A DNA stretch of 64,000 bases from Meira nashicola (Eukaryota; Basidiomycota; Exobasidiomycetes; Exobasidiales; Brachybasidiaceae): assembly GCA_001600355.1 (NCBI GenBank), contig BCJU01000005.1, forward strand, positions 156,099 to 220,098, given 5' to 3'. Positions 1 through 64,000 of the stretch are shown here, in pieces (the stretch's first letter is position 1; each line of letters starts with the position of its first letter). Made by a program: the position numbers and the translations under genes. The notes beneath the pieces were generated by a model that saw only the letters and a program-made list of their open reading frames with translations, ran no database searches and had not been told where the DNA came from.

Positions 1-114
1 CTCCCATCAAACTTGACTACTCCCATCAAACTTGACTACTCCCATCAAACTTGACTACTCCCATCAAACTTGACTACTCCCATCAAACTTGACTATTCCC
101 ATCAAACTTCACTC
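1..114. repeat. 19-bp tandem repeat (minisatellite) overlapping the end of the tricalbin gene
   Basis: Five identical 19-bp units (CTCCCATCAAACTTGACTA) run from base 1 to 95. A sixth, diverged unit covers 96-114. The array probably continues beyond the left edge of the window. The diverged copy contains the TGA stop (102-104) and last codons of the tricalbin gene on the minus strand, so the array appears to have grown out of the coding end into the 3' UTR. No gene is seen inside the array. Confidence 0.95.
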
Positions 115-3100
115 TTGACAGTTTGATCGCGTTCTTTCTTTCCCAACACCTTGTAGCTTGCTTTACGCATTCTTTCTTTAACACCGTCCTTTGCCCAAAC
201 ACCACCGCGAACGGCACTATAACCCATCACACCACGATGACGAGCATGCAATGCTTCACGCTTAGCGCGATCGATTGAACGTTGCTCATCTTTATCAATT
301 ACTCCATCATCAGCTGCGTGTGAATTTTGTTCGGCACGTTTCGGCATACCTTCTAGACGATTGTACACTTCGAAGCGATGGCGATCTGTCTGCCCGACTG
401 CCAATTTCTCATGATCCAAATCCAAACCAGAATCGACACGAACCTTTACACGCAAAGTACCAACACGTTGGTATTTGTGCGTTCTTGCGGTAAAGTCATC
501 GATATGATTACGCAAAAGGGTTCCTAAATTGTTACCGGCCAAGATTGGAATTTCTAAATCTGTTTCTTGATCATCAGTTAAATCACATAAAGAAACAACT
601 GCGACTGCATCTGGTTTTGAATTCAAAGGGTTCAAACCACCTCCACCGATAGAGAATGCCAATTGACTTGAATAACGATCATAAACTGGTAATCTTGCCA
701 ATGGTTCATCTGAATCGCCACTCATCGAAGGTTGTCTATCGATTGCGGTAAGTTTTTGCGTATCATCTCCTGTTGTAACTGAAATCTTTTGTTTCTTGAG
801 TTTAGCATCCCATTCGCCTTCTGCTTCCAATTCAATGTTTGACAACAATTCAACAGTTGCAGTATCCCAACCCAACATATTCTTTGGGTAATCCAATTTA
901 ACTGCCTTAAAGACGAAACTGCATTGAACACGACCGAAACCGACACCATCTTGAAGACTGTAAAGACCTGATGTTTGTGAACTCTTGCTGAATAGGTCTG
1001 AGACCTTTAAGTCAACAATACCCATGATAGGGTCATGTTCACGCATGCGTGCATCACGAACACAGACGCGAACAGAGGATTTCGTCCAATCACGAATGAA
1101 AACTTCTGTACCTGCTTCGTAGAAAGGCATATTTGTATAAGGCTTAACACGAGTTTTGAAAATGATATCATCGTTCACAATCATTTCACAATAACCGCTA
1201 GGGAGATGCTCAGGTGTTTCACCTGAAGCAGAAACATCTTGACCTTGTGTTCCTTCACGTTCTTTACCCATAACACCCTTTTCAACATCACGACGTTCTA
1301 ATCCAACGATATGATGAACATGAACGCTCAAAATACCACTGGGCCATTTTGGATCGGGAGGGCAGTGAAGTGCATCAGTTTCTTCAGCAGTATCAACAGA
1401 GGTTGCTTTGCGGTCATTTGCTTCTTTTTCAGCTTGACTTTGTTCTTCGGTCTTTTTGTTGCCATCTACAGTTTTATCATCATCCTTTTGCATCAAAGCA
1501 CGGTTCAATTTTGCCTTTTCAAAGAATCCTACACGCCAGATTAACTTGCCTTGCATTGTATCTGCATCTTCGAAACCCATCAAATTATCTTCAAATTCAT
1601 GGAATTTGTTGAGAGTGTCACCTTTGATCAATTCACCAATTCTACGTTGAACACGACCGACGATATCATCCGCCGTTCGTTTATCACTATCCCAAAGTTG
1701 AACACTCAACATTTCATCACTACGAAGGTCTTCTTTTGTGACTAAAAGATGAGCGCTTTCGTTCCAATTAGGATTCAAATCTTCAAAGATAATTCTTGAT
1801 GAGTAAAGAGGTCTACCGAATTTAGCGAATGACAAAACCACATATGGATCAGATTTACCGTTTGCATCTTGAGCTGAAAGATCTTCACCGTACTTAATAT
1901 GAACGACCAAAACACCGACTGCATCTGTATCCTTTTTGATTCCATCTCCGGATAACATTTGAGCCATATTCATCGTCATTGATTTTGGTGCGACATACTC
2001 ATTTGCTGCAGCGGCAATTGAACTCTTTACGAAACCAGAAATGAGAGGAAGGTCTAAAACGTTTGGCAATGCACGTGTCATTGGAATAACACTGACTTCG
2101 ATGTTAGGAACACCCATTAATGAGAATGTCAAATTGCGAATATAAGGAGGACTTTGCACCATTTGAGCACGCAAACGAATTGTACCAGAAATCTTTTCAA
2201 CTTGTGCCCAAACATTAAATGGTAAACGAACGAGATCATTACCGATAAAGAAAGTCAAGAGGAGATGGATATAATCATTCTTGGACTTCTTACCTGGTTC
2301 AGCACTGTAAGAGAAAGAAATTTCATAACATAAGAAATCACCCGCTTCATCTTCATCTGCAACACCGTCACCATCTTCATCTCCTTCTACCTTTTCTTTG
2401 TTTGCCGTTTGCATTTCCTTCTTTTCTTGTTCGGTAGGCTCGACTTTTTTACCTTGTGTAATCCATTCGTCACGGGGATACTTTGGATCACCCATCAAAT
2501 CAGCCAAACCACGGAAAGCGATGAAACGGAAAGGATTAGTTCCGTGACCTACGTCACTAATCTTGACTGCATCAACGATACCAGGTAAACTTTGTTGCAT
2601 AATATCTTCTACTTGATCGACCATAGGGATAAACATTTCAGGATTAATCTGTTTCCAAACGACTGCAATGGCAGCATTGAGCCATTCAACAGATTCGGGA
2701 AAAGGAGGAGAATTGTCTTTGCCTCTTTGAGTGTGCATATGCATGCGAATGTTGTCCAATTCTTTTTCAATTTTACGACTAGCAATTCCCACAGCAGATG
2801 CACCTCCAATTCCGACACCGATTAAGATGGCCGTACGCAAGAAGAAGCGCCACCAACCAGCACCAAAAGCGGTAAAGAACCAAACAACAGCCAAAGCAGC
2901 TCCGAGAGAGATGTAGAGAGTGCCAAAGTTACTCAAGATGTTCTTTAAAGTACCATCATCGATAGGATCAGGGAAAGTTTGCAAATTAATATTTGTCGGC
3001 TCGGCAGGTTTAGGATTGACATTATGAGATTCATGATTGGATTTCGCATCAACTTTGTTTGTCGAATAACCGCCTGCATAACGACTGTCCAATTTTAATG

Positions 3101-3488
3101 GATCTGTATCGGCATTTTTGGTATCATCAGCAATCTTGACTTTTCCGCCTGTAACTGGATCGTGGACTAAGCGTTCACCTTTTGCAGCAAATCCTTGAGC
3201 AGGGCCACCTTTCTTTGGTGCCATTTGTGCTTTAATTCTTTCTTTTTCTTCTTGTCCACCACCGGAAGATTTAAAGCCGTCTTCAGTTTCATCCTTGACA
3301 CCACCATCACCACCAGCACCATTGGCATCATTTTCGCCAACGCTCTTCATTCCTGGAGCTGATTCATCACTTGCTGTTTGTGGTAATTCGCTTCGATTAG
3401 CTTCAGCCGTACGTTCACGTTCTGCTTCAATTTGACGGTATTCTTGTACCGTTGGCACGCGGTGCCTTTCACTATAGCCCGAAGACAT
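102..3488 (-). CDS. Tricalbin-like ER-plasma membrane tether (SMP and C2 domains)
   Basis: About 1128 aa from the chosen ATG at 3488. An in-frame ATG 90 nt upstream is possible but would add a non-conserved stretch. After a hydrophilic, charged N-terminus comes a hydrophobic hairpin near residues 185-235 (two membrane segments separated by GAGWWRFF). An SMP lipid-transfer domain follows from about 260, with VEWLNAAIAVVWKQ as its hallmark start. A C2 domain lies near 525-650 (DANGKSDPYVV) and a second near 720-860, with a weaker third region afterwards. This order matches fungal tricalbins (Tcb1-3, extended-synaptotagmin family), which sit in cortical ER and move lipids to the plasma membrane at contact sites. 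The C-terminus is basic and ends inside the minisatellite. Family assignment is firm; which tricalbin paralogue is not decided. Confidence 0.9.
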   Translation of the reverse strand: MSSGYSERHRVPTVQEYRQIEAERERTAEANRSELPQTASDESAPGMKSVGENDANGAGGDGGVKDETEDGFKSSGGGQEEKERIKAQMAPKKGGPAQGFAAKGERLVHDPVTGGKVKIADDTKNADTDPLKLDSRYAGGYSTNKVDAKSNHESHNVNPKPAEPTNINLQTFPDPIDDGTLKNILSNFGTLYISLGAALAVVWFFTAFGAGWWRFFLRTAILIGVGIGGASAVGIASRKIEKELDNIRMHMHTQRGKDNSPPFPESVEWLNAAIAVVWKQINPEMFIPMVDQVEDIMQQSLPGIVDAVKISDVGHGTNPFRFIAFRGLADLMGDPKYPRDEWITQGKKVEPTEQEKKEMQTANKEKVEGDEDGDGVADEDEAGDFLCYEISFSYSAEPGKKSKNDYIHLLLTFFIGNDLVRLPFNVWAQVEKISGTIRLRAQMVQSPPYIRNLTFSLMGVPNIEVSVIPMTRALPNVLDLPLISGFVKSSIAAAANEYVAPKSMTMNMAQMLSGDGIKKDTDAVGVLVVHIKYGEDLSAQDANGKSDPYVVLSFAKFGRPLYSSRIIFEDLNPNWNESAHLLVTKEDLRSDEMLSVQLWDSDKRTADDIVGRVQRRIGELIKGDTLNKFHEFEDNLMGFEDADTMQGKLIWRVGFFEKAKLNRALMQKDDDKTVDGNKKTEEQSQAEKEANDRKATSVDTAEETDALHCPPDPKWPSGILSVHVHHIVGLERRDVEKGVMGKEREGTQGQDVSASGETPEHLPSGYCEMIVNDDIIFKTRVKPYTNMPFYEAGTEVFIRDWTKSSVRVCVRDARMREHDPIMGIVDLKVSDLFSKSSQTSGLYSLQDGVGFGRVQCSFVFKAVKLDYPKNMLGWDTATVELLSNIELEAEGEWDAKLKKQKISVTTGDDTQKLTAIDRQPSMSGDSDEPLARLPVYDRYSSQLAFSIGGGGLNPLNSKPDAVAVVSLCDLTDDQETDLEIPILAGNNLGTLLRNHIDDFTARTHKYQRVGTLRVKVRVDSGLDLDHEKLAVGQTDRHRFEVYNRLEGMPKRAEQNSHAADDGVIDKDEQRSIDRAKREALHARHRGVMGYSAVRGGVWAKDGVKERMRKASYKVLGKKERDQTVKSEV

Positions 3489-4100
3489 GAGGGGCTGATT
3501 AACAATAACAAATTTATGTTTTTGGTGGTGATAAAGAAAGGAAGTTCGGCTTTTTATCCTCCACCTTGTCAAACACAAATAGCATACATTCTTATGAATT
3601 TATCGCATTTGTGGCTTCTTGAATAGCGCTAGATGACCAAACAGATCGAAAACGGCTAGGCTCAGTTATTTGTCGGAATTGGAAAAAATGTGAAATTTCT
3701 GTCCCCGACGAGACCCTTTAATCATATCTAAAGGATCATTCATCTCGCTTTACCGTCTTACTGTCGGTGTGCACTGCCCTTCATGACGCTATGCATATAT
3801 CCTACTTCATACCAAAAAAGGGAGCTTTCTCATTGTACATGCTAATCGATGCGGATCAAAGGTGGAGAATGTAGCGCAAAAACAGTGGGAAGTTTCATTT
3901 TCCGAGCACGGCCTTTTTTTTTGACAAGTTCATCGTGCAGCATACATACCTTTACACTGCAAAGTGACGTATACATAGGCGCAATGCCTTGCTGGTTCGC
4001 GCGGATTGAATATGCGGTACACGCTAGTGAAAAGCATCTCTGGTGATGATTATGTAAACAATAAGTGATAATAATACAAAAGTTAAAGTCGAAAAAAGGT
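3489..4100. other. Intergenic region upstream of tricalbin
   Basis: About 610 bases between the tricalbin start and the array behind NudE; both genes are on the minus strand. It should hold the tricalbin promoter and the NudE 3' end. I see no conserved ORF or RNA gene. Short open frames here carry no family signal. Confidence 0.6.
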
Positions 4101-4160
4101 CTGCTAATTCTGCTAGTTCTGCTAATTCTGCTAATTCTGCTAATTCTGCTAATTCTGCAA
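4101..4160. repeat. 9-bp tandem repeat directly behind the NudE stop codon
   Basis: Six copies of CTGCTAATT (the second has one change) plus a partial seventh end directly next to the NudE stop at 4161-4163. On the coding strand the unit reads AATTAGCAG. In the NudE frame each unit supplies a TAG codon, so the gene is followed by a series of in-frame back-up stops. A repetitive Ile-Ser-Arg open frame across this block is only the shadow of the repeat. Confidence 0.95.
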
Positions 4161-5925
4161 TTATCCGTTATTGGATCCAACAGAACTGCTCCTAGGTCGA
4201 TTAATCGTTTGACGTAGTGAAACGGGTGGTGGTGCAGGCTTGCCTGTTCTAGGTTGAATTGTCTTTCGCAAAGGATCTTCCCTTCTGCTAGCTGCTCCCA
4301 TTGGATTGTGAATGGAAAGTGTACTACCACGAGGACGGGTAGATGTAGAAAATTGACTTGCACCTCCTCCCATAGAAGATTGTGCGTTAATACTGGTTGA
4401 AGAAGCAAGAGTAGACAAATGACTTCTTCTTTTGTATTGCGTTTGAGTTTGAGCAGGATCTTGATCCAAAAAGTCGAGTGAACCATTGTAGTGCTCTAAA
4501 TTCGGTGTTTGAGCACGAACGGAAGGAGGTATATAGCCATTGGAAGATGCTGGCATAGAAAGACGCGAAGGAGGTCTTTGCGATGTTGATCTAGATAAAC
4601 CGTTAGCAGGGATAGGTATAGCACTTGGTGTTGATTGTTCTTCACTTCTGCCGATCACACTTCTCCTTGGAGTTGCAACAACAGGTGATCCATCTTTAGG
4701 ACCAATACTGGATGACATACGAGAAGCAGGTCGAGGGATCGCACTTGCACCTCCATCAGGCGGAGCAGTTCGAGTAGCTGATTGTACTGTTGCTTGTAAA
4801 TCTCGCAAATTTTGCAACAAGCCTGCCATTCTCTTCATACTTGCACCTTGCTGACCTTTCGAACTTGGAGCTAATGTCGATCGACGTGATGGCACTGCTC
4901 CGGATGCTGTAGAACGTGAAAGTCCGATAGATTGGCGCGCTCTTAGATGTCCAGAAGAGGGGCTAGACGTCAATCCATCACTCTGTACTTGTCTCACATC
5001 AGATGAATCTCGTCTTGCATGCGTAGATGCTGCCAATGAAGCTCTTTGAGTTAATAGTGTACGCCGTTGCGCTGAGGATGGTGGGGCAGATGCACCAGAT
5101 GAGGATGATGGCACAGTTTGCAAAGGTGAAATGAAACCAGTTCTCGAGCTCGTTCTTTCGTGTGTGCCTGCCCTTGATGAAGGTCGCTGATAAAGTGCTC
5201 GGTCAATATCGACCGAAGAACGTCCTGACCTTACCGAATGCATCTCAGTCGATGTACGTGTGGCAGGACGACTAGAGCCGATACGCTCCTGCCATACTGC
5301 TAGTTCTTCCTTGACTTCTTGTAGTTCATCCTTCAGTCGTTGGTTTTCTTCTTCTAGCTTTGTTTTTGCAACAAGCTCCTCTTCAAGCATAGCAGTACGC
5401 TCAATAGCACGATTATATCTTGACTCCATATCTGTTAACGAGGATGCAACCATCCTTTCTGCATTCTCCAATTCATCATTATCCAGTTCCATATCTCGAA
5501 GTTTTGCTTTGTAGGCATTGTGAGACTCTCGCAGAGTGGACAACTCGCGATTTAATTCTGCCAACGTTTTGTTATGATCCGATAAAGCTCTTTGATATTT
5601 CCCTTTCCATTCATCCACGTCACCTTTAAGCTTCTCCGAACGAACTTGTGCGTCTCGGGTATTATTGTTTGCAGCTGTTAATTCGATCTCCATCTCTCTT
5701 TCCAATTCTTTCGAGCTTTCCATATACTCATCCAATCTGCCACCCATAGTCTTGAGCGTTGACCTTGCGTCTAGCGCATCATTCTTCCACCATTTCAGTT
5801 CCTCCTCCTTGCTGTCAAAGCGGCTAGTAGCGAAGAATAAAAAAGATATATTGTTAAGCATAGCTCTATCACTCTTTGATTAGTTAAAATACTCACGGAA
5901 CCACAAAATCTTCATCGATGGTCAT
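4161..5925 (-). CDS. NudE family nuclear distribution protein
   Basis: Two exons. Exon 1, 5897-5925, gives ATG plus nine codons (MTIDEDFVV..). A 73-nt intron, 5824-5896, has a GTGAGT donor and CTAG acceptor. Exon 2 is 4161-5823. The protein is about 563 aa. The N-terminal ~190 residues are continuous coiled coil beginning FDSKEEELKWWK, typical of NudE/Nde1/Ro11. The remainder is Ser/Arg/Pro-rich and low complexity, as in other fungal NudE proteins. NudE binds Lis1 (PAC1) and dynein and works in dynein-dependent nuclear migration and spindle positioning at microtubule plus ends. The gene shares its upstream region with ribosomal protein eL39, which is divergent. Confidence 0.88.
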
Positions 5926-6385
5926 CTTGGACTACCAATCCAGACCTGACTGATGGTGGTCATCAAACTGATACCAGGTCAATGCGTACCTGTACAAGCA
6001 AATATATGCATGTTGTTCTCCAACTTAAATTTTGGTAGGGTTTTAAGCATGATGCAGCCAAATAACACACGGTGTGCGCTGAGGGGTCATTCACGCGTGT
6101 AGAGTATATATCTTGCACGTGTTGTCGCGGGAAAGATGATCATCTTCCATTTTCCATTACATCACGTGTTTTTTCCTTTTCGAGTTTGAACGAAGATGAT
6201 ATTTCGCGCCGGCGCAGAAGAGGGTATACGCTGCGGGCTTAAAGCAAAGGGAGAAGGCCTGTGTAAAGTATCCAAAATGCGCGCGCAAGGCCTACAAACC
6301 ACAAGAAGTTTACCAATTTACAGCTTTTCAATCTCATCCCTTTCTCGCCACGATCACCAATACAAACCGGCTGACAGTCATCAAA
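5926..6385. promoter_or_regulatory. Divergent promoter region between NudE and eL39
   Basis: 460 bases separate the two start codons, so both promoters must lie here. No specific binding site is claimed. No ORF in it shows family similarity. Confidence 0.5.
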
Positions 6386-6803
6386 ATGGTAAGTGTCGAT
6401 ATATCATACAAAACTGTTCCGATATCACACGAAGCAGGAGGCGTTTGCGAATGTAGAATGGAATGGTTGAACGGGTTATTAGGGAGTTGGTTGGGATATA
6501 GATCCAGTGAAGATACATTACGAACATCGCTATGGCACAAACAACGATCATAAAACCACAGCACGCTCATTTCTCGCCTGCCACCATATCTGAATCGACA
6601 TGAACGATATACTTACCCTCGACTTTTTTTCCCTCCCTTCACGCAAACAGCCAAGCCAAAAGAGCTTCAAGACAAAGGTCACTTTGGCCAAGGCTTCCCG
6701 CCAAAACCGCCCAATCCCACCATGGTTCCGCATGAAGACTGACAACAAAATCCAATACAACAAGAACCGTAGACATTGGAGACGTACTAAGCTCGGTATC
6801 TAA
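6386..6803 (+). CDS. RPL39: 60S ribosomal protein eL39
   Basis: Exon 1 is only the ATG (6386-6388). A 262-nt intron (6389-6650, GTAAGT...CAG) is followed by exon 2, 6651-6803. The 51-aa product is the normal length for eL39. Recognisable features are PSQKSFKTK at the start, RQNRPIPPW and the terminal [11 protein letters not shown]. eL39 lines the exit tunnel of the large ribosomal subunit. An ATG-only first exon followed by a long intron is common in fungal ribosomal protein genes. The intron is much longer than the ~70-nt introns elsewhere in this window. Confidence 0.97.
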
Positions 6804-7238
6804 AGAGTTTTTTTTTTCTACAAAACTTGTTCTGTTCAGCAATTTGTTCACGCTTTTGACGATATGGTGAGGGAATTCCGAACGATTGGCGTATGAAGCC
6901 TTATAACAAGGTCCAACTTTGCCATTCCATTTTCGTTCTCGATACGTGGGCTTCACTTTGCCCTTTCTGTCCCAAGTGTGGCATGTACAATTTCATGTTT
7001 CCATATATGGCATCCCAAAATACATCTTACCCGCATTACGCATACTTTAATCGTTTGTGATGAGGAGAGGGGAGGTTGAGTTAGTGATGAGTTAAAGCCG
7101 GGTTTTATTATCTATCATGCTGGCTGAATGTGTGTATGGTCTTTTCGAAGAAGGTAAAGAAGTAGGCAAAGAATACCCTTTTTCTCGTCTTTCTCATTCC
7201 ACTGATGCTGCTCAAACGTGCAATTGCACGATTCTTTA
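6804..7238. other. Convergent intergenic region eL39 / GOS1
   Basis: The 3' ends of two convergent genes meet here. I find no conserved coding or RNA signal in these 435 bases. Confidence 0.55.
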
Positions 7239-8188
7239 TTACCGAGTTAGATACATGAGTATTAGTACAGTACACGTTCCGATCACTACACCCATGATGA
7301 CACGATCCCTCTGCCTTCTACGATGAATAAGTCTAATCAAATTATTCAATCCTGGAATTTGACTTGCAGTATTTGTCAATCTTGAGGTCATATCAACCAA
7401 AGTGGATCTTTGTTGTCCAAGATCAGCACGAGTAGCATATGCTTGACTGATGGGAGTTAAATGAGGATTGTAAGTTATGTGAAAAGAGAGTTAACAAAGG
7501 TTCACTTAATTGACTCACTCTAGTGTACCATCAATCATTTGATGAGAATTGTCTAATCTGGATCGTTCTGCCAAGAGTGCTTCTGCATCGCTTCCTTGAC
7601 GAGCTTTATAGCTTCTGTTATATGAAAATCAAAAGGATTTCATGTCAATTTGGCAAAATCAGAGCAATTTTCCAAGTTCTTGAACAAACTCACTCTATAT
7701 CTATTTTGACACTACCCAACAAATCTCTACGATCTCTGGCTTGTTTTACGTTCGTTTTTGATCTTCTGTAATCTCTTTCAAAGTCTAATAGAACTTCTCT
7801 GTGCCGTTGTAAAGTATGTTGCTGTGATGCTGATGCTTGAACGATCGGATCGTTTAGCGAATTCGATAGATTGTCAACATTTGAAGATAGCTATTCGGTA
7901 TCAAAGCAAAGAAAATAAAGAGTTAGTCAACCACTCGTGCCATGAAAATCAACTTCTTAAACTCACCTCTGCCAACATTCTTTCAATTTCTTGTTCCATC
8001 TGAATATGATCTTCTCCTTCATTCTTTACACCATTTCGCCTACCTTCTTCTGTTGCTTTTCCGGGCCAAGCTCCATTTGATTGTCCTGCTCCGGCTATAT
8101 TTGCTGCTATACGTGAATATTGATTTAATGCTGCATCTAATCGTACTTCTAAATTTCGTATTCCTCTTCGTGTGATTTCCCAGGACAT
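7239..8188 (-). CDS. GOS1: Golgi Qb-SNARE Gos1 (GS28 / GOSR1)
   Basis: Four exons: 7967-8188, 7694-7890, 7519-7614 and 7239-7446. All three introns are about 72-76 nt with GTGAGT donors. The spliced frame gives 240 aa. The N-terminus (MSWEITRRGIRNLEVRLDAALNQYSR) is the family start. The middle is coiled coil (HREVLLDFERDYRRSK). Then comes the SNARE motif (ATRADLGQQRSTL..) and a C-terminal membrane anchor (VIMGVVIGTCTVLILMYLTR). Gos1 functions in ER-Golgi and intra-Golgi vesicle fusion with Sed5 and Ykt6. All key elements are present and the frame closes exactly. Confidence 0.93.
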
Positions 8189-8473
8189 CTTTGGATTGTG
8201 ATGAATAATAAATTGATATGACTGTCTTAATCTTGAAATTGTGTTATGACACTTTCAAACTGCTATTCTTGCCTCCACGCAGCTAAAAAGTTGTATTGTT
8301 GGCGCGTGCTTGTCCGCATTAAGCACAGTTGAAAAAGAAAAAGTAACACACAGCAAGCTAATGGGGACTGTTGACAAGCCGAAGTGGATGTTCGGGTTTA
8401 TCTTTCTCCGCCTTTTCTTCCACCATCCTTTTTTTTCTTTTATCTCGCTCTTCTTTCTATCATAATATCAGCC

Positions 8474-10360
8474 ATGTCACGAAGACCTGGTGCTGGTGTG
8501 GATAGAGCACGCAGTCCGCCAAACAAGGGCGTCGTGCCTGTACCACCAATCCGATTTGCAACTGAACAACAGGATAAAAAGTATCAGCAACAAGCAAAGA
8601 AGGGTAAATCTGCAAAGATAAAACCAAGAACAGGAGGTGGTTTCTTTTCTTGGCTATTTCGACTCGCATTCAAATTATTCTCTTATTATGCAATCTTTTG
8701 TGCTTTATTCACTTGTGGATCTCATCCGTTCAGCTTTGATTATTCTACAAAAGATGAAAGGGCCGTTTGTCGTTCTTTAGCACATGCAAAAATTCGACTT
8801 GTTCCTATCGCAACACCTATCCTTAAAGATACATTTGCTCATATAGATCCGTATGCGGGACCATACATTCGTGCAGCAACGCCTGTAGTACAAAAAGCAT
8901 ACAAGATCTCCAAACCGCATTATATTCGTGCATACAAGTATGGAAATGCATTATACAAGAAACATGTTGATCCAGCACGTAAACGTGCGATAAAAAGAGC
9001 ACATGCATATGCTGATCCTCATTTGAAAAAATTGCGAAAAGAATACAAGAAGCAAGTTCAACCTCACGTTGACACTTTACACAAATCTGTCAAACCTTAT
9101 CGTGATATTTATACAAGAGATGTTGCTCCTTATATTAAGCAAGCTCATATTCAAACCATCGCGGCAGCATATGCATCTCATCACATTTATGTTCATCAAG
9201 TTCATCCTCACGTTTTGACTGGATTCAAGCATACACGTTCCTTCTACTTCAATCACTTCCTTCCTGCAGTAAGACGTGCTTATGTACTTTATATTCAACC
9301 TCAACAAGACAAAATTACAGCTCGTCTTTTCGGATATACACCTGATCGTACCTTTAAAGTGGAAAAGCCAACGCCTATTCCAGGTAGCAATAAAGAGAGT
9401 ATTTCGAGCATTGTTGAAACTGTACAAGAAACAGTCAAGAGTGCAGCTTCAGGGCCTATTGAAACTGTAAAATCGGCAACGGATGCAGCTTATTCACTAT
9501 TATCAGAAACATTTGAACAAGGTGAAGAAGAAGAAGACGAAGAAGATTCGGAAGAATTGGATAAACAATTGGATGCTGAAGTTCAACAGGTAACTGCAGA
9601 GCTAGAATCATGGGAAAGAGGTATAGATAAATTGATTCGTGAAGAAACAAAAGCTCATAGACGAAAAATAAAACAAGGCAAATTGGACGGAGCAGGTTTA
9701 GAACAAGCAAGAAATGCAAGTGTAACTTCTGTTCGTCGTTATTTCCGTAAAGCGAGAAAAGCGTATGAAAAAGTGATGGAAGACGTCAAATTTGAAGTAA
9801 CCGTTGATGATTTTGAAGGATGGGATAGAGGTTTAGGCGTAAGAGTGAAACATTTTGCTCAAGATCTTGTTCAGCTAGAAAAGGAATTGTTAAGCGAAGA
9901 TCTACCAATTTCGACCAAATCTGAAACTCAAAAAGATGCTGTAGTTGAAGCAGATAACGCACATTTAGTTGAAAAGCTAGCAGGTCAAAAGCCATTGGTT
10001 GTAGAATCTCAAACATCTTCCGAGACTGAAACGATACCTGAAGTGACACGAGAAGAAACTCAAGCAGAACCTATCATCACCAAACCCGAAGCTGAAGCTG
10101 ATTTGTCGGGAACAGGACAATCATTCGAAGATAAATCTACAGAAGAAGAAGCTCCAGTCAGTGAATCTTCTTCAGATGCAAATGATCCAACCTTTTCTAT
10201 CTTGCCTATCGAAGTTATAGATGAAAAAGGAACACCGGCAAAAGTAACAGAAGTAGAAGATGAGAAAGAACCTACGTTCTCTATTTTACCCATCGAGGTC
10301 ATAGATGAAAAGGGAACACCTGCTGAGAAGAAAGACAAACCGGCTCATGAAGAGCTATGA
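8474..10360 (+). CDS. Membrane-anchored basic/acidic protein of unknown function
   Basis: About 628 aa from ATG 8474; an in-frame ATG 90 nt upstream would add a poorly conserved hydrophobic lead. A Lys-rich N-terminus is followed by one membrane segment near residues 58-80 (FFSWLFRLAFKLFSYYAIFCALF). Residues ~110-290 are rich in regularly spaced Pro, Tyr and His (patterns like PHYIRAYKYGNALYKKHVDP), suggesting a repeated amphipathic helix. The C-terminal third is acidic, with two copies of PTFSILPIEVIDEKGTPA at residues ~572-589 and ~600-617. I recognise the general appearance of a conserved fungal hypothetical protein but cannot assign a function. It is divergent from GOS1 and convergent with NOP53. 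Confidence 0.75.
   Translation: MSRRPGAGVDRARSPPNKGVVPVPPIRFATEQQDKKYQQQAKKGKSAKIKPRTGGGFFSWLFRLAFKLFSYYAIFCALFTCGSHPFSFDYSTKDERAVCRSLAHAKIRLVPIATPILKDTFAHIDPYAGPYIRAATPVVQKAYKISKPHYIRAYKYGNALYKKHVDPARKRAIKRAHAYADPHLKKLRKEYKKQVQPHVDTLHKSVKPYRDIYTRDVAPYIKQAHIQTIAAAYASHHIYVHQVHPHVLTGFKHTRSFYFNHFLPAVRRAYVLYIQPQQDKITARLFGYTPDRTFKVEKPTPIPGSNKESISSIVETVQETVKSAASGPIETVKSATDAAYSLLSETFEQGEEEEDEEDSEELDKQLDAEVQQVTAELESWERGIDKLIREETKAHRRKIKQGKLDGAGLEQARNASVTSVRRYFRKARKAYEKVMEDVKFEVTVDDFEGWDRGLGVRVKHFAQDLVQLEKELLSEDLPISTKSETQKDAVVEADNAHLVEKLAGQKPLVVESQTSSETETIPEVTREETQAEPIITKPEAEADLSGTGQSFEDKSTEEEAPVSESSSDANDPTFSILPIEVIDEKGTPAKVTEVEDEKEPTFSILPIEVIDEKGTPAEKKDKPAHEEL
10187..10324 (+). repeat. Two direct copies of an 18-codon motif inside the 8474-10360 gene
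   Basis: Copies at 10187-10240 and 10271-10324 encode the same 18 residues. By my reading 11 of the 18 codons differ at synonymous positions and none at replacement positions. The duplication is therefore old and the peptide has been conserved. Confidence 0.9.
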
Positions 10361-10491
10361 TATCGAAAAAGTCACAGAATCATTACTAATGTAAAGAGAA
10401 ATTAAAGCATGCATGAGAAAAAATGGAATTGCACAAATTAAGAATGTATAGAATACAAATGCGAGAAAATCGTGAAAACGTCGTGATGTAT

Positions 10492-11835
10492 CTACTTGAA
10501 ACGTTTGTAAGAATGAATTTCATATTCTTTTTGTCTGCGTTTGAGACCTTTGAGATTGTTCTTCATTACGTTTTGCTTCTTTGGCTCGATTAATCCACGC
10601 TTTTGGAAAGCATGAATACGGTCTCTTAACAAATTACCCTCTGGTTTCAAACCTCTTAAACTTTCCGCTAAATCTTCACCCAATTGAACTTCTTCTTCTG
10701 GCTTTTGCAATTTAAACATTCCAACTTTTTCATCTGATCTACGTTGACGTGCTTCTTTGCGTTTTGCAATATTTGCTTGATGTTCTTCATCCACTTTAAA
10801 TAATTCTTGACGTAAAGCACGTAATTGTTGTAATTGAGCTCGTGTTCGTTTGGATGCTTTCACCTGTTCGCGAGCACGGATTTCTTCCTTTAACTTCTTG
10901 GCTTTTGCACGTTGTTGCTTAGTTTTACGTTTAGCAAGCTTCTTTGTTGGAGCTTCTTCATCGTTTTCTTCCTCATCTGAGCTCTCCTCTTCATCTTCAG
11001 CAGCGTTGACTTGCATACCTAGCAAACGTTCAACGTCATTTTTGGCTGTTAATGCTTGTTCTTTGGCTGCTGCATCCCATTTCTGCTTATAGTCCAACTC
11101 CTGTCTTCTTGCTTCTTCTTCCGCTTGTGCTTTTTGTAAAGCTTTACTCAAAAGTGCCTCATGTGCTTCTGCGGCAGGATTGTATGATTGACCTTGATCG
11201 GGAAGGGGAAGAGCAACATCTTTCGTCCGAACTTCCAAGAGTGTTCCAGGTGCTTTTCTTGGTTTGTTGCGCTGCTTTGGATCTTCTAAAGTGGATGCTG
11301 AGCTTTGAGCTTGTGGAGAAGATGACCAAACATCGTAATTTTCTTCTCCAACTAATGCAGTCGGTCCTTGTTGTCTAGCTTCATCTTCATCCACAATCAC
11401 ACCGAATGCGCCTTTAACGTTCCTTCCAGCAGTCCTACGTAATTTCTCCAAATCTTTTCTGCTCATTCCACTTTTCATTGCACGTTGTTCGGGCGTCAGA
11501 CCACTTTGCGAACTTTGTTTTCCATTTTTTGTCTTTGTTAATGTATCTGTTACTCCTCTTCTTGCTCTTCCAATTACAGGTGATAAGCCTTCATCTTTTT
11601 CACGCAAAATTGCCAAACTCTTCAAAGGTTTCTTTCCAGCTTTTTTATTCAATGAACTATCACCAATTCGATCTTCAATAAAGAGTGAAGATGCATGGGT
11701 ATCGGAAGTTATAGGTGCTAATCCTAATCTTTCAGCTGCTCTTTGATTTTCCAAAGATGCTTCCACACCAGTCAAATCGATATTTTTTCGCCATGTTGAT
11801 TTAGTCTTTCGCGATGGTTGCTTTGCTTTTGGCAT
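10492..11835 (-). CDS. NOP53: Ribosome biogenesis protein Nop53
   Basis: 447 aa, intronless. The start is fixed by MPKAKQPSRK... and the family signature STWRKNIDLTGVE. Long charged helices follow, with clusters of Lys/Arg and an acidic patch (EDEEESSDEEENDEE), and a conserved C-terminal block ending HSYKRFK. Nop53 (GLTSCR2/PICT1 in animals) acts on pre-60S particles in the nucleolus and recruits the Mtr4-exosome through an arch-interaction motif near its N-terminus. The candidate motif here is LFIED at residues 51-55. It is convergent with the upstream membrane-protein gene and divergent from the PRA1 gene. Confidence 0.88.
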   Translation of the reverse strand: MPKAKQPSRKTKSTWRKNIDLTGVEASLENQRAAERLGLAPITSDTHASSLFIEDRIGDSSLNKKAGKKPLKSLAILREKDEGLSPVIGRARRGVTDTLTKTKNGKQSSQSGLTPEQRAMKSGMSRKDLEKLRRTAGRNVKGAFGVIVDEDEARQQGPTALVGEENYDVWSSSPQAQSSASTLEDPKQRNKPRKAPGTLLEVRTKDVALPLPDQGQSYNPAAEAHEALLSKALQKAQAEEEARRQELDYKQKWDAAAKEQALTAKNDVERLLGMQVNAAEDEEESSDEEENDEEAPTKKLAKRKTKQQRAKAKKLKEEIRAREQVKASKRTRAQLQQLRALRQELFKVDEEHQANIAKRKEARQRRSDEKVGMFKLQKPEEEVQLGEDLAESLRGLKPEGNLLRDRIHAFQKRGLIEPKKQNVMKNNLKGLKRRQKEYEIHSYKRFK

Positions 11836-12318
11836 CTTGGACTACAATCAATTGTTTATAATACAAGAGAATGTCTATCGTAAAGAAGATCAAATGGAAT
11901 CATGATTCAAACGCTCATGCATCTTTTTGGCTCGCAACTTTTTTCCAAAAATTCTTAAACACGTGCAGAAGTTGTGTGTAAAGTGGCTGTTCTGGGTGTA
12001 TGTATGTGTCTGTTTCTAGGCTGTGCATGTCTTGACACTGTCTCAGAGCCGCCGGCGTGTTTCAAGTTTCAATTCCAATCCTTCTTGCGTTCCAGCCAGG
12101 GTTTCTAGGGCATTAAAGCGTTTCGCAACAAAGCTGTGACGGCGCGTAATATGCATGGAACGCCAAAGGAGCAGACAATAGGAAACTGGATAAGGTTTCC
12201 AACTTTCGAATGCTGTGAATTGTCTTTTCACACAAACACACCATCTCCCTCATTTACATATAGACATCCGTTAAGACCACCATACCTTAAAACACAAAGC
12301 AAGACATAATCAGGCATC
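11836..12318. promoter_or_regulatory. Divergent promoter region NOP53 / PRA1-family gene
   Basis: 483 bases between two divergent start codons. No coding sequence with family similarity is seen, and no specific site is claimed. Confidence 0.5.
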
Positions 12319-12895
12319 ATGTCTAAAGTACTCGAATACGCTATGAAGGTTCCCGAATTCATCAAAGGATTCAGACAAGAACGTCTTTCAACAATTCGTC
12401 CTTTATCGGAATTTTTTGATCATCAACGTATTTCTAGACCTGCAGATTTGAATGAAGCAACACAAAGGATCACTTATAATACTCGACACTTTTCGGGAAA
12501 TTATTTGATCATTATCATGCTTTTGGCTGTTTATGGATTACTAACCAGTCCTTGGTTCTTATTATCGGTCGTTTTCCTTGTTGGTGGATTTGCTGCAATT
12601 AACAGATTTGGTGAGTAATTTTGGTTTTGAGTCAATGATGATAAGTGAATGTTAGAGACTGATCTTTCCTTTCTTCTTTACAGCACCTGAACCAGTCCAA
12701 GTAGGAGAACACGTCATCACTCAAAAAGGACTTTATACAGCATTATTTGTTATCGGCATTCCAATGCTATGGTGGTCATCTCCATTCTTGTTGATCTTCT
12801 GGTTGATCGGATCATCTGCTTTCGTTGTTTTGGGACATGCAAGCTTTATCGAACCACCAGTTTCAAGTGAATATTCTGGTGTTGAGCAAGTTTAA
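12319..12895 (+). CDS. PRA1-family membrane protein (Yip3-like)
   Basis: Exon 1 is 12319-12610; a 73-nt intron (12611-12683, GTGAGT...CAG) precedes exon 2, 12684-12895. The product is 167 aa. The N-terminal hydrophilic part (FIKGFRQERLSTIRPLSEFFDHQRISRP) and the ITYNTRHFSGNY block are typical of PRA1/prenylated Rab acceptor proteins. Two hydrophobic hairpins follow, about residues 57-95 and 112-150. These proteins reside in ER/Golgi membranes and interact with prenylated Rab GTPases. Confidence 0.88.
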
Positions 12896-13468
12896 TTTTA
12901 TCAACATTGTCCAGCTTTGAAAGGAAAGCATGTGATGTAAAATCAATCTAACAACAATGTCTCTCGAGTTATAGAATAGTACGAACACTAGCAACATATT
13001 TCGTCAACCTTGACGGAATGCTTCAGAAATATTGTATGCTCAAGATGACATGTAAGATGCCGCATACAAGCGTGGTTTTGTCCAATGTAGATTATAAATT
13101 ATCGTAATATACCTACGAAGAAAGGATGACATGATGCTCTCTTGCCTGATCTTAATCTGCCATAGCTCAATATTGTTGGGCTGGCTATTCGATAATCCAC
13201 AATGAGCTTATTTTTTTTGAAGATAGCGCCGCGCAGCACAGTGCAACGCCACATTTGACCTGGTAAGTGCCGTGTGTGTGTGCAAGATTATGCAACTGTG
13301 TGTAGGCCATGGCCTGAGCGTTGATTGCAAGCCCGGTTCATACCCCTTTTGACTTTTAACAATCACCTTTTAATGTGCCTCTGACACGCCCTCACCTATC
13401 CCAATTTCATCAAGAGGGCTGTCCGAGGCACCAAAGAAGTCATCATCTTCAAAGAGACAACAATCAAT
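12896..13468. other. Intergenic region between PRA1-family and AMMECR1-domain genes
   Basis: 573 bases. A T-arm-like string near 13334 was examined for a tRNA and no cloverleaf could be built. Otherwise nothing is recognised; it probably holds the AMMECR1-gene promoter. Confidence 0.5.
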
Positions 13469-14152
13469 ATGCCATCTTCAACACCTCCTCTCGCAACAAC
13501 ACTTTCTCAAGAGCATTTGTTGTTCTGCTTTGACGTTTTGAACGATCAACTAACAAAGAAGCAGAAAAATGGAAAATCAAGCTTGAATTTAGAAGATATC
13601 ACATTACCTGCAGGATCTGAAGATTTTCCATTGTTCATCACATGGAATACGATCAGCGGATCACATACCAGATTACGTGGTTGCATTGGTACTTTTGAAC
13701 CTTTACCGTTACAAGAAGGTTTAGAAGAATATTCGATCATTGCAGCATTCAAAGATAGACGATTCAATCCAATCTCTCTTGCCGAATTACCAAAATTGGA
13801 ATGTGCAATTTCACTTTTGACGAAATTTGAAGAATGTCAAGATTATCTCGATTGGGAATTGGGAACACATGGAATTTATATAGACTTTTCACCGCCATCT
13901 TCTACAACATCCAATAGTATCACTAACCGTCGAAATGGTTCTCGTGGCGTTCTTACAGCAACATACTTACCTGATGTAGCTCCTGCTCAAGGTTGGACAA
14001 AAGTTGAAGCAATCGATAGCGCAATTCAAAAGGCAGGATACGATGGCAAAATAACCGATGAATTGCGAAAGAGCTTACACGTTCGACGTTATCAAAGCGA
14101 AAAGGCTAGCTTGCGTTACGCTGATTGGAAGGCTGTCAGAGACTCATCATAG
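13469..14152 (+). CDS. AMMECR1-domain protein
   Basis: 227 aa, intronless, preceded by a good start context (caatATGCC). The invariant AMMECR1 motif LRGCIGTF is at about residues 69-76. The other conserved blocks are FKDRRFNPI, the CAISLLTKFE block, GSRGVLTATYLPDVAPAQGW and the C-terminal RYQSEKASLRYADW. The whole protein is essentially one AMMECR1 domain of normal length. The molecular function of the family in fungi is not established. Confidence 0.9.
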   Translation: MPSSTPPLATTLSQEHLLFCFDVLNDQLTKKQKNGKSSLNLEDITLPAGSEDFPLFITWNTISGSHTRLRGCIGTFEPLPLQEGLEEYSIIAAFKDRRFNPISLAELPKLECAISLLTKFEECQDYLDWELGTHGIYIDFSPPSSTTSNSITNRRNGSRGVLTATYLPDVAPAQGWTKVEAIDSAIQKAGYDGKITDELRKSLHVRRYQSEKASLRYADWKAVRDSS

Positions 14153-14468
14153 AGTTCAACATACAACACAACTCTTTTATCAATCGTGTGCATATAGATT
14201 TTGATCATGAATGATGACTTTTTACCAAGAGTTTGATATGTTAAGTCAACCCCCAAATCCCTTACCGGTCAACTTAGCGGAGATACTTTCCTTGCAAATT
14301 ATCCTCCAAAAAACATGCTTCTCTACCTATGTGGAGAATGCTTTGACCTAGATTAACCTTCTGAATGACCTCCTCATGAGCCGCTGGTACGAGCTTACAT
14401 CTATGTGTGCACAGATACGGGTCGAACATTCGGAAAGAATATGATTAGAATATTGCTATACACATGCA
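14153..14468. other. Convergent intergenic region AMMECR1 / SDHAF3
   Basis: 316 bases between the 3' ends of two convergent genes. No conserved coding or RNA signal is seen. Confidence 0.5.
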
Positions 14469-15095
14469 TTATCTTTGATTCTCTCCGTCTCCTTTTCCTC
14501 CATCTTGAGAACCTTTGACGCGATCCAAAGCATCTTGTACTGCATCATGAACGGCTTGATTGCCACCTGGTGGTTGAGCTTGAGCTTTTTCAGGATCATA
14601 TAATTCTCTTGTAACTGTCATCAATTCGTGTAATTGATATAATTGTTCATCAGAAAGTTTACCAAACTGTTCCATATCCAATTGTCTTCCTCTATAACCA
14701 TCTGCTGTACCACTTTGCGTTTCTAAATTATCCAAATAAACTTTCCATTGAGTTAAAAAACCAACTATTTGTAATGGATTTTCCGTACTTGCATGTCTTT
14801 TAAATTCATCTCGAACGTATTGATCACCTAAACTTTTCATTTCTAAAGGTAAAAGTTTATGCGCTTTCATTATACGACGATATAATGGCAAAGGTGGTAA
14901 AAGAGCAGCAGCTGCTAAACCTACTTCTGATCCCACTCCTGTAGGACTTTTACGTGGCCTTTTCTGTTTGGCATTAGAGGTAGATGTGGAGGAAGAGCTG
15001 GTTGTAGGAATAGGTGGAACATTAGTTGATGTTGGAGAAGCATAACGAGCGATAAATGATGGTCTTGCGACCTTGAGGATTAAATTTGTTCTCAT
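14469..15095 (-). CDS. SDHAF3: Succinate dehydrogenase assembly factor 3 (ACN9/Sdh7)
   Basis: 208 aa. The N-terminus is Arg/Ser/Thr-rich and lacks acidic residues, as expected for a mitochondrial presequence. The conserved core, ~residues 70-135, begins PPLPLYRRIMKAHKLLP with the LYR motif, followed by SLGDQYVRDEFKRHA and NPLQIVGFLTQWKVYLDNLE. That is the SDHAF3/ACN9 family, a matrix chaperone needed for maturation of the iron-sulfur subunit of complex II. The C-terminal ~70 residues are less conserved and Gln/Gly-rich. The gene is divergent from a Cbp4-like gene, so two respiratory-assembly genes may share a promoter. Confidence 0.92.
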   Translation of the reverse strand: MRTNLILKVARPSFIARYASPTSTNVPPIPTTSSSSTSTSNAKQKRPRKSPTGVGSEVGLAAAALLPPLPLYRRIMKAHKLLPLEMKSLGDQYVRDEFKRHASTENPLQIVGFLTQWKVYLDNLETQSGTADGYRGRQLDMEQFGKLSDEQLYQLHELMTVTRELYDPEKAQAQPPGGNQAVHDAVQDALDRVKGSQDGGKGDGENQR

Positions 15096-15372
15096 GTTTG
15101 CGATAAAATGGTGATGGATACGAGTTAAAAATTAAAAATGAAAAGCAGCTGCATCATAACTTCCTCCCTCAAAAAAAGGCGGCTAAGAGCTCCACTCTTT
15201 TCTCCGGTTAATTCCCGATTTGTCAGCAATGAAATTTATCTTAACGCGCTTTTTTACTGATTATTTAATTTTAGGTTTTGGCTTTTGGTCTATCAAATTT
15301 GCGAACAAAACACTCCACCTTTTTACCATAACCATAAACACATTCTATTTATCCTTGACAATCTCTACAGAA

Positions 15373-15752
15373 ATGTCTCTTTCTCGTGAAATGATGAGAG
15401 CCGCATTTGGTGGTATAGTGATTTGCGTTGCAGGTTATGGAATCATGAAAGGTGAGTAAATCAAAAGATTGTAAAATTCACATTGCTCATCATCTTCCCA
15501 AACTACTCGTAAATTTAGCCACAACACCAACCGATAAAGACTTTTATGATAGCCTTTCACCTGCATTAAAGAAACGTGTTGATGCACAAAGATCACAAGA
15601 AGATCGTCATAAAGCATATGCAGATCAAATTAAGGTAAGCAATAATGCATCCTTCCCCTTCCGAACTTTTGACTGACAAAACACATTTATTTCCATCCTC
15701 ATAGAGGGCACAAGAGGCGGAAGAATCGCCACTTGGAGCGAAGAAATCGTAA
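15373..15752 (+). CDS. Small mitochondrial membrane protein, Cbp4-like complex III assembly factor
   Basis: Three exons: 15373-15451, 15519-15634 and 15705-15752, with introns of 67 and 70 nt. The spliced product is 80 aa and the frame closes exactly at TAA. It has a single membrane segment (AFGGIVICVAGYGIMK) followed by TTPTDKDFYDSLSPALKKRV and a charged helix. A membrane segment followed directly by TTPT..(F/L)..(F/L)SP resembles fungal Cbp4, an inner-membrane factor for cytochrome bc1 assembly. The similarity is judged by eye on a very short protein, so the identification is tentative. The gene structure is more certain than the name. Confidence 0.65.
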
Positions 15753-15902
15753 ATCAGATTAGGAAGCTTTTCATCTTGTACTACTATCAACAAAATTGCC
15801 AAATTCACACATCTTACAATTACTGTTGTCCGAAAAATTACGCAATAGGTTACGATAAGAAAATTATAGTACATCATCGAGATAATACAAACACAGGGAG
15901 AT

Positions 15903-17960
15903 TTAATCAGATATTCCAGCTTGGCTCTTCCATGATTGAAGTGAATCTTTCACAAATCTTTCCAATCGATTCGCAGATTTGGCATAAACCGAAGTGGGTG
16001 GATTGTACATCCTACAATTATCAAAGATCAATTGAGCATCATAGAGCAAATCATCAATTGTTGCATATTGATTGTTCTCCAATTTTGTTTCCATTGTTGA
16101 AAGATCCATAGGTTCTTTAATCACTTCATAATAATCTGGTACTTCTTGTCCATTGACCGGATTGGCAAACGGCCATGCTGCTTGATGGTTGCTCATTTCC
16201 AAAACTATATGTCGCATAAGGTTATGATGTGGCCCCCTACGTGGTCTTCTGCTCAATTCATCCATTTCAACTGTCCATGCGCTCTCTCGTAATCCCGGCA
16301 CCTTCGAAGGATCAATTTTGAAATTGGCAGTGGGATCGTTGCTTTCATTGTCCTCTTCCTGCTTCGGCTTTGGATCACGGAAAACATCTAATCCGGAATG
16401 AACAACGTGACTCTTTGAAATTGATCGAATCTTCTTCTTGATCAATTGCTTTTGTGCGATCAAGAGCTCTTGAACTTTAAGATATTCAATTCTCGGTAAC
16501 ATCGAACATTGCATCAATGTACCACCCTCATAATCTTTGATATATCCAACCCAAACACTTCTATCTAGACTGATCTCCTTGGTAAATCCTTGTTTTTTGA
16601 AATATCCGATAGCATAATTATCAGCATACGTCAAAAAATGCATCACATCACTCGAACTCTTCACATGATCTTTCAAGTGGTTCATTAAATGTGATCCATA
16701 TCCCTTTACCTGTTCTGTACTTGTGATGGCACAAAACACAATTTCGGCAAATCGTCTGTTATTGAATGGCCGGTAGGTGATTCCACCAACGACTTGCAAG
16801 CCTCGCTTAACGATTCCCATACTCCAATGGTTCCTATCCATAACCAATCTTGTGATGTACTCTCGCGGCATCTTTGGCAATTGCCTTTGAAAGATGTTCT
16901 TTAATCCGGTCAAAATGATGTTTGATTCAGGTTTTCCATCATTGGTGACAACGCGGAATTGAATCAATCCTGACCTCTCTTCCACTACAGCAGGTCTTTC
17001 TCTAAGAGGAGGTTCAGCGTCATCCAGATCGTCGGCCGTCGCTGTAGTAGCAGTAGGATCTGTTGGGTTTGAACCATTTGTGCCGATGGTTTCGATATCA
17101 ATGCTTATACCTTTGGCAACCCTATCAATATCATTGTCAGTCTGCTCCACTCGCTTTACAGGTTTACCCGAATTGTCTTGGTTCATATCTTGCCCGTTGG
17201 TCTCTTCAACCTCTTCAGGTATGTCTCCATTTACAGGTAAACCTTTTTGAGATTGTGTGGGCATCTTTCCATGCCCTTGTCCTTCTCCATTAATGGCCTT
17301 TGCAGGAGTTGCAGCGCGAGATGCTGTCTGGGAGCGTGATTGCATACGCCTCCTCTTGTGCGACGGACTATCCAAAGACACAGATCCTTCTCTCGAGGGA
17401 ACAGAAGGCTCAATACTGGACAAACGAGTAGATTCTGCTGGCGATCTAGACTTTCGTTTTAGCGAATTGAAACCGTTTTTCATTGGCATGGGTGTAGAAG
17501 CTGTCGGTCCAATCGGAGCCAATTGTTTTCTCAAAGATGATAAATCTTCGTCATCGTATGCAAAATCGATAAGTTTATGATGATCTTCCAATATCTCATC
17601 CATGCGAACAGCTACTTTGGCTCGCCGTATGAATTCATCTTCACCTTCATTTTCGTCTAAAAGACCATGACTCTCTAACGAATGTCCGCATTTACAAGTA
17701 GTCCATCCCCAATGATTTTCATCTAAAGTACCGGCAGTAGTTGTGTTTATTCCCAAAGTTTTCACCTTTACCCCAGTAGGCGGTCGTAATCCTTGACAAT
17801 CACAATCGAGACTTTGAGCGCGTGAAGAAGATGAAGATGTTCCTTGACAATGCGAATGTCTGGCGATCTTGAATCTTTGTTGAGATGTTGTTAATTGATC
17901 AATCTCTTTTACACCTGAAGGATAATAACGTAGCGATCTATTGCTTCCATTTGAAGGCAT
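15903..17960 (-). CDS. GCN5: Histone acetyltransferase Gcn5 with a PCAF-N-like zinc motif
   Basis: 685 aa, intronless. The GNAT catalytic domain lies at ~333-490, with the general-base Glu at about 406 ([10 protein letters not shown]) and the acetyl-CoA loop QVKGYG at ~417-422. A bromodomain lies at ~575-680 with the acetyl-lysine Asn near 653 (CRMYNPPTS). Gcn5 is the catalytic subunit of SAGA/ADA and acetylates histone H3. Yeast Gcn5 is 439 aa. The extra N-terminus here holds CDCQG (C53, C55) and [13 protein letters not shown] (C89, C91, H93) with a following helical region to ~145, resembling the start of the PCAF-N domain of animal GCN5/PCAF. A Ser-rich, basic, disordered linker (~150-330) joins the two parts. 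It is divergent from the PPR-like gene. Confidence 0.95.
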
Positions 17961-18211
17961 TTCGAAAGAACCATTTGGTGATGAAACACCGAAAGATGAC
18001 GGAAGAGATAAAGATTGCTTTGGTGTGTTGATCTAGACTACATGCACGCACAGTTTAGCGTGTTGATCTTAATTGAGCTTAGGCGTGTTCAAAAAAAAGC
18101 CTCTCTTGCAGCGCGACTGTGCAGGCACATTATGGAAATCGGAGAAGTTTTAGACAAGCTCCATCTTCTCAACAATCATATTATATACTGAATCGAGTTT
18201 GGAAAAATTGT
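17961..18211. promoter_or_regulatory. Short divergent promoter region GCN5 / PPR-like gene
   Basis: About 250 bases lie between the GCN5 ATG and the first in-frame ATG of the gene on the plus strand. Both promoters must fit here unless the plus-strand gene has an upstream exon. Confidence 0.45.
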
Positions 18212-20542
18212 ATGGCACGACCTGCAATAAGAGCCTTACGAAGGCCTCTGATTGAACAGCATGGAAGCAGTTCTGTTATTGGATGCCAAAATTACACCAC
18301 TGCTGGTCACGTTTGGCATGGCATTGATCAGACGATAGCATACAGACGGTGGACTACAAACTTCTCAAGGGAGCTACATTCAGCGTCTCAAGAACATGAA
18401 AACCAGGCAGGACCAAGCACTCCAAGGAGAAACATACATCATAATCAGATTCAGTCTCACCCCAAACATCGATCTCGGAATGAGGCTCAATTGATTCTTT
18501 TGAGACGTGAAGTAGGCCATCCAAACCCAAGGCCAAGTGTTGTAGCAAAATTGCTTCGCAATGTTCTGGAATGTGAGCAAGTCTGGCCCTTGAAATCGGA
18601 TGGCTTACGAGCTAGGGAGGCTGTAGAAGTGCTCGAGCTCTTGAAAGATCGGCAAATGAAAGAAGGTAGATGGCAACGTCTAGACTTTCTACAGCACATC
18701 GAATTTATTCACGATAGTATACGCAATTGTTATCATAAAGTACGCCAGAAGGTCAAAACAAAGATAGGGAGGGACTTTGTTTCGAACCAGATATCTCTTA
18801 CAGAGGAAGAAGTGGAAAATCAGATTGTAACTCAAATCGATATCGGTAATTGGCAGTCTTTGCTGAAATCATCAGCTTTGAGGGATCTCTTATCAAGTTG
18901 CCGACAGATACCGCTCAGAATTCCATCTTTGACCGATATTCGCGAAGTCTTTGAAGCGATTGCTAATGATCCCTCTGTCCCAGATCGGAATAGCAAATAC
19001 GAAAAGTTATTGCAAGACATCAATCGTGCTTTACCACCTTACAAACGTTTAGAGTCTCCTTCTTCCACACAATTATTGGATGAGACAAAGATGGAAGAAT
19101 TCGCAATTGATTGGAAGGCTATAAACCTTGAAAGAAAAGGACAGCAACAAGGAAAAAGCAGGACGTTCTCTGGCATTGTCAAAACTTTCAAAGATCGTGA
19201 GCTGCTGAAACCTTTAGGACCAATAAAAATGTTCGAGGAGGTTTGGAAGGTCATGCAATGCCATATGATCCCAACTTCTTCCTCTTACTCTAGCGCTTTG
19301 AATATTGGGATCAAGTTAGCGACGTGGAGATCTGCAAAGCTCCACAAACGAATACAGATTGACCAAAGTGAATTTGACCAAGAAGGGGAGCATGCTCTCG
19401 ACCTGGTGTGGAAGCCAGTAACCGACCTCATCCAAGATCTACATACACAGGGAAAATTGCAAACCAAGATAGTCAACCAAGTCATGTGGAATACTGTCCG
19501 TCACGATCCCAATCATTCTTTCCCGAATCTTAATAGTCAGGACGATGAACAGGTTGGAACTTCATCTGCTAAATTTGTATGGCCGAAACTCGAGAGCGTA
19601 ACCGCAGTATACGAGATTATGCGGAACATTCTTTTGCAACGGGAAAGAGGTCTTGCAGCTCCGCAATCTGGAATTCTGCAGCAGCGAAGAAAGTATAAGC
19701 AGCTACCTGCGAAGTTGCTCGGCAGTGTGCTACTAGGTGATGATCACATCCCAACCGCATGGACTTACAACTTGATGTTGCGCTTTTATTCAAGTAGAGG
19801 TGATATGAAATCAGTCTTGCAAATTGTTCAAGATATGGATAATACCCCCATAGGAAGGGATAGTGAACACCCAAAAATATCTATGGTCACCTTTGGCTAT
19901 ATCTTTGATGCATTCGCCAAGCATGGGGTGCCTTCCCGATTGGTGCACTTTGATCGAGAGGCACCTGAGAAAAGCATATGGACTGTTGAAGAGGGTATTG
20001 GGTACGATTGGAACATGAACAACCTTCGAATGTTTTACGAAAGGTTTCTGCAAATGCAACCCGACGAGGCTGCGCAGTTCAGCCACAATTTGAAGGATTC
20101 AATGCCGTTTTCGTATGAAAGAAAAAGTTTATTCTATGATTCACAGGATCCACTCGATCAAGCTACATTAACGATCCGGGAGAAAATGACTGATATTGCC
20201 AGAACGAGTGCATTAGCACCTTCTTCACAACAACAATTTTTCATCATCACTGCTTTACGCAGAGTAAGCGGTGATGAAGCTGAGTGGGTGATCAGCCAAT
20301 ATGTTCGTTTGGCCGCAAAGTTTGGCACATTCTCAGAAAGTATAAGGGATGCAAATGGTTCCCCAATTAATGATGAAGGTTGGAAAGGATTTCGAATGAG
20401 AAGGAGAATGGAGAGAATTATGGAAATGCTGTACAAATCACGCGACTCCGAGGATGTCCGACAGAAGGAAGTGGGATGGCCATTAAAATTTGGACAAGAA
20501 GTAAATGCCAGATTGTTTGATAGTCAAGACGATAACGATTGA
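18212..20542 (+). CDS. Probable mitochondrial PPR-like protein
   Basis: The frame is open from 18119, but its first codon there is GTG. The first ATG is at 18212, giving 776 aa. The start MARPAIRALRRPL is Arg-rich without acidic residues, like a mitochondrial presequence. Much of the protein is helical, and blocks such as TAWTYNLMLRFYSSRGDMKS (near residue 515) followed by VTFGYIFDAFAKHG look like pentatricopeptide repeats. Such proteins usually bind organellar RNA. I cannot name an orthologue. An upstream 5' exon cannot be excluded. Confidence 0.7.
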   Translation: MARPAIRALRRPLIEQHGSSSVIGCQNYTTAGHVWHGIDQTIAYRRWTTNFSRELHSASQEHENQAGPSTPRRNIHHNQIQSHPKHRSRNEAQLILLRREVGHPNPRPSVVAKLLRNVLECEQVWPLKSDGLRAREAVEVLELLKDRQMKEGRWQRLDFLQHIEFIHDSIRNCYHKVRQKVKTKIGRDFVSNQISLTEEEVENQIVTQIDIGNWQSLLKSSALRDLLSSCRQIPLRIPSLTDIREVFEAIANDPSVPDRNSKYEKLLQDINRALPPYKRLESPSSTQLLDETKMEEFAIDWKAINLERKGQQQGKSRTFSGIVKTFKDRELLKPLGPIKMFEEVWKVMQCHMIPTSSSYSSALNIGIKLATWRSAKLHKRIQIDQSEFDQEGEHALDLVWKPVTDLIQDLHTQGKLQTKIVNQVMWNTVRHDPNHSFPNLNSQDDEQVGTSSAKFVWPKLESVTAVYEIMRNILLQRERGLAAPQSGILQQRRKYKQLPAKLLGSVLLGDDHIPTAWTYNLMLRFYSSRGDMKSVLQIVQDMDNTPIGRDSEHPKISMVTFGYIFDAFAKHGVPSRLVHFDREAPEKSIWTVEEGIGYDWNMNNLRMFYERFLQMQPDEAAQFSHNLKDSMPFSYERKSLFYDSQDPLDQATLTIREKMTDIARTSALAPSSQQQFFIITALRRVSGDEAEWVISQYVRLAAKFGTFSESIRDANGSPINDEGWKGFRMRRRMERIMEMLYKSRDSEDVRQKEVGWPLKFGQEVNARLFDSQDDND

Positions 20543-20612
20543 TGGGAAGAATGTGTACTTTACGTGTACTCTAAACGTGTAATATTATTGCTTTGCATTC
20601 GAAGACGAACCT

Positions 20613-21243
20613 CTAATGAGCAGCAACATGATGTGCTTCTGGAGTTTTCCAGCCACCAAAATGTCTACCCATAACCGAATCAGGCGACTCCTTTGCGAAT
20701 TTTGCAGATGTGTCTGAGCCTTTAGAGCTTTGTGGAGATTGTTTAAACTTCGATGACTTTGAAGATGAACCGTTAGTTTGACTTTGTTTCATCGCTTTTG
20801 TGGTAAGAGTTGAATATGTAGTCCTATTCAAACCAGGTCTGGATTTCTGAATATCTTTTTTAATCGATTGACGTTGGCTGAAAAAGGTATGATTGGAGTC
20901 AATTGGGATGCTACATCTTTTCTGAATAAATTTGAAATACTTACTATAAATGATCAAGTCTTTCTTTTGCTTCTCCTAATGCTTTTTTACGTCTTGATTT
21001 TGTGATAGGATCAAAGTTTAAACTATTAATATCTTTATGCAAATTAACAAATCTTTCTAATTTTAGAATTTGTTTATCAGCTCCATTATATGTCTTTTTG
21101 ATCGCATTTGATTTTCGACCTTTATATTGTTTACCTGAACCTACTCCATTTTCGATCGTATAAGGTGGAGCAGAATAAATGACTGAAAATAAAGATGTTG
21201 AAACAATTGAAAATATGATCAAATTGTTCATTATACTCTTCAT
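20613..21243 (-). CDS. Small secreted basic protein, unknown function
   Basis: Two exons: 20945-21243 and 20613-20877, with a 67-nt intron (GTAAGT...CAG). The product is 187 aa. A signal peptide is evident (NLIIFSIVSTSLFSVIYSAPP), with cleavage probably after the Ala near residue 25. The mature part is rich in Lys, Ser and Gln, has no Cys in the part I read, and ends with SPDSVMGRHFGGWKTPEAHH. No family is recognised. A decayed copy of its last exon lies just upstream, at 21334-21504, so this is a locally duplicated gene. A role as an extracellular or host-facing protein is possible, but only on the basis of the signal peptide. Confidence 0.72.
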
Positions 21244-21333
21244 GATTGTTACCTGTTGTGGTTCAATGAAGTTTGATTGAGCTGTTGATTAAGTTTGCTT
21301 TATAACCTTGGCATCTTACGCCCATCGGGACTT

Positions 21334-21504
21334 TCAGTCAGAATGAAACTTCCGCTTTAGGTCGAAGTGATTCACTCGGGGCAACTTCCAGCCTCCGAAA
21401 TGTTTGCTCATTATAGAATCGGGGCTGATTTGTTATTTGTGAATGCGATTCTTCACTTTGGAATCTGTACTTTGTTCTTTCGGTTTTGCTGTATCATTCT
21501 TTTC
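21334..21504 (-). pseudogene. Decayed duplicate of the last exon of the neighbouring secreted-protein gene
   Basis: On the minus strand, 21385-21426 encodes SPDSIMSKHFGGWK, matching SPDSVMGRHFGGWK of the neighbouring gene at 11 of 14 residues, with many third-position differences. The frame upstream is Lys/Ser/Gln-rich like the parent but holds an in-frame TAA just before this block. No signal-peptide exon is found in the space left before the FAS alpha stop codon. It therefore looks like the remnant of an old tandem duplicate. Confidence 0.6.
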
Positions 21505-21618
21505 TTAAACACAACACAGCCTCTAGCATAAGGATCTGAAGATGACATTGATCAGGTAATCAAGAAAAGATAGAATCGTAACAAAATATATACAAAAATA
21601 ATGATCTATGAAGAAAAT

Positions 21619-24600
21619 CTAAGCGGGAACACGATGAGCGATTGCAACAGCCAAATCGTCATTGTGACTAATACTGACGAGGAATTTGACCGATTTCAAT
21701 TCGAATGTGCTTGGCAAATGTTGTTTAATAGAATCAGCTAAAGCAACTTGTGGTGCTCCTGTTTGAGAATCCGAAGCGATCTCAATTTCGTTCATTGGAG
21801 CTGCAATTCCACGAGATGCAATTCCCATCGATTTGAAAACGGCTTCTTTGGCGCAGAATTTTCCACAGAATGAAGCGCGTACATCCGGTTGAGATTTGCA
21901 ATATGTGATTTCAGCTTCAGTGAAATTCTTTCCAATAAAGTTTTCGTTATCTGCTGGGAAAGTAGAAACGCTTTCACAATCGATTCCAATTCCAGCCACA
22001 TGAACCATCATATCTGATAACTTCTTTTCTTGTGTTTTTGCTTCAACAGTCTTTGCCAAACTTACACTACTTGTCTTGCTAGGAGGAGATGCCAATGGTT
22101 CACGGAATGCATACGAACCATTATGTTCAACAGCACGGGCATTGAGGTTCAACAAAACCTTGTCTTCCATTTCGTTGGTATAAGGAGCAGCTTCCTTCAC
22201 TTGAACCAAATCGTTACGTGTCAACGCAGAGTGCATCTTAGCATATGTCTTGGATTGACGTCCGGAACGTTTACCAGCATAAACTGCTAATTGATCAGCA
22301 GTCAAATGAGCCAAAACGTGATTAGGATGTAAAACCATAGCAATACCACCAACTTGACCGAAACCGAAACTGGTCAAAAGACCGACGTGCAATTCACGTG
22401 CAGGACGTTTAATCGTTTGAGAAGCATACAAAAGATAACTGAAGTCACGTAATTCTGGACTGATATCATCTGCATTACGATTACCTGGAACAGTAGCATG
22501 TTGAATAGATTGAATTAATCCATTCATTGCCCAACCAGCTGCACCACCTTTTGCATGACCACATAACCATTTTTGTGCGACAGCAGGAACAGCATTGCAT
22601 GGAGTACGGCCCAAGTATTTCATCAATTGATGGTATACATGACTTTCGTTCTTGTCATTTGCCTTTGTTGAAGTACCGTGCATACTAATTACACCAATAG
22701 AATCTCCCGTTAAACCCCATTGTCCCATAGTACGACGAAGAGGTTCAGCTGAACTTAAAACACCGTGACCAGGAGCGGGAATGGAACGACCTTGCTTATC
22801 AGTATGTGTAGAAACGTGAGCAACGACAGCTTGAATTGGCAAACCGGCTTGGATGGCAAATGCGGCTGTGCAAACACATTGAACAGCTCCACCTTGTGAT
22901 TCCATAAATCCACCACGTGTGGTAGTCATTGGACGACTCATTTCACTAGGTTCACGGCCTGCTAAGCTATCTTCTGTGCTTGAAATTGTGGCACCCATAT
23001 TGGCAAATTCAGTTGCACCTTCTTCGCTCAAATCATCGTTACCACCAACAAGCATGAATTTAGCTTTACCAGACAAGATTGCTTCGGAAGCGACTGCCAT
23101 AGATTGCAAAGCAGTAGCACATGCACCAACAACGGACAAAATTGGACCACTTGAGCTCATCAATAACAAGTTACACCAACCGGCAACAGTATTGATGAAA
23201 GTCTCTTGCAAGATATCCTTTTGGACATCCATGTTTTGACGACGATCACGGAACATGGCCGATAAGGATTGTTGACCACCCATACCGCTACCAATTGAAA
23301 CACCAACTTCACTAACGTGAGCATATTTGTACAATTCATAAGGATCAGTGACACCAGACATGGCCAATGCTTCAGTAACACAAACAAGTGCCCATAATGA
23401 TGTTCGATCGATGTTTTGCAAATCTTCCGGAATACCGAAACGCCCAGCATGCCAACCAGTAGGAATTTGTCCTGAAACAGCACGAGTGAATTTGATAGCC
23501 ATTGGGATATGAATGCGTGCTCCTTTCTTGAATTGCACGAAAGATCCACCATTTGGTGATGGCCAAACGTCAACACGATCACCATGTTCCAATTTGTATT
23601 TTGAACCTTCTTCAAGAGAAACATCCAAAGGTTCCAAATCATGTTGGATTTCAACTTCTTGAACGTATCCTTTACGTTGAGGATCATAACCTCGGAATAA
23701 TTCAGGCTCGACAAGACGAACACCAGAGTGAGCCAAGATTTCTTCTTCATAACGTGTCTTGACTTGTGCATCGGTGACTGTTTCCTCAGTCTTGGCATCA
23801 ACCCAACCGACGTATGTTTTACCGTTCTTGAGTTTACCATCGACAAAGCGGATCATTCCCATCATCCATGCCATTTCGATACATCCTTCAATGGTGAAAT
23901 GACCATATGCTTCCATTTCCCAACGAGTACGAGAAGAACCCCAAGGACCAACTTCAGCAAAACCAGTGACGACCAAAGTCTTTTCCAAATCAATATTTGC
24001 ATTTGGAGAAGCCATGCGCAAAATGTCTTCACGTGGATCGATCTTAGGGAATTCCCATCGGAAGTTGGCACGAGGCTCAACTTTGACGGTCTGATGCAAT
24101 GCTTCTGCAGCTGCTCCTTTGATTACCTTGAAATCGGCAGATTGTTCGAGAGAGATTGCACGACGACGAGCTGCTTCATCGTACACCTTGACACGAATTG
24201 CAGCCAAACGGGTAGCAAGATCAGGCACGCGAGTGAAACCACCGCTCAAATCAGCAACAATTGGTTCAACTTGTGCGGTAGCAGTCATGACAGGGTGCAA
24301 GCATCCCAAAAGATTGAAACCCATTTCAATGGAGGAGAAGGTACGCATTCCTTGCTTTTCAATTTCTTCTGCAACAGCATTGTTTGCGTCCATCAATCCA
24401 GTTCCACGAACCCAACCAATGATGCAGCCTGTAATACTGATGTATTCAGACCAACCTTCACTGACTGAACGATTTGCTAATGTCTCCAAAGCAACCTTGC
24501 TTTCAGAGTAGAGACCACCTCCACCCATTTGACCACGATTTGGTGACAAAGGATTGATACAAACTGTAGGACGTGTACGGAAGCCACGGCTTTCCTTGGC

Positions 24601-27336
24601 TGACTTGATATAACCCAACAAGCGAACAAGGTTTGTCAACATAGCACGATGAGCAACTTCACTCTTATCACTGATTGTGTCGAAGCTTCCGGCATCAGGA
24701 ATGGCAGCGAATGGAACAATGCTGTCCAGGTCCAATGCCAAATCTTCATAAATGTAGTTGACCAAGGCTTCAGTGTCCCGTTTTGAAGCGGCATTCCAAG
24801 GAACGATTGTCAATTGAGATGATTTAGCACCAACAGATTGGTAAAGGGATTGGTAGAAGGAAACTTGCTTTCGGCTGTATGAACTTGTTGTGATGATCAC
24901 ACGTGCACCACCAGCCAAAAGACCACGAGCGACTTCCAATGCAATACTTCCGCGGCCTGCACCTGTAATTAAAACATTTTGACCCTTGAAAGTAACACCG
25001 TTCTTGGCAATATCTTCCAAGATAGTCAAGTAAACTTTTGTCAATTTTTGACTGACAACAAAGTCGGTACCAACACGACGTTTAATTTGCAAATGAGGTT
25101 GACGATCATTATCAACATTGACTGAAAGATCAACGGGTAAAGCACGAACGTTGGAGCTCAATCGACGAGTACGTTGACGTTGAGCATTGATACGGTTGCG
25201 TGGGATGGCGGTTGGACCAAGACTCTTGAAGATTTCACCGTAAATAGATTTGATTGTGCTCTTGTTGAAGCGTGAGACGGTTGGCTCATTCTTGATCAAC
25301 GTCCACAATCGTGACATTTGTTCACGTGCGGCATCAATATCTACTTGAGGCCCTGCACGAGTACCAGCAGCCATTTCTTTGACATATGCTTCCATCTTGC
25401 GAACGCCAACACGCTTCTCTTCAGAGTAGATAATGTTACCCTTTCCATCAATAAGTGTGTGAGGAGCAGTAGGAGCGTACACTTCCTTGAATGTAGCAGG
25501 TTGGCTTAATGCTTCACGACAATTGTCAATCAACATTTGACCAAACTCTTTGGCCAATGCATATGTTGGTCCATCTTCAGGATCAACAGCGCCGATTGTG
25601 TATTCCATCAATCCCAACAAAGTCTCGTCAGCACGCGACATGAGGGTGAGTGATTTACGAGCAACTTCACGGTCAACAGCAGTCAAGCGACCGGCAAGGA
25701 TATCACACCACATTAACAAAGCATCTTGACGAGACCAATTCCAGTAACTTGCAAAGTTTCGCGCTTTGCGAGCATCAAATCGAGGCAAGATAGCTTTGGT
25801 GTAAGCTTCACCATGTTCAGCGGCAATCTCATCCAATTGATCACGTAATTCTTGTACCTCTTGTTGGATTGATTCTGCCAAGCGACCGGCTTGACGACCA
25901 TCAATACCGATGTAGCGCTCCAAGATTTGAATTTGACGACGAGCATGTTCGTTGTGACGAGATTCAAGTTTTTCCAACTCTTCACTGCTGATGGTTGCAC
26001 CACCGCCGCCACCGCCGCCGCCTCCGCCAGCTCCAGCTTGGCTTAATTGCAAGCCTGCAGAAGAGGCATATGCTTGGACAGCGGAATCGAGCCATGCTTT
26101 TGCTTCAGGATCGCTACCGAGACGTTTGGCTGGTTCTTGAACGATACCAAAGAGCAAAACGGATTCTGTTCGTCCGGGACCCAGACCCCATGTTTTTTGA
26201 AGATAAGATTTTGTAGCAGCCATGTTGAAGCTACCTGGCAACTTTCCTCCGACCATACGTGTAACAAGTCCAGATGTGTATTTGCCCAAAGTTCCACTGT
26301 AGCCAGAATTGAGAGATGCTCCCAATTCTTCTACCGGTAATTCTTCTCCACGTTCAGGCATACTGCCAAATTCTTGCAAGAGATCGGCTTGAATTTCATT
26401 TGCCATCACACTCTTACCACCCACGAGATCTTTGATACTCTTGGTTGGCGTAATCTCTGAGAGGGGCTTCTTGAGCTTTTGTGCCAAAATGCAGCGAACG
26501 ACATCAAATGCATTGAGAGGTGCATCTGGCACATCTGCTGCTGCTGCGCCACCAGATGGTGCAGCGGCTGGTGCAGGTGCAGCAACAGGAGTGGGAGCTG
26601 CAGCTACTGGAGCAGATGTTGTATCTGGTTGTGAAGATGGTCCAGCTTCTGCTGAATCATCTTCCATATCGGCATAAGAGTAGTAAAGAGGTTCTTGATC
26701 TTTCGAATGACACAACATCACACGACGTTTACCTTGTGCTTGATCTTGACCAGCATATCTGATCTTGTGTGTTCTGCTTGCCATTCCGACTAAAGTAGGA
26801 CTAGGTCCAAATTCGACCAAACGTTCAAACGAGAAAGGTTCTTCAAAGAAGACATCTTGTGTCTCGATCCATCGAACACAGCTAGCAAATTGATAAGCTA
26901 ACAATTCGATCAATAGAGTACGACACAATTCTTGCTCTTTATCGGGTGTATCCCATCCATCTTTTTCCCAATTACGAAGAATTTTAGCCAAACGAGTTGA
27001 GCCAAAGCGGGTTGCTTCATAGGTCAATTCTGTATATTCTTTTGTGAGTTGGAAGGGTTTTGCTGTTAAATTTGGAATATATTTGCCCACCAATGTTTTT
27101 GGTTTAATCGCACCAACACGCTTGGAGAGGTACGAACGGAATTCGGCTACACCTCCGCGTAAGACACTTGAATGGAAAGGTACGTCAATACCAGGTAATG
27201 GAATGGTAGCCTTTCCACGTTTTGGTTCGATACGACCTTTAGCTGCTTCTTCCTTTGCAATGGAATAAGAAGCATCTACGATCTCGGCCAACTTCTCGCG
27301 AAGCTTAGCCGGATCAGCTTTTTGTAGGACAGACAT
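21619..27336 (-). CDS. FAS2: Fungal fatty acid synthase subunit alpha, carrying the C-terminal part of the MPT domain
   Basis: Intronless, 1905 aa from ATG 27336 (context CCACCATG). The frame is open 24 nt further, but that first codon is TTG. Order: a C-terminal MPT segment (~1-190) with PGIDVPFHSS (His55) and YIPNLTAKPFQLTKEY; the usual alpha start ELLAYQFASCVRWIETQ from ~144; an Ala/Pro linker; an acyl carrier protein with phosphopantetheine Ser ~309 in DLVGGKS; a ten-Gly linker; ketoreductase from ~785 (LITGAGRGSIALEV); ketosynthase with active Cys ~1407 (VVGACATALQ) and GTSTKAND; and a C-terminal phosphopantetheinyl transferase (VAGIGIDCES.. to CGKFCAKEAVFKS) from ~1780. It makes long-chain acyl-CoA in the cytosolic alpha6-beta6 complex. 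Unlike Saccharomyces Fas2, it has a ~128-residue N-terminal extension that is the missing end of MPT. Confidence 0.97.
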   Translation of the reverse strand: MSVLQKADPAKLREKLAEIVDASYSIAKEEAAKGRIEPKRGKATIPLPGIDVPFHSSVLRGGVAEFRSYLSKRVGAIKPKTLVGKYIPNLTAKPFQLTKEYTELTYEATRFGSTRLAKILRNWEKDGWDTPDKEQELCRTLLIELLAYQFASCVRWIETQDVFFEEPFSFERLVEFGPSPTLVGMASRTHKIRYAGQDQAQGKRRVMLCHSKDQEPLYYSYADMEDDSAEAGPSSQPDTTSAPVAAAPTPVAAPAPAAAPSGGAAAADVPDAPLNAFDVVRCILAQKLKKPLSEITPTKSIKDLVGGKSVMANEIQADLLQEFGSMPERGEELPVEELGASLNSGYSGTLGKYTSGLVTRMVGGKLPGSFNMAATKSYLQKTWGLGPGRTESVLLFGIVQEPAKRLGSDPEAKAWLDSAVQAYASSAGLQLSQAGAGGGGGGGGGGATISSEELEKLESRHNEHARRQIQILERYIGIDGRQAGRLAESIQQEVQELRDQLDEIAAEHGEAYTKAILPRFDARKARNFASYWNWSRQDALLMWCDILAGRLTAVDREVARKSLTLMSRADETLLGLMEYTIGAVDPEDGPTYALAKEFGQMLIDNCREALSQPATFKEVYAPTAPHTLIDGKGNIIYSEEKRVGVRKMEAYVKEMAAGTRAGPQVDIDAAREQMSRLWTLIKNEPTVSRFNKSTIKSIYGEIFKSLGPTAIPRNRINAQRQRTRRLSSNVRALPVDLSVNVDNDRQPHLQIKRRVGTDFVVSQKLTKVYLTILEDIAKNGVTFKGQNVLITGAGRGSIALEVARGLLAGGARVIITTSSYSRKQVSFYQSLYQSVGAKSSQLTIVPWNAASKRDTEALVNYIYEDLALDLDSIVPFAAIPDAGSFDTISDKSEVAHRAMLTNLVRLLGYIKSAKESRGFRTRPTVCINPLSPNRGQMGGGGLYSESKVALETLANRSVSEGWSEYISITGCIIGWVRGTGLMDANNAVAEEIEKQGMRTFSSIEMGFNLLGCLHPVMTATAQVEPIVADLSGGFTRVPDLATRLAAIRVKVYDEAARRRAISLEQSADFKVIKGAAAEALHQTVKVEPRANFRWEFPKIDPREDILRMASPNANIDLEKTLVVTGFAEVGPWGSSRTRWEMEAYGHFTIEGCIEMAWMMGMIRFVDGKLKNGKTYVGWVDAKTEETVTDAQVKTRYEEEILAHSGVRLVEPELFRGYDPQRKGYVQEVEIQHDLEPLDVSLEEGSKYKLEHGDRVDVWPSPNGGSFVQFKKGARIHIPMAIKFTRAVSGQIPTGWHAGRFGIPEDLQNIDRTSLWALVCVTEALAMSGVTDPYELYKYAHVSEVGVSIGSGMGGQQSLSAMFRDRRQNMDVQKDILQETFINTVAGWCNLLLMSSSGPILSVVGACATALQSMAVASEAILSGKAKFMLVGGNDDLSEEGATEFANMGATISSTEDSLAGREPSEMSRPMTTTRGGFMESQGGAVQCVCTAAFAIQAGLPIQAVVAHVSTHTDKQGRSIPAPGHGVLSSAEPLRRTMGQWGLTGDSIGVISMHGTSTKANDKNESHVYHQLMKYLGRTPCNAVPAVAQKWLCGHAKGGAAGWAMNGLIQSIQHATVPGNRNADDISPELRDFSYLLYASQTIKRPARELHVGLLTSFGFGQVGGIAMVLHPNHVLAHLTADQLAVYAGKRSGRQSKTYAKMHSALTRNDLVQVKEAAPYTNEMEDKVLLNLNARAVEHNGSYAFREPLASPPSKTSSVSLAKTVEAKTQEKKLSDMMVHVAGIGIDCESVSTFPADNENFIGKNFTEAEITYCKSQPDVRASFCGKFCAKEAVFKSMGIASRGIAAPMNEIEIASDSQTGAPQVALADSIKQHLPSTFELKSVKFLVSISHNDDLAVAIAHRVPA

Positions 27337-28543
27337 GGTGGAGGTTGCCTGGTGATCCAAGATAGGATATCAAGCGAAGTAGAGATGGTGATGGAAGTGA
27401 AATAAATAACTGTCAACTCTCTTCAGTGTTAAGGTATTTTTTGGATGTGTCATAAAGATTCGATGGTGCGTGCACAGACAGCTATGGTCTGTACAAGAAA
27501 CTTTGGGAGCATACATTGAGCGAAAGACCGTACAACAAGCTTGACACACATAAATGAAGGCGCCGAAAATAATTTAAGAGTATGTACAGTTACATCTGTA
27601 TGCACTGGGCTGATTGCTCTTCTCACTTCTCCTTCCTGGCTTTGTCTCATTACCGCGGAACAAGCAATGATTGCAGAAGAACATCACAAAAAAGGTTGTC
27701 AAACGCATAAATGGCACATAGACCAACACGCTCGCTCAAAGAACTTTGGGGCCAATGGTACTACCAACCAGCCTTTGAGCGAAAACGCGGTTGGGGTAGA
27801 ATCGCACGGACCCTGAACGCGAGAATTTTTTTGCGAAATTTTTGGGAGATTTTTTTTTTGGTTTTGAGAATTAAGCAAGGTACAGGCATAATTTCAGTAT
27901 TTGCATGTGGCTTCTCATTCTATGCATTCTTAAAATTAGCGGCATAGCCGATTTTTAAAGTTATTCTCCACAAAAAAAAAGCACACGACCTCAGTGTTCA
28001 TTGCCAAAACTTTTCCGCTTACGCATATGGTTGATGTTGGTGTTGAACTTCTGAGGCATGTCTTGAAATGCCTATACGGACGGTCTTCTCCGGTAGGATT
28101 GCGAAATCGGAACTGAAGTGTGGTTAGCACTGTGTGATGGGGTTCAGCTGAAGAGCGACTTTTATTGGAGCTTCTACGCTTTTCCGTTTCTCCCGTATCT
28201 CAACATTTGTTAGTACTTCTTTATACTTCTAGGAAATTTGTATTATCCGTGCATTTGATACTATGTATGCGTTCAAATTAGCAGATCATTGGGGAATTTT
28301 TACGAGATGGTGGACAAAGCGTTCTTAGAAACTTGTAATTTTTGCAAATCATATACCATCTAATCCTTACTCACTCACCACCATCTTCAGCACTTTCATC
28401 TTTTGTGCGAATTTGTAGTCATATATCCTCTCCCTAAAGGTCACACCGAACAAAGCGTATTGGAGAAGACTTTTGAGCAATTGACTCTTTAAAGCAAAAA
28501 TTCATGTGGCCAGCATTTTACTAAATACCTTGATTAGAACAAG
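27337..28543. promoter_or_regulatory. Head-to-head intergenic region between FAS alpha and FAS beta
   Basis: 1207 bases separate the two start codons. Open frames inside it show no family similarity. Both subunits are needed in equal amounts, so shared regulatory elements here are likely, but I do not claim particular factor sites. Confidence 0.6.
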
Positions 28544-31500
28544 ATGACTACGCAAACCAAATTACCCGTTGAAGCTCGTGCCTTCTCTGATGACAGCTAT
28601 GTGGATGTATACAGCAGCTCATCTTCAGCAATGGCAAGTCCAAGCAGCGGAGATGCTCGCAGACCAATTCAGTTGAGCACAGCAAATACCCAAGTTCGTA
28701 TTCCTGTTCCTGTCACTCCATATGAAGCATGGATCGCAGCCGTCATTCTACGTGATGAATTCCATCGTGCTCTATCGAGCCTGCAGAATGATGCAGAACG
28801 TGAAATTTTGGACAACAAAGAAGAACCTGCAGCACAACAAGTGGAAGACGTCGATGATCAAGATGCAGAACAAGCAGCACGCCTACAAGCAAAGCGCAAA
28901 CAACGTGCAACAGAAGCTAGAATTATCCTTACTTCCAAATTTATGGGCTTCTTGGCCGCAAAGTTGGAAGGAAAAGCGGCAAAATCCAACTATGAAAGCA
29001 AGGTTTTGGAATGCACATGGAACTACTTCAATAAGCAATTTTTGGGCGAGCATACAGACATTCACAAATTGACTGCTTCCCTTGATATTGATGTCAGAAC
29101 ATCTGTTTTGCGTTCCTTCTACGAAGCATTTACATTACTCGAGACTGCTGGCGTTGCTTCGCCTGGTATTAGTCGACCAGCTTTGTTCAATGCAGTTGAC
29201 AAAAGTGAAGCTCAAGTCTTCGCCCTCTTTGGTGGTCAAGGTAACAATGAAGTTTATTTCAACGAATTACAAGCTCTCTATGATACCTATCGCCCTCTTG
29301 TTCTTCCTCTGCTAGAGACTGCAACTACTCAACTTGAATCATTAGCCGAAGAAGCAAACGCACAAGGCTTTTCAAGTTATTATCTCATGGGTCTTGATGT
29401 TGTCGGATGGTTGTCAGGCAATAAGCCACGCCCTGCTACATCATACCTTGCCAGTGTCCCGCTAAGTCTGCCTTTAATCGGTTTGACCCAATTGACACAA
29501 TATTACGCTTCTTGCCGTGCTTGTGGTCTCACACCTGGAGATTTCCGTAAAAGAGTCGCAGGAGCTACAGGTCACAGTCAAGGTATCATATCTGCCCTTG
29601 TCTTAGCCACTAGTGATTCGAACGAGAGCTTCCGTGAGAACACAGCAAAAGCATTGCAATTGCTCTTCCACATCGGTAAACGTGGTCAAGAAAGCTTCCC
29701 TGAATTGACAATCGAACCTGCTTTGATCAATGATGCCGTGGAAGGAGGTGAAGGAGAGCCTACACCGATGTTATCGGTCACTGGTCTTACGCAATCTTCT
29801 CTTGAGAAGTTCATCAAGTCTACTAACACACATTTGCCTGATGGCCTCAAAGTAGATATCTCTCTTTTTAATGGACCACGCAATTTCATCGTTACTGGAC
29901 CACCTCGTTCTCTTTTCGGTTTGGTTGGCAATTTGCGTGCCAAACGTGCAGAGCAAGGCGTCGATCAAACACGTATTCCATTCGGAAAGCGAAAGCCTGT
30001 TTTTAACATGAGATTCCTTCCTGTTGGCGTACCATATCACTCAAGTTATCTCCAAGGTGCAACAGAAAAGGTTGTTCAACTTGACTACAAAGGCGCAGAT
30101 GGAGATGCATGGAAGCCATCTGACCTAAAAGCAAGCGTTCGCAATACCTTTGATGGATCCGATATGGGCACATATGATACCGCCAAGGATGGTACTCTCG
30201 TCAAGAACATTTGTGATCAAATTTTCACACAACCAATCCATTGGGACAAAGCAACTGATGTAAGTGAAAAGACAACCGCTTGCATTGACTTTGGTACAGG
30301 TGGCTTGTCCGGTATTGGTGGCTTGACTGCACGCAACCTTGAAGGCCGTGGTGTCCGCACAATCATTGTAAGTGGAGTTCATCCAAAGAGTGCCGAGTTG
30401 TACGATACTGTCGAATACAAACGTGAAAAGAAATGGGCACAAGACTTCTTGCCTCGATTGGTCAAAACACACACTGGAGAGATCAAGATTGACACTCCTG
30501 CCGCACGTATGTTGGGTAAGCCACCAGTTGTGATTGGTGGAATGACACCAAGCACAGTTCAAGCCGGAATCAATGCAGCTGTAGCCAATGCTGGATACCA
30601 CATTGAATTAGCAGGTGGTGGTCAAATTCGTCCTAACATCTTGCGCAAGCGTGTTGAAGAGATTCAAAGCCTAACTGAACCAGGACAACCATTGACTCTC
30701 AACTGTTTGTACATCAATCAACGTCAATGGAGCTTCCAATACCCTCAATGGCTAGAAATGCGCCGTGAAGGTTTCCCACTTAATGGTTTCACCGTTGCTG
30801 CTGGTGTTCCTTCAACTGAAGCTGCAAAGACTATGTTGGATGGTTTGCGTGAAGCAGGTATTGAACATGTCACATTCAAGCCAGGAAGCGTTGATGGTAT
30901 TCGTCAAGTTTGCAATATTGCAGCTTCTAATCCAACAATGAATATCATTTGTCAAATCACTGGTGGTCGTGCCGGTGGACATCACAGTGCTGAAGATTTC
31001 CATCAATTGATCTTGCCAACTTACAGTATGATCCGTAAATACAGCAATATTGCACTTGTTGCCGGATCAGGTTTCGGAAGCGATGAAGACTTTTGGCCAT
31101 ACTTTTGTGGTGATTGGAGTGTTCCATTTGGTGTTCAGCCTATGCCTTTTGATGGTGTCATGTTGGCCTCTCGTATCATGACAGCCAAAGAAGCGCATAC
31201 CAGTGATGCTATCAAGCAACTTATTGTTGATGCTCCTGGTGTTGATGACAAGGAATGGGAAGCATCTTATGACCGTGTCACCGGTGGTATCTTGACTGTG
31301 ACTTCCGAATTGGGTGAACCCATTCACAAAATTGCTACTCGTGGTATCAAATTGTGGCAAGAATTAGACAAAGAGCTTTTCACACTCAAGAAAGACAAAC
31401 AATTGGCTTGGATGCGTGAAAAGAAGGACTATTTGATCAAACGTCTCAATGCTGATTTCCAAAAGCCATGGTTCCCTGCTCATCGTGACGGTAGTTCTGC

Positions 31501-34500
31501 TCAAGGTCTTTCAGAAATGACATACGAAGAAGTTACCCTTCGCCTCGTTCGTCTTTTGTTCGTTGCTCATCAAACACGTTGGATTGACGTCTCTCTTCGT
31601 AACCTTGTTGGTGATTGGATGCGTCGATGCGAAGAACGATTTGCAGGTATTCATACCGGTGGTGAAAAGGTATCGATGCTCCAAAATTTCTCAATTTTGG
31701 ACAAAGAACCTCTTGCATTTATCGAAACATTCTTCAATGAATACAAAGATGGTCGCAAAATTTGGCTAGCAGCTGAAGATGTCAGCTACTTTGTCCAAAT
31801 GTGCAGTAGACCAGGTCAAAAGCCAGTTCCATTCATTCCTGTCTTGGATGAAAACTTCCCAGTGTTCTTCAAGCGTGATTCACTCTGGTTCGCAGAAGAT
31901 TTGGATGCTGTCTTTGATCAAGACCCTCAGCGTGTTTGTATCCTGCAAGGACCTGTTGCTGCAAAACATTCCAAGATTGTCAATGAACCAGTTGGTGAAA
32001 TCATGGGTAACATCGAAAAAGGATTGATCAAACGATTGCTCGAACGTTACTACAACAACAATGAAGCCAATGTTCCTTCCGTCGAATACTTGAGCAAATC
32101 AGCACCAAATGTGGAAGCTGCTGCTGTTTTGGCACGTCATAATATCGCTGCTAGCACAAGTGCCAACAGCCGTGCTTTCCATATTCGTCAAAGTGTCCCT
32201 TCCACAAATGATTGGCTTGAAATTTTGGCAGGATCCAAACCAACTTGGTTGCGCGCTTTGTTGCGTTCAGTTTCAATCGTTCAAGGTCGTTCCTACGCTG
32301 ACAACCCAATCTCTCGCATGTTGACACCACGAAAAGGACAGACTGTTGAAATTTCTTATACTGAAAAGGGACAACCTGCTCGTATGGTGATCAAAGGAGC
32401 TGCACGTTCATTTGGTCAACATGATTCAACATTCAAGGCTGTGGAGATTGTCAAAGATCCATCCTCTCCACGTATTGATGTGACAATGTTTGAGGAACGT
32501 CAAGGTGAACCAGTTCCTCTTTCATTGCAATTCAATTACCGTCCTGATCAACCATTTGCTCTCATTCATGAAATCATGGAAGGTCGCAACGATCGTATCA
32601 AAGACTTTTACTGGCGTCTTTGGTTCCATGCAGACATGCCCGCAAAAGAAGTCTTGGCCACTCGTCGTGAACACATTAGTCCTGTAGCCAAATTAGACTC
32701 AGATGCCATCATTCGCTTCTGCCAAATTGTCGAAAACCGAAGTGAAGCATTCCATTTGCGTGGTAAAGCACCAATGGATTTTGCCATGGTTGCTGGCTGG
32801 CAAGGAATCATGCAAGCTTTGATCGCAAGCACAGATGCTGATCTTTTGCGATTGGTACATTTGAGCAATGCTTTCAAGATGGTAGATAAAGCCTCACCTT
32901 TGCGTGCAGGTGATATCTGCCGTGCAACTGCAACCGTTCAAAGCATCAAGATTTCCGAGACTGGCAAATCAGTCGCTGTTCGTGGTGTTGTGATGCGCAA
33001 AGATGAAGACACTGAAGAGTTCAAGCCAGTAATGGAAGTGATCTCCAGCTTCTTCTTCCGTGGAAGATTCAATGACTTTGAGAATTGCTTCGAGACTGTT
33101 TCTGAGGACTACAAGGTACAATTGCAAAGCGCTGCAGATGTTTCCGTCCTTTTAGCCAAAGAATGGTTTGCATGGACTTCTGATGAAGAGTCTTTGAAGC
33201 CAAAGACAAACTTGGAAATTCACGTTTCTAGTGATGTTCGCTTCAAAGACAACAGTACATTCTCTTCTGTGGATGTCACTGGTACAGCATACGTTCGTGA
33301 TTTCCGTGATGACTTAAAGGCGGTAGGAGAGATCAATTATTCTGCTGACTCTGTTAGTCACGGTAACCCAGTGGTCGAATACATTAAACGTATCGGAGGA
33401 AGTTCGACTGGTCCTGTTCCATTGGAGAATGGCTATTCTCTCATCACACCTGGAACGTCAGCTTCATTCAAAGCACCTGCAACCAATGAGCCCTATTCCA
33501 ACGTTTCAGGAGATTTCAATCCTATTCACGTCAATCCATACTTTAGCCAATTTGCCTCATTGCCAAGCACGATTACGCATGGAATGTTCTCATCAGCTGC
33601 AACACGTAGATTTGTCGAAGATATTGCCGCCGAAGGACATCCAGAAAGATGTTTATCATTCGATGCATCCTTTGTTGGAATGGTTTCACCAGGTGATGAA
33701 TTGCAAGTCAAACTACGTCATATTGCTATGCACAACGGAAACAAGGTCATCCAAGTACAAACTTTCAATCAAAACGGAGAAAAAGTATTGGAAGGTAAAT
33801 CCGAAGTTGCTCAACCTCCAACTGTTTACGTCTTTACTGGTCAAGGAAGTCAATCAGTTGGCATGGGAATGGATTTGTACAACTCCAGTGACGTTGCGCG
33901 TGCATTATGGGATGAAGCAGACGCTCACATGCGTGAAACATTGGGTGTATCCATCTTGGAGATTGTGACCAAGAACCCATTGAGCAAGACTGTTCACTTT
34001 GGTGGTGTTCGTGGATTGGCAATCCGTGATAGATATATGGCTATGACTTACGAATCAACGGATGAGAATGGCGTAACAAAACCTATGCCATTGTTCCCAG
34101 AAGTAAATTCAAGTTCTCAAAGCTACACATTCCAGCATCCATCTGGATTGTTGAATGCTACTCATTTCACTCAACCTGCTTTGGTTTTGACAGAATTGTC
34201 AGCTTTCCGTGATATGCAAAGACGTGGATTGATTGTGGAAGATGCTCCATTCTGTGGTCACTCTTTGGGAGAATATGCCGCTATCAGTCATACATTGCAA
34301 ATCACTGATTTGGTCGATATCGTTTTCTTACGTGGATTAACTATGCAACGTGCCGTTAAACGTGATGAACAAGGACGATCAGATTATGGAATGGTTGCTT
34401 GCAATGCTGCACGTGTTGGTTTGAGTGACCAAGCTTTATGTGAAGTTGTCAATGAGATCGGCAAACGACCAAACTGTTTCTTGGAACCGATCAATTTCAA

Positions 34501-34591
34501 TGTTGCAATGGTTCAAACTGTTGTCGCAGGTAATCTTTTGGGATTGCGAACTCTTCAATTGACTCTCGACAAGATTGCTGAATTCGCTTGA
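28544..34591 (+). CDS. FAS1: Fungal fatty acid synthase subunit beta, ending inside the MPT domain
   Basis: 2015 aa, intronless. Domains in order: acetyltransferase with nucleophile Ser345 (GATGHSQGIIS) and its own His motif (PVGVPYHSSYL, near 500); flavin enoyl reductase (PVVIGGMTPSTVQAGI.. from ~655); central dehydratase/hot-dog regions (FNPIHVNPYFSQFASLP near 1655); and the malonyl/palmitoyl transferase start (VFTGQGSQSVGMGMDLY near 1765) with nucleophile Ser1907 (FCGHSLGEYAA). The protein stops about 108 residues after that Ser, at LTLDKIAEFA. Yeast Fas1 runs about 130 residues further and contains the MPT His. No splice donor or matching coding sequence follows the stop. The missing segment is at the N-terminus of the alpha gene on the opposite strand. 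Function: chain initiation, dehydration, enoyl reduction and product transfer in cytosolic fatty acid synthesis. Confidence 0.97.
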   Translation: MTTQTKLPVEARAFSDDSYVDVYSSSSSAMASPSSGDARRPIQLSTANTQVRIPVPVTPYEAWIAAVILRDEFHRALSSLQNDAEREILDNKEEPAAQQVEDVDDQDAEQAARLQAKRKQRATEARIILTSKFMGFLAAKLEGKAAKSNYESKVLECTWNYFNKQFLGEHTDIHKLTASLDIDVRTSVLRSFYEAFTLLETAGVASPGISRPALFNAVDKSEAQVFALFGGQGNNEVYFNELQALYDTYRPLVLPLLETATTQLESLAEEANAQGFSSYYLMGLDVVGWLSGNKPRPATSYLASVPLSLPLIGLTQLTQYYASCRACGLTPGDFRKRVAGATGHSQGIISALVLATSDSNESFRENTAKALQLLFHIGKRGQESFPELTIEPALINDAVEGGEGEPTPMLSVTGLTQSSLEKFIKSTNTHLPDGLKVDISLFNGPRNFIVTGPPRSLFGLVGNLRAKRAEQGVDQTRIPFGKRKPVFNMRFLPVGVPYHSSYLQGATEKVVQLDYKGADGDAWKPSDLKASVRNTFDGSDMGTYDTAKDGTLVKNICDQIFTQPIHWDKATDVSEKTTACIDFGTGGLSGIGGLTARNLEGRGVRTIIVSGVHPKSAELYDTVEYKREKKWAQDFLPRLVKTHTGEIKIDTPAARMLGKPPVVIGGMTPSTVQAGINAAVANAGYHIELAGGGQIRPNILRKRVEEIQSLTEPGQPLTLNCLYINQRQWSFQYPQWLEMRREGFPLNGFTVAAGVPSTEAAKTMLDGLREAGIEHVTFKPGSVDGIRQVCNIAASNPTMNIICQITGGRAGGHHSAEDFHQLILPTYSMIRKYSNIALVAGSGFGSDEDFWPYFCGDWSVPFGVQPMPFDGVMLASRIMTAKEAHTSDAIKQLIVDAPGVDDKEWEASYDRVTGGILTVTSELGEPIHKIATRGIKLWQELDKELFTLKKDKQLAWMREKKDYLIKRLNADFQKPWFPAHRDGSSAQGLSEMTYEEVTLRLVRLLFVAHQTRWIDVSLRNLVGDWMRRCEERFAGIHTGGEKVSMLQNFSILDKEPLAFIETFFNEYKDGRKIWLAAEDVSYFVQMCSRPGQKPVPFIPVLDENFPVFFKRDSLWFAEDLDAVFDQDPQRVCILQGPVAAKHSKIVNEPVGEIMGNIEKGLIKRLLERYYNNNEANVPSVEYLSKSAPNVEAAAVLARHNIAASTSANSRAFHIRQSVPSTNDWLEILAGSKPTWLRALLRSVSIVQGRSYADNPISRMLTPRKGQTVEISYTEKGQPARMVIKGAARSFGQHDSTFKAVEIVKDPSSPRIDVTMFEERQGEPVPLSLQFNYRPDQPFALIHEIMEGRNDRIKDFYWRLWFHADMPAKEVLATRREHISPVAKLDSDAIIRFCQIVENRSEAFHLRGKAPMDFAMVAGWQGIMQALIASTDADLLRLVHLSNAFKMVDKASPLRAGDICRATATVQSIKISETGKSVAVRGVVMRKDEDTEEFKPVMEVISSFFFRGRFNDFENCFETVSEDYKVQLQSAADVSVLLAKEWFAWTSDEESLKPKTNLEIHVSSDVRFKDNSTFSSVDVTGTAYVRDFRDDLKAVGEINYSADSVSHGNPVVEYIKRIGGSSTGPVPLENGYSLITPGTSASFKAPATNEPYSNVSGDFNPIHVNPYFSQFASLPSTITHGMFSSAATRRFVEDIAAEGHPERCLSFDASFVGMVSPGDELQVKLRHIAMHNGNKVIQVQTFNQNGEKVLEGKSEVAQPPTVYVFTGQGSQSVGMGMDLYNSSDVARALWDEADAHMRETLGVSILEIVTKNPLSKTVHFGGVRGLAIRDRYMAMTYESTDENGVTKPMPLFPEVNSSSQSYTFQHPSGLLNATHFTQPALVLTELSAFRDMQRRGLIVEDAPFCGHSLGEYAAISHTLQITDLVDIVFLRGLTMQRAVKRDEQGRSDYGMVACNAARVGLSDQALCEVVNEIGKRPNCFLEPINFNVAMVQTVVAGNLLGLRTLQLTLDKIAEFA

Positions 34592-35897
34592 TTAAAAAAG
34601 CGTAGCAAATCATAATAATTCTTTTGTACATAATTTAAACCATATTTTCTCCTTCTTTTCTCTTACACTTTGGGCATTCATCTCACGTACAACAAACATT
34701 ATTTTTTTCATATTTCCCTTGTTTCTTATGACGATGAAGATTTCGTATTTGAATAAATAGATGGCTACCTATCAATGACTAATTTGTGTGTTTGTATTTG
34801 TTAAATTTTGAATGAAAGATAAGCAAATTTATCTTTGCACTTGGCGAAAAACAATTCCATGCATACCGGTATTTGGACCGCGCCAAAAATACCGAGCAAC
34901 CGAAAATATGGACTATTAACGCCACCCCCCACGCGAGAAGGTTTTGGGCGGAAGACGCGTACCTCGGCTGTCAAGCTATGGGATCAAGACGGTTTATTCG
35001 CCGTATGAAAAATTAATGCCAAGACTTTTTAGGAGAAAGTGTCTTCAAACTTGACGTTCGGTTGTGTGACTTGGTACATCTGTATTTTAATCTATGTACT
35101 TCTGCATACACATATAATACCATAGATAGGCAAGTTTGCATGTTTTTTGTGCAGAGACAAAGCAGGATCCTTACCATATCTGGTCATGCCAAGACTATGA
35201 TTTCCCCACGGCTCTTCTGAGCTTTCGATGTAAGTGGAAATAAGGAAAGTTCAATTGACATCAGCGACGAACAATGTAACAAGAAGATAAGAATGTACAG
35301 GAACAATGTTAGATTGCTCTTCCTCGCCTTCCGTAGGACGTAGGGTGCTCAGAATATTGTAGCGCTGGGCTACGCAGCATCCGCACTGTAATGCAAAGAA
35401 GGAAGACGGAACGTAATTTATCCCAATGAAAAGCGGTGAATAAGAAGAAGGAAAATAACGCTAATCTAGGTTTCGGACATTGAACGCGCAAAAGAAGGCG
35501 TAATACCCGTCTTTTTTTCTTTCTCCGCGAAGCGCTGCGCTGCGCTAATTTACGCTAATCACGCCATGCAGGGACGATTGAAGAGAAAAAAAAGAGAGAG
35601 AGAGAAAAAAATTGACGAAGAGAGTGATTTGGGAAAATAGATTGGTTTTGATGCATAATTTAGGACTTCCTTATCTTCATTGTCCGTGTCTCTTCTCTTT
35701 CCAACAGTGGTATTTTGCCAAATGAAATCTCGTACCTGACCTCAAGGCACTCTCTTCTTCCCCCTGTCAATGTGCAAGCTGTCTATTCTTTATTGTACAT
35801 GCATAAAATCAAAAATCTTATAAAGAGCACAAGATCAACCCCACTCTTTCTTCTCTACTACATCCATTGACACACATCCGATAAAGTAGTCACAAAG
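34592..35897. other. Intergenic region between FAS beta and amino acid permease
   Basis: 1.3 kb with the FAS beta 3' UTR and the permease promoter. It contains a GA-rich run near 35586-35610 and a short GC-rich GCTGCGCTGCGC stretch near 35530 in otherwise AT-rich DNA. No coding or RNA gene is recognised. Confidence 0.5.
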
Positions 35898-37649
35898 ATG
35901 GCTAACTCTATTGTCGGATCGCATGAAGAGCAGAGATCTGCTTCTTCTCACTCGGGAAGTCCTGATGAGAAGAAGGCTGGTGATTTGGATCTAATTGAGA
36001 GTCGAAATTCACCAATGGACTTAGAAGGGCAAGATAAAAAGCATGGAGGAATTGTAGATGATTCTGGTAATAAAGAAAACCTACACAGAGCTTTAACAGA
36101 GAAACAAATTAGCATGATCGCCATCGGTGGTTCAATCGGAACCGGGCTCATCATTGCATCTGGTACCGCATTGGCTCAAGGAGGACCAGCGGGGCTTTTA
36201 ATTGGTTATTTAGCAATGGGTGCAGTTTGTTGGGTTGTTATAACTGCATTGGGAGAGGTGATTTCCTTCCTTCCTCTTGCAGGTTTCACAGGGACAGCAG
36301 GTCGTTATGTCGATCCTGCTGCTGGAGTTGCTTTAGGATGGGCATATTTATTCAAATATCTGATAATCACACCTAATCAAATTAATGCATCAGCATTGCT
36401 TATCTCTTATTGGAGACCCGATCTTCCAGGTTCGATTTTCATTGCAATCTTCACGGTTTTCATTATCGCGTCAAATTTCTGCGGAGTTCGATTTTTCGGA
36501 CATTTTGAATATTGGATGTCCTTTGCAAAGATTGTTATCTTGACGGCAATTATTTTAGGTGGATTTATTATTTCGTTAGGTGGTAATCCTGCTAATGATC
36601 GAATAGGTTTCCGTTATTGGACTCAAGGAAGAGCATTTGTCGAATATAAAGAACAAGGAGCTCTAGGTCGATTTTTGGGTGTTTGGAGTACACTTACGTC
36701 TGCAATGTTTGCTTATTTGGGAAGTGAATTAGTCGGTGTCACAGCTGGAGAGACTGCAAATCCAAGAAGAGCACTTCCTCGTGCAATCAAGATGGTCATT
36801 TTCCGTATTTTAATCTTCTACATCGGTGGTGTAATTGTGATTGGAATGTTGGTATCACCTCAAAATCCAGGTTTAGTCGTGAAAGGTAAAGCAGCAAAAA
36901 CTGCAGCTGCTTCTCCTTTCGTTTTGGCCATCAAAGGTGTCAATATTAATGCTTTACCATCGGTTGTGAACGCTGCTTTGTTACTTTTCACTTTATCAGC
37001 TTCGAACTCTGATTTATACGTGGCGTCAAGACAATTGCATGGCCTCGCAAGAGATGGTATGGCACCTTTCTCTAAATTCCTCCTTCGTGCCAATAGTTGG
37101 GGTGTTCCATATGTATGTTTGTCAATTTGCTCTTTGTTCTGCGCTTTAGCTTTCTTGAATGCAAGCTCAGGAGGTGCAACAACGTTTACTTACTTGACAA
37201 ACACTGTCACAATTTTTGGAGGTATTGCATGGTGGGGAATCTTGGTTACCCATATTCGTTTCATGGCAGGTTTGCGCGCACAAGGTATTTCGCGCAAGAC
37301 ATTGCCTTACGCCGCTCCTTTCCAACCTTATGGATCGTATATCGCTCTCTTTATTACAACGCTTGTTTTGATCTTTAAAGGTTTCAACGTTTTCTGGCCA
37401 GTATTTGATTATCGTAACTTTATCACGAATTATATCGGTATTCCAGTCACAGCATTCATCTATCTTGGTTGGAAATTTTATCACAAGACAAAATTCATCA
37501 GTGCATCTGAAATGGACTTCACAACCGCAAGAAATTTTGATGTTTTGGATACCGTTGATGTAAATGAAGGTATTTCTGTCAAACAGGCATGGCAAGATGA
37601 GAAGAGATGGTATCTTAAACCATTAGCGGTTAAACATTTGGTTATTTGA
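35898..37649 (+). CDS. Amino acid permease (yeast AAT / APC superfamily)
   Basis: 583 aa, intronless, with a clear start (aaagATGGC). A hydrophilic ~70-residue N-terminus rich in Ser, Asp and Lys precedes LTEKQISMIAIGGSIGTGLI, the first membrane segment and substrate motif of the family. About twelve hydrophobic segments follow. The intracellular loop GETANPRRALPRAI and SASNSDLYVASRQLHGLARDGMAP are family hallmarks. The C-terminal tail is ~70 residues and ends at KHLVI. It should be a plasma membrane proton-coupled amino acid importer; the substrate cannot be read from sequence. Confidence 0.93.
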   Translation: MANSIVGSHEEQRSASSHSGSPDEKKAGDLDLIESRNSPMDLEGQDKKHGGIVDDSGNKENLHRALTEKQISMIAIGGSIGTGLIIASGTALAQGGPAGLLIGYLAMGAVCWVVITALGEVISFLPLAGFTGTAGRYVDPAAGVALGWAYLFKYLIITPNQINASALLISYWRPDLPGSIFIAIFTVFIIASNFCGVRFFGHFEYWMSFAKIVILTAIILGGFIISLGGNPANDRIGFRYWTQGRAFVEYKEQGALGRFLGVWSTLTSAMFAYLGSELVGVTAGETANPRRALPRAIKMVIFRILIFYIGGVIVIGMLVSPQNPGLVVKGKAAKTAAASPFVLAIKGVNINALPSVVNAALLLFTLSASNSDLYVASRQLHGLARDGMAPFSKFLLRANSWGVPYVCLSICSLFCALAFLNASSGGATTFTYLTNTVTIFGGIAWWGILVTHIRFMAGLRAQGISRKTLPYAAPFQPYGSYIALFITTLVLIFKGFNVFWPVFDYRNFITNYIGIPVTAFIYLGWKFYHKTKFISASEMDFTTARNFDVLDTVDVNEGISVKQAWQDEKRWYLKPLAVKHLVI

Positions 37650-37842
37650 TGGAATTGATACGGATTTTCGTATGTTGTATACCTACATTTGTAGCTTGAA
37701 TTATATCACTTCTTGATCTTCTTGTCTTATTTGGATAAAGCTGAAAGTTATATAAGATAATCTTTGTGCCTCAATTATATAAAGGTTATAGAACGCTGTG
37801 ATTCAGACTATCTTCTATATATAATCTTAATCATATAACGAT
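37650..37842. other. AT-rich 3' flank of the amino acid permease gene
   Basis: Very AT-rich sequence between the permease stop and the left arm of the palindrome; probably 3' UTR. No gene is seen. Confidence 0.5.
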
Positions 37843-38116
37843 CTTTTTATTAAGAGTGGTGATGAATATCATTTATAATAAGAGAACTTGATTCTTTATT
37901 TATATAAATAAGCCTGATATATCAGAAGAGGAATTATATAATATATATAAAGTATATATAGGGTTTAGAAGAACATTAAGAATACCACCCCTATACCCTA
38001 TACGTACTTTATATATATTATATAACTCCTCTTCTGATATATCAGGCTTATTTATATAAATAAAGAATCAAGTTCTCTTATTATAAATGATATTCATCAC
38101 CACTCTTAATAAAAAG
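37843..38116. repeat. Large palindrome: 122-bp arms around a 30-bp loop
   Basis: The left arm 37843-37964 and right arm 37995-38116 are reverse complements of equal length with only about three mismatches by eye; the loop is 37965-37994. The arms are very AT-rich and contain smaller perfect palindromes (CTGATATATCAG and TTATTTATATAAATAA). The outer ends read CTTTTTATTAAGAG. There is no ORF inside. It could be a foldback or MITE-like element, or DNA that gives a long hairpin RNA. I see no clear target-site duplication. Confidence 0.95.
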
Positions 38117-38465
38117 CTTTCTCAAATTCTGTCCAATTTAATTGAACTTTATTATTTGCTAATTCAGCACTTTGATACCAAACACTTGCTTGACCAGTCA
38201 AACATACGATAATAGGAGCGACCCAAAGTGTTTGATCGATCTTGTAAAGTTTTAACATTCTTTTACAATTGTTAAACCATACTTCTGCTTTGTAGGGTTC
38301 ACTTCCATCAAACCTATCAAAATTAGGATAAGAAAGTGGATTTGTAAGTTGAGCAGGTAAACTTTTTAAAGAAGTTAATGTTTCATTCAAGAATGTTTGA
38401 TATTCTGATAATGCTTTCTTTAAAGCTGTAAATTCAGCAAGTAAAGAAGCTTTTTCAACATCCAT
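38106..38465 (-). pseudogene. Truncated retrotransposon Gag-like fragment
   Basis: From ATG 38465 the frame gives 119 aa, starting MDVEKASLLAEF. The part FDRFDGSEPYKAEVWFNNCKR ... KIDQTLWVAPIIVCLTGQASVWYQ ... WTEFEKAF follows the pattern of the Ty3/gypsy-type retrotransposon gag domain (F.G....A..W, then A...L.G.A..W, then W..F...F). It breaks off at the end of that core, and its last codons and stop come from the right arm of the palindrome. No zinc knuckle, protease or reverse transcriptase is present nearby. It is best read as a remnant; a domesticated short Gag protein is a less likely alternative. Confidence 0.65.
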
Positions 38466-38846
38466 GATCAAAAATAGTCTTGAGAAAGAAAGCCTTTAAC
38501 TTTTGATTGATCTATAAAAAAAAGAGATAACTGAGATGATTAATGACTTACATGTAATAAAGCCTTCCTTATTACTTACGGGAGCAAAACTTGATAAATG
38601 AGAAAGAGAGATGAATGTTATGATAGTAAAGGAGAAAGAAGGAAAAATTTACAAAGAAAGACAAAAGTGCTCAGCGCGCACAAGAGGTCCAAGCGTTTGC
38701 CAGCGAATCAGAGTGCAAACATCGGAACGGAGTTAGAATATTATTGTGCCCTTTACTAACTCAGCATTTAAATGGCCACATCCTTTCCGATATTTTACGA
38801 TGTTGAGATGATCATTTGATTATAAAAAAAGAAAGCAGATAGATTA
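38466..38846. other. Intergenic region between Gag fragment and glyoxal oxidase pseudogene
   Basis: 381 bases, AT-rich, with no further retroelement domain or other gene recognised. Confidence 0.5.
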
Positions 38847-41044
38847 TTATGCGGTCAGTACATTGACCGTGAGACCGATACTATGAACACCAGTTGAAGC
38901 AACAGCGAAGTAGTACCAGAAACCTGGAGGAACGATGCCGCCATCATTAGGAACGGAAAGAGTGACTGTGTCTCCATTTATACTTTGAACAGATAAAGGT
39001 ATACGACGTTGATCTGTATCGACTGAATGTGTTGAAGAGCCCATCCTAATTAAAACATGTGTTAAGTTTAAAGTTGAATCCAAAGTGACTGTTAACGTTC
39101 CACCTGGAATCACTCTTACCTTCTCTGATTGTTGTTGACTTGAAGTGATTGATTGCACTGTTGGACGATTGCTTGGGTTCCATTTGAATCAAATAGATAA
39201 GGAGGAGAAAAGAATTGAATATCTTGATGATTTGCATTTTTACAATTTCCATTCACGTAGCACAAACCACCACCACCACTCATAATACGTCCATCCGGTA
39301 AAAGAACTGCACTTGAATGATAATTACGTGGAACGAAAGCAGGTGCTAAAGGAATAAATTTTTTGGTTGATGGATCAAAGATTTCAATTTGAAGAACAGA
39401 TTGTGTATCTGTAAATACTGCAGCATACGATTGACCTCCAATGAGTGAAATTTGACCGTTTGGTAAAACGATTATATTTGCAAAAGTACGTGGATAATTC
39501 ATACCTGATAATTGTTCAACAATTGGTGATTGATTGACGCCAATCAAAGTGATCAGATGAGCAGTGTTTAAGGCTGGATTATCTGTATAACTTTGTGCAC
39601 CTCCAGCAGTAAAGATTTTGCCTGCATCAAACATTACACTTAAACCACACATTTGATCACTATTAGCATTTCTAGTTCCTGCACTTTCAACACTTCCTGA
39701 GCCTGTAGTATTATACCAATTCATTTTTCTACTTGGACCTGCTTGAAAGACTGAACCATCTGACCAAGCATGTAACCAAGCATGATTGTCCGTTCTCCAC
39801 GCTCCTTCTTTATCGTATGTAGTTAACATTGGCTTGACTAATGCACCAGGTAAATAAAACCAATTGCCGGTTAAAAGATTATATAATTCACCATCTTTCA
39901 TCGGTACGCCATCTAAACCTCCAATTCCGCCTGTAAAAGAACCACCGATTGTAAACGTATTTCCATTTGATAAAGTGACGGAAGATTGATAACCTCTTCC
40001 TATCGTCATATTTGCAGCACGTGTAAATGTATTTGTGAAAGGATCATAAAAACTTACTGCACTACTTGTACTACCACCATCGATCATTAATTTACCATCA
40101 GGTTGAGAATTCATTCCAGGGCAAAACATATCATGTTTCGTATTTGTAACTGTGAATTCACTTTGAGTGTTTGTTGTAAAGTCAAAACTTACAAATGCAG
40201 TTTGATAATTTGCTGAACCGCCAAATGTAGATGGACTCCAAGAAGAAAATCCTAAAAACTTTTTCACGGTTGGATAAGCTGGTACTAAATAAGATCCTAC
40301 CGGGTTCACATTTAATGGAATTACCTCACCCCATTCACCGTTTAATGGAGCTAATGCTTTTTGATTTTCTGTCGTATTGAGAGCCAAGATTGTAGAAGAA
40401 GTATTGCTATATTTGAAATTTGCTTGAAAAGGTGCACCTTTTATTTTACAAACGCCCGATTCAAAAGCGACATTATAACATCCAGGTGTGATACTACATG
40501 TTTCCGCACAAGATTGAATATCATTTGTGGTGATATCAATCAAACTTTTTACATCAAAGTTTGTATTTTGACAAATTGTATAAATTATATTATTTTTTGA
40601 CGTAAAATAAGTTGAATCTTTTGGACATGGACCATTAATTGGAGTACCATCTTGAGGTGCATAAATAAGTTGAATTGAATCAAAACGTGTATCAACCTTC
40701 CAAGGAGCGGAATTTGAATCCGAGTATCCTTTTAAATGACAAATTTTACCATCATGATCATAAACTGCTTTTGTACATGTATTTGTTGTATAAACACATT
40801 TATTAGCACAATCAGTTGCATTATTGATATTTTGTAAAGTTTCAACATTCCTCACTTGATAATCTGAATTAGGACAAATTGAATATAATGCACCTAAAGC
40901 AGAAGTATAATTATAAGCACCTGCAGGGCATGTTCCATTGATTGGCGTACCATTCACTGGTGTATAAGCGGAAGTCATTTTTCTTAGTTCTTTCTTAGAT
41001 GATGGTAGCGGTAATTGAAAATCGTGAGAAATAAAAAACCCCAT
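38847..41044 (-). pseudogene. Truncated, frameshifted glyoxal oxidase-like gene
   Basis: A close paralogue of the neighbouring gene at 41490-44717. The similarity starts at TSAYTPVNGTPINGTCP, which corresponds to the fourth PAN-like unit of the neighbour, so signal peptide, three PAN units and the Ser/Thr linker are missing. The frame then runs through the oxidase domain to about 39170, where one base is lost. The rest of the domain (from VQSITSSQQQSEK to IGLTVNVLTA) continues in another frame down to 38847. The residues expected for the copper-radical site are still present (FCPGMN, GRGYQSS, PRNYHSS, GVHSIGL), so inactivation looks recent, unless the shift is a sequencing error. It lies next to the palindrome and Gag remnant. 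Confidence 0.85.
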
Positions 41045-41050
41045 TTAAGT

Positions 41051-41149
41051 TCACTTTTTTCTCACCAAAGAACGACGGACATTAATATTCCTTTCAACTG
41101 CATCTCCATTGACTTCTTCTTGATCGAATTCATTCAAATGATTTGTCAT
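41051..41149 (-). other. Possible short 5' exon or mini-ORF upstream of the glyoxal oxidase pseudogene
   Basis: ATG at 41149 opens a 32-codon frame (MTNHLNEFDQEEVNGDAVER..). A GTGAGA donor at 41065 and a TCTAAG acceptor at 40995/40994 would define a 72-nt intron, the usual size here, and join 28 codons in phase to KELRKMTSAYTP of the pseudogene. This would be a new N-terminus without a signal peptide. Only the splice signals and phase support it. Confidence 0.25.
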
Positions 41150-41489
41150 GAGTAAAATTAATTTATGGTAGAATCGGAATTCCGATTTAAAATGGAATCT
41201 TTAGATCCGATTAAATTTATACCCGTCAAAATAGCCCACGAAAAATTAAAACACGTCTTCGGAACGCATTTCCGTGGTCAGGAGATATGCCGATCTAGAA
41301 TGATTGAATATCTGTTAGTCTTACGAAGATAAAGCTGATAGGATCGGATCAAATCGTTCCTGAACAATGATATATACAGGTAAATAGATCATATGACAGG
41401 AAATATAACAATATACTGTAAAATATTATCAATTCAAAATGAAAGTGTGAATGTGTACATGATTGTTCGTTTTATTTGGGGTAAATTGT
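41150..41489. other. Intergenic region between the two glyoxal oxidase copies
   Basis: 340 bases holding the 3' end of the full-length copy. No conserved coding signal is seen. Confidence 0.5.
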
Positions 41490-44400
41490 TCATACAGCTA
41501 AAACATTGACCGTAAGACCGATACTATGAGCGCCATTTGAAGAAACAGCAAAGTAATACCAGAAACCTGGAGGAACGATACCGTTATCGTTTGGAATAGA
41601 AAGTGTTACTGTAGTACCTGAAGTCTTTTTAACCGAAAGAGGGATACGACGTTGATCTGTATCGACTGAATGTGTAGAAGATCCCATTCTGACTAAAACG
41701 TGTGTTAAACCTGAAACTGAGCTTAAATTGACTGTCAATGTTCCACCTGGATTTACTCTTACTTTTTCTGATTGTTGTTGACTGGAAGTGATAGATTTGA
41801 CTGTTGGACGACTGGCTGGATTTCCATTTGCATCAAACAAATAAGGAGGAGAATAAAATTGAATATCTTGATGATTTGCATTATTGCAATTTCCATTCAC
41901 GTAACATAAACCACCACCACCGCTCATCACACGTCCATCAGGTAAAAGAACGGTACTTGAATGATAATTACGTGGAATAGAAGCAGGTGCAACTGTTGTG
42001 AAAGTTTTTGTTGAAGGATCAAAGATTTCAGATTGTAAAACACTTTGAGTGTCTGTAAATACTGCAGCATAAGATTGACCACCAGTGATGAAAACTTGAC
42101 CGTTTGGTAAAACGATTGCATTGTGGAAAGAACGTGGATAATTCATATTTTGAATTTGTTGAACAGTTGGAGCTTTATTAACACCGTTCAAAGTGACCAC
42201 ATGAGCAACATTTAATGCATTATTATCCGTATAACTTTGAGCTCCTCCTGTTGAAAGAATTTTACCATTATCGTACATTACACTAATACCGCACATTTGA
42301 TCGTTATTATTGTTTCTTACGCCTGCACTTTGAACGCCACCTGATCCAGTTGTACTATACCAATTCATATTCTTACTTGGTCCCGCTTGAAAGACTGAAC
42401 CACCTGACCAAGCATGTAACCAAGCATGATTATCAGTTCTCCATGCACCTGCATTATCGTATGTTTGTAACATAGGTTGAACTAAAGCTCCAGATAAAGG
42501 TGACCATTGATTTGTTGTATAATCGTATATTTCACCATTTTTCATTGGTACGCCATTTTGACCACCAATTCCACCTGTAAAAGAACCACCAATTGTGAAT
42601 GTTTTACCGTTTGATAATGTAACTGAAGATTGATATCCTCTTCCCATTGTCATATTTGCAGCACGTGTGAATGTATTTGCAAAAGGATCATAAAGTGTTG
42701 CTGCTTGATCTGTATCACCACCATCAATCATCAATCTTCCATCAGGTAAAGAATTCATTCCAGGACAAAACATATTATGATGTGTGTTTGCAACTGTGAA
42801 TTCACCTTGTGTGTTTGTTGTAACGTCATAACTTGCAAATGCAGTTTGATAACTTGCTGGACCACCAAAAGTAGATGGACTCCAAGAAGCAAAAGAAAGG
42901 AATTGTTTAACGGAAGGATAAGCAGGTACCAAATAAGCTGCTACTGGATTCACATCTAATGGAATAACATTACCCCATTGACCATTACGTGGAGCTAAAG
43001 CTTTATTGTTTGCTGTCGTATTTGAAACGATGATTGTTGAATAATAATTACTAGATTTAAAGTTTGCTTGATAAGGTGCTCCTTTAATATGACACGTTCC
43101 AGGTTCATAAACAACATTATAACATCCTGCAGTCGTACTACAAATTTCTGCACAAGTTTGAATATCTTTTGCTGCAATGTTTGCTAAATTACCTACACCG
43201 AAATCTGTGTTTGGACAAATTGTATAAACGATGTTATTCTTTGATGTATAACTTGAACCACCTTTTGGACATGATGATCCATAGATAGGAGTACCATCTT
43301 GAGGAGAATAAATTAATTGAATTGTATCAAATTGCGTATTAACATTCCAAGGAGCAGTTGAATCCAATTGACCTTTAATATGACAATAATTGTTTTGATG
43401 ATCAAAAACTGCATTTGTGCATGTGTTACTGTTATAAGTGCATTGAGAAGCACAATCGGTTGCACTATTAATGTTTTGTAAAAGCTGAAGTGTGTTTACC
43501 GGATAATCTGAATTTGGGCAAATTGAATAAATTGCACCTGCTGCAGAGGTATAATTATAAGCACCTGAAGGGCAAGCACCCTCGATTGGAGTACCATTCA
43601 CGGGAGTATATGTAGCTGCAGCTGAAGTAGAAGTTGTAGAAACGGATGTTGCAGTTGTAGAAGTAGAAGTTGGTGCAGCAGTTGTCGTTGTTGTTGCAGT
43701 TGTTGATGATGAAAGTGGAGCAGAGATCATTTGAATGGTATCAAATTGAGCACTAATTTTCCATGGAGCAGTATTTGCCAATGTTCCTTTGATGTGACAA
43801 TAATTGTATTGATGATCATAAACGGCATTTTTGCAATTATTATTTTGTGCAGTGCATAAAGCTGAACAAGCTGTTGCACTATAAACGTTTGGAATAACTT
43901 GAAGACTGTTTACCGGATAATCTGAATCTGGACAAACAGAATATACAGCTCCATCTGTACCGATAAAGTTGTATCCACCGAAAGGACATGAAGAGTTGAT
44001 TGTGTTTCCAGCTTTTGGAGTATAAACTAATCTGATCGTATCAAATTGTGTATTAACTTTCCATGGCGCATTTGCATCAAGAGATCCTTTGATATGACAA
44101 GAATTATAAACGTGATCGTAAACTGCATTTGTGCAACTGTTTTGAGAAGTGCATAAAGCAGAACAATCAGTTGCACTCTTTACATTTTGAAGAACTTGTT
44201 GACTTGAAACTGGATAATCTGTCATTGGACAAATGTTAAAGATCGAACCTGTTGAATTAACAAAGTTATAGCTACCGAAAGGGCAATTACCATTCACATC
44301 AGCTCCTTGTGTTGGTGTATATGCAAGTCGAATAGCATCAAACCTATTATCATAAACGAAATTGTAGGAATTTGCATCAGGGTTACCTTTGATATGACAA

Positions 44401-44717
44401 TTTCCATTTGTTCTATCAAAGACAGCTGTTGTACAACCGTTTGTGTTTGAACAAAGAAGTGCACAAGCGTTATCATCTGCAACAACAGGCCATTGCCAAC
44501 TTCCAACGTTGTATTGAGATTGTGAGCATAATGAATATCCTAAATTATTCGCAATAATTGTTCCATTGTTTCCGTTAGGACAACTTTTCAGGGGTGTCAA
44601 ATTGGCAGATTGACGCTTCTTTTGCATGCCCACCTTCAAAGGCTTTCCAAGCGTAACATCATTCAACAAAATAGTCAAGCATAATGCTACCAGCAAAGGT
44701 TGATTGACAAATTGCAT
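41490..44717 (-). CDS. Secreted glyoxal oxidase-like copper-radical oxidase with five PAN-like units
   Basis: 1075 aa, intronless. A signal peptide (QPLLVALCLTILLNDVTLG) is followed by five Cys-rich PAN/apple-like units of ~90 residues, each with a C...LC....C..AV(F/Y)D....CHIKG pattern. A Ser/Thr-rich linker (~345-375) separates units 3 and 4. The catalytic part is a kelch-type propeller plus a C-terminal domain as in galactose/glyoxal oxidases. The cofactor residues can be placed: Cys651 (MFCPGMN) and Tyr695 (GRGYQSS) for the Tyr-Cys crosslink, and Tyr918, His919 (RNYHSS) and His1064 (AHSIGL) as copper ligands. Such enzymes oxidise aldehydes or alcohols to give hydrogen peroxide outside the cell, often for lignocellulose attack or morphogenesis; the PAN units may bind carbohydrate or protein. 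The substrate is unknown. Confidence 0.93.
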   Translation of the reverse strand: MQFVNQPLLVALCLTILLNDVTLGKPLKVGMQKKRQSANLTPLKSCPNGNNGTIIANNLGYSLCSQSQYNVGSWQWPVVADDNACALLCSNTNGCTTAVFDRTNGNCHIKGNPDANSYNFVYDNRFDAIRLAYTPTQGADVNGNCPFGSYNFVNSTGSIFNICPMTDYPVSSQQVLQNVKSATDCSALCTSQNSCTNAVYDHVYNSCHIKGSLDANAPWKVNTQFDTIRLVYTPKAGNTINSSCPFGGYNFIGTDGAVYSVCPDSDYPVNSLQVIPNVYSATACSALCTAQNNNCKNAVYDHQYNYCHIKGTLANTAPWKISAQFDTIQMISAPLSSSTTATTTTTAAPTSTSTTATSVSTTSTSAAATYTPVNGTPIEGACPSGAYNYTSAAGAIYSICPNSDYPVNTLQLLQNINSATDCASQCTYNSNTCTNAVFDHQNNYCHIKGQLDSTAPWNVNTQFDTIQLIYSPQDGTPIYGSSCPKGGSSYTSKNNIVYTICPNTDFGVGNLANIAAKDIQTCAEICSTTAGCYNVVYEPGTCHIKGAPYQANFKSSNYYSTIIVSNTTANNKALAPRNGQWGNVIPLDVNPVAAYLVPAYPSVKQFLSFASWSPSTFGGPASYQTAFASYDVTTNTQGEFTVANTHHNMFCPGMNSLPDGRLMIDGGDTDQAATLYDPFANTFTRAANMTMGRGYQSSVTLSNGKTFTIGGSFTGGIGGQNGVPMKNGEIYDYTTNQWSPLSGALVQPMLQTYDNAGAWRTDNHAWLHAWSGGSVFQAGPSKNMNWYSTTGSGGVQSAGVRNNNNDQMCGISVMYDNGKILSTGGAQSYTDNNALNVAHVVTLNGVNKAPTVQQIQNMNYPRSFHNAIVLPNGQVFITGGQSYAAVFTDTQSVLQSEIFDPSTKTFTTVAPASIPRNYHSSTVLLPDGRVMSGGGGLCYVNGNCNNANHQDIQFYSPPYLFDANGNPASRPTVKSITSSQQQSEKVRVNPGGTLTVNLSSVSGLTHVLVRMGSSTHSVDTDQRRIPLSVKKTSGTTVTLSIPNDNGIVPPGFWYYFAVSSNGAHSIGLTVNVLAV

Positions 44718-45863
44718 TTTTATGCAAAATTAATAATCACCTTGGGAAGGATGAAAGAAAGTGGGTTGTTCCCATCTTTGAATGTGAGAACAATTCATCT
44801 TTTATATGCATCTTCATATTAGAATCCATCAATGTGTGGAATAGACTCGTCGGTGCCGAGCAGAAGTTGTCTTGTATGCATGTGTTCGGTTCTTACTCTG
44901 TTTCATCATTGTTCTTGTGTGACACAATTTCAGAAAAGAGGAGGAGAATAAGCATGTATGTATGCATGATTGGCGATCGCATAATTCGATGCTAGAACAA
45001 CGACTGACAACCCTCTCAGGCCCGTTCGGCATGATCAGGAACAAAGAACGGGATCGATTGAATGCAAGCAAAACAAACAAACAAATTAACGATAATAATG
45101 AGCAAATTCAGCAAAACGTCTTTCCATTATGCTGCTGCATGAGAAAAAGAAGAAGCAAGATTTTTGTTCTTTCTGAGACAGACGGACAAACAAACAAACC
45201 GAAACACATGCAGGCTTGCACTTGCGCGACGCACTGTATTGTACATATTCTATGTACAAATTTTGAGTGCTGTCAGACCTGTCAGACATCAAGCCATTCG
45301 TGTTCTAGCGATATATGGAATCTAGAATTTTTTTTCTCTCTCGGTGAAACAGAAGTGCGCTGCGCTGCTTCGAGTCGCGCCGAAGCAGCCCAAGAGAGTG
45401 ATATATGAATGAGCGAAAAACCAGTGAAAATTGGAAAACGATGTCTAAACAAACGTACGCAGGCACGAAAAGAAAAAGAAAAGAAGATGCAGGTGCAGGT
45501 TGCAAGCGCACGCTCGCTTTGACATGCTGCTCTTTGTACAAGGCAAATCCGAAAACTCGCTTTTTGTATAGTCTTCAACGTGTGTACCATATGCAGGTTC
45601 AAGAGCGACTAGAAGATGAACAATAGAAACTCGGGACAAACAAAAAAGCCACCTAAGAAAAGTCGTTCCACTCTGTTCAGCTTTCTGTCTAGAACGCTAA
45701 AAAGAATATTCGTAGACATTTCCGGTAAAAGAGTGCATAACAAGAATCGGTAATCTTTGCAAAGAAAAAGTACAATTTCTCCGAAAGAAAAGCTCCGAAA
45801 TTTCAAACATACATAATTGATGACTTATGAATAGTTTTTTCGTGTAAAGTATTTGTACATGGG
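44718..45863. other. Intergenic region upstream of glyoxal oxidase-like gene
   Basis: 1.15 kb between divergently read 5' and 3' gene ends. A perfect 9-bp inverted repeat with 8-bp spacer lies at 45364-45389 (GCTGCTTCG / CGAAGCAGC), and CAAACAAACAAA runs lie near 45070 and 45188. Open frames up to 148 codons exist but overlap each other on both strands and show no family signal, so none is called. Confidence 0.5.
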
Positions 45864-45894
45864 TAAAATAAAATAAAATAAAATAAAATAAAAA
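45864..45894. repeat. AAAAT pentanucleotide repeat
   Basis: About six consecutive AAAAT units lie some 40 bases beyond the stop of the kelch-BTB gene, in its 3' UTR. Confidence 0.9.
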
Positions 45895-45932
45895 TGATAA
45901 GAAAGAGCATATTTTACCGCGGCATATTCAAA

Positions 45933-48900
45933 TCAAGCAAAAATACCATGCAATGCTTTGATATCTTTTGGATTCAATTGTCCGGCATCCATTCTTTTTC
46001 GATTTCCACCATTGGTACCTCCTGATCCTGAAGCAGTCTTTGTAGACGAAGAAGTTTGAATCGAAGATGTAGCTCCGGCTGATAAAGCAGGCGAAGGTAA
46101 TCCTGCAGCTACATTATTATTACTCATTTGTTTTGTAGATGCTAGCGTAGGTGTGATCACTTTGGCTTCCGCAATTGGATCTTCTTGTAACGAATTTGCA
46201 CTTTTACTCGTACTCATTCCACTATTGGATTGACCCGTAACAGATCTGAACCTACTGCCAAAAGTGGAAGATTTACGAGGACCAGAATTGGTTGAACCGC
46301 TTTCAAATGCATTTGCAAGTCTTGAAACATTGGACGTTGGACCTTCTTCTTTTACTAACGTGCCTGTTGAAGAAGAATGACTATTTTGTCCTGTTGAGCC
46401 TTGTGTCGCATTCAAAGAAGACATGCTATGATTGCTCACAGAATCTCCACCTCCAGGAGTACCTTGACCACTTCCATCGGTATTTGTCCTTTGCAGTCTT
46501 GAGAATGCTGGTAAGTCATTGCTCGATCTTCCTTTCTCTTCTTGATGTCCTTCTAAAGTAGTTGCAGGTGATAAGTTTGATGCGCCAGCTTTACTACCCC
46601 CACTCTCACTTCCACCTCTACCAAAGATGCTGAATCTCTTTCTGCCAGTAGTAGCATTTGCGCTGCTCGAAGGCGGTGGACGTGAAGAAGAATTGTTCCC
46701 ATTAGTGGAAAGCGTTGACGGTCTCCGTTGAGAAGTAATGGCTGACTGTGTTGCCTGTCCAGTTGTACTTGTCGAAGTTTGACTACTCTGCGTTGACGTT
46801 TTAGAAAGTGTTCCAGAGGAAAGGTTTGACGTGCTGGACAATTGAGGTGTAGAATCTCCAGCTTGAGCGTTATCCAAACCTGACATACCCAATGACCTTT
46901 CAACTCGAACCGGCTTCTTGCCAGATTCGCTGGCCTCAGATGCAATTGATTTACCAATCGATCCTTTTCGCGAAATGGAAGGTGAAGCGATAGAAGAAGC
47001 TCCGCTGCGTGGATTGTACGCTTTTTCACCTTCTGGAGATCTTGGCGCATGCTCTCCCGTACCACCACCAATAGCAGCTGTCGTTGGAGTTTGCGTGTTC
47101 ATTCCTGCAACTTCTGCAGACGATTCTTGCGTTGTTGATGATCTAGTAGAAGAAATACTAGACCTTTGTACCCATTTAGCAATCGACATTACCGTTCGTA
47201 AAGATCGGATTTGTAAAGCTTCAAAGCCACTCATTGTTGCTGCTTCATATAGAGCTACTGCCAATCGATGTCGCTCTAAAGGCGGGAGTGTTCCTGCACC
47301 AACTGCACTAGATTGCAAACTACTACGTCTGCTCATCGAAATGCTTCCTATGACGCTTCCTTGACCCATACTTCCTAATCCACCAGCTGTTGGTGGCACT
47401 CCTGGACTTCGCGGAGCAAGGTCACGCGACATGACAACATGCGCTGTATGCTTTGCCCAAACTTCCAAATCTTTCATATCGTATACCTTTGAAACGATCA
47501 AAAGAGCAGCAACAATGGCAGGATGTTGTTGTAATTGCGTGCAAACACACCTTGTATAAATGAATGTCAACAGTGCCAACATTACTGGCGAAGGTTCGCT
47601 GATATGCAATTCTCGAGGTGTGATTCGTGGATCAGCAGAAGTTGCCAGATTTGATCGCGCAATTGAAGTATCATTTTCGTCTTCTTCTAGAAGAGCAGAA
47701 AGCTGCTCTCCGGCCGTACTTGGTCTACTGCCTTTCTTGGATGCTTTTGGTATAGACCCATTCTTTGCTACTTGTTTAGCCTTTCTTTGATATTCTCGCA
47801 TCTTTGCTGCAAACCATGGCCATCTCTTTTCCAAAATGATCCTATCACATCCTAACCGCATTCCATCCGAGCATACAATCTCAAAATCTCCTCTTCCTCC
47901 CAGTGCCAAAATTGGATCGCCTTCATCGTCCAGTGGACCTATTCCACTTTCCATAGAAGCGCTATAGCTTCCAACAGTGCTACTGGCAAGCTTCTGCAAG
48001 CCCATCTGTATTGATGCTAGGCTCATTTGCTTCACTGGTGGTTGTGTGATTCCCCATGCTTCTAGCTCTATAAGCAAAACATGATCCCAATTTGTCTGTC
48101 GATGATTGTAATCTGCAACAAGATCGCGTTCCCTATGTCCAAAAACTACTAATCGATTCTGTAGCGGCCACAAAACGCCTCTATTCCAAGAACCTGTTGA
48201 TAGAAGCGGTCCGACATCCAGTCTGTTCCACGTCATCGTAGGTAAATGAAGCGCCCAAATGGCGAATGTTTGCGATGTATTTGCTAGATAGGTTCCCGAA
48301 ATTAGCATATGCGATCCTAAGATTGCGCCCATCGGAAATCGTAGGCCGGGAGGTAGACTAACTCCAGACATGGCTTGTGATTGATCGTCGATTTGGATGG
48401 TACAAGCATCTGGTGAATCCTCCTGCTCGTCTTGAGAATCAAGAAATACCACCTCCATTTCTCTTTTCACGTCGGTAAAGTTGTAATTTGTGTACACGTA
48501 CACCGGCAAGGGCTTCAACGTTCCTTTTGGCGTCCAATCCCTGTAGCTCGTCGGCAAAGTGCTAATGCTTTGGGCAGATAAGAATGGATTCTGTTTTGAG
48601 GAAGATGCAGCGTTTTGCTCCGTTGTTCCATCTGAAGCTTGACGTACACTTATTGGCGATTGCATAACAGTCGATGCTTCTTCTACCTTCCAAAGAGGCT
48701 CCACAGCTAAACTTCTGTAACTTCCCCTTTGCTTTTCATAAGGCTGTCTCAGTATCCATTTTCTCTGTTTCAAGTCCAACACATTAATCTCTTCTACGTA
48801 TCTATTCGCCATGTCTTGACCACCAATGATGATTAGCGAATCGACAGTAGTGGAAGAAAGGTGAGCGTAACGAGCTTGCGGAAGAAGACTTTCTGTATTC

Positions 48901-49412
48901 TGATTGGAAGAAGTTGAGGATGGAATGATATCGAATTCCCAAGTGTAGGTCTTTAAATTAAAAGCGACCACCTCGTTTAAAACGCACAATTCAGATTCAT
49001 TTCCATCAACGTATCCCATTCCGCCAAAGATGATCAATTTTCCTTCCCATAAGTTACACGAATGGAAATAACGTGGTTGTGGTTTGGCAACGTTATTAGA
49101 AGATGATCCAGCTGCCATTTGTCCATCCGGTACGTCTTCTTCCTCCTCTTCAGAAGAAGCAAATAGCTTTTTCCAGCGTAAAGTTGACATATTTAGCTCA
49201 TATAAATCGTTCATCATCCTTCGCGTAGTAACCAAACGACCTCCAAATAAATACAATCGTGCTTTTGTTGGATTAGGATCATCAACTAATGTAACTGATG
49301 CACCCACCAATGGAGGTGGAATGTCACCTCTACATGCATGCCAATGTGCTGCTAAGCTGGCCAAAGGCGCATGAGGGGTAGATTGAGGTTGTGAAGAAGA
49401 TGTTGTCGGCAT
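45933..49412 (-). CDS. Kelch-repeat and BTB-domain protein (Ral2-like)
   Basis: 1159 aa, intronless. Kelch repeats cover ~20-430: YLFGGRLVTTRRMMNDLYELN, HSCNLWEGKLIIFGGMGYVD, SLIIIGGQDMANRYVEEINVLD. A BTB/POZ-like region lies at ~505-660 (GDFEIVCSDGMRLGCDRIILEKRWPWFAA, then a ~50-residue insert, then ALLTFIYTRCV). The last ~400 residues are Ser/Thr/Gln/Gly-rich and disordered, ending with a short conserved-looking KDIKALHGIFA. The kelch-BTB arrangement resembles fission yeast Ral2, which acts upstream of Ras in morphology and mating, but I rank that as a suggestion. Other kelch adaptors are possible. Confidence 0.8.
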   Translation of the reverse strand: MPTTSSSQPQSTPHAPLASLAAHWHACRGDIPPPLVGASVTLVDDPNPTKARLYLFGGRLVTTRRMMNDLYELNMSTLRWKKLFASSEEEEEDVPDGQMAAGSSSNNVAKPQPRYFHSCNLWEGKLIIFGGMGYVDGNESELCVLNEVVAFNLKTYTWEFDIIPSSTSSNQNTESLLPQARYAHLSSTTVDSLIIIGGQDMANRYVEEINVLDLKQRKWILRQPYEKQRGSYRSLAVEPLWKVEEASTVMQSPISVRQASDGTTEQNAASSSKQNPFLSAQSISTLPTSYRDWTPKGTLKPLPVYVYTNYNFTDVKREMEVVFLDSQDEQEDSPDACTIQIDDQSQAMSGVSLPPGLRFPMGAILGSHMLISGTYLANTSQTFAIWALHLPTMTWNRLDVGPLLSTGSWNRGVLWPLQNRLVVFGHRERDLVADYNHRQTNWDHVLLIELEAWGITQPPVKQMSLASIQMGLQKLASSTVGSYSASMESGIGPLDDEGDPILALGGRGDFEIVCSDGMRLGCDRIILEKRWPWFAAKMREYQRKAKQVAKNGSIPKASKKGSRPSTAGEQLSALLEEDENDTSIARSNLATSADPRITPRELHISEPSPVMLALLTFIYTRCVCTQLQQHPAIVAALLIVSKVYDMKDLEVWAKHTAHVVMSRDLAPRSPGVPPTAGGLGSMGQGSVIGSISMSRRSSLQSSAVGAGTLPPLERHRLAVALYEAATMSGFEALQIRSLRTVMSIAKWVQRSSISSTRSSTTQESSAEVAGMNTQTPTTAAIGGGTGEHAPRSPEGEKAYNPRSGASSIASPSISRKGSIGKSIASEASESGKKPVRVERSLGMSGLDNAQAGDSTPQLSSTSNLSSGTLSKTSTQSSQTSTSTTGQATQSAITSQRRPSTLSTNGNNSSSRPPPSSSANATTGRKRFSIFGRGGSESGGSKAGASNLSPATTLEGHQEEKGRSSNDLPAFSRLQRTNTDGSGQGTPGGGDSVSNHSMSSLNATQGSTGQNSHSSSTGTLVKEEGPTSNVSRLANAFESGSTNSGPRKSSTFGSRFRSVTGQSNSGMSTSKSANSLQEDPIAEAKVITPTLASTKQMSNNNVAAGLPSPALSAGATSSIQTSSSTKTASGSGGTNGGNRKRMDAGQLNPKDIKALHGIFA

Positions 49413-51523
49413 GATGGATTGAGGACTGAGGAGGATATTCGTTGAAGTTTGATGTTACAGATGAGTTTTGATTGGAATACTTGTAATAAATTCAATTCTC
49501 ATCACAGGCAAACGTGCCAAATCTCGTTCGATGAGGAATGTCGGAGACTTTAGACGGAAATCAGAACATGTTGGACTTCCGACAGCAAAGAATATGACGT
49601 GTAACAGTGAGTTGTGCAATTTGCAACAGAGCCCAAAGTCTTCAAACTCTCTTTTTAAAACCAGAATGTTCTAGAAGTGAAGTCAAGATGGTGAAGAGAT
49701 AAAAAAAGACGGATTGATGCTAAATCGAGCAACGGCGATATTATTTTGGTAGAATAGCTAAAAATGGCTGCCTTGAAATTAAAGTGTATAGAAATAAGAA
49801 AAAAAGACACAGGCGGCTTGGCTTTTTTCGCTCCTGAGCGAGAGGAGGGTAAGAGGACGCGGCCGTGCGGTGGGATAGCCTAGTTCAATCCAAAAAAAGA
49901 TTAAGAAAAAATAAAAAGGAAGAAGAAAAGGAGCCTAGTCTAGTGTGTATCTGAATGGAACCACATCAAAATGTGATGCGCTCTGCATGCATGATTGATG
50001 CAAGCACTATACGCGAAAAAGAGAAAAGGGCAGATCCAGACTTCCAACACCTATACTAGTAAGAGCGGAGCAACACGGTACATAAGCGATGAACTTTTAC
50101 GATACGGAAGGATCGCGGTCACAAGCTCTATTAACTGCAGTCTGTTGTATGTGTGCTACGTGATAAACAGTGCATAGCGCAGTTTGAAATCGTTCAGCGT
50201 GCGTGACCGTTAATATGCTGAAGTTTTTTGGGGGGAGAAGGTCATGATTTGCATGCCGTACATATGTAGTAGACTTATACATTCAAGATTTCGGCAGTGT
50301 ACCTGCTGCACTAGCAAAGTATGAATTCCAGATCACTTTTTTTCTTCTACTTCTTCTTCTTTCTCTTCTTAGCGTAAATGGTATCATAAGAAGTTTGAAA
50401 TGTTTTCCAATCTTTTCATCTTTCGTCGGAGTTCAGAATGAAGTCAAGGATCAACATTTTAAGAGTTTATGAACCCGTTTTTCTCTTCTCCGCTGTCTCG
50501 ATCTCAGCAAATAAAAAAGCAGAACGGGATTTGATTTCTCTCAGTGTGCCATTTTTCCAAGACTTTGGTGCTGCATGTACATACAGCAGCATGCAAGAAA
50601 TGCAAAAAGCTGCGATTGATAATAACTCCGATTCACGCACGCATACATACGTACATAAATGTGTGTGAGAAAGATTTGAACGAGCGGGGTTAGAAGATGA
50701 CTTGCTTCTTTTTTCTTCTCTACTTCATGCACCCTCTTGTATGAATGCAGTCCTTTTTGACTTTTCCGAAATTAATCTAAGAGTCGATGACAGCTGTGCG
50801 GCCTCCTTCTTTTTGACAAGAATTATATGTACATCAAATTAAGCTAACAAGGAACATGAAATTGGAATGAACACGGCTCCGTCCTAGTGATGAACCTTTT
50901 CTTGTACCCTATTTGCCAATGAATATTGTGGTACATTCGTATCAAGTTTTCCTTTCCCCCCACGGTGATCTGTAGTTAACATTTATCCAAATTAATGTTT
51001 AGTCTGGTTTCAAACACTAGAATACAAATTCTTCTTATTCGGCCAACGCATTCATTCCTTCACGCTAGATGAGTAAGCAATATGAACGTTTCTGATATAG
51101 GGCCAACTCTTTATTGAAGGGGCAATTTGTGCTTTTTCAGGATTATTTAGTGTCTATCTGATAAGCAAACAGAACACAGTTCATATTTTGGCAAAAAGAC
51201 TAACGGTGAAGTTCTAACTCATAGATAGCCTTGACGCTAGAATCAAGCTTGCAGGTTGCAGTATAGTTTCCGAGCCCGGATTCCGTCGCGTTTGTCCCTC
51301 TGGGCCGTATATGACTTTCTACACGCAGCACATGGGTACTTAATATTTATTTAATTGACGCGTTCCCGCGGCAAGCAACACGAAACGGAATTCATGATTA
51401 ATCCAACACTTTTTTCGATAATCATCATCATCACCACCTTTTAAAAAGGAAAATTTGTCAATGCTGATCGCGATTAAGAACGTTTTATCGTCAAAAGACA
51501 CGTAATTTCTGTCACACTCAATC
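49413..51523. other. Long gene-free stretch between kelch-BTB gene and PSF1
   Basis: 2.1 kb, the longest stretch without a recognisable gene in the window. It must hold promoters for two divergent genes. Short frames (60-79 codons) look random. I looked for tRNA B-box-like strings and found no credible tRNA. No repeats beyond short A/T runs are seen. Confidence 0.5.
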
Positions 51524-52207
51524 ATGTTCGGCGATCTTGGTTTAAAATTAGTACAAGAAGCACGAGCAGCAGAAATCAATCAAACTTTACCGCCTTACAA
51601 TGATGAATTGGTTCGATTAGTGATGCTAGAGACCCGTCAATTACAGACACATATAAGTGGGTTACTACAAGAAGCAGGAGGTGTACAAGCAGCAGAAACG
51701 GAAGAAACTTTAGCAGGACAACTTATTACTCATCATGCTGCCGCACAAAGGAACAAGAGATGTTTATTAGCTTATCATAACGTTCGATTGCAATTTCTTC
51801 AATCAGTTCTTTGGTTAAAAGGTGGTAGTATGGAACTTACCTTGAATCATTCAATCGAATCTCCTGCTAGATTGATGGCACATGAAGCAGATAAAACTAC
51901 ACTCAAATCACGTTGTAGTATGGCAGAATTAGCATTCATACGACAATATGCAGATTTAAATCGAGCATATAAGAGTGAATTTTTAGACGTCGTTGATGTT
52001 TCTGCAAGTTTAGGAAGAAGTTCAAAGACGGAAGATATTGGACCGATAAAAGAATTAATGGTTTCAATCGTTTCACATGTTGATGCAAAAGACGTTCAAA
52101 CGGAAAGGGGAAGTATAAGCTTACGTAGAGGAGAACGAATGCGAATCCTTAGAAGCGAAGTTGATGCTTTGATTATGAGAGGATGGGTAAGCGTTTTGGA
52201 TGAATGA
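51524..52207 (+). CDS. PSF1: GINS complex subunit Psf1
   Basis: 227 aa, intronless. It begins with the family start MFGDLGLKLVQEARA, then LPPYNDELVRLVMLETRQL. The conserved RNKRCLLAYHNVRLQFL block is near residues 84-100, AELAFIRQYADLNRAYKSEF follows, and a C-terminal small domain covers ~160-227. Psf1 is one of four GINS subunits of the CMG replicative helicase (Cdc45-MCM-GINS) at nuclear replication forks. Length and all family blocks are normal. Confidence 0.93.
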   Translation: MFGDLGLKLVQEARAAEINQTLPPYNDELVRLVMLETRQLQTHISGLLQEAGGVQAAETEETLAGQLITHHAAAQRNKRCLLAYHNVRLQFLQSVLWLKGGSMELTLNHSIESPARLMAHEADKTTLKSRCSMAELAFIRQYADLNRAYKSEFLDVVDVSASLGRSSKTEDIGPIKELMVSIVSHVDAKDVQTERGSISLRRGERMRILRSEVDALIMRGWVSVLDE

Positions 52208-53109
52208 ATGAGGAATTTAGCAAAATTGTACTCTATATGCAAGCAAACTTGTACCATTAGCAATTGGAATTGTATTTTACCTTTTTTGTGAGGAATAAAT
52301 GCTTGACAAGCAATATGAATGTCTTGTTACTCTTTCATTAATGAATATTGAACCTCCAGAAGGGTCATGGAAGTAGATAGACAAACTACCAATGGGGCAT
52401 ACCCTTTCCTTTCCGGTTCTTTCAGGTGATTTTGATTAGTCAAAATACATCGCTTCTCGATTGTCAATTCATACTTCTTACATATACATACTTTAGAGTA
52501 TGTGAATCAAGTGGTCTCTACTACATGCTAAGATTTATGACGAGAAGATGTTTCTGTATGCCTAATTTAAAGATCGGGCCAATACGCACACATTAGACGC
52601 GTCCAAAATCCTCCACACACAGAGTACACAGCGGCACGCGTGTAAATCAAATAAAAAAAAACCGGTTCATCTGCTTTTTAAACTCAAAATTTTTAAACAC
52701 TCTCCTAATGTGTGGAATGTTTTCGCGTAAATATGTGTATGTGTAGAAGACAATGCGTCAGTTAAACGAAAGAAGCGATAATACACGCACGCATGCGTGC
52801 CTGCCTTAGCGAATGTATAGAAGGAACTCTCTGAGTAGACAAGCGGGCGGCATGGGTATAATGCAATAGCTGCGTATGCGTGTAGGTTGCTTAAACCCGA
52901 TCGATAAGGAGAAGAAGGGGGTAGCGCGCCACACGAAAAGGTCCGCTGTAGAAAAAAAAAAAAGTGGGAGTTAATTTCAATGTCGGAGTGAGTGTATGTA
53001 TGTAGCTTCAACAGAAACGTAATTTCCTCTTCCTTCTTCCCTCACCCATCCATCATATTCGAAACCTAACTTTTTACGGACACTACCCTCTCTTTCTTCT
53101 CTCGCAAAG
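52208..53109. other. Intergenic region between PSF1 and the zinc transporter gene
   Basis: 0.9 kb with the PSF1 3' UTR and the transporter promoter. A pyrimidine-rich tract lies just before the transporter ATG (53025-53105). No gene is recognised. Confidence 0.5.
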
Positions 53110-54897
53110 ATGGCGTTTGGTAAAGAAGCGCGAATTATTACATTATTGGTGATCGATGTTGCATTTTTCTTTTTGGAAATTATTGTTGGATATGCCGTTG
53201 GCTCACTCGCACTCGTTGCCGATTCATTTCATATGTTAAATGATGTCATGTCTTTGGTTGTTGCATTGTATGCGGTCAAATTGGTAAACCAAGGAAATGA
53301 AAAACGTGATCCACGTTATTCTTATGGTTGGCAAAGAGCTGAAATTTTGGGAGCTTTGATCAATGGAGTTTTCCTTTTAGCACTTTGCTTTTCAATCTTT
53401 ATGGAAGCAATCGAACGTTTTGTAAATGTTACTGAAGTTCAAAATCCAAAATTAGTCGTTGTCGTTGGTTCTTTGGGCCTTGCTTCTAATATCATTGGTT
53501 TATTCTTATTCCACGATCATGGTCATTCACACGGAGGTCATTCACATGGTCACTCGCATGGCGCAGAAGGACACAGTCATAGTCATGGAGTTGAAGATGG
53601 ACATGATCATTCACATGAAGAACAACAACCTTCAACTAGTCCGATCAGCAAGAGACGTACACATGATCGCGAACGTTCAGAAAGTGTTAGTAGTTTATTA
53701 GGACATCCTGCCGCAACACGTGCTTATGTTGTCAGAACTGCTCACGATTTAGGATACGATGCAAATGCAGCAGGATCATCATCTCAAGATAGCCACGAAC
53801 GTGAAGGGCTCTTGAAGAATAAACAACAATCAAACAAATACGGATCTTCTTCTGCCGGATCACATTCACATGACCATAGCGAGAATGGACATTCACACGA
53901 CCATGATTTAGAAGATGGAGATGCAATGCGTTTACGGGGAAAGAAGTCTGGCTTCTTAGCAAGATTACGGGGTAAAGATGGAAACGATACCAAAAAGAGT
54001 GCTGGTGGTCATAGTCACGCAGGTCACGGACACAGTCATGGTGGAGGTGAAGGAAGTATGAATATGCAAGGCGTTTTCTTACACGTCTTAGGAGATGCTT
54101 TGGGTAACGTTGGTGTGATTGCATCTGGATTATTCATCGCTTTCAGTTCTGCTTGGTGGAGATATTATACAGATCCTGCAATCAGTTTCTTGATCACAAT
54201 CATCATTTTCCATAGCGCTTTACCTTTAGTAAAAAGTGCAAGCTTTATTCTATTACAAGGAGTTCCAAGTGCAGTTCCATTGGATGAAGTTCATTCTTCT
54301 TTACTCGAAGTTAAAGGTGTCTTGAGCGTTCACGAATTACACATTTGGCAATTAAGTGAATCAAAAAATGTTGCAAGCGTACACGTTTTAATTGATGTTG
54401 ATGAAGCAAATTTAACCGATCAAGCTGCCGCAAGTGTCGCCGCCGAACAATCTTCAACGACAACAAAGACTACCACTTCTATTGTCGATAATGGAGGCGT
54501 AAGTCCATCTTCACGTTCATTATTAATTCCACAAGAACATCGTTACATGGAAATCGCTCAACAAATTCGTAATAAACTTCACAAATTTAACATTCATTCA
54601 TCGACCATTCAACCTGAATTCGTTCGAGGTGGAATGCGTGGAGTTGCACGTGCTCATGGAGTTGAAATTGATGAACATGTTACGAATGCAATTGGAAAAT
54701 TAGTTTCAAAACAAGGTGAATTAGTTGAACGTACGATTTCAAGAAATGGTTCTTCTGCTTGTTTGATCGCTTGTGGTCCTGATGGTTCTTGTGTCGATTC
54801 TGCTTGTTGTCCACCAATTAATTCAAATGAAGAAGCAGCAAAAAGTACTACAGTCAAACCTGCTTCATCACAAGAACATGACCATGATCATACATAG
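53110..54897 (+). CDS. Cation diffusion facilitator, Zrc1/Cot1-like zinc transporter
   Basis: 595 aa, intronless. Six membrane segments are expected: four before residue ~140 (LLVIDVAFFFLEIIVGYAVG; DSFHMLNDVMSLVVALYAV with the TM2 metal residues; AEILGALINGVFLLALCF; VVVVGSLGLASNIIGLFLF). Two come after a ~190-residue cytosolic loop (VFLHVLGDALGNVGVIASG; DPAISFLITIIIFHSALPL). The loop has several His-rich blocks of the (HSHG)n type. A cytosolic C-terminal domain (VHELHIWQLSESKNVASVHV) follows. The family exports zinc into the vacuole or secretory pathway in exchange for protons. The C-terminus adds an unusual Cys-rich stretch (CLIACGPDGSCVDSACC) and ends with a short His/Asp tail. Confidence 0.93.
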   Translation: MAFGKEARIITLLVIDVAFFFLEIIVGYAVGSLALVADSFHMLNDVMSLVVALYAVKLVNQGNEKRDPRYSYGWQRAEILGALINGVFLLALCFSIFMEAIERFVNVTEVQNPKLVVVVGSLGLASNIIGLFLFHDHGHSHGGHSHGHSHGAEGHSHSHGVEDGHDHSHEEQQPSTSPISKRRTHDRERSESVSSLLGHPAATRAYVVRTAHDLGYDANAAGSSSQDSHEREGLLKNKQQSNKYGSSSAGSHSHDHSENGHSHDHDLEDGDAMRLRGKKSGFLARLRGKDGNDTKKSAGGHSHAGHGHSHGGGEGSMNMQGVFLHVLGDALGNVGVIASGLFIAFSSAWWRYYTDPAISFLITIIIFHSALPLVKSASFILLQGVPSAVPLDEVHSSLLEVKGVLSVHELHIWQLSESKNVASVHVLIDVDEANLTDQAAASVAAEQSSTTTKTTTSIVDNGGVSPSSRSLLIPQEHRYMEIAQQIRNKLHKFNIHSSTIQPEFVRGGMRGVARAHGVEIDEHVTNAIGKLVSKQGELVERTISRNGSSACLIACGPDGSCVDSACCPPINSNEEAAKSTTVKPASSQEHDHDHT

Positions 54898-55086
54898 ATT
54901 CAATCAAAATGCTTGAGTTGGTCTTCCTTTTTCATCTCTTTAACTTATTGAATTATTGTGTAAAATTAATCTTGCCTCGTCTAAAGTGCAAATTACGAAT
55001 GCAAAGGTATATTATTTCTTCATTGTGCTATGTTTTACAAATTGCGTGACTTTATTGTACAAAATTAAGAAAGCTATCCCTCTTTA

Positions 55087-56937
55087 TTAAACGGCTGCCG
55101 TTCTACGTGAACCTTCATTGGCCAAAGATCTTGCCAAACGTTCATCAATTTGCTTACGTCGATCATCTTCATCAAGTAAAGATTGTTTAAGTGTAACTTT
55201 GATCACTTTCAAACGATCTTCAATCTCTTGAACTTCTTGAGATAAGTTTGATAAAATTTGCATTTGTTTTTCTCGATCAATTTCAAATTCAGCTCCTCGA
55301 ACGATACTCCAATCAATATGCCTTTTACACTTTCGTTTAGAATGTCCGCAAATGGAAGCTATAATCTCTAAAGGCGAATCTCCTTCTGGCTGTTCCTCGC
55401 CACCTTCATTAATTTTGCCATCTAATGGCTTTTCTTCGCTCAGGATCTCCTTTCCGATTGTACTAGATGACCAATCCTGAAACCTCTCATCTTCCCAATG
55501 CAATCGTTCATCATATCCGCACCTTGGCTGACCACGATTATTATCAGCGTTTGTTGTGGAAGATTTGTTGACTTTTTTGGGTTTTGCACCTCTTTTGTTC
55601 GTCTTTGTTGTCGAATTATCATTCTCTTCTCCTCGAATTGGCTCTAATGTAGAAGCACGATCTTCGGCTAAGTGAAAGAATTTTGTTCGAGATGCCAAGA
55701 CATCTAAAGCCTTGTTTACCATATCACGTTTTGATTCAATTCGTTTTTGCTGTTCGTTCAAACGTACGATTTCCTCTATTTGCGGTAAGATGATCGAATG
55801 TTGTTCACTTAAATCAACAGAAGTGAGTGTAGTTGATGTACCATTACTCTCTGCTTTGACGAGTGATGTAATTGATTCTGACATATCTTCACCTAGCAAA
55901 GATTTTAGCCAATTTGAACGATCATCATTTTGCTCTGAAGTCCAAATCACAATCCCTTCTCGACGCTTTGCAGAGGCTATTCGAGGTAATCTCAGCATCT
56001 TTTCCGCTAAAGATTTTTCATAAACTGCGCTTCTGTTCGCTGATTTGTTTATTCCATTCCCATTTGCATGTCCACCATTTATAGCTTTTATCTTTTGTGA
56101 AGCAACAATGATTCCACATCGTTCACTACAATACCTTGAAAGAGGTCGTAAAGCAGCATGTGTACATTCTGTTCTGATGCATTTAGGTTTCCAAGTCGTT
56201 CTTTTTTCCGTCGATTTTTCGCAATTTGGACAAATGAAAATATCCACTAATTCTGCTTGTTCATCTTTCATTTTCATACAAATCGTATGATACCAATCGT
56301 CACATCGATCACATGCGATCATCATTCGTTCTTCATCATAAAGTGATTGACAGATGCAGTATAATTTTGTATCTGATTCTTCTTCTGTTGTTGGTATGAT
56401 GGCCAAGTCTGGTTCAGGTGTTGCTATGATTGATTCTTGTCTTTCAATCTTTGCTTTCTTGTTGGCAGTATTTGGTTTACGACCTTTCTTTGTTGTATTT
56501 GGTGCACTTTGCTTCTTTGCCTTCTTTTTCGTGTTTGTAGTTATAATAGTTGGAGTTGCAGCTCTTGAAGTTGTAGAAGATTGAGGCGGTACAGAAGATG
56601 AAGGTGATGGTTGATTTTCCATTTCTTCTACTTTAATTCCTGTTGCTGACAAGGCTGAGGCTGAATCTGATTCATGCGTCATTTTTGCTTTTTTCGCAGC
56701 AGGCGGCTGTGCGGACATTGAGGTTGAATTATTGTTGTTGTTGTTGCTATTAAAGGCCGAAATGTCATCATCGTACATTTGATTTACTTCTTGATTTTGT
56801 GCATCAGATTGATCTATTGCACTTGTTGTTGTCCCGTGCGATGTGATTATTGAATTTTGATCCTGCATTCCCTTTTCTTCTCCTCCGCTTTTTTCTTCGG
56901 CATTTAACGGACCGAGCGTGGAATTTGATGATGACAT
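55087..56937 (-). CDS. COMPASS subunit Cfp1/Spp1-like PHD protein
   Basis: 616 aa, intronless. The first ~190 residues are Ser/Asn/Lys-rich and disordered. A PHD finger lies at ~193-240 (LYCICQSLYDEERMMIACDRCDDWYHTIC...ICPNC) with the Trp and acidic residues expected for H3K4me3 binding. A second Cys cluster follows at ~250-275 (CIRTECTHAALRPLSRYCSERCG). A coiled-coil middle and a C-terminal Cys/His block (ICGHSKRKCKRHIDW) complete the Cfp1/Spp1 pattern. Spp1/Cfp1 tethers the Set1 complex to chromatin. No CXXC domain is present, as in fungal Spp1. Confidence 0.87.
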   Translation of the reverse strand: MSSSNSTLGPLNAEEKSGGEEKGMQDQNSIITSHGTTTSAIDQSDAQNQEVNQMYDDDISAFNSNNNNNNSTSMSAQPPAAKKAKMTHESDSASALSATGIKVEEMENQPSPSSSVPPQSSTTSRAATPTIITTNTKKKAKKQSAPNTTKKGRKPNTANKKAKIERQESIIATPEPDLAIIPTTEEESDTKLYCICQSLYDEERMMIACDRCDDWYHTICMKMKDEQAELVDIFICPNCEKSTEKRTTWKPKCIRTECTHAALRPLSRYCSERCGIIVASQKIKAINGGHANGNGINKSANRSAVYEKSLAEKMLRLPRIASAKRREGIVIWTSEQNDDRSNWLKSLLGEDMSESITSLVKAESNGTSTTLTSVDLSEQHSIILPQIEEIVRLNEQQKRIESKRDMVNKALDVLASRTKFFHLAEDRASTLEPIRGEENDNSTTKTNKRGAKPKKVNKSSTTNADNNRGQPRCGYDERLHWEDERFQDWSSSTIGKEILSEEKPLDGKINEGGEEQPEGDSPLEIIASICGHSKRKCKRHIDWSIVRGAEFEIDREKQMQILSNLSQEVQEIEDRLKVIKVTLKQSLLDEDDRRKQIDERLARSLANEGSRRTAAV

Positions 56938-57178
56938 GTCTTACACTCTATTGCATTTGAAGAGGCATTCCCTTAGACTGTGCTCATATCAATCCCAATA
57001 TGCCCTGTCCCGCGATTTGATGGAAAAGGTTAAAAGAAGATTTGATCATAGGACATGTGTTTATCCTCGTCGTTTACGCGTCAAACAACACTTTTACGTA
57101 CAGCGCGGAGAATGTGTTAGCTGACCTCCCTCGCCTCTTCAGTTTTGTAATCTTAGAGACATGTTTGAACTGCATGCA
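56938..57178. other. Upstream region of the PHD-protein gene
   Basis: 240 bases between the PHD-protein start and the inverted eEF1B fragment. No gene is seen; it likely includes promoter sequence. Confidence 0.45.
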
Positions 57179-57417
57179 ATGTTGCAAATCACTTTGGTCT
57201 TTGAAGCTGAAAAGGTTTCTTTGGACGAAGTACAAGAAGAAATTGCCGAAAAACGCGGATTACGTCCAATCATCAGATGTTGCCGCCATGCAAAAACTTT
57301 AAGATGGTACTCGTCATCATCATCGAAAACCGGTTTATTTTCTACAAAAGAATTTTTCGTATCTTGTAGCACTTTATATCCGCTCATGTGTAGCTAATGC
57401 GATCTGCTTTTAGACCT
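57179..57417 (+). pseudogene. Inverted 3'-end fragment of the eEF1B beta gene
   Basis: This segment matches 58542-58778 (end of the eEF1B gene and its 3' UTR) in the opposite orientation. It starts at MLQITLVFEAEKVSLDE, the conserved end of eEF1B, has one extra base near 57250-57265 that shifts the frame, and then regains the last codons ([10 protein letters not shown]) in another frame. The first ~80 bases are clearly diverged. From about 57269 onward, through stop codon and 3' UTR, the two copies are nearly identical. It is not expected to make protein. Confidence 0.88.
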
Positions 57418-57770
57418 GTTCTCCTAATAGCATTTTCAGACCAGCGTACATAATTCTGGCATTGCGCAGCGCACGCATCTGGTTGGGGGCTTGGGGCGGG
57501 GCCGGTAAAATAGCCAAAAGGCAGCCGAGCAGCGAGCGAGGGTAAAACCTGCTTTGCTCACTAGTTGGTCTGTGTTTCGCTGGCTTTAGCTCTGTGTACG
57601 GTAGTATATGCTTGGGTACAAAAAGTATGGCTGGGGAAGAGAAGTTGAAAAAAGGAGGTCTGAACTCCACTCAAAATGAAATAATATCCGTGCAGAGAAA
57701 AAGACGAACAACAAAATAGAATTACTTTGTTACATCACCATCACCATCAACAACAATTACTTATAACAAC
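57418..57770. promoter_or_regulatory. Upstream region of the acyl-CoA-binding protein gene
   Basis: About 350 bases with an unusually G-rich patch near 57482-57505 (GGGGG, GGGG and GGGG runs in 20 bases) in AT-rich DNA. It includes the promoter and 5' UTR of the following gene. Specific factors are not assigned. Confidence 0.45.
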
Positions 57771-58165
57771 ATGTCTGCTGCTAAATTCGATGAAGCCGTC
57801 AAAATTGTCGGTAGTATGCCAAAAGATGGACCAGTTCAACCAACTCAAGAAGATCAATTGAAATTTTACGGTTTATTCAAACAAGCAACAATTGGTGACG
57901 TAAACACTTCTCGTCCTGGTATGATGGGTGAGTAATAATATTGCCAAAAAAATAATCGAAAGAGGGTGATTTACTGATTTGTGAAACCACCTTATCCTTC
58001 TTTTTAGACTTTACTGGAAAGTACAAATGGGATGCATGGAAGAAAAATGAAGGATTATCTAAAGATGACGCAAAATCTCAATACGTTGCCGCTTTGATCG
58101 CAATTCTCGAAAAGAACGGTGAACAAGATGATGCTAAACAATGGTTGAGCCAATTGAAAGATTAA
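57771..58165 (+). CDS. ACB1: Acyl-CoA-binding protein
   Basis: Exon 1 is 57771-57927; an 80-nt intron (57928-58007, GTGAGT...TAG) precedes exon 2, 58008-58165. The product is 104 aa, slightly longer than the ~87-aa norm. Conserved ligand-binding blocks are present: QLKFYGLFKQATIGD, then FTGKYKWDAWKKNEGLSKDDAK, and YVAAL near the end. It is a cytosolic carrier of long-chain acyl-CoA, the product of the FAS encoded 23 kb away. It sits between the two inverted copies of the eEF1B 3' end. Confidence 0.96.
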
Positions 58166-58541
58166 AGGAGAGAACATGTTCTCCTCAAAGTTAAAGCCTA
58201 TCTGATGATTGAATGTAATCTCATATTCTACTGCATGTAGCATTAAGGAATTTTAACAATATCTTTATAAATCATTGTATACACTCTGCTTTTTGAATTC
58301 TGATGATCAGCATAAATAATTTAGGAGCTCGATGCGTACTCTAAACTCAAATTTCACTCAATCACTGCCAGAATTACGATGGTATATCTGAAAATGCATC
58401 ACAAACGTTTAGAGCCACGCTGGTGTTTCTTGAATTAATCAAACATGTAGTCAGAACTAAAGCAACACCCTCCAGGGCGTGCGCACAGCCTGGAAGGTTG
58501 TCCAGGGCTAGATTACGCGTGATGTAGGTGCGGGAGATTTA
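58166..58541. other. Convergent intergenic region ACB1 / eEF1B
   Basis: 376 bases containing both 3' UTRs. A modest imperfect GC hairpin lies near 58470-58500 (CCTCCAGG / CCTGGAAGG). No gene is seen. Confidence 0.45.
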
Positions 58542-58655
58542 AGGTCTAAAAACAATCGCATTAGCTACTTATGAGCGGATATGAAGTGCTACAAGATACG
58601 AAAAATTCTTTTGTAGAAAATAAACCGGTTTTCGATGATGATGACGAGTACCATC

Positions 58656-59677
58656 TTAAAGTTTTTGCATGGCGGCAACATCTGATGACTGGACATAGTC
58701 TTCAAATTCTGCGATCTCTTCTTGTAACTCATCCAAAGAAACCTTTTCATCTTCAACGACTAAAGTGATTTGCAACATGTTAACACCGTATCCGACTGGA
58801 ACGAGTTTGGAAGCACCCCAAACCAAACCATCCTTTTCGATGGAACGAACGGAAGTTTCGAGAGCCTTCATGTCGGTTTCATCATCCCAAGGCTTGACTT
58901 GCAATGTAACAACGGACTTGTGAACAGTCTTACCCTTGACGGCTTCCTTCTCTGCCTTCTTTTTGTTGTATTCGGCAACACGTTCAGCCTTGACACGTTC
59001 AGCCTCGGCATCTTCGTCGTCGTCAGAGGCGAACAAGTCAACGTCATCATCATCGTCAGCAGCAGCACCTCCAGCAGCGGCGGCAGCGGCAGGTGTGGAA
59101 GCACCGAAGATACCGGAGATCAAGGTAGCAGCCTTGGACTTGTCACCTGCCAAGCCAGGGTGTTCGACACCGTAGCTGGCAATGTGTTGGTACCAACGTG
59201 CAACGTGAGGGAACTTCTTTTCGAATGGCAATCTGACGGCGTCGTAAACGGCAACATCAGCTTGAGATGGGGTGTGGCTGTAAGAAGAGTAGTAACAAGA
59301 AAAATGTCAGTTTTGATTGCTTTTTCAGTATGACAACCCAAAAGCACCTTTCTCATCATCACTCCCTCGCCGTTCAAGTCAGTATGATTGGTAAATTATG
59401 GTTTCTTCAACGCAAAAAAGGCGCGGGGTCTTAAGCCGCTGGGCTCGGAAACACGGACCAAATCAAGTATATCATCTTTCCAACAGAAGAGAGTGTGCCA
59501 GTACTACAGCAATATTTACGATATCCATCCCAACTCTCCAACAAATTTCAAAGTATGTCATTCTTGCGCCAAAATATCATCATCTACTCACCCATCAACG
59601 AAAGAGCGATCGCTCAAGAATTTCTCCAAAGCTGCCAAGTTGGCATCGGTAGACATATCGGGAAGACCGGCAGACAT
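58656..59677 (-). CDS. EFB1: Translation elongation factor eEF1B beta (guanine exchange subunit)
   Basis: Exon 1 is 59592-59677 ([18 protein letters not shown]); intron 59278-59591 is 314 nt; exon 2 is 58656-59277. The 235-aa product has a GST-like N-terminal part ([32 protein letters not shown]), an Ala/Asp-rich acidic hinge ([20 protein letters not shown]), and the C-terminal exchange domain ([20 protein letters not shown]...[15 protein letters not shown]...MQKL). It recharges eEF1A with GTP. The long intron stands out against the ~70-nt norm and carries a probable box C/D snoRNA. The last exon has an inverted partial copy 1.3 kb away. Confidence 0.96.
59372..59486 (-). ncRNA. Probable box C/D snoRNA, snR18/U18-like, in the eEF1B intron
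   Basis: Inside the 314-nt intron, the minus strand reads TTTGGTCCGTGTTTC (59448-59462). Its reverse complement contains GAAACACGGACCAA, a conserved 25S rRNA segment that is the U18 methylation target region in yeast (A649/C650). A D'-like CCGA follows it directly. A C-like ATGATAT (~59470-59476) lies upstream and a perfect CTGA D box (59379-59382) downstream, giving about 99 nt. Short flanking AAG/CTT and GTT/AAC matches could form a terminal stem. In Saccharomyces snR18 also lies in the EFB1 intron, so host gene and guide agree. The C and D' boxes are imperfect. Confidence 0.7.
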
Positions 59678-60166
59678 TTTGTATATTTGTGTTTAGTAGT
59701 GGTGGTCTAAACGAGAGGTGATTGTGTATGATAGATGGTTGAAAGTGGTAGAAATCTTGAGCAGTCAATCTTCTATGAATTTCTTACAATCTTCTCAATA
59801 TTCCGTCTGTATTATGCGTGCGTGTGCACGCTTGCTTAACAAAAAAAAAAGGACAAAAAATTTCCTAAAACACATGCTCCAAGGAACGAATAATTAAGAA
59901 GGTTTAAGGCTTTTTGGCCACCTACACTGATCTGACGCCCGTTCGAGGTTTAAATTTGGCTCAAGATCCGTGCGCGCTAGAGAAACAGTGTATGGCACGT
60001 GTACTTTCGAAACGTACCCCAAGAGTCACTCATTCAATCGATGGGTTGATGATGATGTTGATATTAAACATCATCGTGACGGAACAGGGTATACAGTGTT
60101 TGGGTAGCGTAAATGGTCACAATTACATGAAAGATATTATCTGAAAGAACCGATATGATGTCGCCT
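59678..60166. other. Intergenic region upstream of eEF1B
   Basis: 489 bases between the eEF1B start and the stop of the Cys-rich secreted-protein gene, both on the minus strand. It is likely the eEF1B promoter. An A-run lies at 59841-59850. No gene is recognised. Confidence 0.5.
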
Positions 60167-60872
60167 TCAGCAATATTGACCGGGAATAACGGCCTCGCAC
60201 CCTGAAGATTGGTGGGGAGGAAAGCGCATTTAGTCAGCATATAAACTAGTCTAGTAAATGCACTGATGAAACTACTCACCCTTTCTGTCCATGTAAGTAT
60301 GACAATCATCAGGATTCTTGCAGCATCGAATACAAATTCTGCCTGTACTTGGCTCAACCAACTCGACATATGATGAAACTGAAAATGAAAAACAACAATG
60401 TCAATCTTTTTGAATTGTTCCATACTCTTTTTTGGAATTGATACTTACAGCCTCTGCAAGAACTATCTGTTGGATTACCTCTACCACCATCACCTCCATT
60501 TGAATCATATTGTCCTCCATCATCACTGGGAATCAAAGTGGGTAGCTTGCTGGCATCAATACAGCCAGTGATTTGTTTATAACGTAAGTCACCACTTTTT
60601 TTATAACGCTTCTCTACGAAATGCGGTCCATCTGTCCAAAAATCGGTTGGAAGTTGCCATTGGCCATCATAAGGTTGTGTACACCATGAGTTTACAAGAT
60701 CGTTTGAACCATTTTCACTATCACCGATTGACATACGAGATTTGGGTAAAATGAAACAATATGTATCTGCATTTTTTGCTCGGACAACCAGATGTGAATC
60801 TGCAAATGATTGTTGGAATAATAAGCCGTTAAGGATTGCCATCAGCAAGAACAATGAGGTAAAATAAATCAT
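60167..60872 (-). CDS. Small Cys-rich secreted protein, basidiomycete-type, unknown function
   Basis: Three exons: 60449-60872, 60280-60378 and 60167-60201, with introns of 70 and 72 nt. All phases agree and the frame closes at TGA, giving 185 aa. The N-terminus MIYFTSLFLLMAILNGLLFQ is a signal peptide. The mature part has YCFILPKS, WCTQPYDGQWQLP, QITGCIDASK, SDDGGQYDSNGGDGGRGNP, a CIRCCKNPDDC cluster, and ends VIPGQYC. This combination resembles a conserved secreted protein family I associate with basidiomycetes; its function is unknown. The paired Cys suggest a disulfide-stabilised extracellular protein. An ATG further upstream would put the signal peptide internal and is not preferred. Confidence 0.85.
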
Positions 60873-62014
60873 TCTTGCGAGTGAATGATTGAAGAATATA
60901 AGAAAAAGGGGATAAATTGGTTTCATCCGGGTGGGGCCTGCTGGGTTTAAATACCACTTTTTTGATTTTTTTGTATCTGAAATCCATTTGCGGCTCAAAA
61001 TTATCCGAATATAATGATAATACCAAAAATGACTTACAATATTGATCTCGCAATGAAAGTCCGACTACCCATTTTTTAGAAATTGATAAAAAACTCAGGC
61101 CAATACTTCAGGAATCATAACAGAGAAGTGAAAATTACATGAGCCAAGTTATTTGAAAATACACGGCGCCGTGGAACGATGAGCTCATTTATAAGCATTG
61201 ATGATAAATTTTTGCGTGGATCAGTACTACTTTATATGACGGAAATAAATATTAGCCACGGAACAGCGTGGCAATGTGAGCGGGGCAAAAATGTCGGATG
61301 TTTCGCATTTTGCCAAGCTTCATAAGACCCGATATCTTGCAAAAAGGTTCCGTGATTGAGGGATCTGCTTTATTGCACGTGATCAAGCGCGGTTTCTATT
61401 CTATGCCTTAAATACTGACGTCTTAGTGGTAGCAAACTAGCAATTGTTGACAGATTCAAAGCAACACGCGCCTGACTTTAAGTTGATACTGTACGCGTGC
61501 CTTGACATGTAGTGTTGATTGATGTTCTCTCTGTACAGAAATAAGACTGCAAAAGTGCTTCCTACGAAGAAAAGTGTTGTTCTTTTGTTTACGCTCATTA
61601 ATTCTTCTCATTCAAAAGATTTGATGCATAGATGCATAAGAATCATGCAGTAAGCTCCACAAGAGAAAAACGTTTGAACCAGTCATTGAGATATATCATC
61701 TTCTATCAACCATCATTTGATAATTTATACGCAATACCAAGGAGAAATACACTCATCAAATCGGAGGAGGAAAATTACACTACACCTCTTTAACTTTCCT
61801 TTGAATCTCGTTCAAACTGCCTGCATTTACACTTTGTCTTGCTTTGTTGCCCATTTCACACAAAGCGCTGGTCGCACTGTCTATTTTGGGTAGCTCAAAA
61901 AATAAGCATCAAGAGGATCGTAAAAAGAAGCGTAGTAGTTTATACAGTAACAGAATTGGCTTAGGCTGGCAAAAGCAGCAAAATTATTATTTTTATAGAT
62001 CGTCAAAAATAATT
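60873..62014. promoter_or_regulatory. Divergent region between secreted-protein gene and kinesin gene
   Basis: 1.14 kb between two divergent start codons. No coding or RNA gene is recognised. It should contain both promoters. Confidence 0.5.
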
Positions 62015-64000
62015 ATGTTTAAACAATTCAAGACAGGTGGTGAACGAAATTCAATTTCACCATCACAATCAACATCATCTTCAAGTTCGATTTCTACTTT
62101 GTCAAATTCGCATTCATCAAATTCCGATTTGACCAATGCAACAAACGTAAGTAGACCAAGCTCACCTATTCGAACACAACAATCTGCTTTACATCTTTTA
62201 CAACAACAAAGAAGACAGAATCAAGCAGCAACGAATGGAAATTTGATACAAAAGTGGAATCAAACAAACAACAATAATAAAAGCACTCCAATAAATACGC
62301 CAAAGAAAGGTGTAAGAAGTTCGACAAATAATACAGTTTCTACCTCAACCACAAAGTTGCCCAACACGGCTCGCAAAAAGGTCAAGTCGGTCAAAGCGGT
62401 GGGTGGAGGTGGTGAGGACGGGAAGAAAGAAGCAGAAAAGGTGGTAAAGGAAGATGACTCAACAGAAAACACGAAAGATGAAGAGCAACTAGTAGCTGCT
62501 GCTGATGAAACGAGCGTAATGGAAGATAAACAGGAAGAGCCGGCAGAAGATGATGAAATGGACGCCGAGGGAGAAGTTGACGAAAACATCACACCTGTTC
62601 AAATCAAAAAATCCCAATCAATTGAGCTTCCAATAGAAAAAGTGTCGGATGAGGATGAAGCTGAAACAAGCTCAATTAGCACGCAAAATGTCGTTGTATG
62701 CGTTCGTGTTCGATCAACAAAATCCAAAAAAGGAGAAGAAGAAGCTCCGATGTGGACACTCGATGGTGATTTGAATCGCATCCTTCCGACTGAACAACAT
62801 CCAACATTGGCAAAAAGAAGTACGGCAGCTGCTACAACTGGTGATGCAGCGATTGCAGAAGATGGATCGTATGATTTCCGTTTCGATTCTCTAGTCTTGC
62901 CTTCCCAATCAGCTGATCAAATGTATTCTGAACGTATAGCACCCGTTGTAGATGCTGTAGTAAAAGGATACAATGGTACCGTATTCGCTTATGGTCAAAC
63001 GGGAAGTGGTAAGACATATACGATGAGTGGAAGTGAATCGGAAAAAGGTGTGATTCCCAAAGCTGTTGGACATATTTTCGATCGTGTTGCCAAGATCACA
63101 TCAAGAGAATTCTTGTTACGAGTTTCATATTTAGAAATATACAACGAATCACTCAATGATCTTTTGGCAGCTTTACCTTCAACTTCGGCTTCAGCTTCAA
63201 TGCAAAATGCTAATTCTTCACCGGATGATGATAATGGACGACCTAGCTCTCCAATCAAAGGTGGATCTTCGCACATGGTAACAAATGGAAGCAATAACAG
63301 TGGAAATGGGCTGCGAATGTTCGAATCAGCTGGACGTGTACAAATACAAGGATTACGTGAAGAGATTGTAACAGATGCTACACAAGTCTTGGATCTTTTG
63401 GAGAAAGGTCAAAATGCACGTCATCAAGCAGCAACTGATTGGAATGAACGTTCAAGTAGAAGTCATTGTGTTTTCATGTTAACAGTTGAAAGTAGAGCAA
63501 AAGAAAATAAATCTTCAAACGTTCGCTTAAGTCAATTGAATTTGATCGATCTTGCAGGTAGCGAACGTGCTGCTAGTGAGAAAGAACGCAGAAAAGAAGG
63601 TGCATTTATCAATAAATCACTTTTAACTTTAGGAACTGTGATTGCCAAATTATCCGAACAATGTGCATCGGGAAAACAAGAACAACATATTCCTTACCGC
63701 GACTCAAAGTTGACCAGATTACTACAATCTTCATTAGGTGGAAATGCTCGAGTTGCAGTAGTTTGCACTCTAAGTCCCAAAAAGGAACATGCTATCGAAA
63801 GTTTGAGCACACTTCGATTCGGATCAAGATGCAAGATGGTCACCACACGTGCTAAACAAGGAAGTGTGGTGGATGATAAAGCTTTGATTGCCAGATACAG
63901 AAGAGAGTTGGAGAAATTACGAGCTCAATTAGAGCTTGGCAATACGACAACTTCCAATGATCAAGTTGCTGCTGCTCCTACTGTTCGTGTTGAAGATGAT
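62015..64000 (+). CDS. Kinesin-7 family motor protein, 5' part (runs off the window)
   Basis: The frame is open from ATG 62015 to the end of the window (662 codons, no stop). The first ~220 residues are Ser/Thr/Asn/Gln-rich, then acidic, and unlike other proteins. The motor starts near residue 225 (NVVVCVRVRS). It has the P-loop GQTGSGKT at ~327-334, switch I NERSSRSHCVF, switch II LIDLAGSERA, and the microtubule-binding block NKSLLTLGTVIAKLSE. After the motor, RFGSRCKMVTTRAKQGSVVDDKALIARYRRELEKLRAQLE is the neck-linker and coiled-coil start that fits kinesin-7 (CENP-E/Kip2/fungal Kin7). A ~40-residue insert follows LNDLLAAL. C-terminal stalk and tail lie outside the window. Confidence 0.9.
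   Translation, partial: MFKQFKTGGERNSISPSQSTSSSSSISTLSNSHSSNSDLTNATNVSRPSSPIRTQQSALHLLQQQRRQNQAATNGNLIQKWNQTNNNNKSTPINTPKKGVRSSTNNTVSTSTTKLPNTARKKVKSVKAVGGGGEDGKKEAEKVVKEDDSTENTKDEEQLVAAADETSVMEDKQEEPAEDDEMDAEGEVDENITPVQIKKSQSIELPIEKVSDEDEAETSSISTQNVVVCVRVRSTKSKKGEEEAPMWTLDGDLNRILPTEQHPTLAKRSTAAATTGDAAIAEDGSYDFRFDSLVLPSQSADQMYSERIAPVVDAVVKGYNGTVFAYGQTGSGKTYTMSGSESEKGVIPKAVGHIFDRVAKITSREFLLRVSYLEIYNESLNDLLAALPSTSASASMQNANSSPDDDNGRPSSPIKGGSSHMVTNGSNNSGNGLRMFESAGRVQIQGLREEIVTDATQVLDLLEKGQNARHQAATDWNERSSRSHCVFMLTVESRAKENKSSNVRLSQLNLIDLAGSERAASEKERRKEGAFINKSLLTLGTVIAKLSEQCASGKQEQHIPYRDSKLTRLLQSSLGGNARVAVVCTLSPKKEHAIESLSTLRFGSRCKMVTTRAKQGSVVDDKALIARYRRELEKLRAQLELGNTTTSNDQVAAAPTVRVEDD

Follow-up and report, generated by a model that had tools for sequence, protein, structure and literature searches.

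Fungal type I fatty acid synthase (FAS) is encoded either by one gene or by two. According to the available portions of the articles cited here, two-gene layouts have been described in Ascomycota, Tremellomycetes and Rhodosporidium, beside a single-gene form (PMC6972935), and most basidiomycetes carry a single-chain FAS (PMC4393869). The Saccharomyces enzyme consists of Fas1 (beta) and Fas2 (alpha), with the break between them within the MPT domain; beta carries both the Ser and the His of the active site, and the catalytic Gln21 is taken from Fas2, that is, in trans (PMC6972935). The roles of Fas1 S1808 and R1834 follow the available text of PMC5353594. In Tremellomycetes-type FAS (Cryptococcus) the cut lies at the KR/KS interface, in its four-helix bundle, and Rhodosporidium-type beta contains only AT and ER (PMC6972935, same portions). 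The same study rebuilt yeast FAS with breaks at the Tremellomycetes and Rhodosporidium sites. Six gene-topological FAS variants are counted in the portion of PMC7300031 at hand, which cites Bukhari 2014, Grininger 2014 and Fischer 2015.

The window analyzed here, a stretch of 64,000 nucleotides from Meira nashicola, encodes a type I FAS in two genes, beta on the plus strand and alpha on the minus strand, each an uninterrupted ORF. Their start codons are 1207 bp apart, head to head on opposite strands:

28544..34591, plus strand: FAS beta chain CDS, 2015 aa (AT, ER/helical, central, DH and the first part of MPT)
21619..27336, minus strand: FAS alpha chain CDS, 1905 aa from ATG (the rest of MPT, ACP, KR, KS and PPT)
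27337..28543, between the two strands' start codons: 1207 bp of intergenic sequence shared by the two head-to-head genes, a presumed bidirectional promoter

The next long ORF past the beta stop, at 35898-37649, encodes an amino acid permease, and the next one past the alpha stop lies at 18119-20542. Elsewhere in the window, three large neighboring ORFs with Kelch motifs occupy 39116-49412 on the minus strand; two of them also have PAN domains, and one has a galactose-oxidase-like early set domain.

Similarity to fungal type I FAS runs along nearly the full length of both chains, and the domain set is complete and in the fungal order (AT, ER region, DH, MPT, ACP, KR, KS, PPT). The Pfam content of beta comprises AT/SAT, FAS1 helical, meander, MaoC dehydratase and the N part of Acyl_transf_1, the ER barrel being covered by a long alignment without a Pfam name of its own, and that of alpha comprises ACP, the helical domain, KR, KS and PPT, plus a piece of Acyl_transf_1. 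As in the Tremellomycetes-type and Rhodosporidium-type enzymes of PMC6972935, there are two genes and a cut site different from that of yeast. However, ACP, KR, KS and PPT are all on alpha, unlike in the former, and beta carries the DH (MaoC) and the first part of MPT (the N part of Acyl_transf_1) in addition to AT and ER, unlike in the latter. Ustilaginomycetes-type single-gene FAS resembles the window enzyme in tree grouping, domain order and continuous alignment across the junction, but it is one polypeptide, whereas the one FAS locus found here consists of two divergent ORFs on opposite strands. Like Saccharomyces, the window has two genes, a break within MPT and the Gln on alpha; in contrast to it, the His (alpha residue 55) and about 128 further residues are on alpha, which does not start from the helix at Fas2 residue 1. 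The layout matches none of the three two-gene layouts, nor the single-gene form, in the available text of PMC6972935, and it may be among the six variants counted in the portion of PMC7300031 at hand. A literature search, outside which the sources behind the six-variant count lay, found no description of this split and no paper combining 'Exobasidium' with 'fatty acid synthase'.

The features that define the break and the active site divided by it are the following:

33809..34588, plus strand: part of MPT on beta, residues 1756-2015, with GQGSQ, GHSLGE and the ferredoxin-like subdomain to its second helix
34262..34264, plus strand: codon of the MPT nucleophile Ser1907 (GHSLGE), equivalent to yeast S1808 by alignment
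34331..34333, plus strand: codon of Arg1930 (RGLTMQ), which aligns with yeast R1834, the malonyl-carboxylate Arg
34589..34591, plus strand: beta stop codon TGA, at the new break
26947..27336, minus strand: alpha residues 1-130, which in yeast are the C-terminal part of Fas1
27172..27174, minus strand: codon of MPT His55 (GIDVPFHS)
26890..26892, minus strand: codon of MPT Gln149 (YQFAS), equivalent to yeast Fas2 Q21

The beta chain ends in LTLDKIAEFA followed by TGA, and the codon positions confirm the statement of an earlier note on this DNA that the stop comes about 108 residues after the MPT Ser. The alpha ATG is at 27334-27336, and the N terminus reads MSVLQKADPAKLREKL, then His55 in GIDVPFHSS, then YIPNLTAKPFQLTKEY. 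In phmmer searches against PDB, beta aligned with yeast Fas1 as far as residue 1914, and alpha residues 5-125 (ATG numbering, the run itself being numbered from a TTG 8 codons upstream) aligned with Fas1 1920-2047; alpha residue 131 corresponds to residue 3 of Fas2, whose alignment runs on from there. By these alignments the break lies some 128-130 residues away from its position in yeast, in agreement with the 128 residues proposed earlier. The family Acyl_transf_1 (319 positions) is divided accordingly, with positions 1-202 on beta and 255-315 on alpha, where the piece alone scores 19.7 bits, below the family cut-off of 32.7. The halves had also been said to join without loss or overlap of domain sequence: overlap is indeed absent, although relative to the aligned single-chain FAS of Ustilaginomycotina about 3 residues are missing at the junction. 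As the break comes where the second helix of the MPT ferredoxin-like subdomain ends, alpha should supply the last strand of this subdomain together with the His and the Gln. When the alpha N-terminal piece was modelled alone from a 28-row alignment, it gave a pLDDT of 63.7 and a pTM of 0.55; so poor a model fits a need for beta, or could reflect the small alignment. Given its low confidence and FAS matches at rmsd >12, it was set aside as structural evidence.

The MPT Ser, His and Gln are all present across the two chains. No row departs from the Ser and the Arg in alignment A1 (29 of 29 identical) or from the His and the Gln in alignment A2 (28 of 28 identical); the VPFHS histidine we take to be the catalytic one, from the FabD/MAT family. 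That the Ser and His of one MPT lie on two polypeptides, the central proposal of the earlier note, can be read directly from the sequence and is kept across a clade of relatives. An MPT site formed in trans is as such already known from yeast, and what is new is the division of the Ser from the His; the trans site is presumed to be functional.

The survey of relatives that had been suggested revealed the same split throughout the clade proteins with the relevant terminus. The clade betas among the best 120 matches listed were six, the window beta and P0122 to P0126, the latter being 77-86% identical to it (P0125 and P0126 without their N end); no Meira or Acaromyces was among the matches listed. 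All six end at the same residue, in DKIAEFA or DKISEFA, at a Ser-to-stop distance of 111 residues in five of them and 108 in the window beta. The difference is a gap of three residues that directly follows the MPT nucleophile helix in the window beta (34262-34330, beta 1907-1929). As for alpha, the three clade proteins with an N terminus (the window chain, which is P0002, P0003 and P0004) start at the same Met, in MSVLQKADPA or MSILQKADPA; P0005 and P0006, whose N terminus is missing, were set aside. The Ser and the Arg are kept in 6/6 clade betas, and the His and the Gln in the 3/3 clade alphas covering them. P0124 is the beta of Exobasidium rhododendri, on a contig of 4.98 Mb. No alpha under that species name was found among the best 120 matches listed; perhaps the alpha gene was not modelled, or was modelled at an unusual length. 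The longest contig is 46,477 for both P0003 and P0123, which suggests linkage of the two genes in another genome.

In a motif survey of 346 proteins from the matches listed, 199 carried both MPT motifs, Ser and His, on a single chain (202 in an earlier count with looser motifs), 10 had only the Ser motif (six being the split clade), 17 only the His motif (three being the split clade) and 120 neither; some His-only matches resemble the AT motif or motif variants. The agaricomycete gene models P0023, P0028 and P0144 (Serendipita, Stygiomarasmius, Tulasnella) start or stop near the same place in MPT, probably at introns, given that P0252 and P0276, also from Tulasnella, each consist of one chain. 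These models show that gene models on one strand may give a false impression of a split here; the window differs from them by its opposite strands and shared termini. In Microstromatales and the like the FAS shows up as a pair of ORFs, the division lying before or close to the MPT Ser (P0129 to P0134, P0007 to P0012). A separate split in this group (Sympodiomycopsis, Jaminaea, Parajaminaea and the like, P0129 to P0134) was considered, but the pattern looks like read-through into an intron rather than a gene end; the six beta-like ORFs all depart from FAS sequence directly after FHP, with differing tails.

To place the split, a maximum likelihood tree was built from 27 rows (quick search, LG+G4, SH-aLRT, midpoint root). 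The five split rows form one clade (SH-aLRT 100) that sits inside a Ustilaginomycotina group of 15 rows (SH-aLRT 100), the rest of which consists of eight single-chain FAS, Tilletiaria and Sympodiomycopsis. The branch order within this group is resolved only for Sympodiomycopsis with the split clade (100, on a long branch). Joined end to end, beta and alpha run continuously along the single-chain relatives. Of the two origins offered by the earlier note, an independent fission and a shift of the break point, the grouping of the split clade among single-chain FAS and the continuous junction support the former, a new fission, more than the relocation of a break like that of yeast. We consider it very probable that the window encodes a working fungal type I FAS that arose by a lineage-specific fission of a single-chain gene inside MPT.

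The halves lie on opposite strands, so an intron or a frameshift error cannot account for the split. It could still be argued that the chains are joined by trans-splicing or by an unrecognised exon, giving an MPT on one polypeptide, as the three agaricomycete models also begin or end nearby. The particular form of this idea raised before, a beta running through a hidden intron into a second VPFHS copy, found no support in the DNA: a search for the GTRNGY donor motif in 34101-34700 gave none, and a single copy of the His segment was picked up in the 17.9 Mb assembly. Likewise, the coding sequence that a sequencing error might have hidden beyond the beta stop failed to appear, all three downstream frames closing soon. 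With an in-frame stop upstream of the alpha ATG, both ORFs uninterrupted and the stop and start conserved in relatives, a joined product seems very unlikely. A second FAS or a second His segment was sought in the assembly and not found among the matches listed; among these, the FAS markers PF08354 and PF18325 have one match each, and PF00698 matches at three places, namely both halves of this locus and one site elsewhere (C4:898178). An inversion or sequence error of the assembly at the FAS locus might also be invoked, the genome being in 20 contigs, but the beta terminus is the same in Exobasidium rhododendri P0124, on its 4.98 Mb contig, and in metagenome proteins, and the alpha start is the same in two metagenome proteins, so that we give this explanation hardly any credit.

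A different history would start from an ancestor that already had two genes with a yeast-like break, the 128-residue segment having later moved from beta to alpha. The yeast and window layouts both cut within MPT, ascomycete FAS is also two-gene (PMC6972935, in its available text), and the nearest row, Sympodiomycopsis, has an ambiguous gene layout. However, the eight Ustilaginomycotina rows of full length that were sampled beyond the clade all have one chain and fall together with it in the tree, and transfer of a segment between separate genes requires more steps than one fission, which makes such a history improbable. It might also be supposed that an MPT divided in this way has little or no activity, malonyl being loaded by another transferase. 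Substitution in MPT is raised in the clade, with changes at 38/238 near-invariant positions vs 121/1187 in the rest of FAS (Fisher; p-value: 0.013); the same comparison gave 16/241 vs 79/1228 in Tilletia (p-value: 0.89) and 25/262 vs 87/1263 in Ustilaginales (p-value: 0.15). This excess could hint at relaxed constraint. In addition, the 3/3 clade alphas covering residue 153 (26878-26880), four positions past the catalytic Gln, have Cys there, where Pro is found in at least 95% of 104 single-chain FAS. Against an inactive MPT stand the conservation of all four active-site residues in the clade proteins covering them and the finding of one other Acyl_transf_1 match in the genome, the one at C4:898178, apart from the FAS locus; we judge loss of the activity to be most improbable. 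The clade KR is changed even more than MPT (60/287), so the MPT excess is not readable as adaptation to the split, and the idea of adaptive change at the junction was dropped.

Under fission of a single-chain gene, the product would be expected to assemble as alpha6beta6, and the MPT site would form only when the alpha N terminus co-folds with the beta C terminus, with alpha contributing both the His-Gln half of the site and the strand that completes the ferredoxin-like subdomain. If the site needs this co-folding, neither chain alone could load malonyl. Less certainly, the fission may have come about by a single inversion, which would leave the two genes head to head if one of its ends lay within the old gene. 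One breakpoint would then have fallen inside the MPT coding sequence and the other upstream of the gene, and alpha would have been brought to the rear of the old FAS promoter. We offer only tentatively, as a possible but doubtful proposal, that the Ser/His division ties malonyl loading strictly to alpha-beta co-folding through completion of the ferredoxin-like sheet, that Exobasidium needs a different co-translational first contact, and that the fission was an inversion. Were it true, a different first contact would be needed because the segment driving the beta-alpha encounter in yeast is now within alpha. Head-to-head FAS gene pairs exist in other fungi, and the inversion route, if true, could explain them.

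The split would add a further natural two-gene FAS layout, cut in the same domain as that of yeast but at a different place and through the catalytic pair. Since the segment by which beta makes contact in yeast sits here on the other chain, these fungi would offer a natural experiment on which contacts start assembly of the 2.6 MDa complex, and the locus bears on how a single-chain enzyme may become two genes without loss of a domain.
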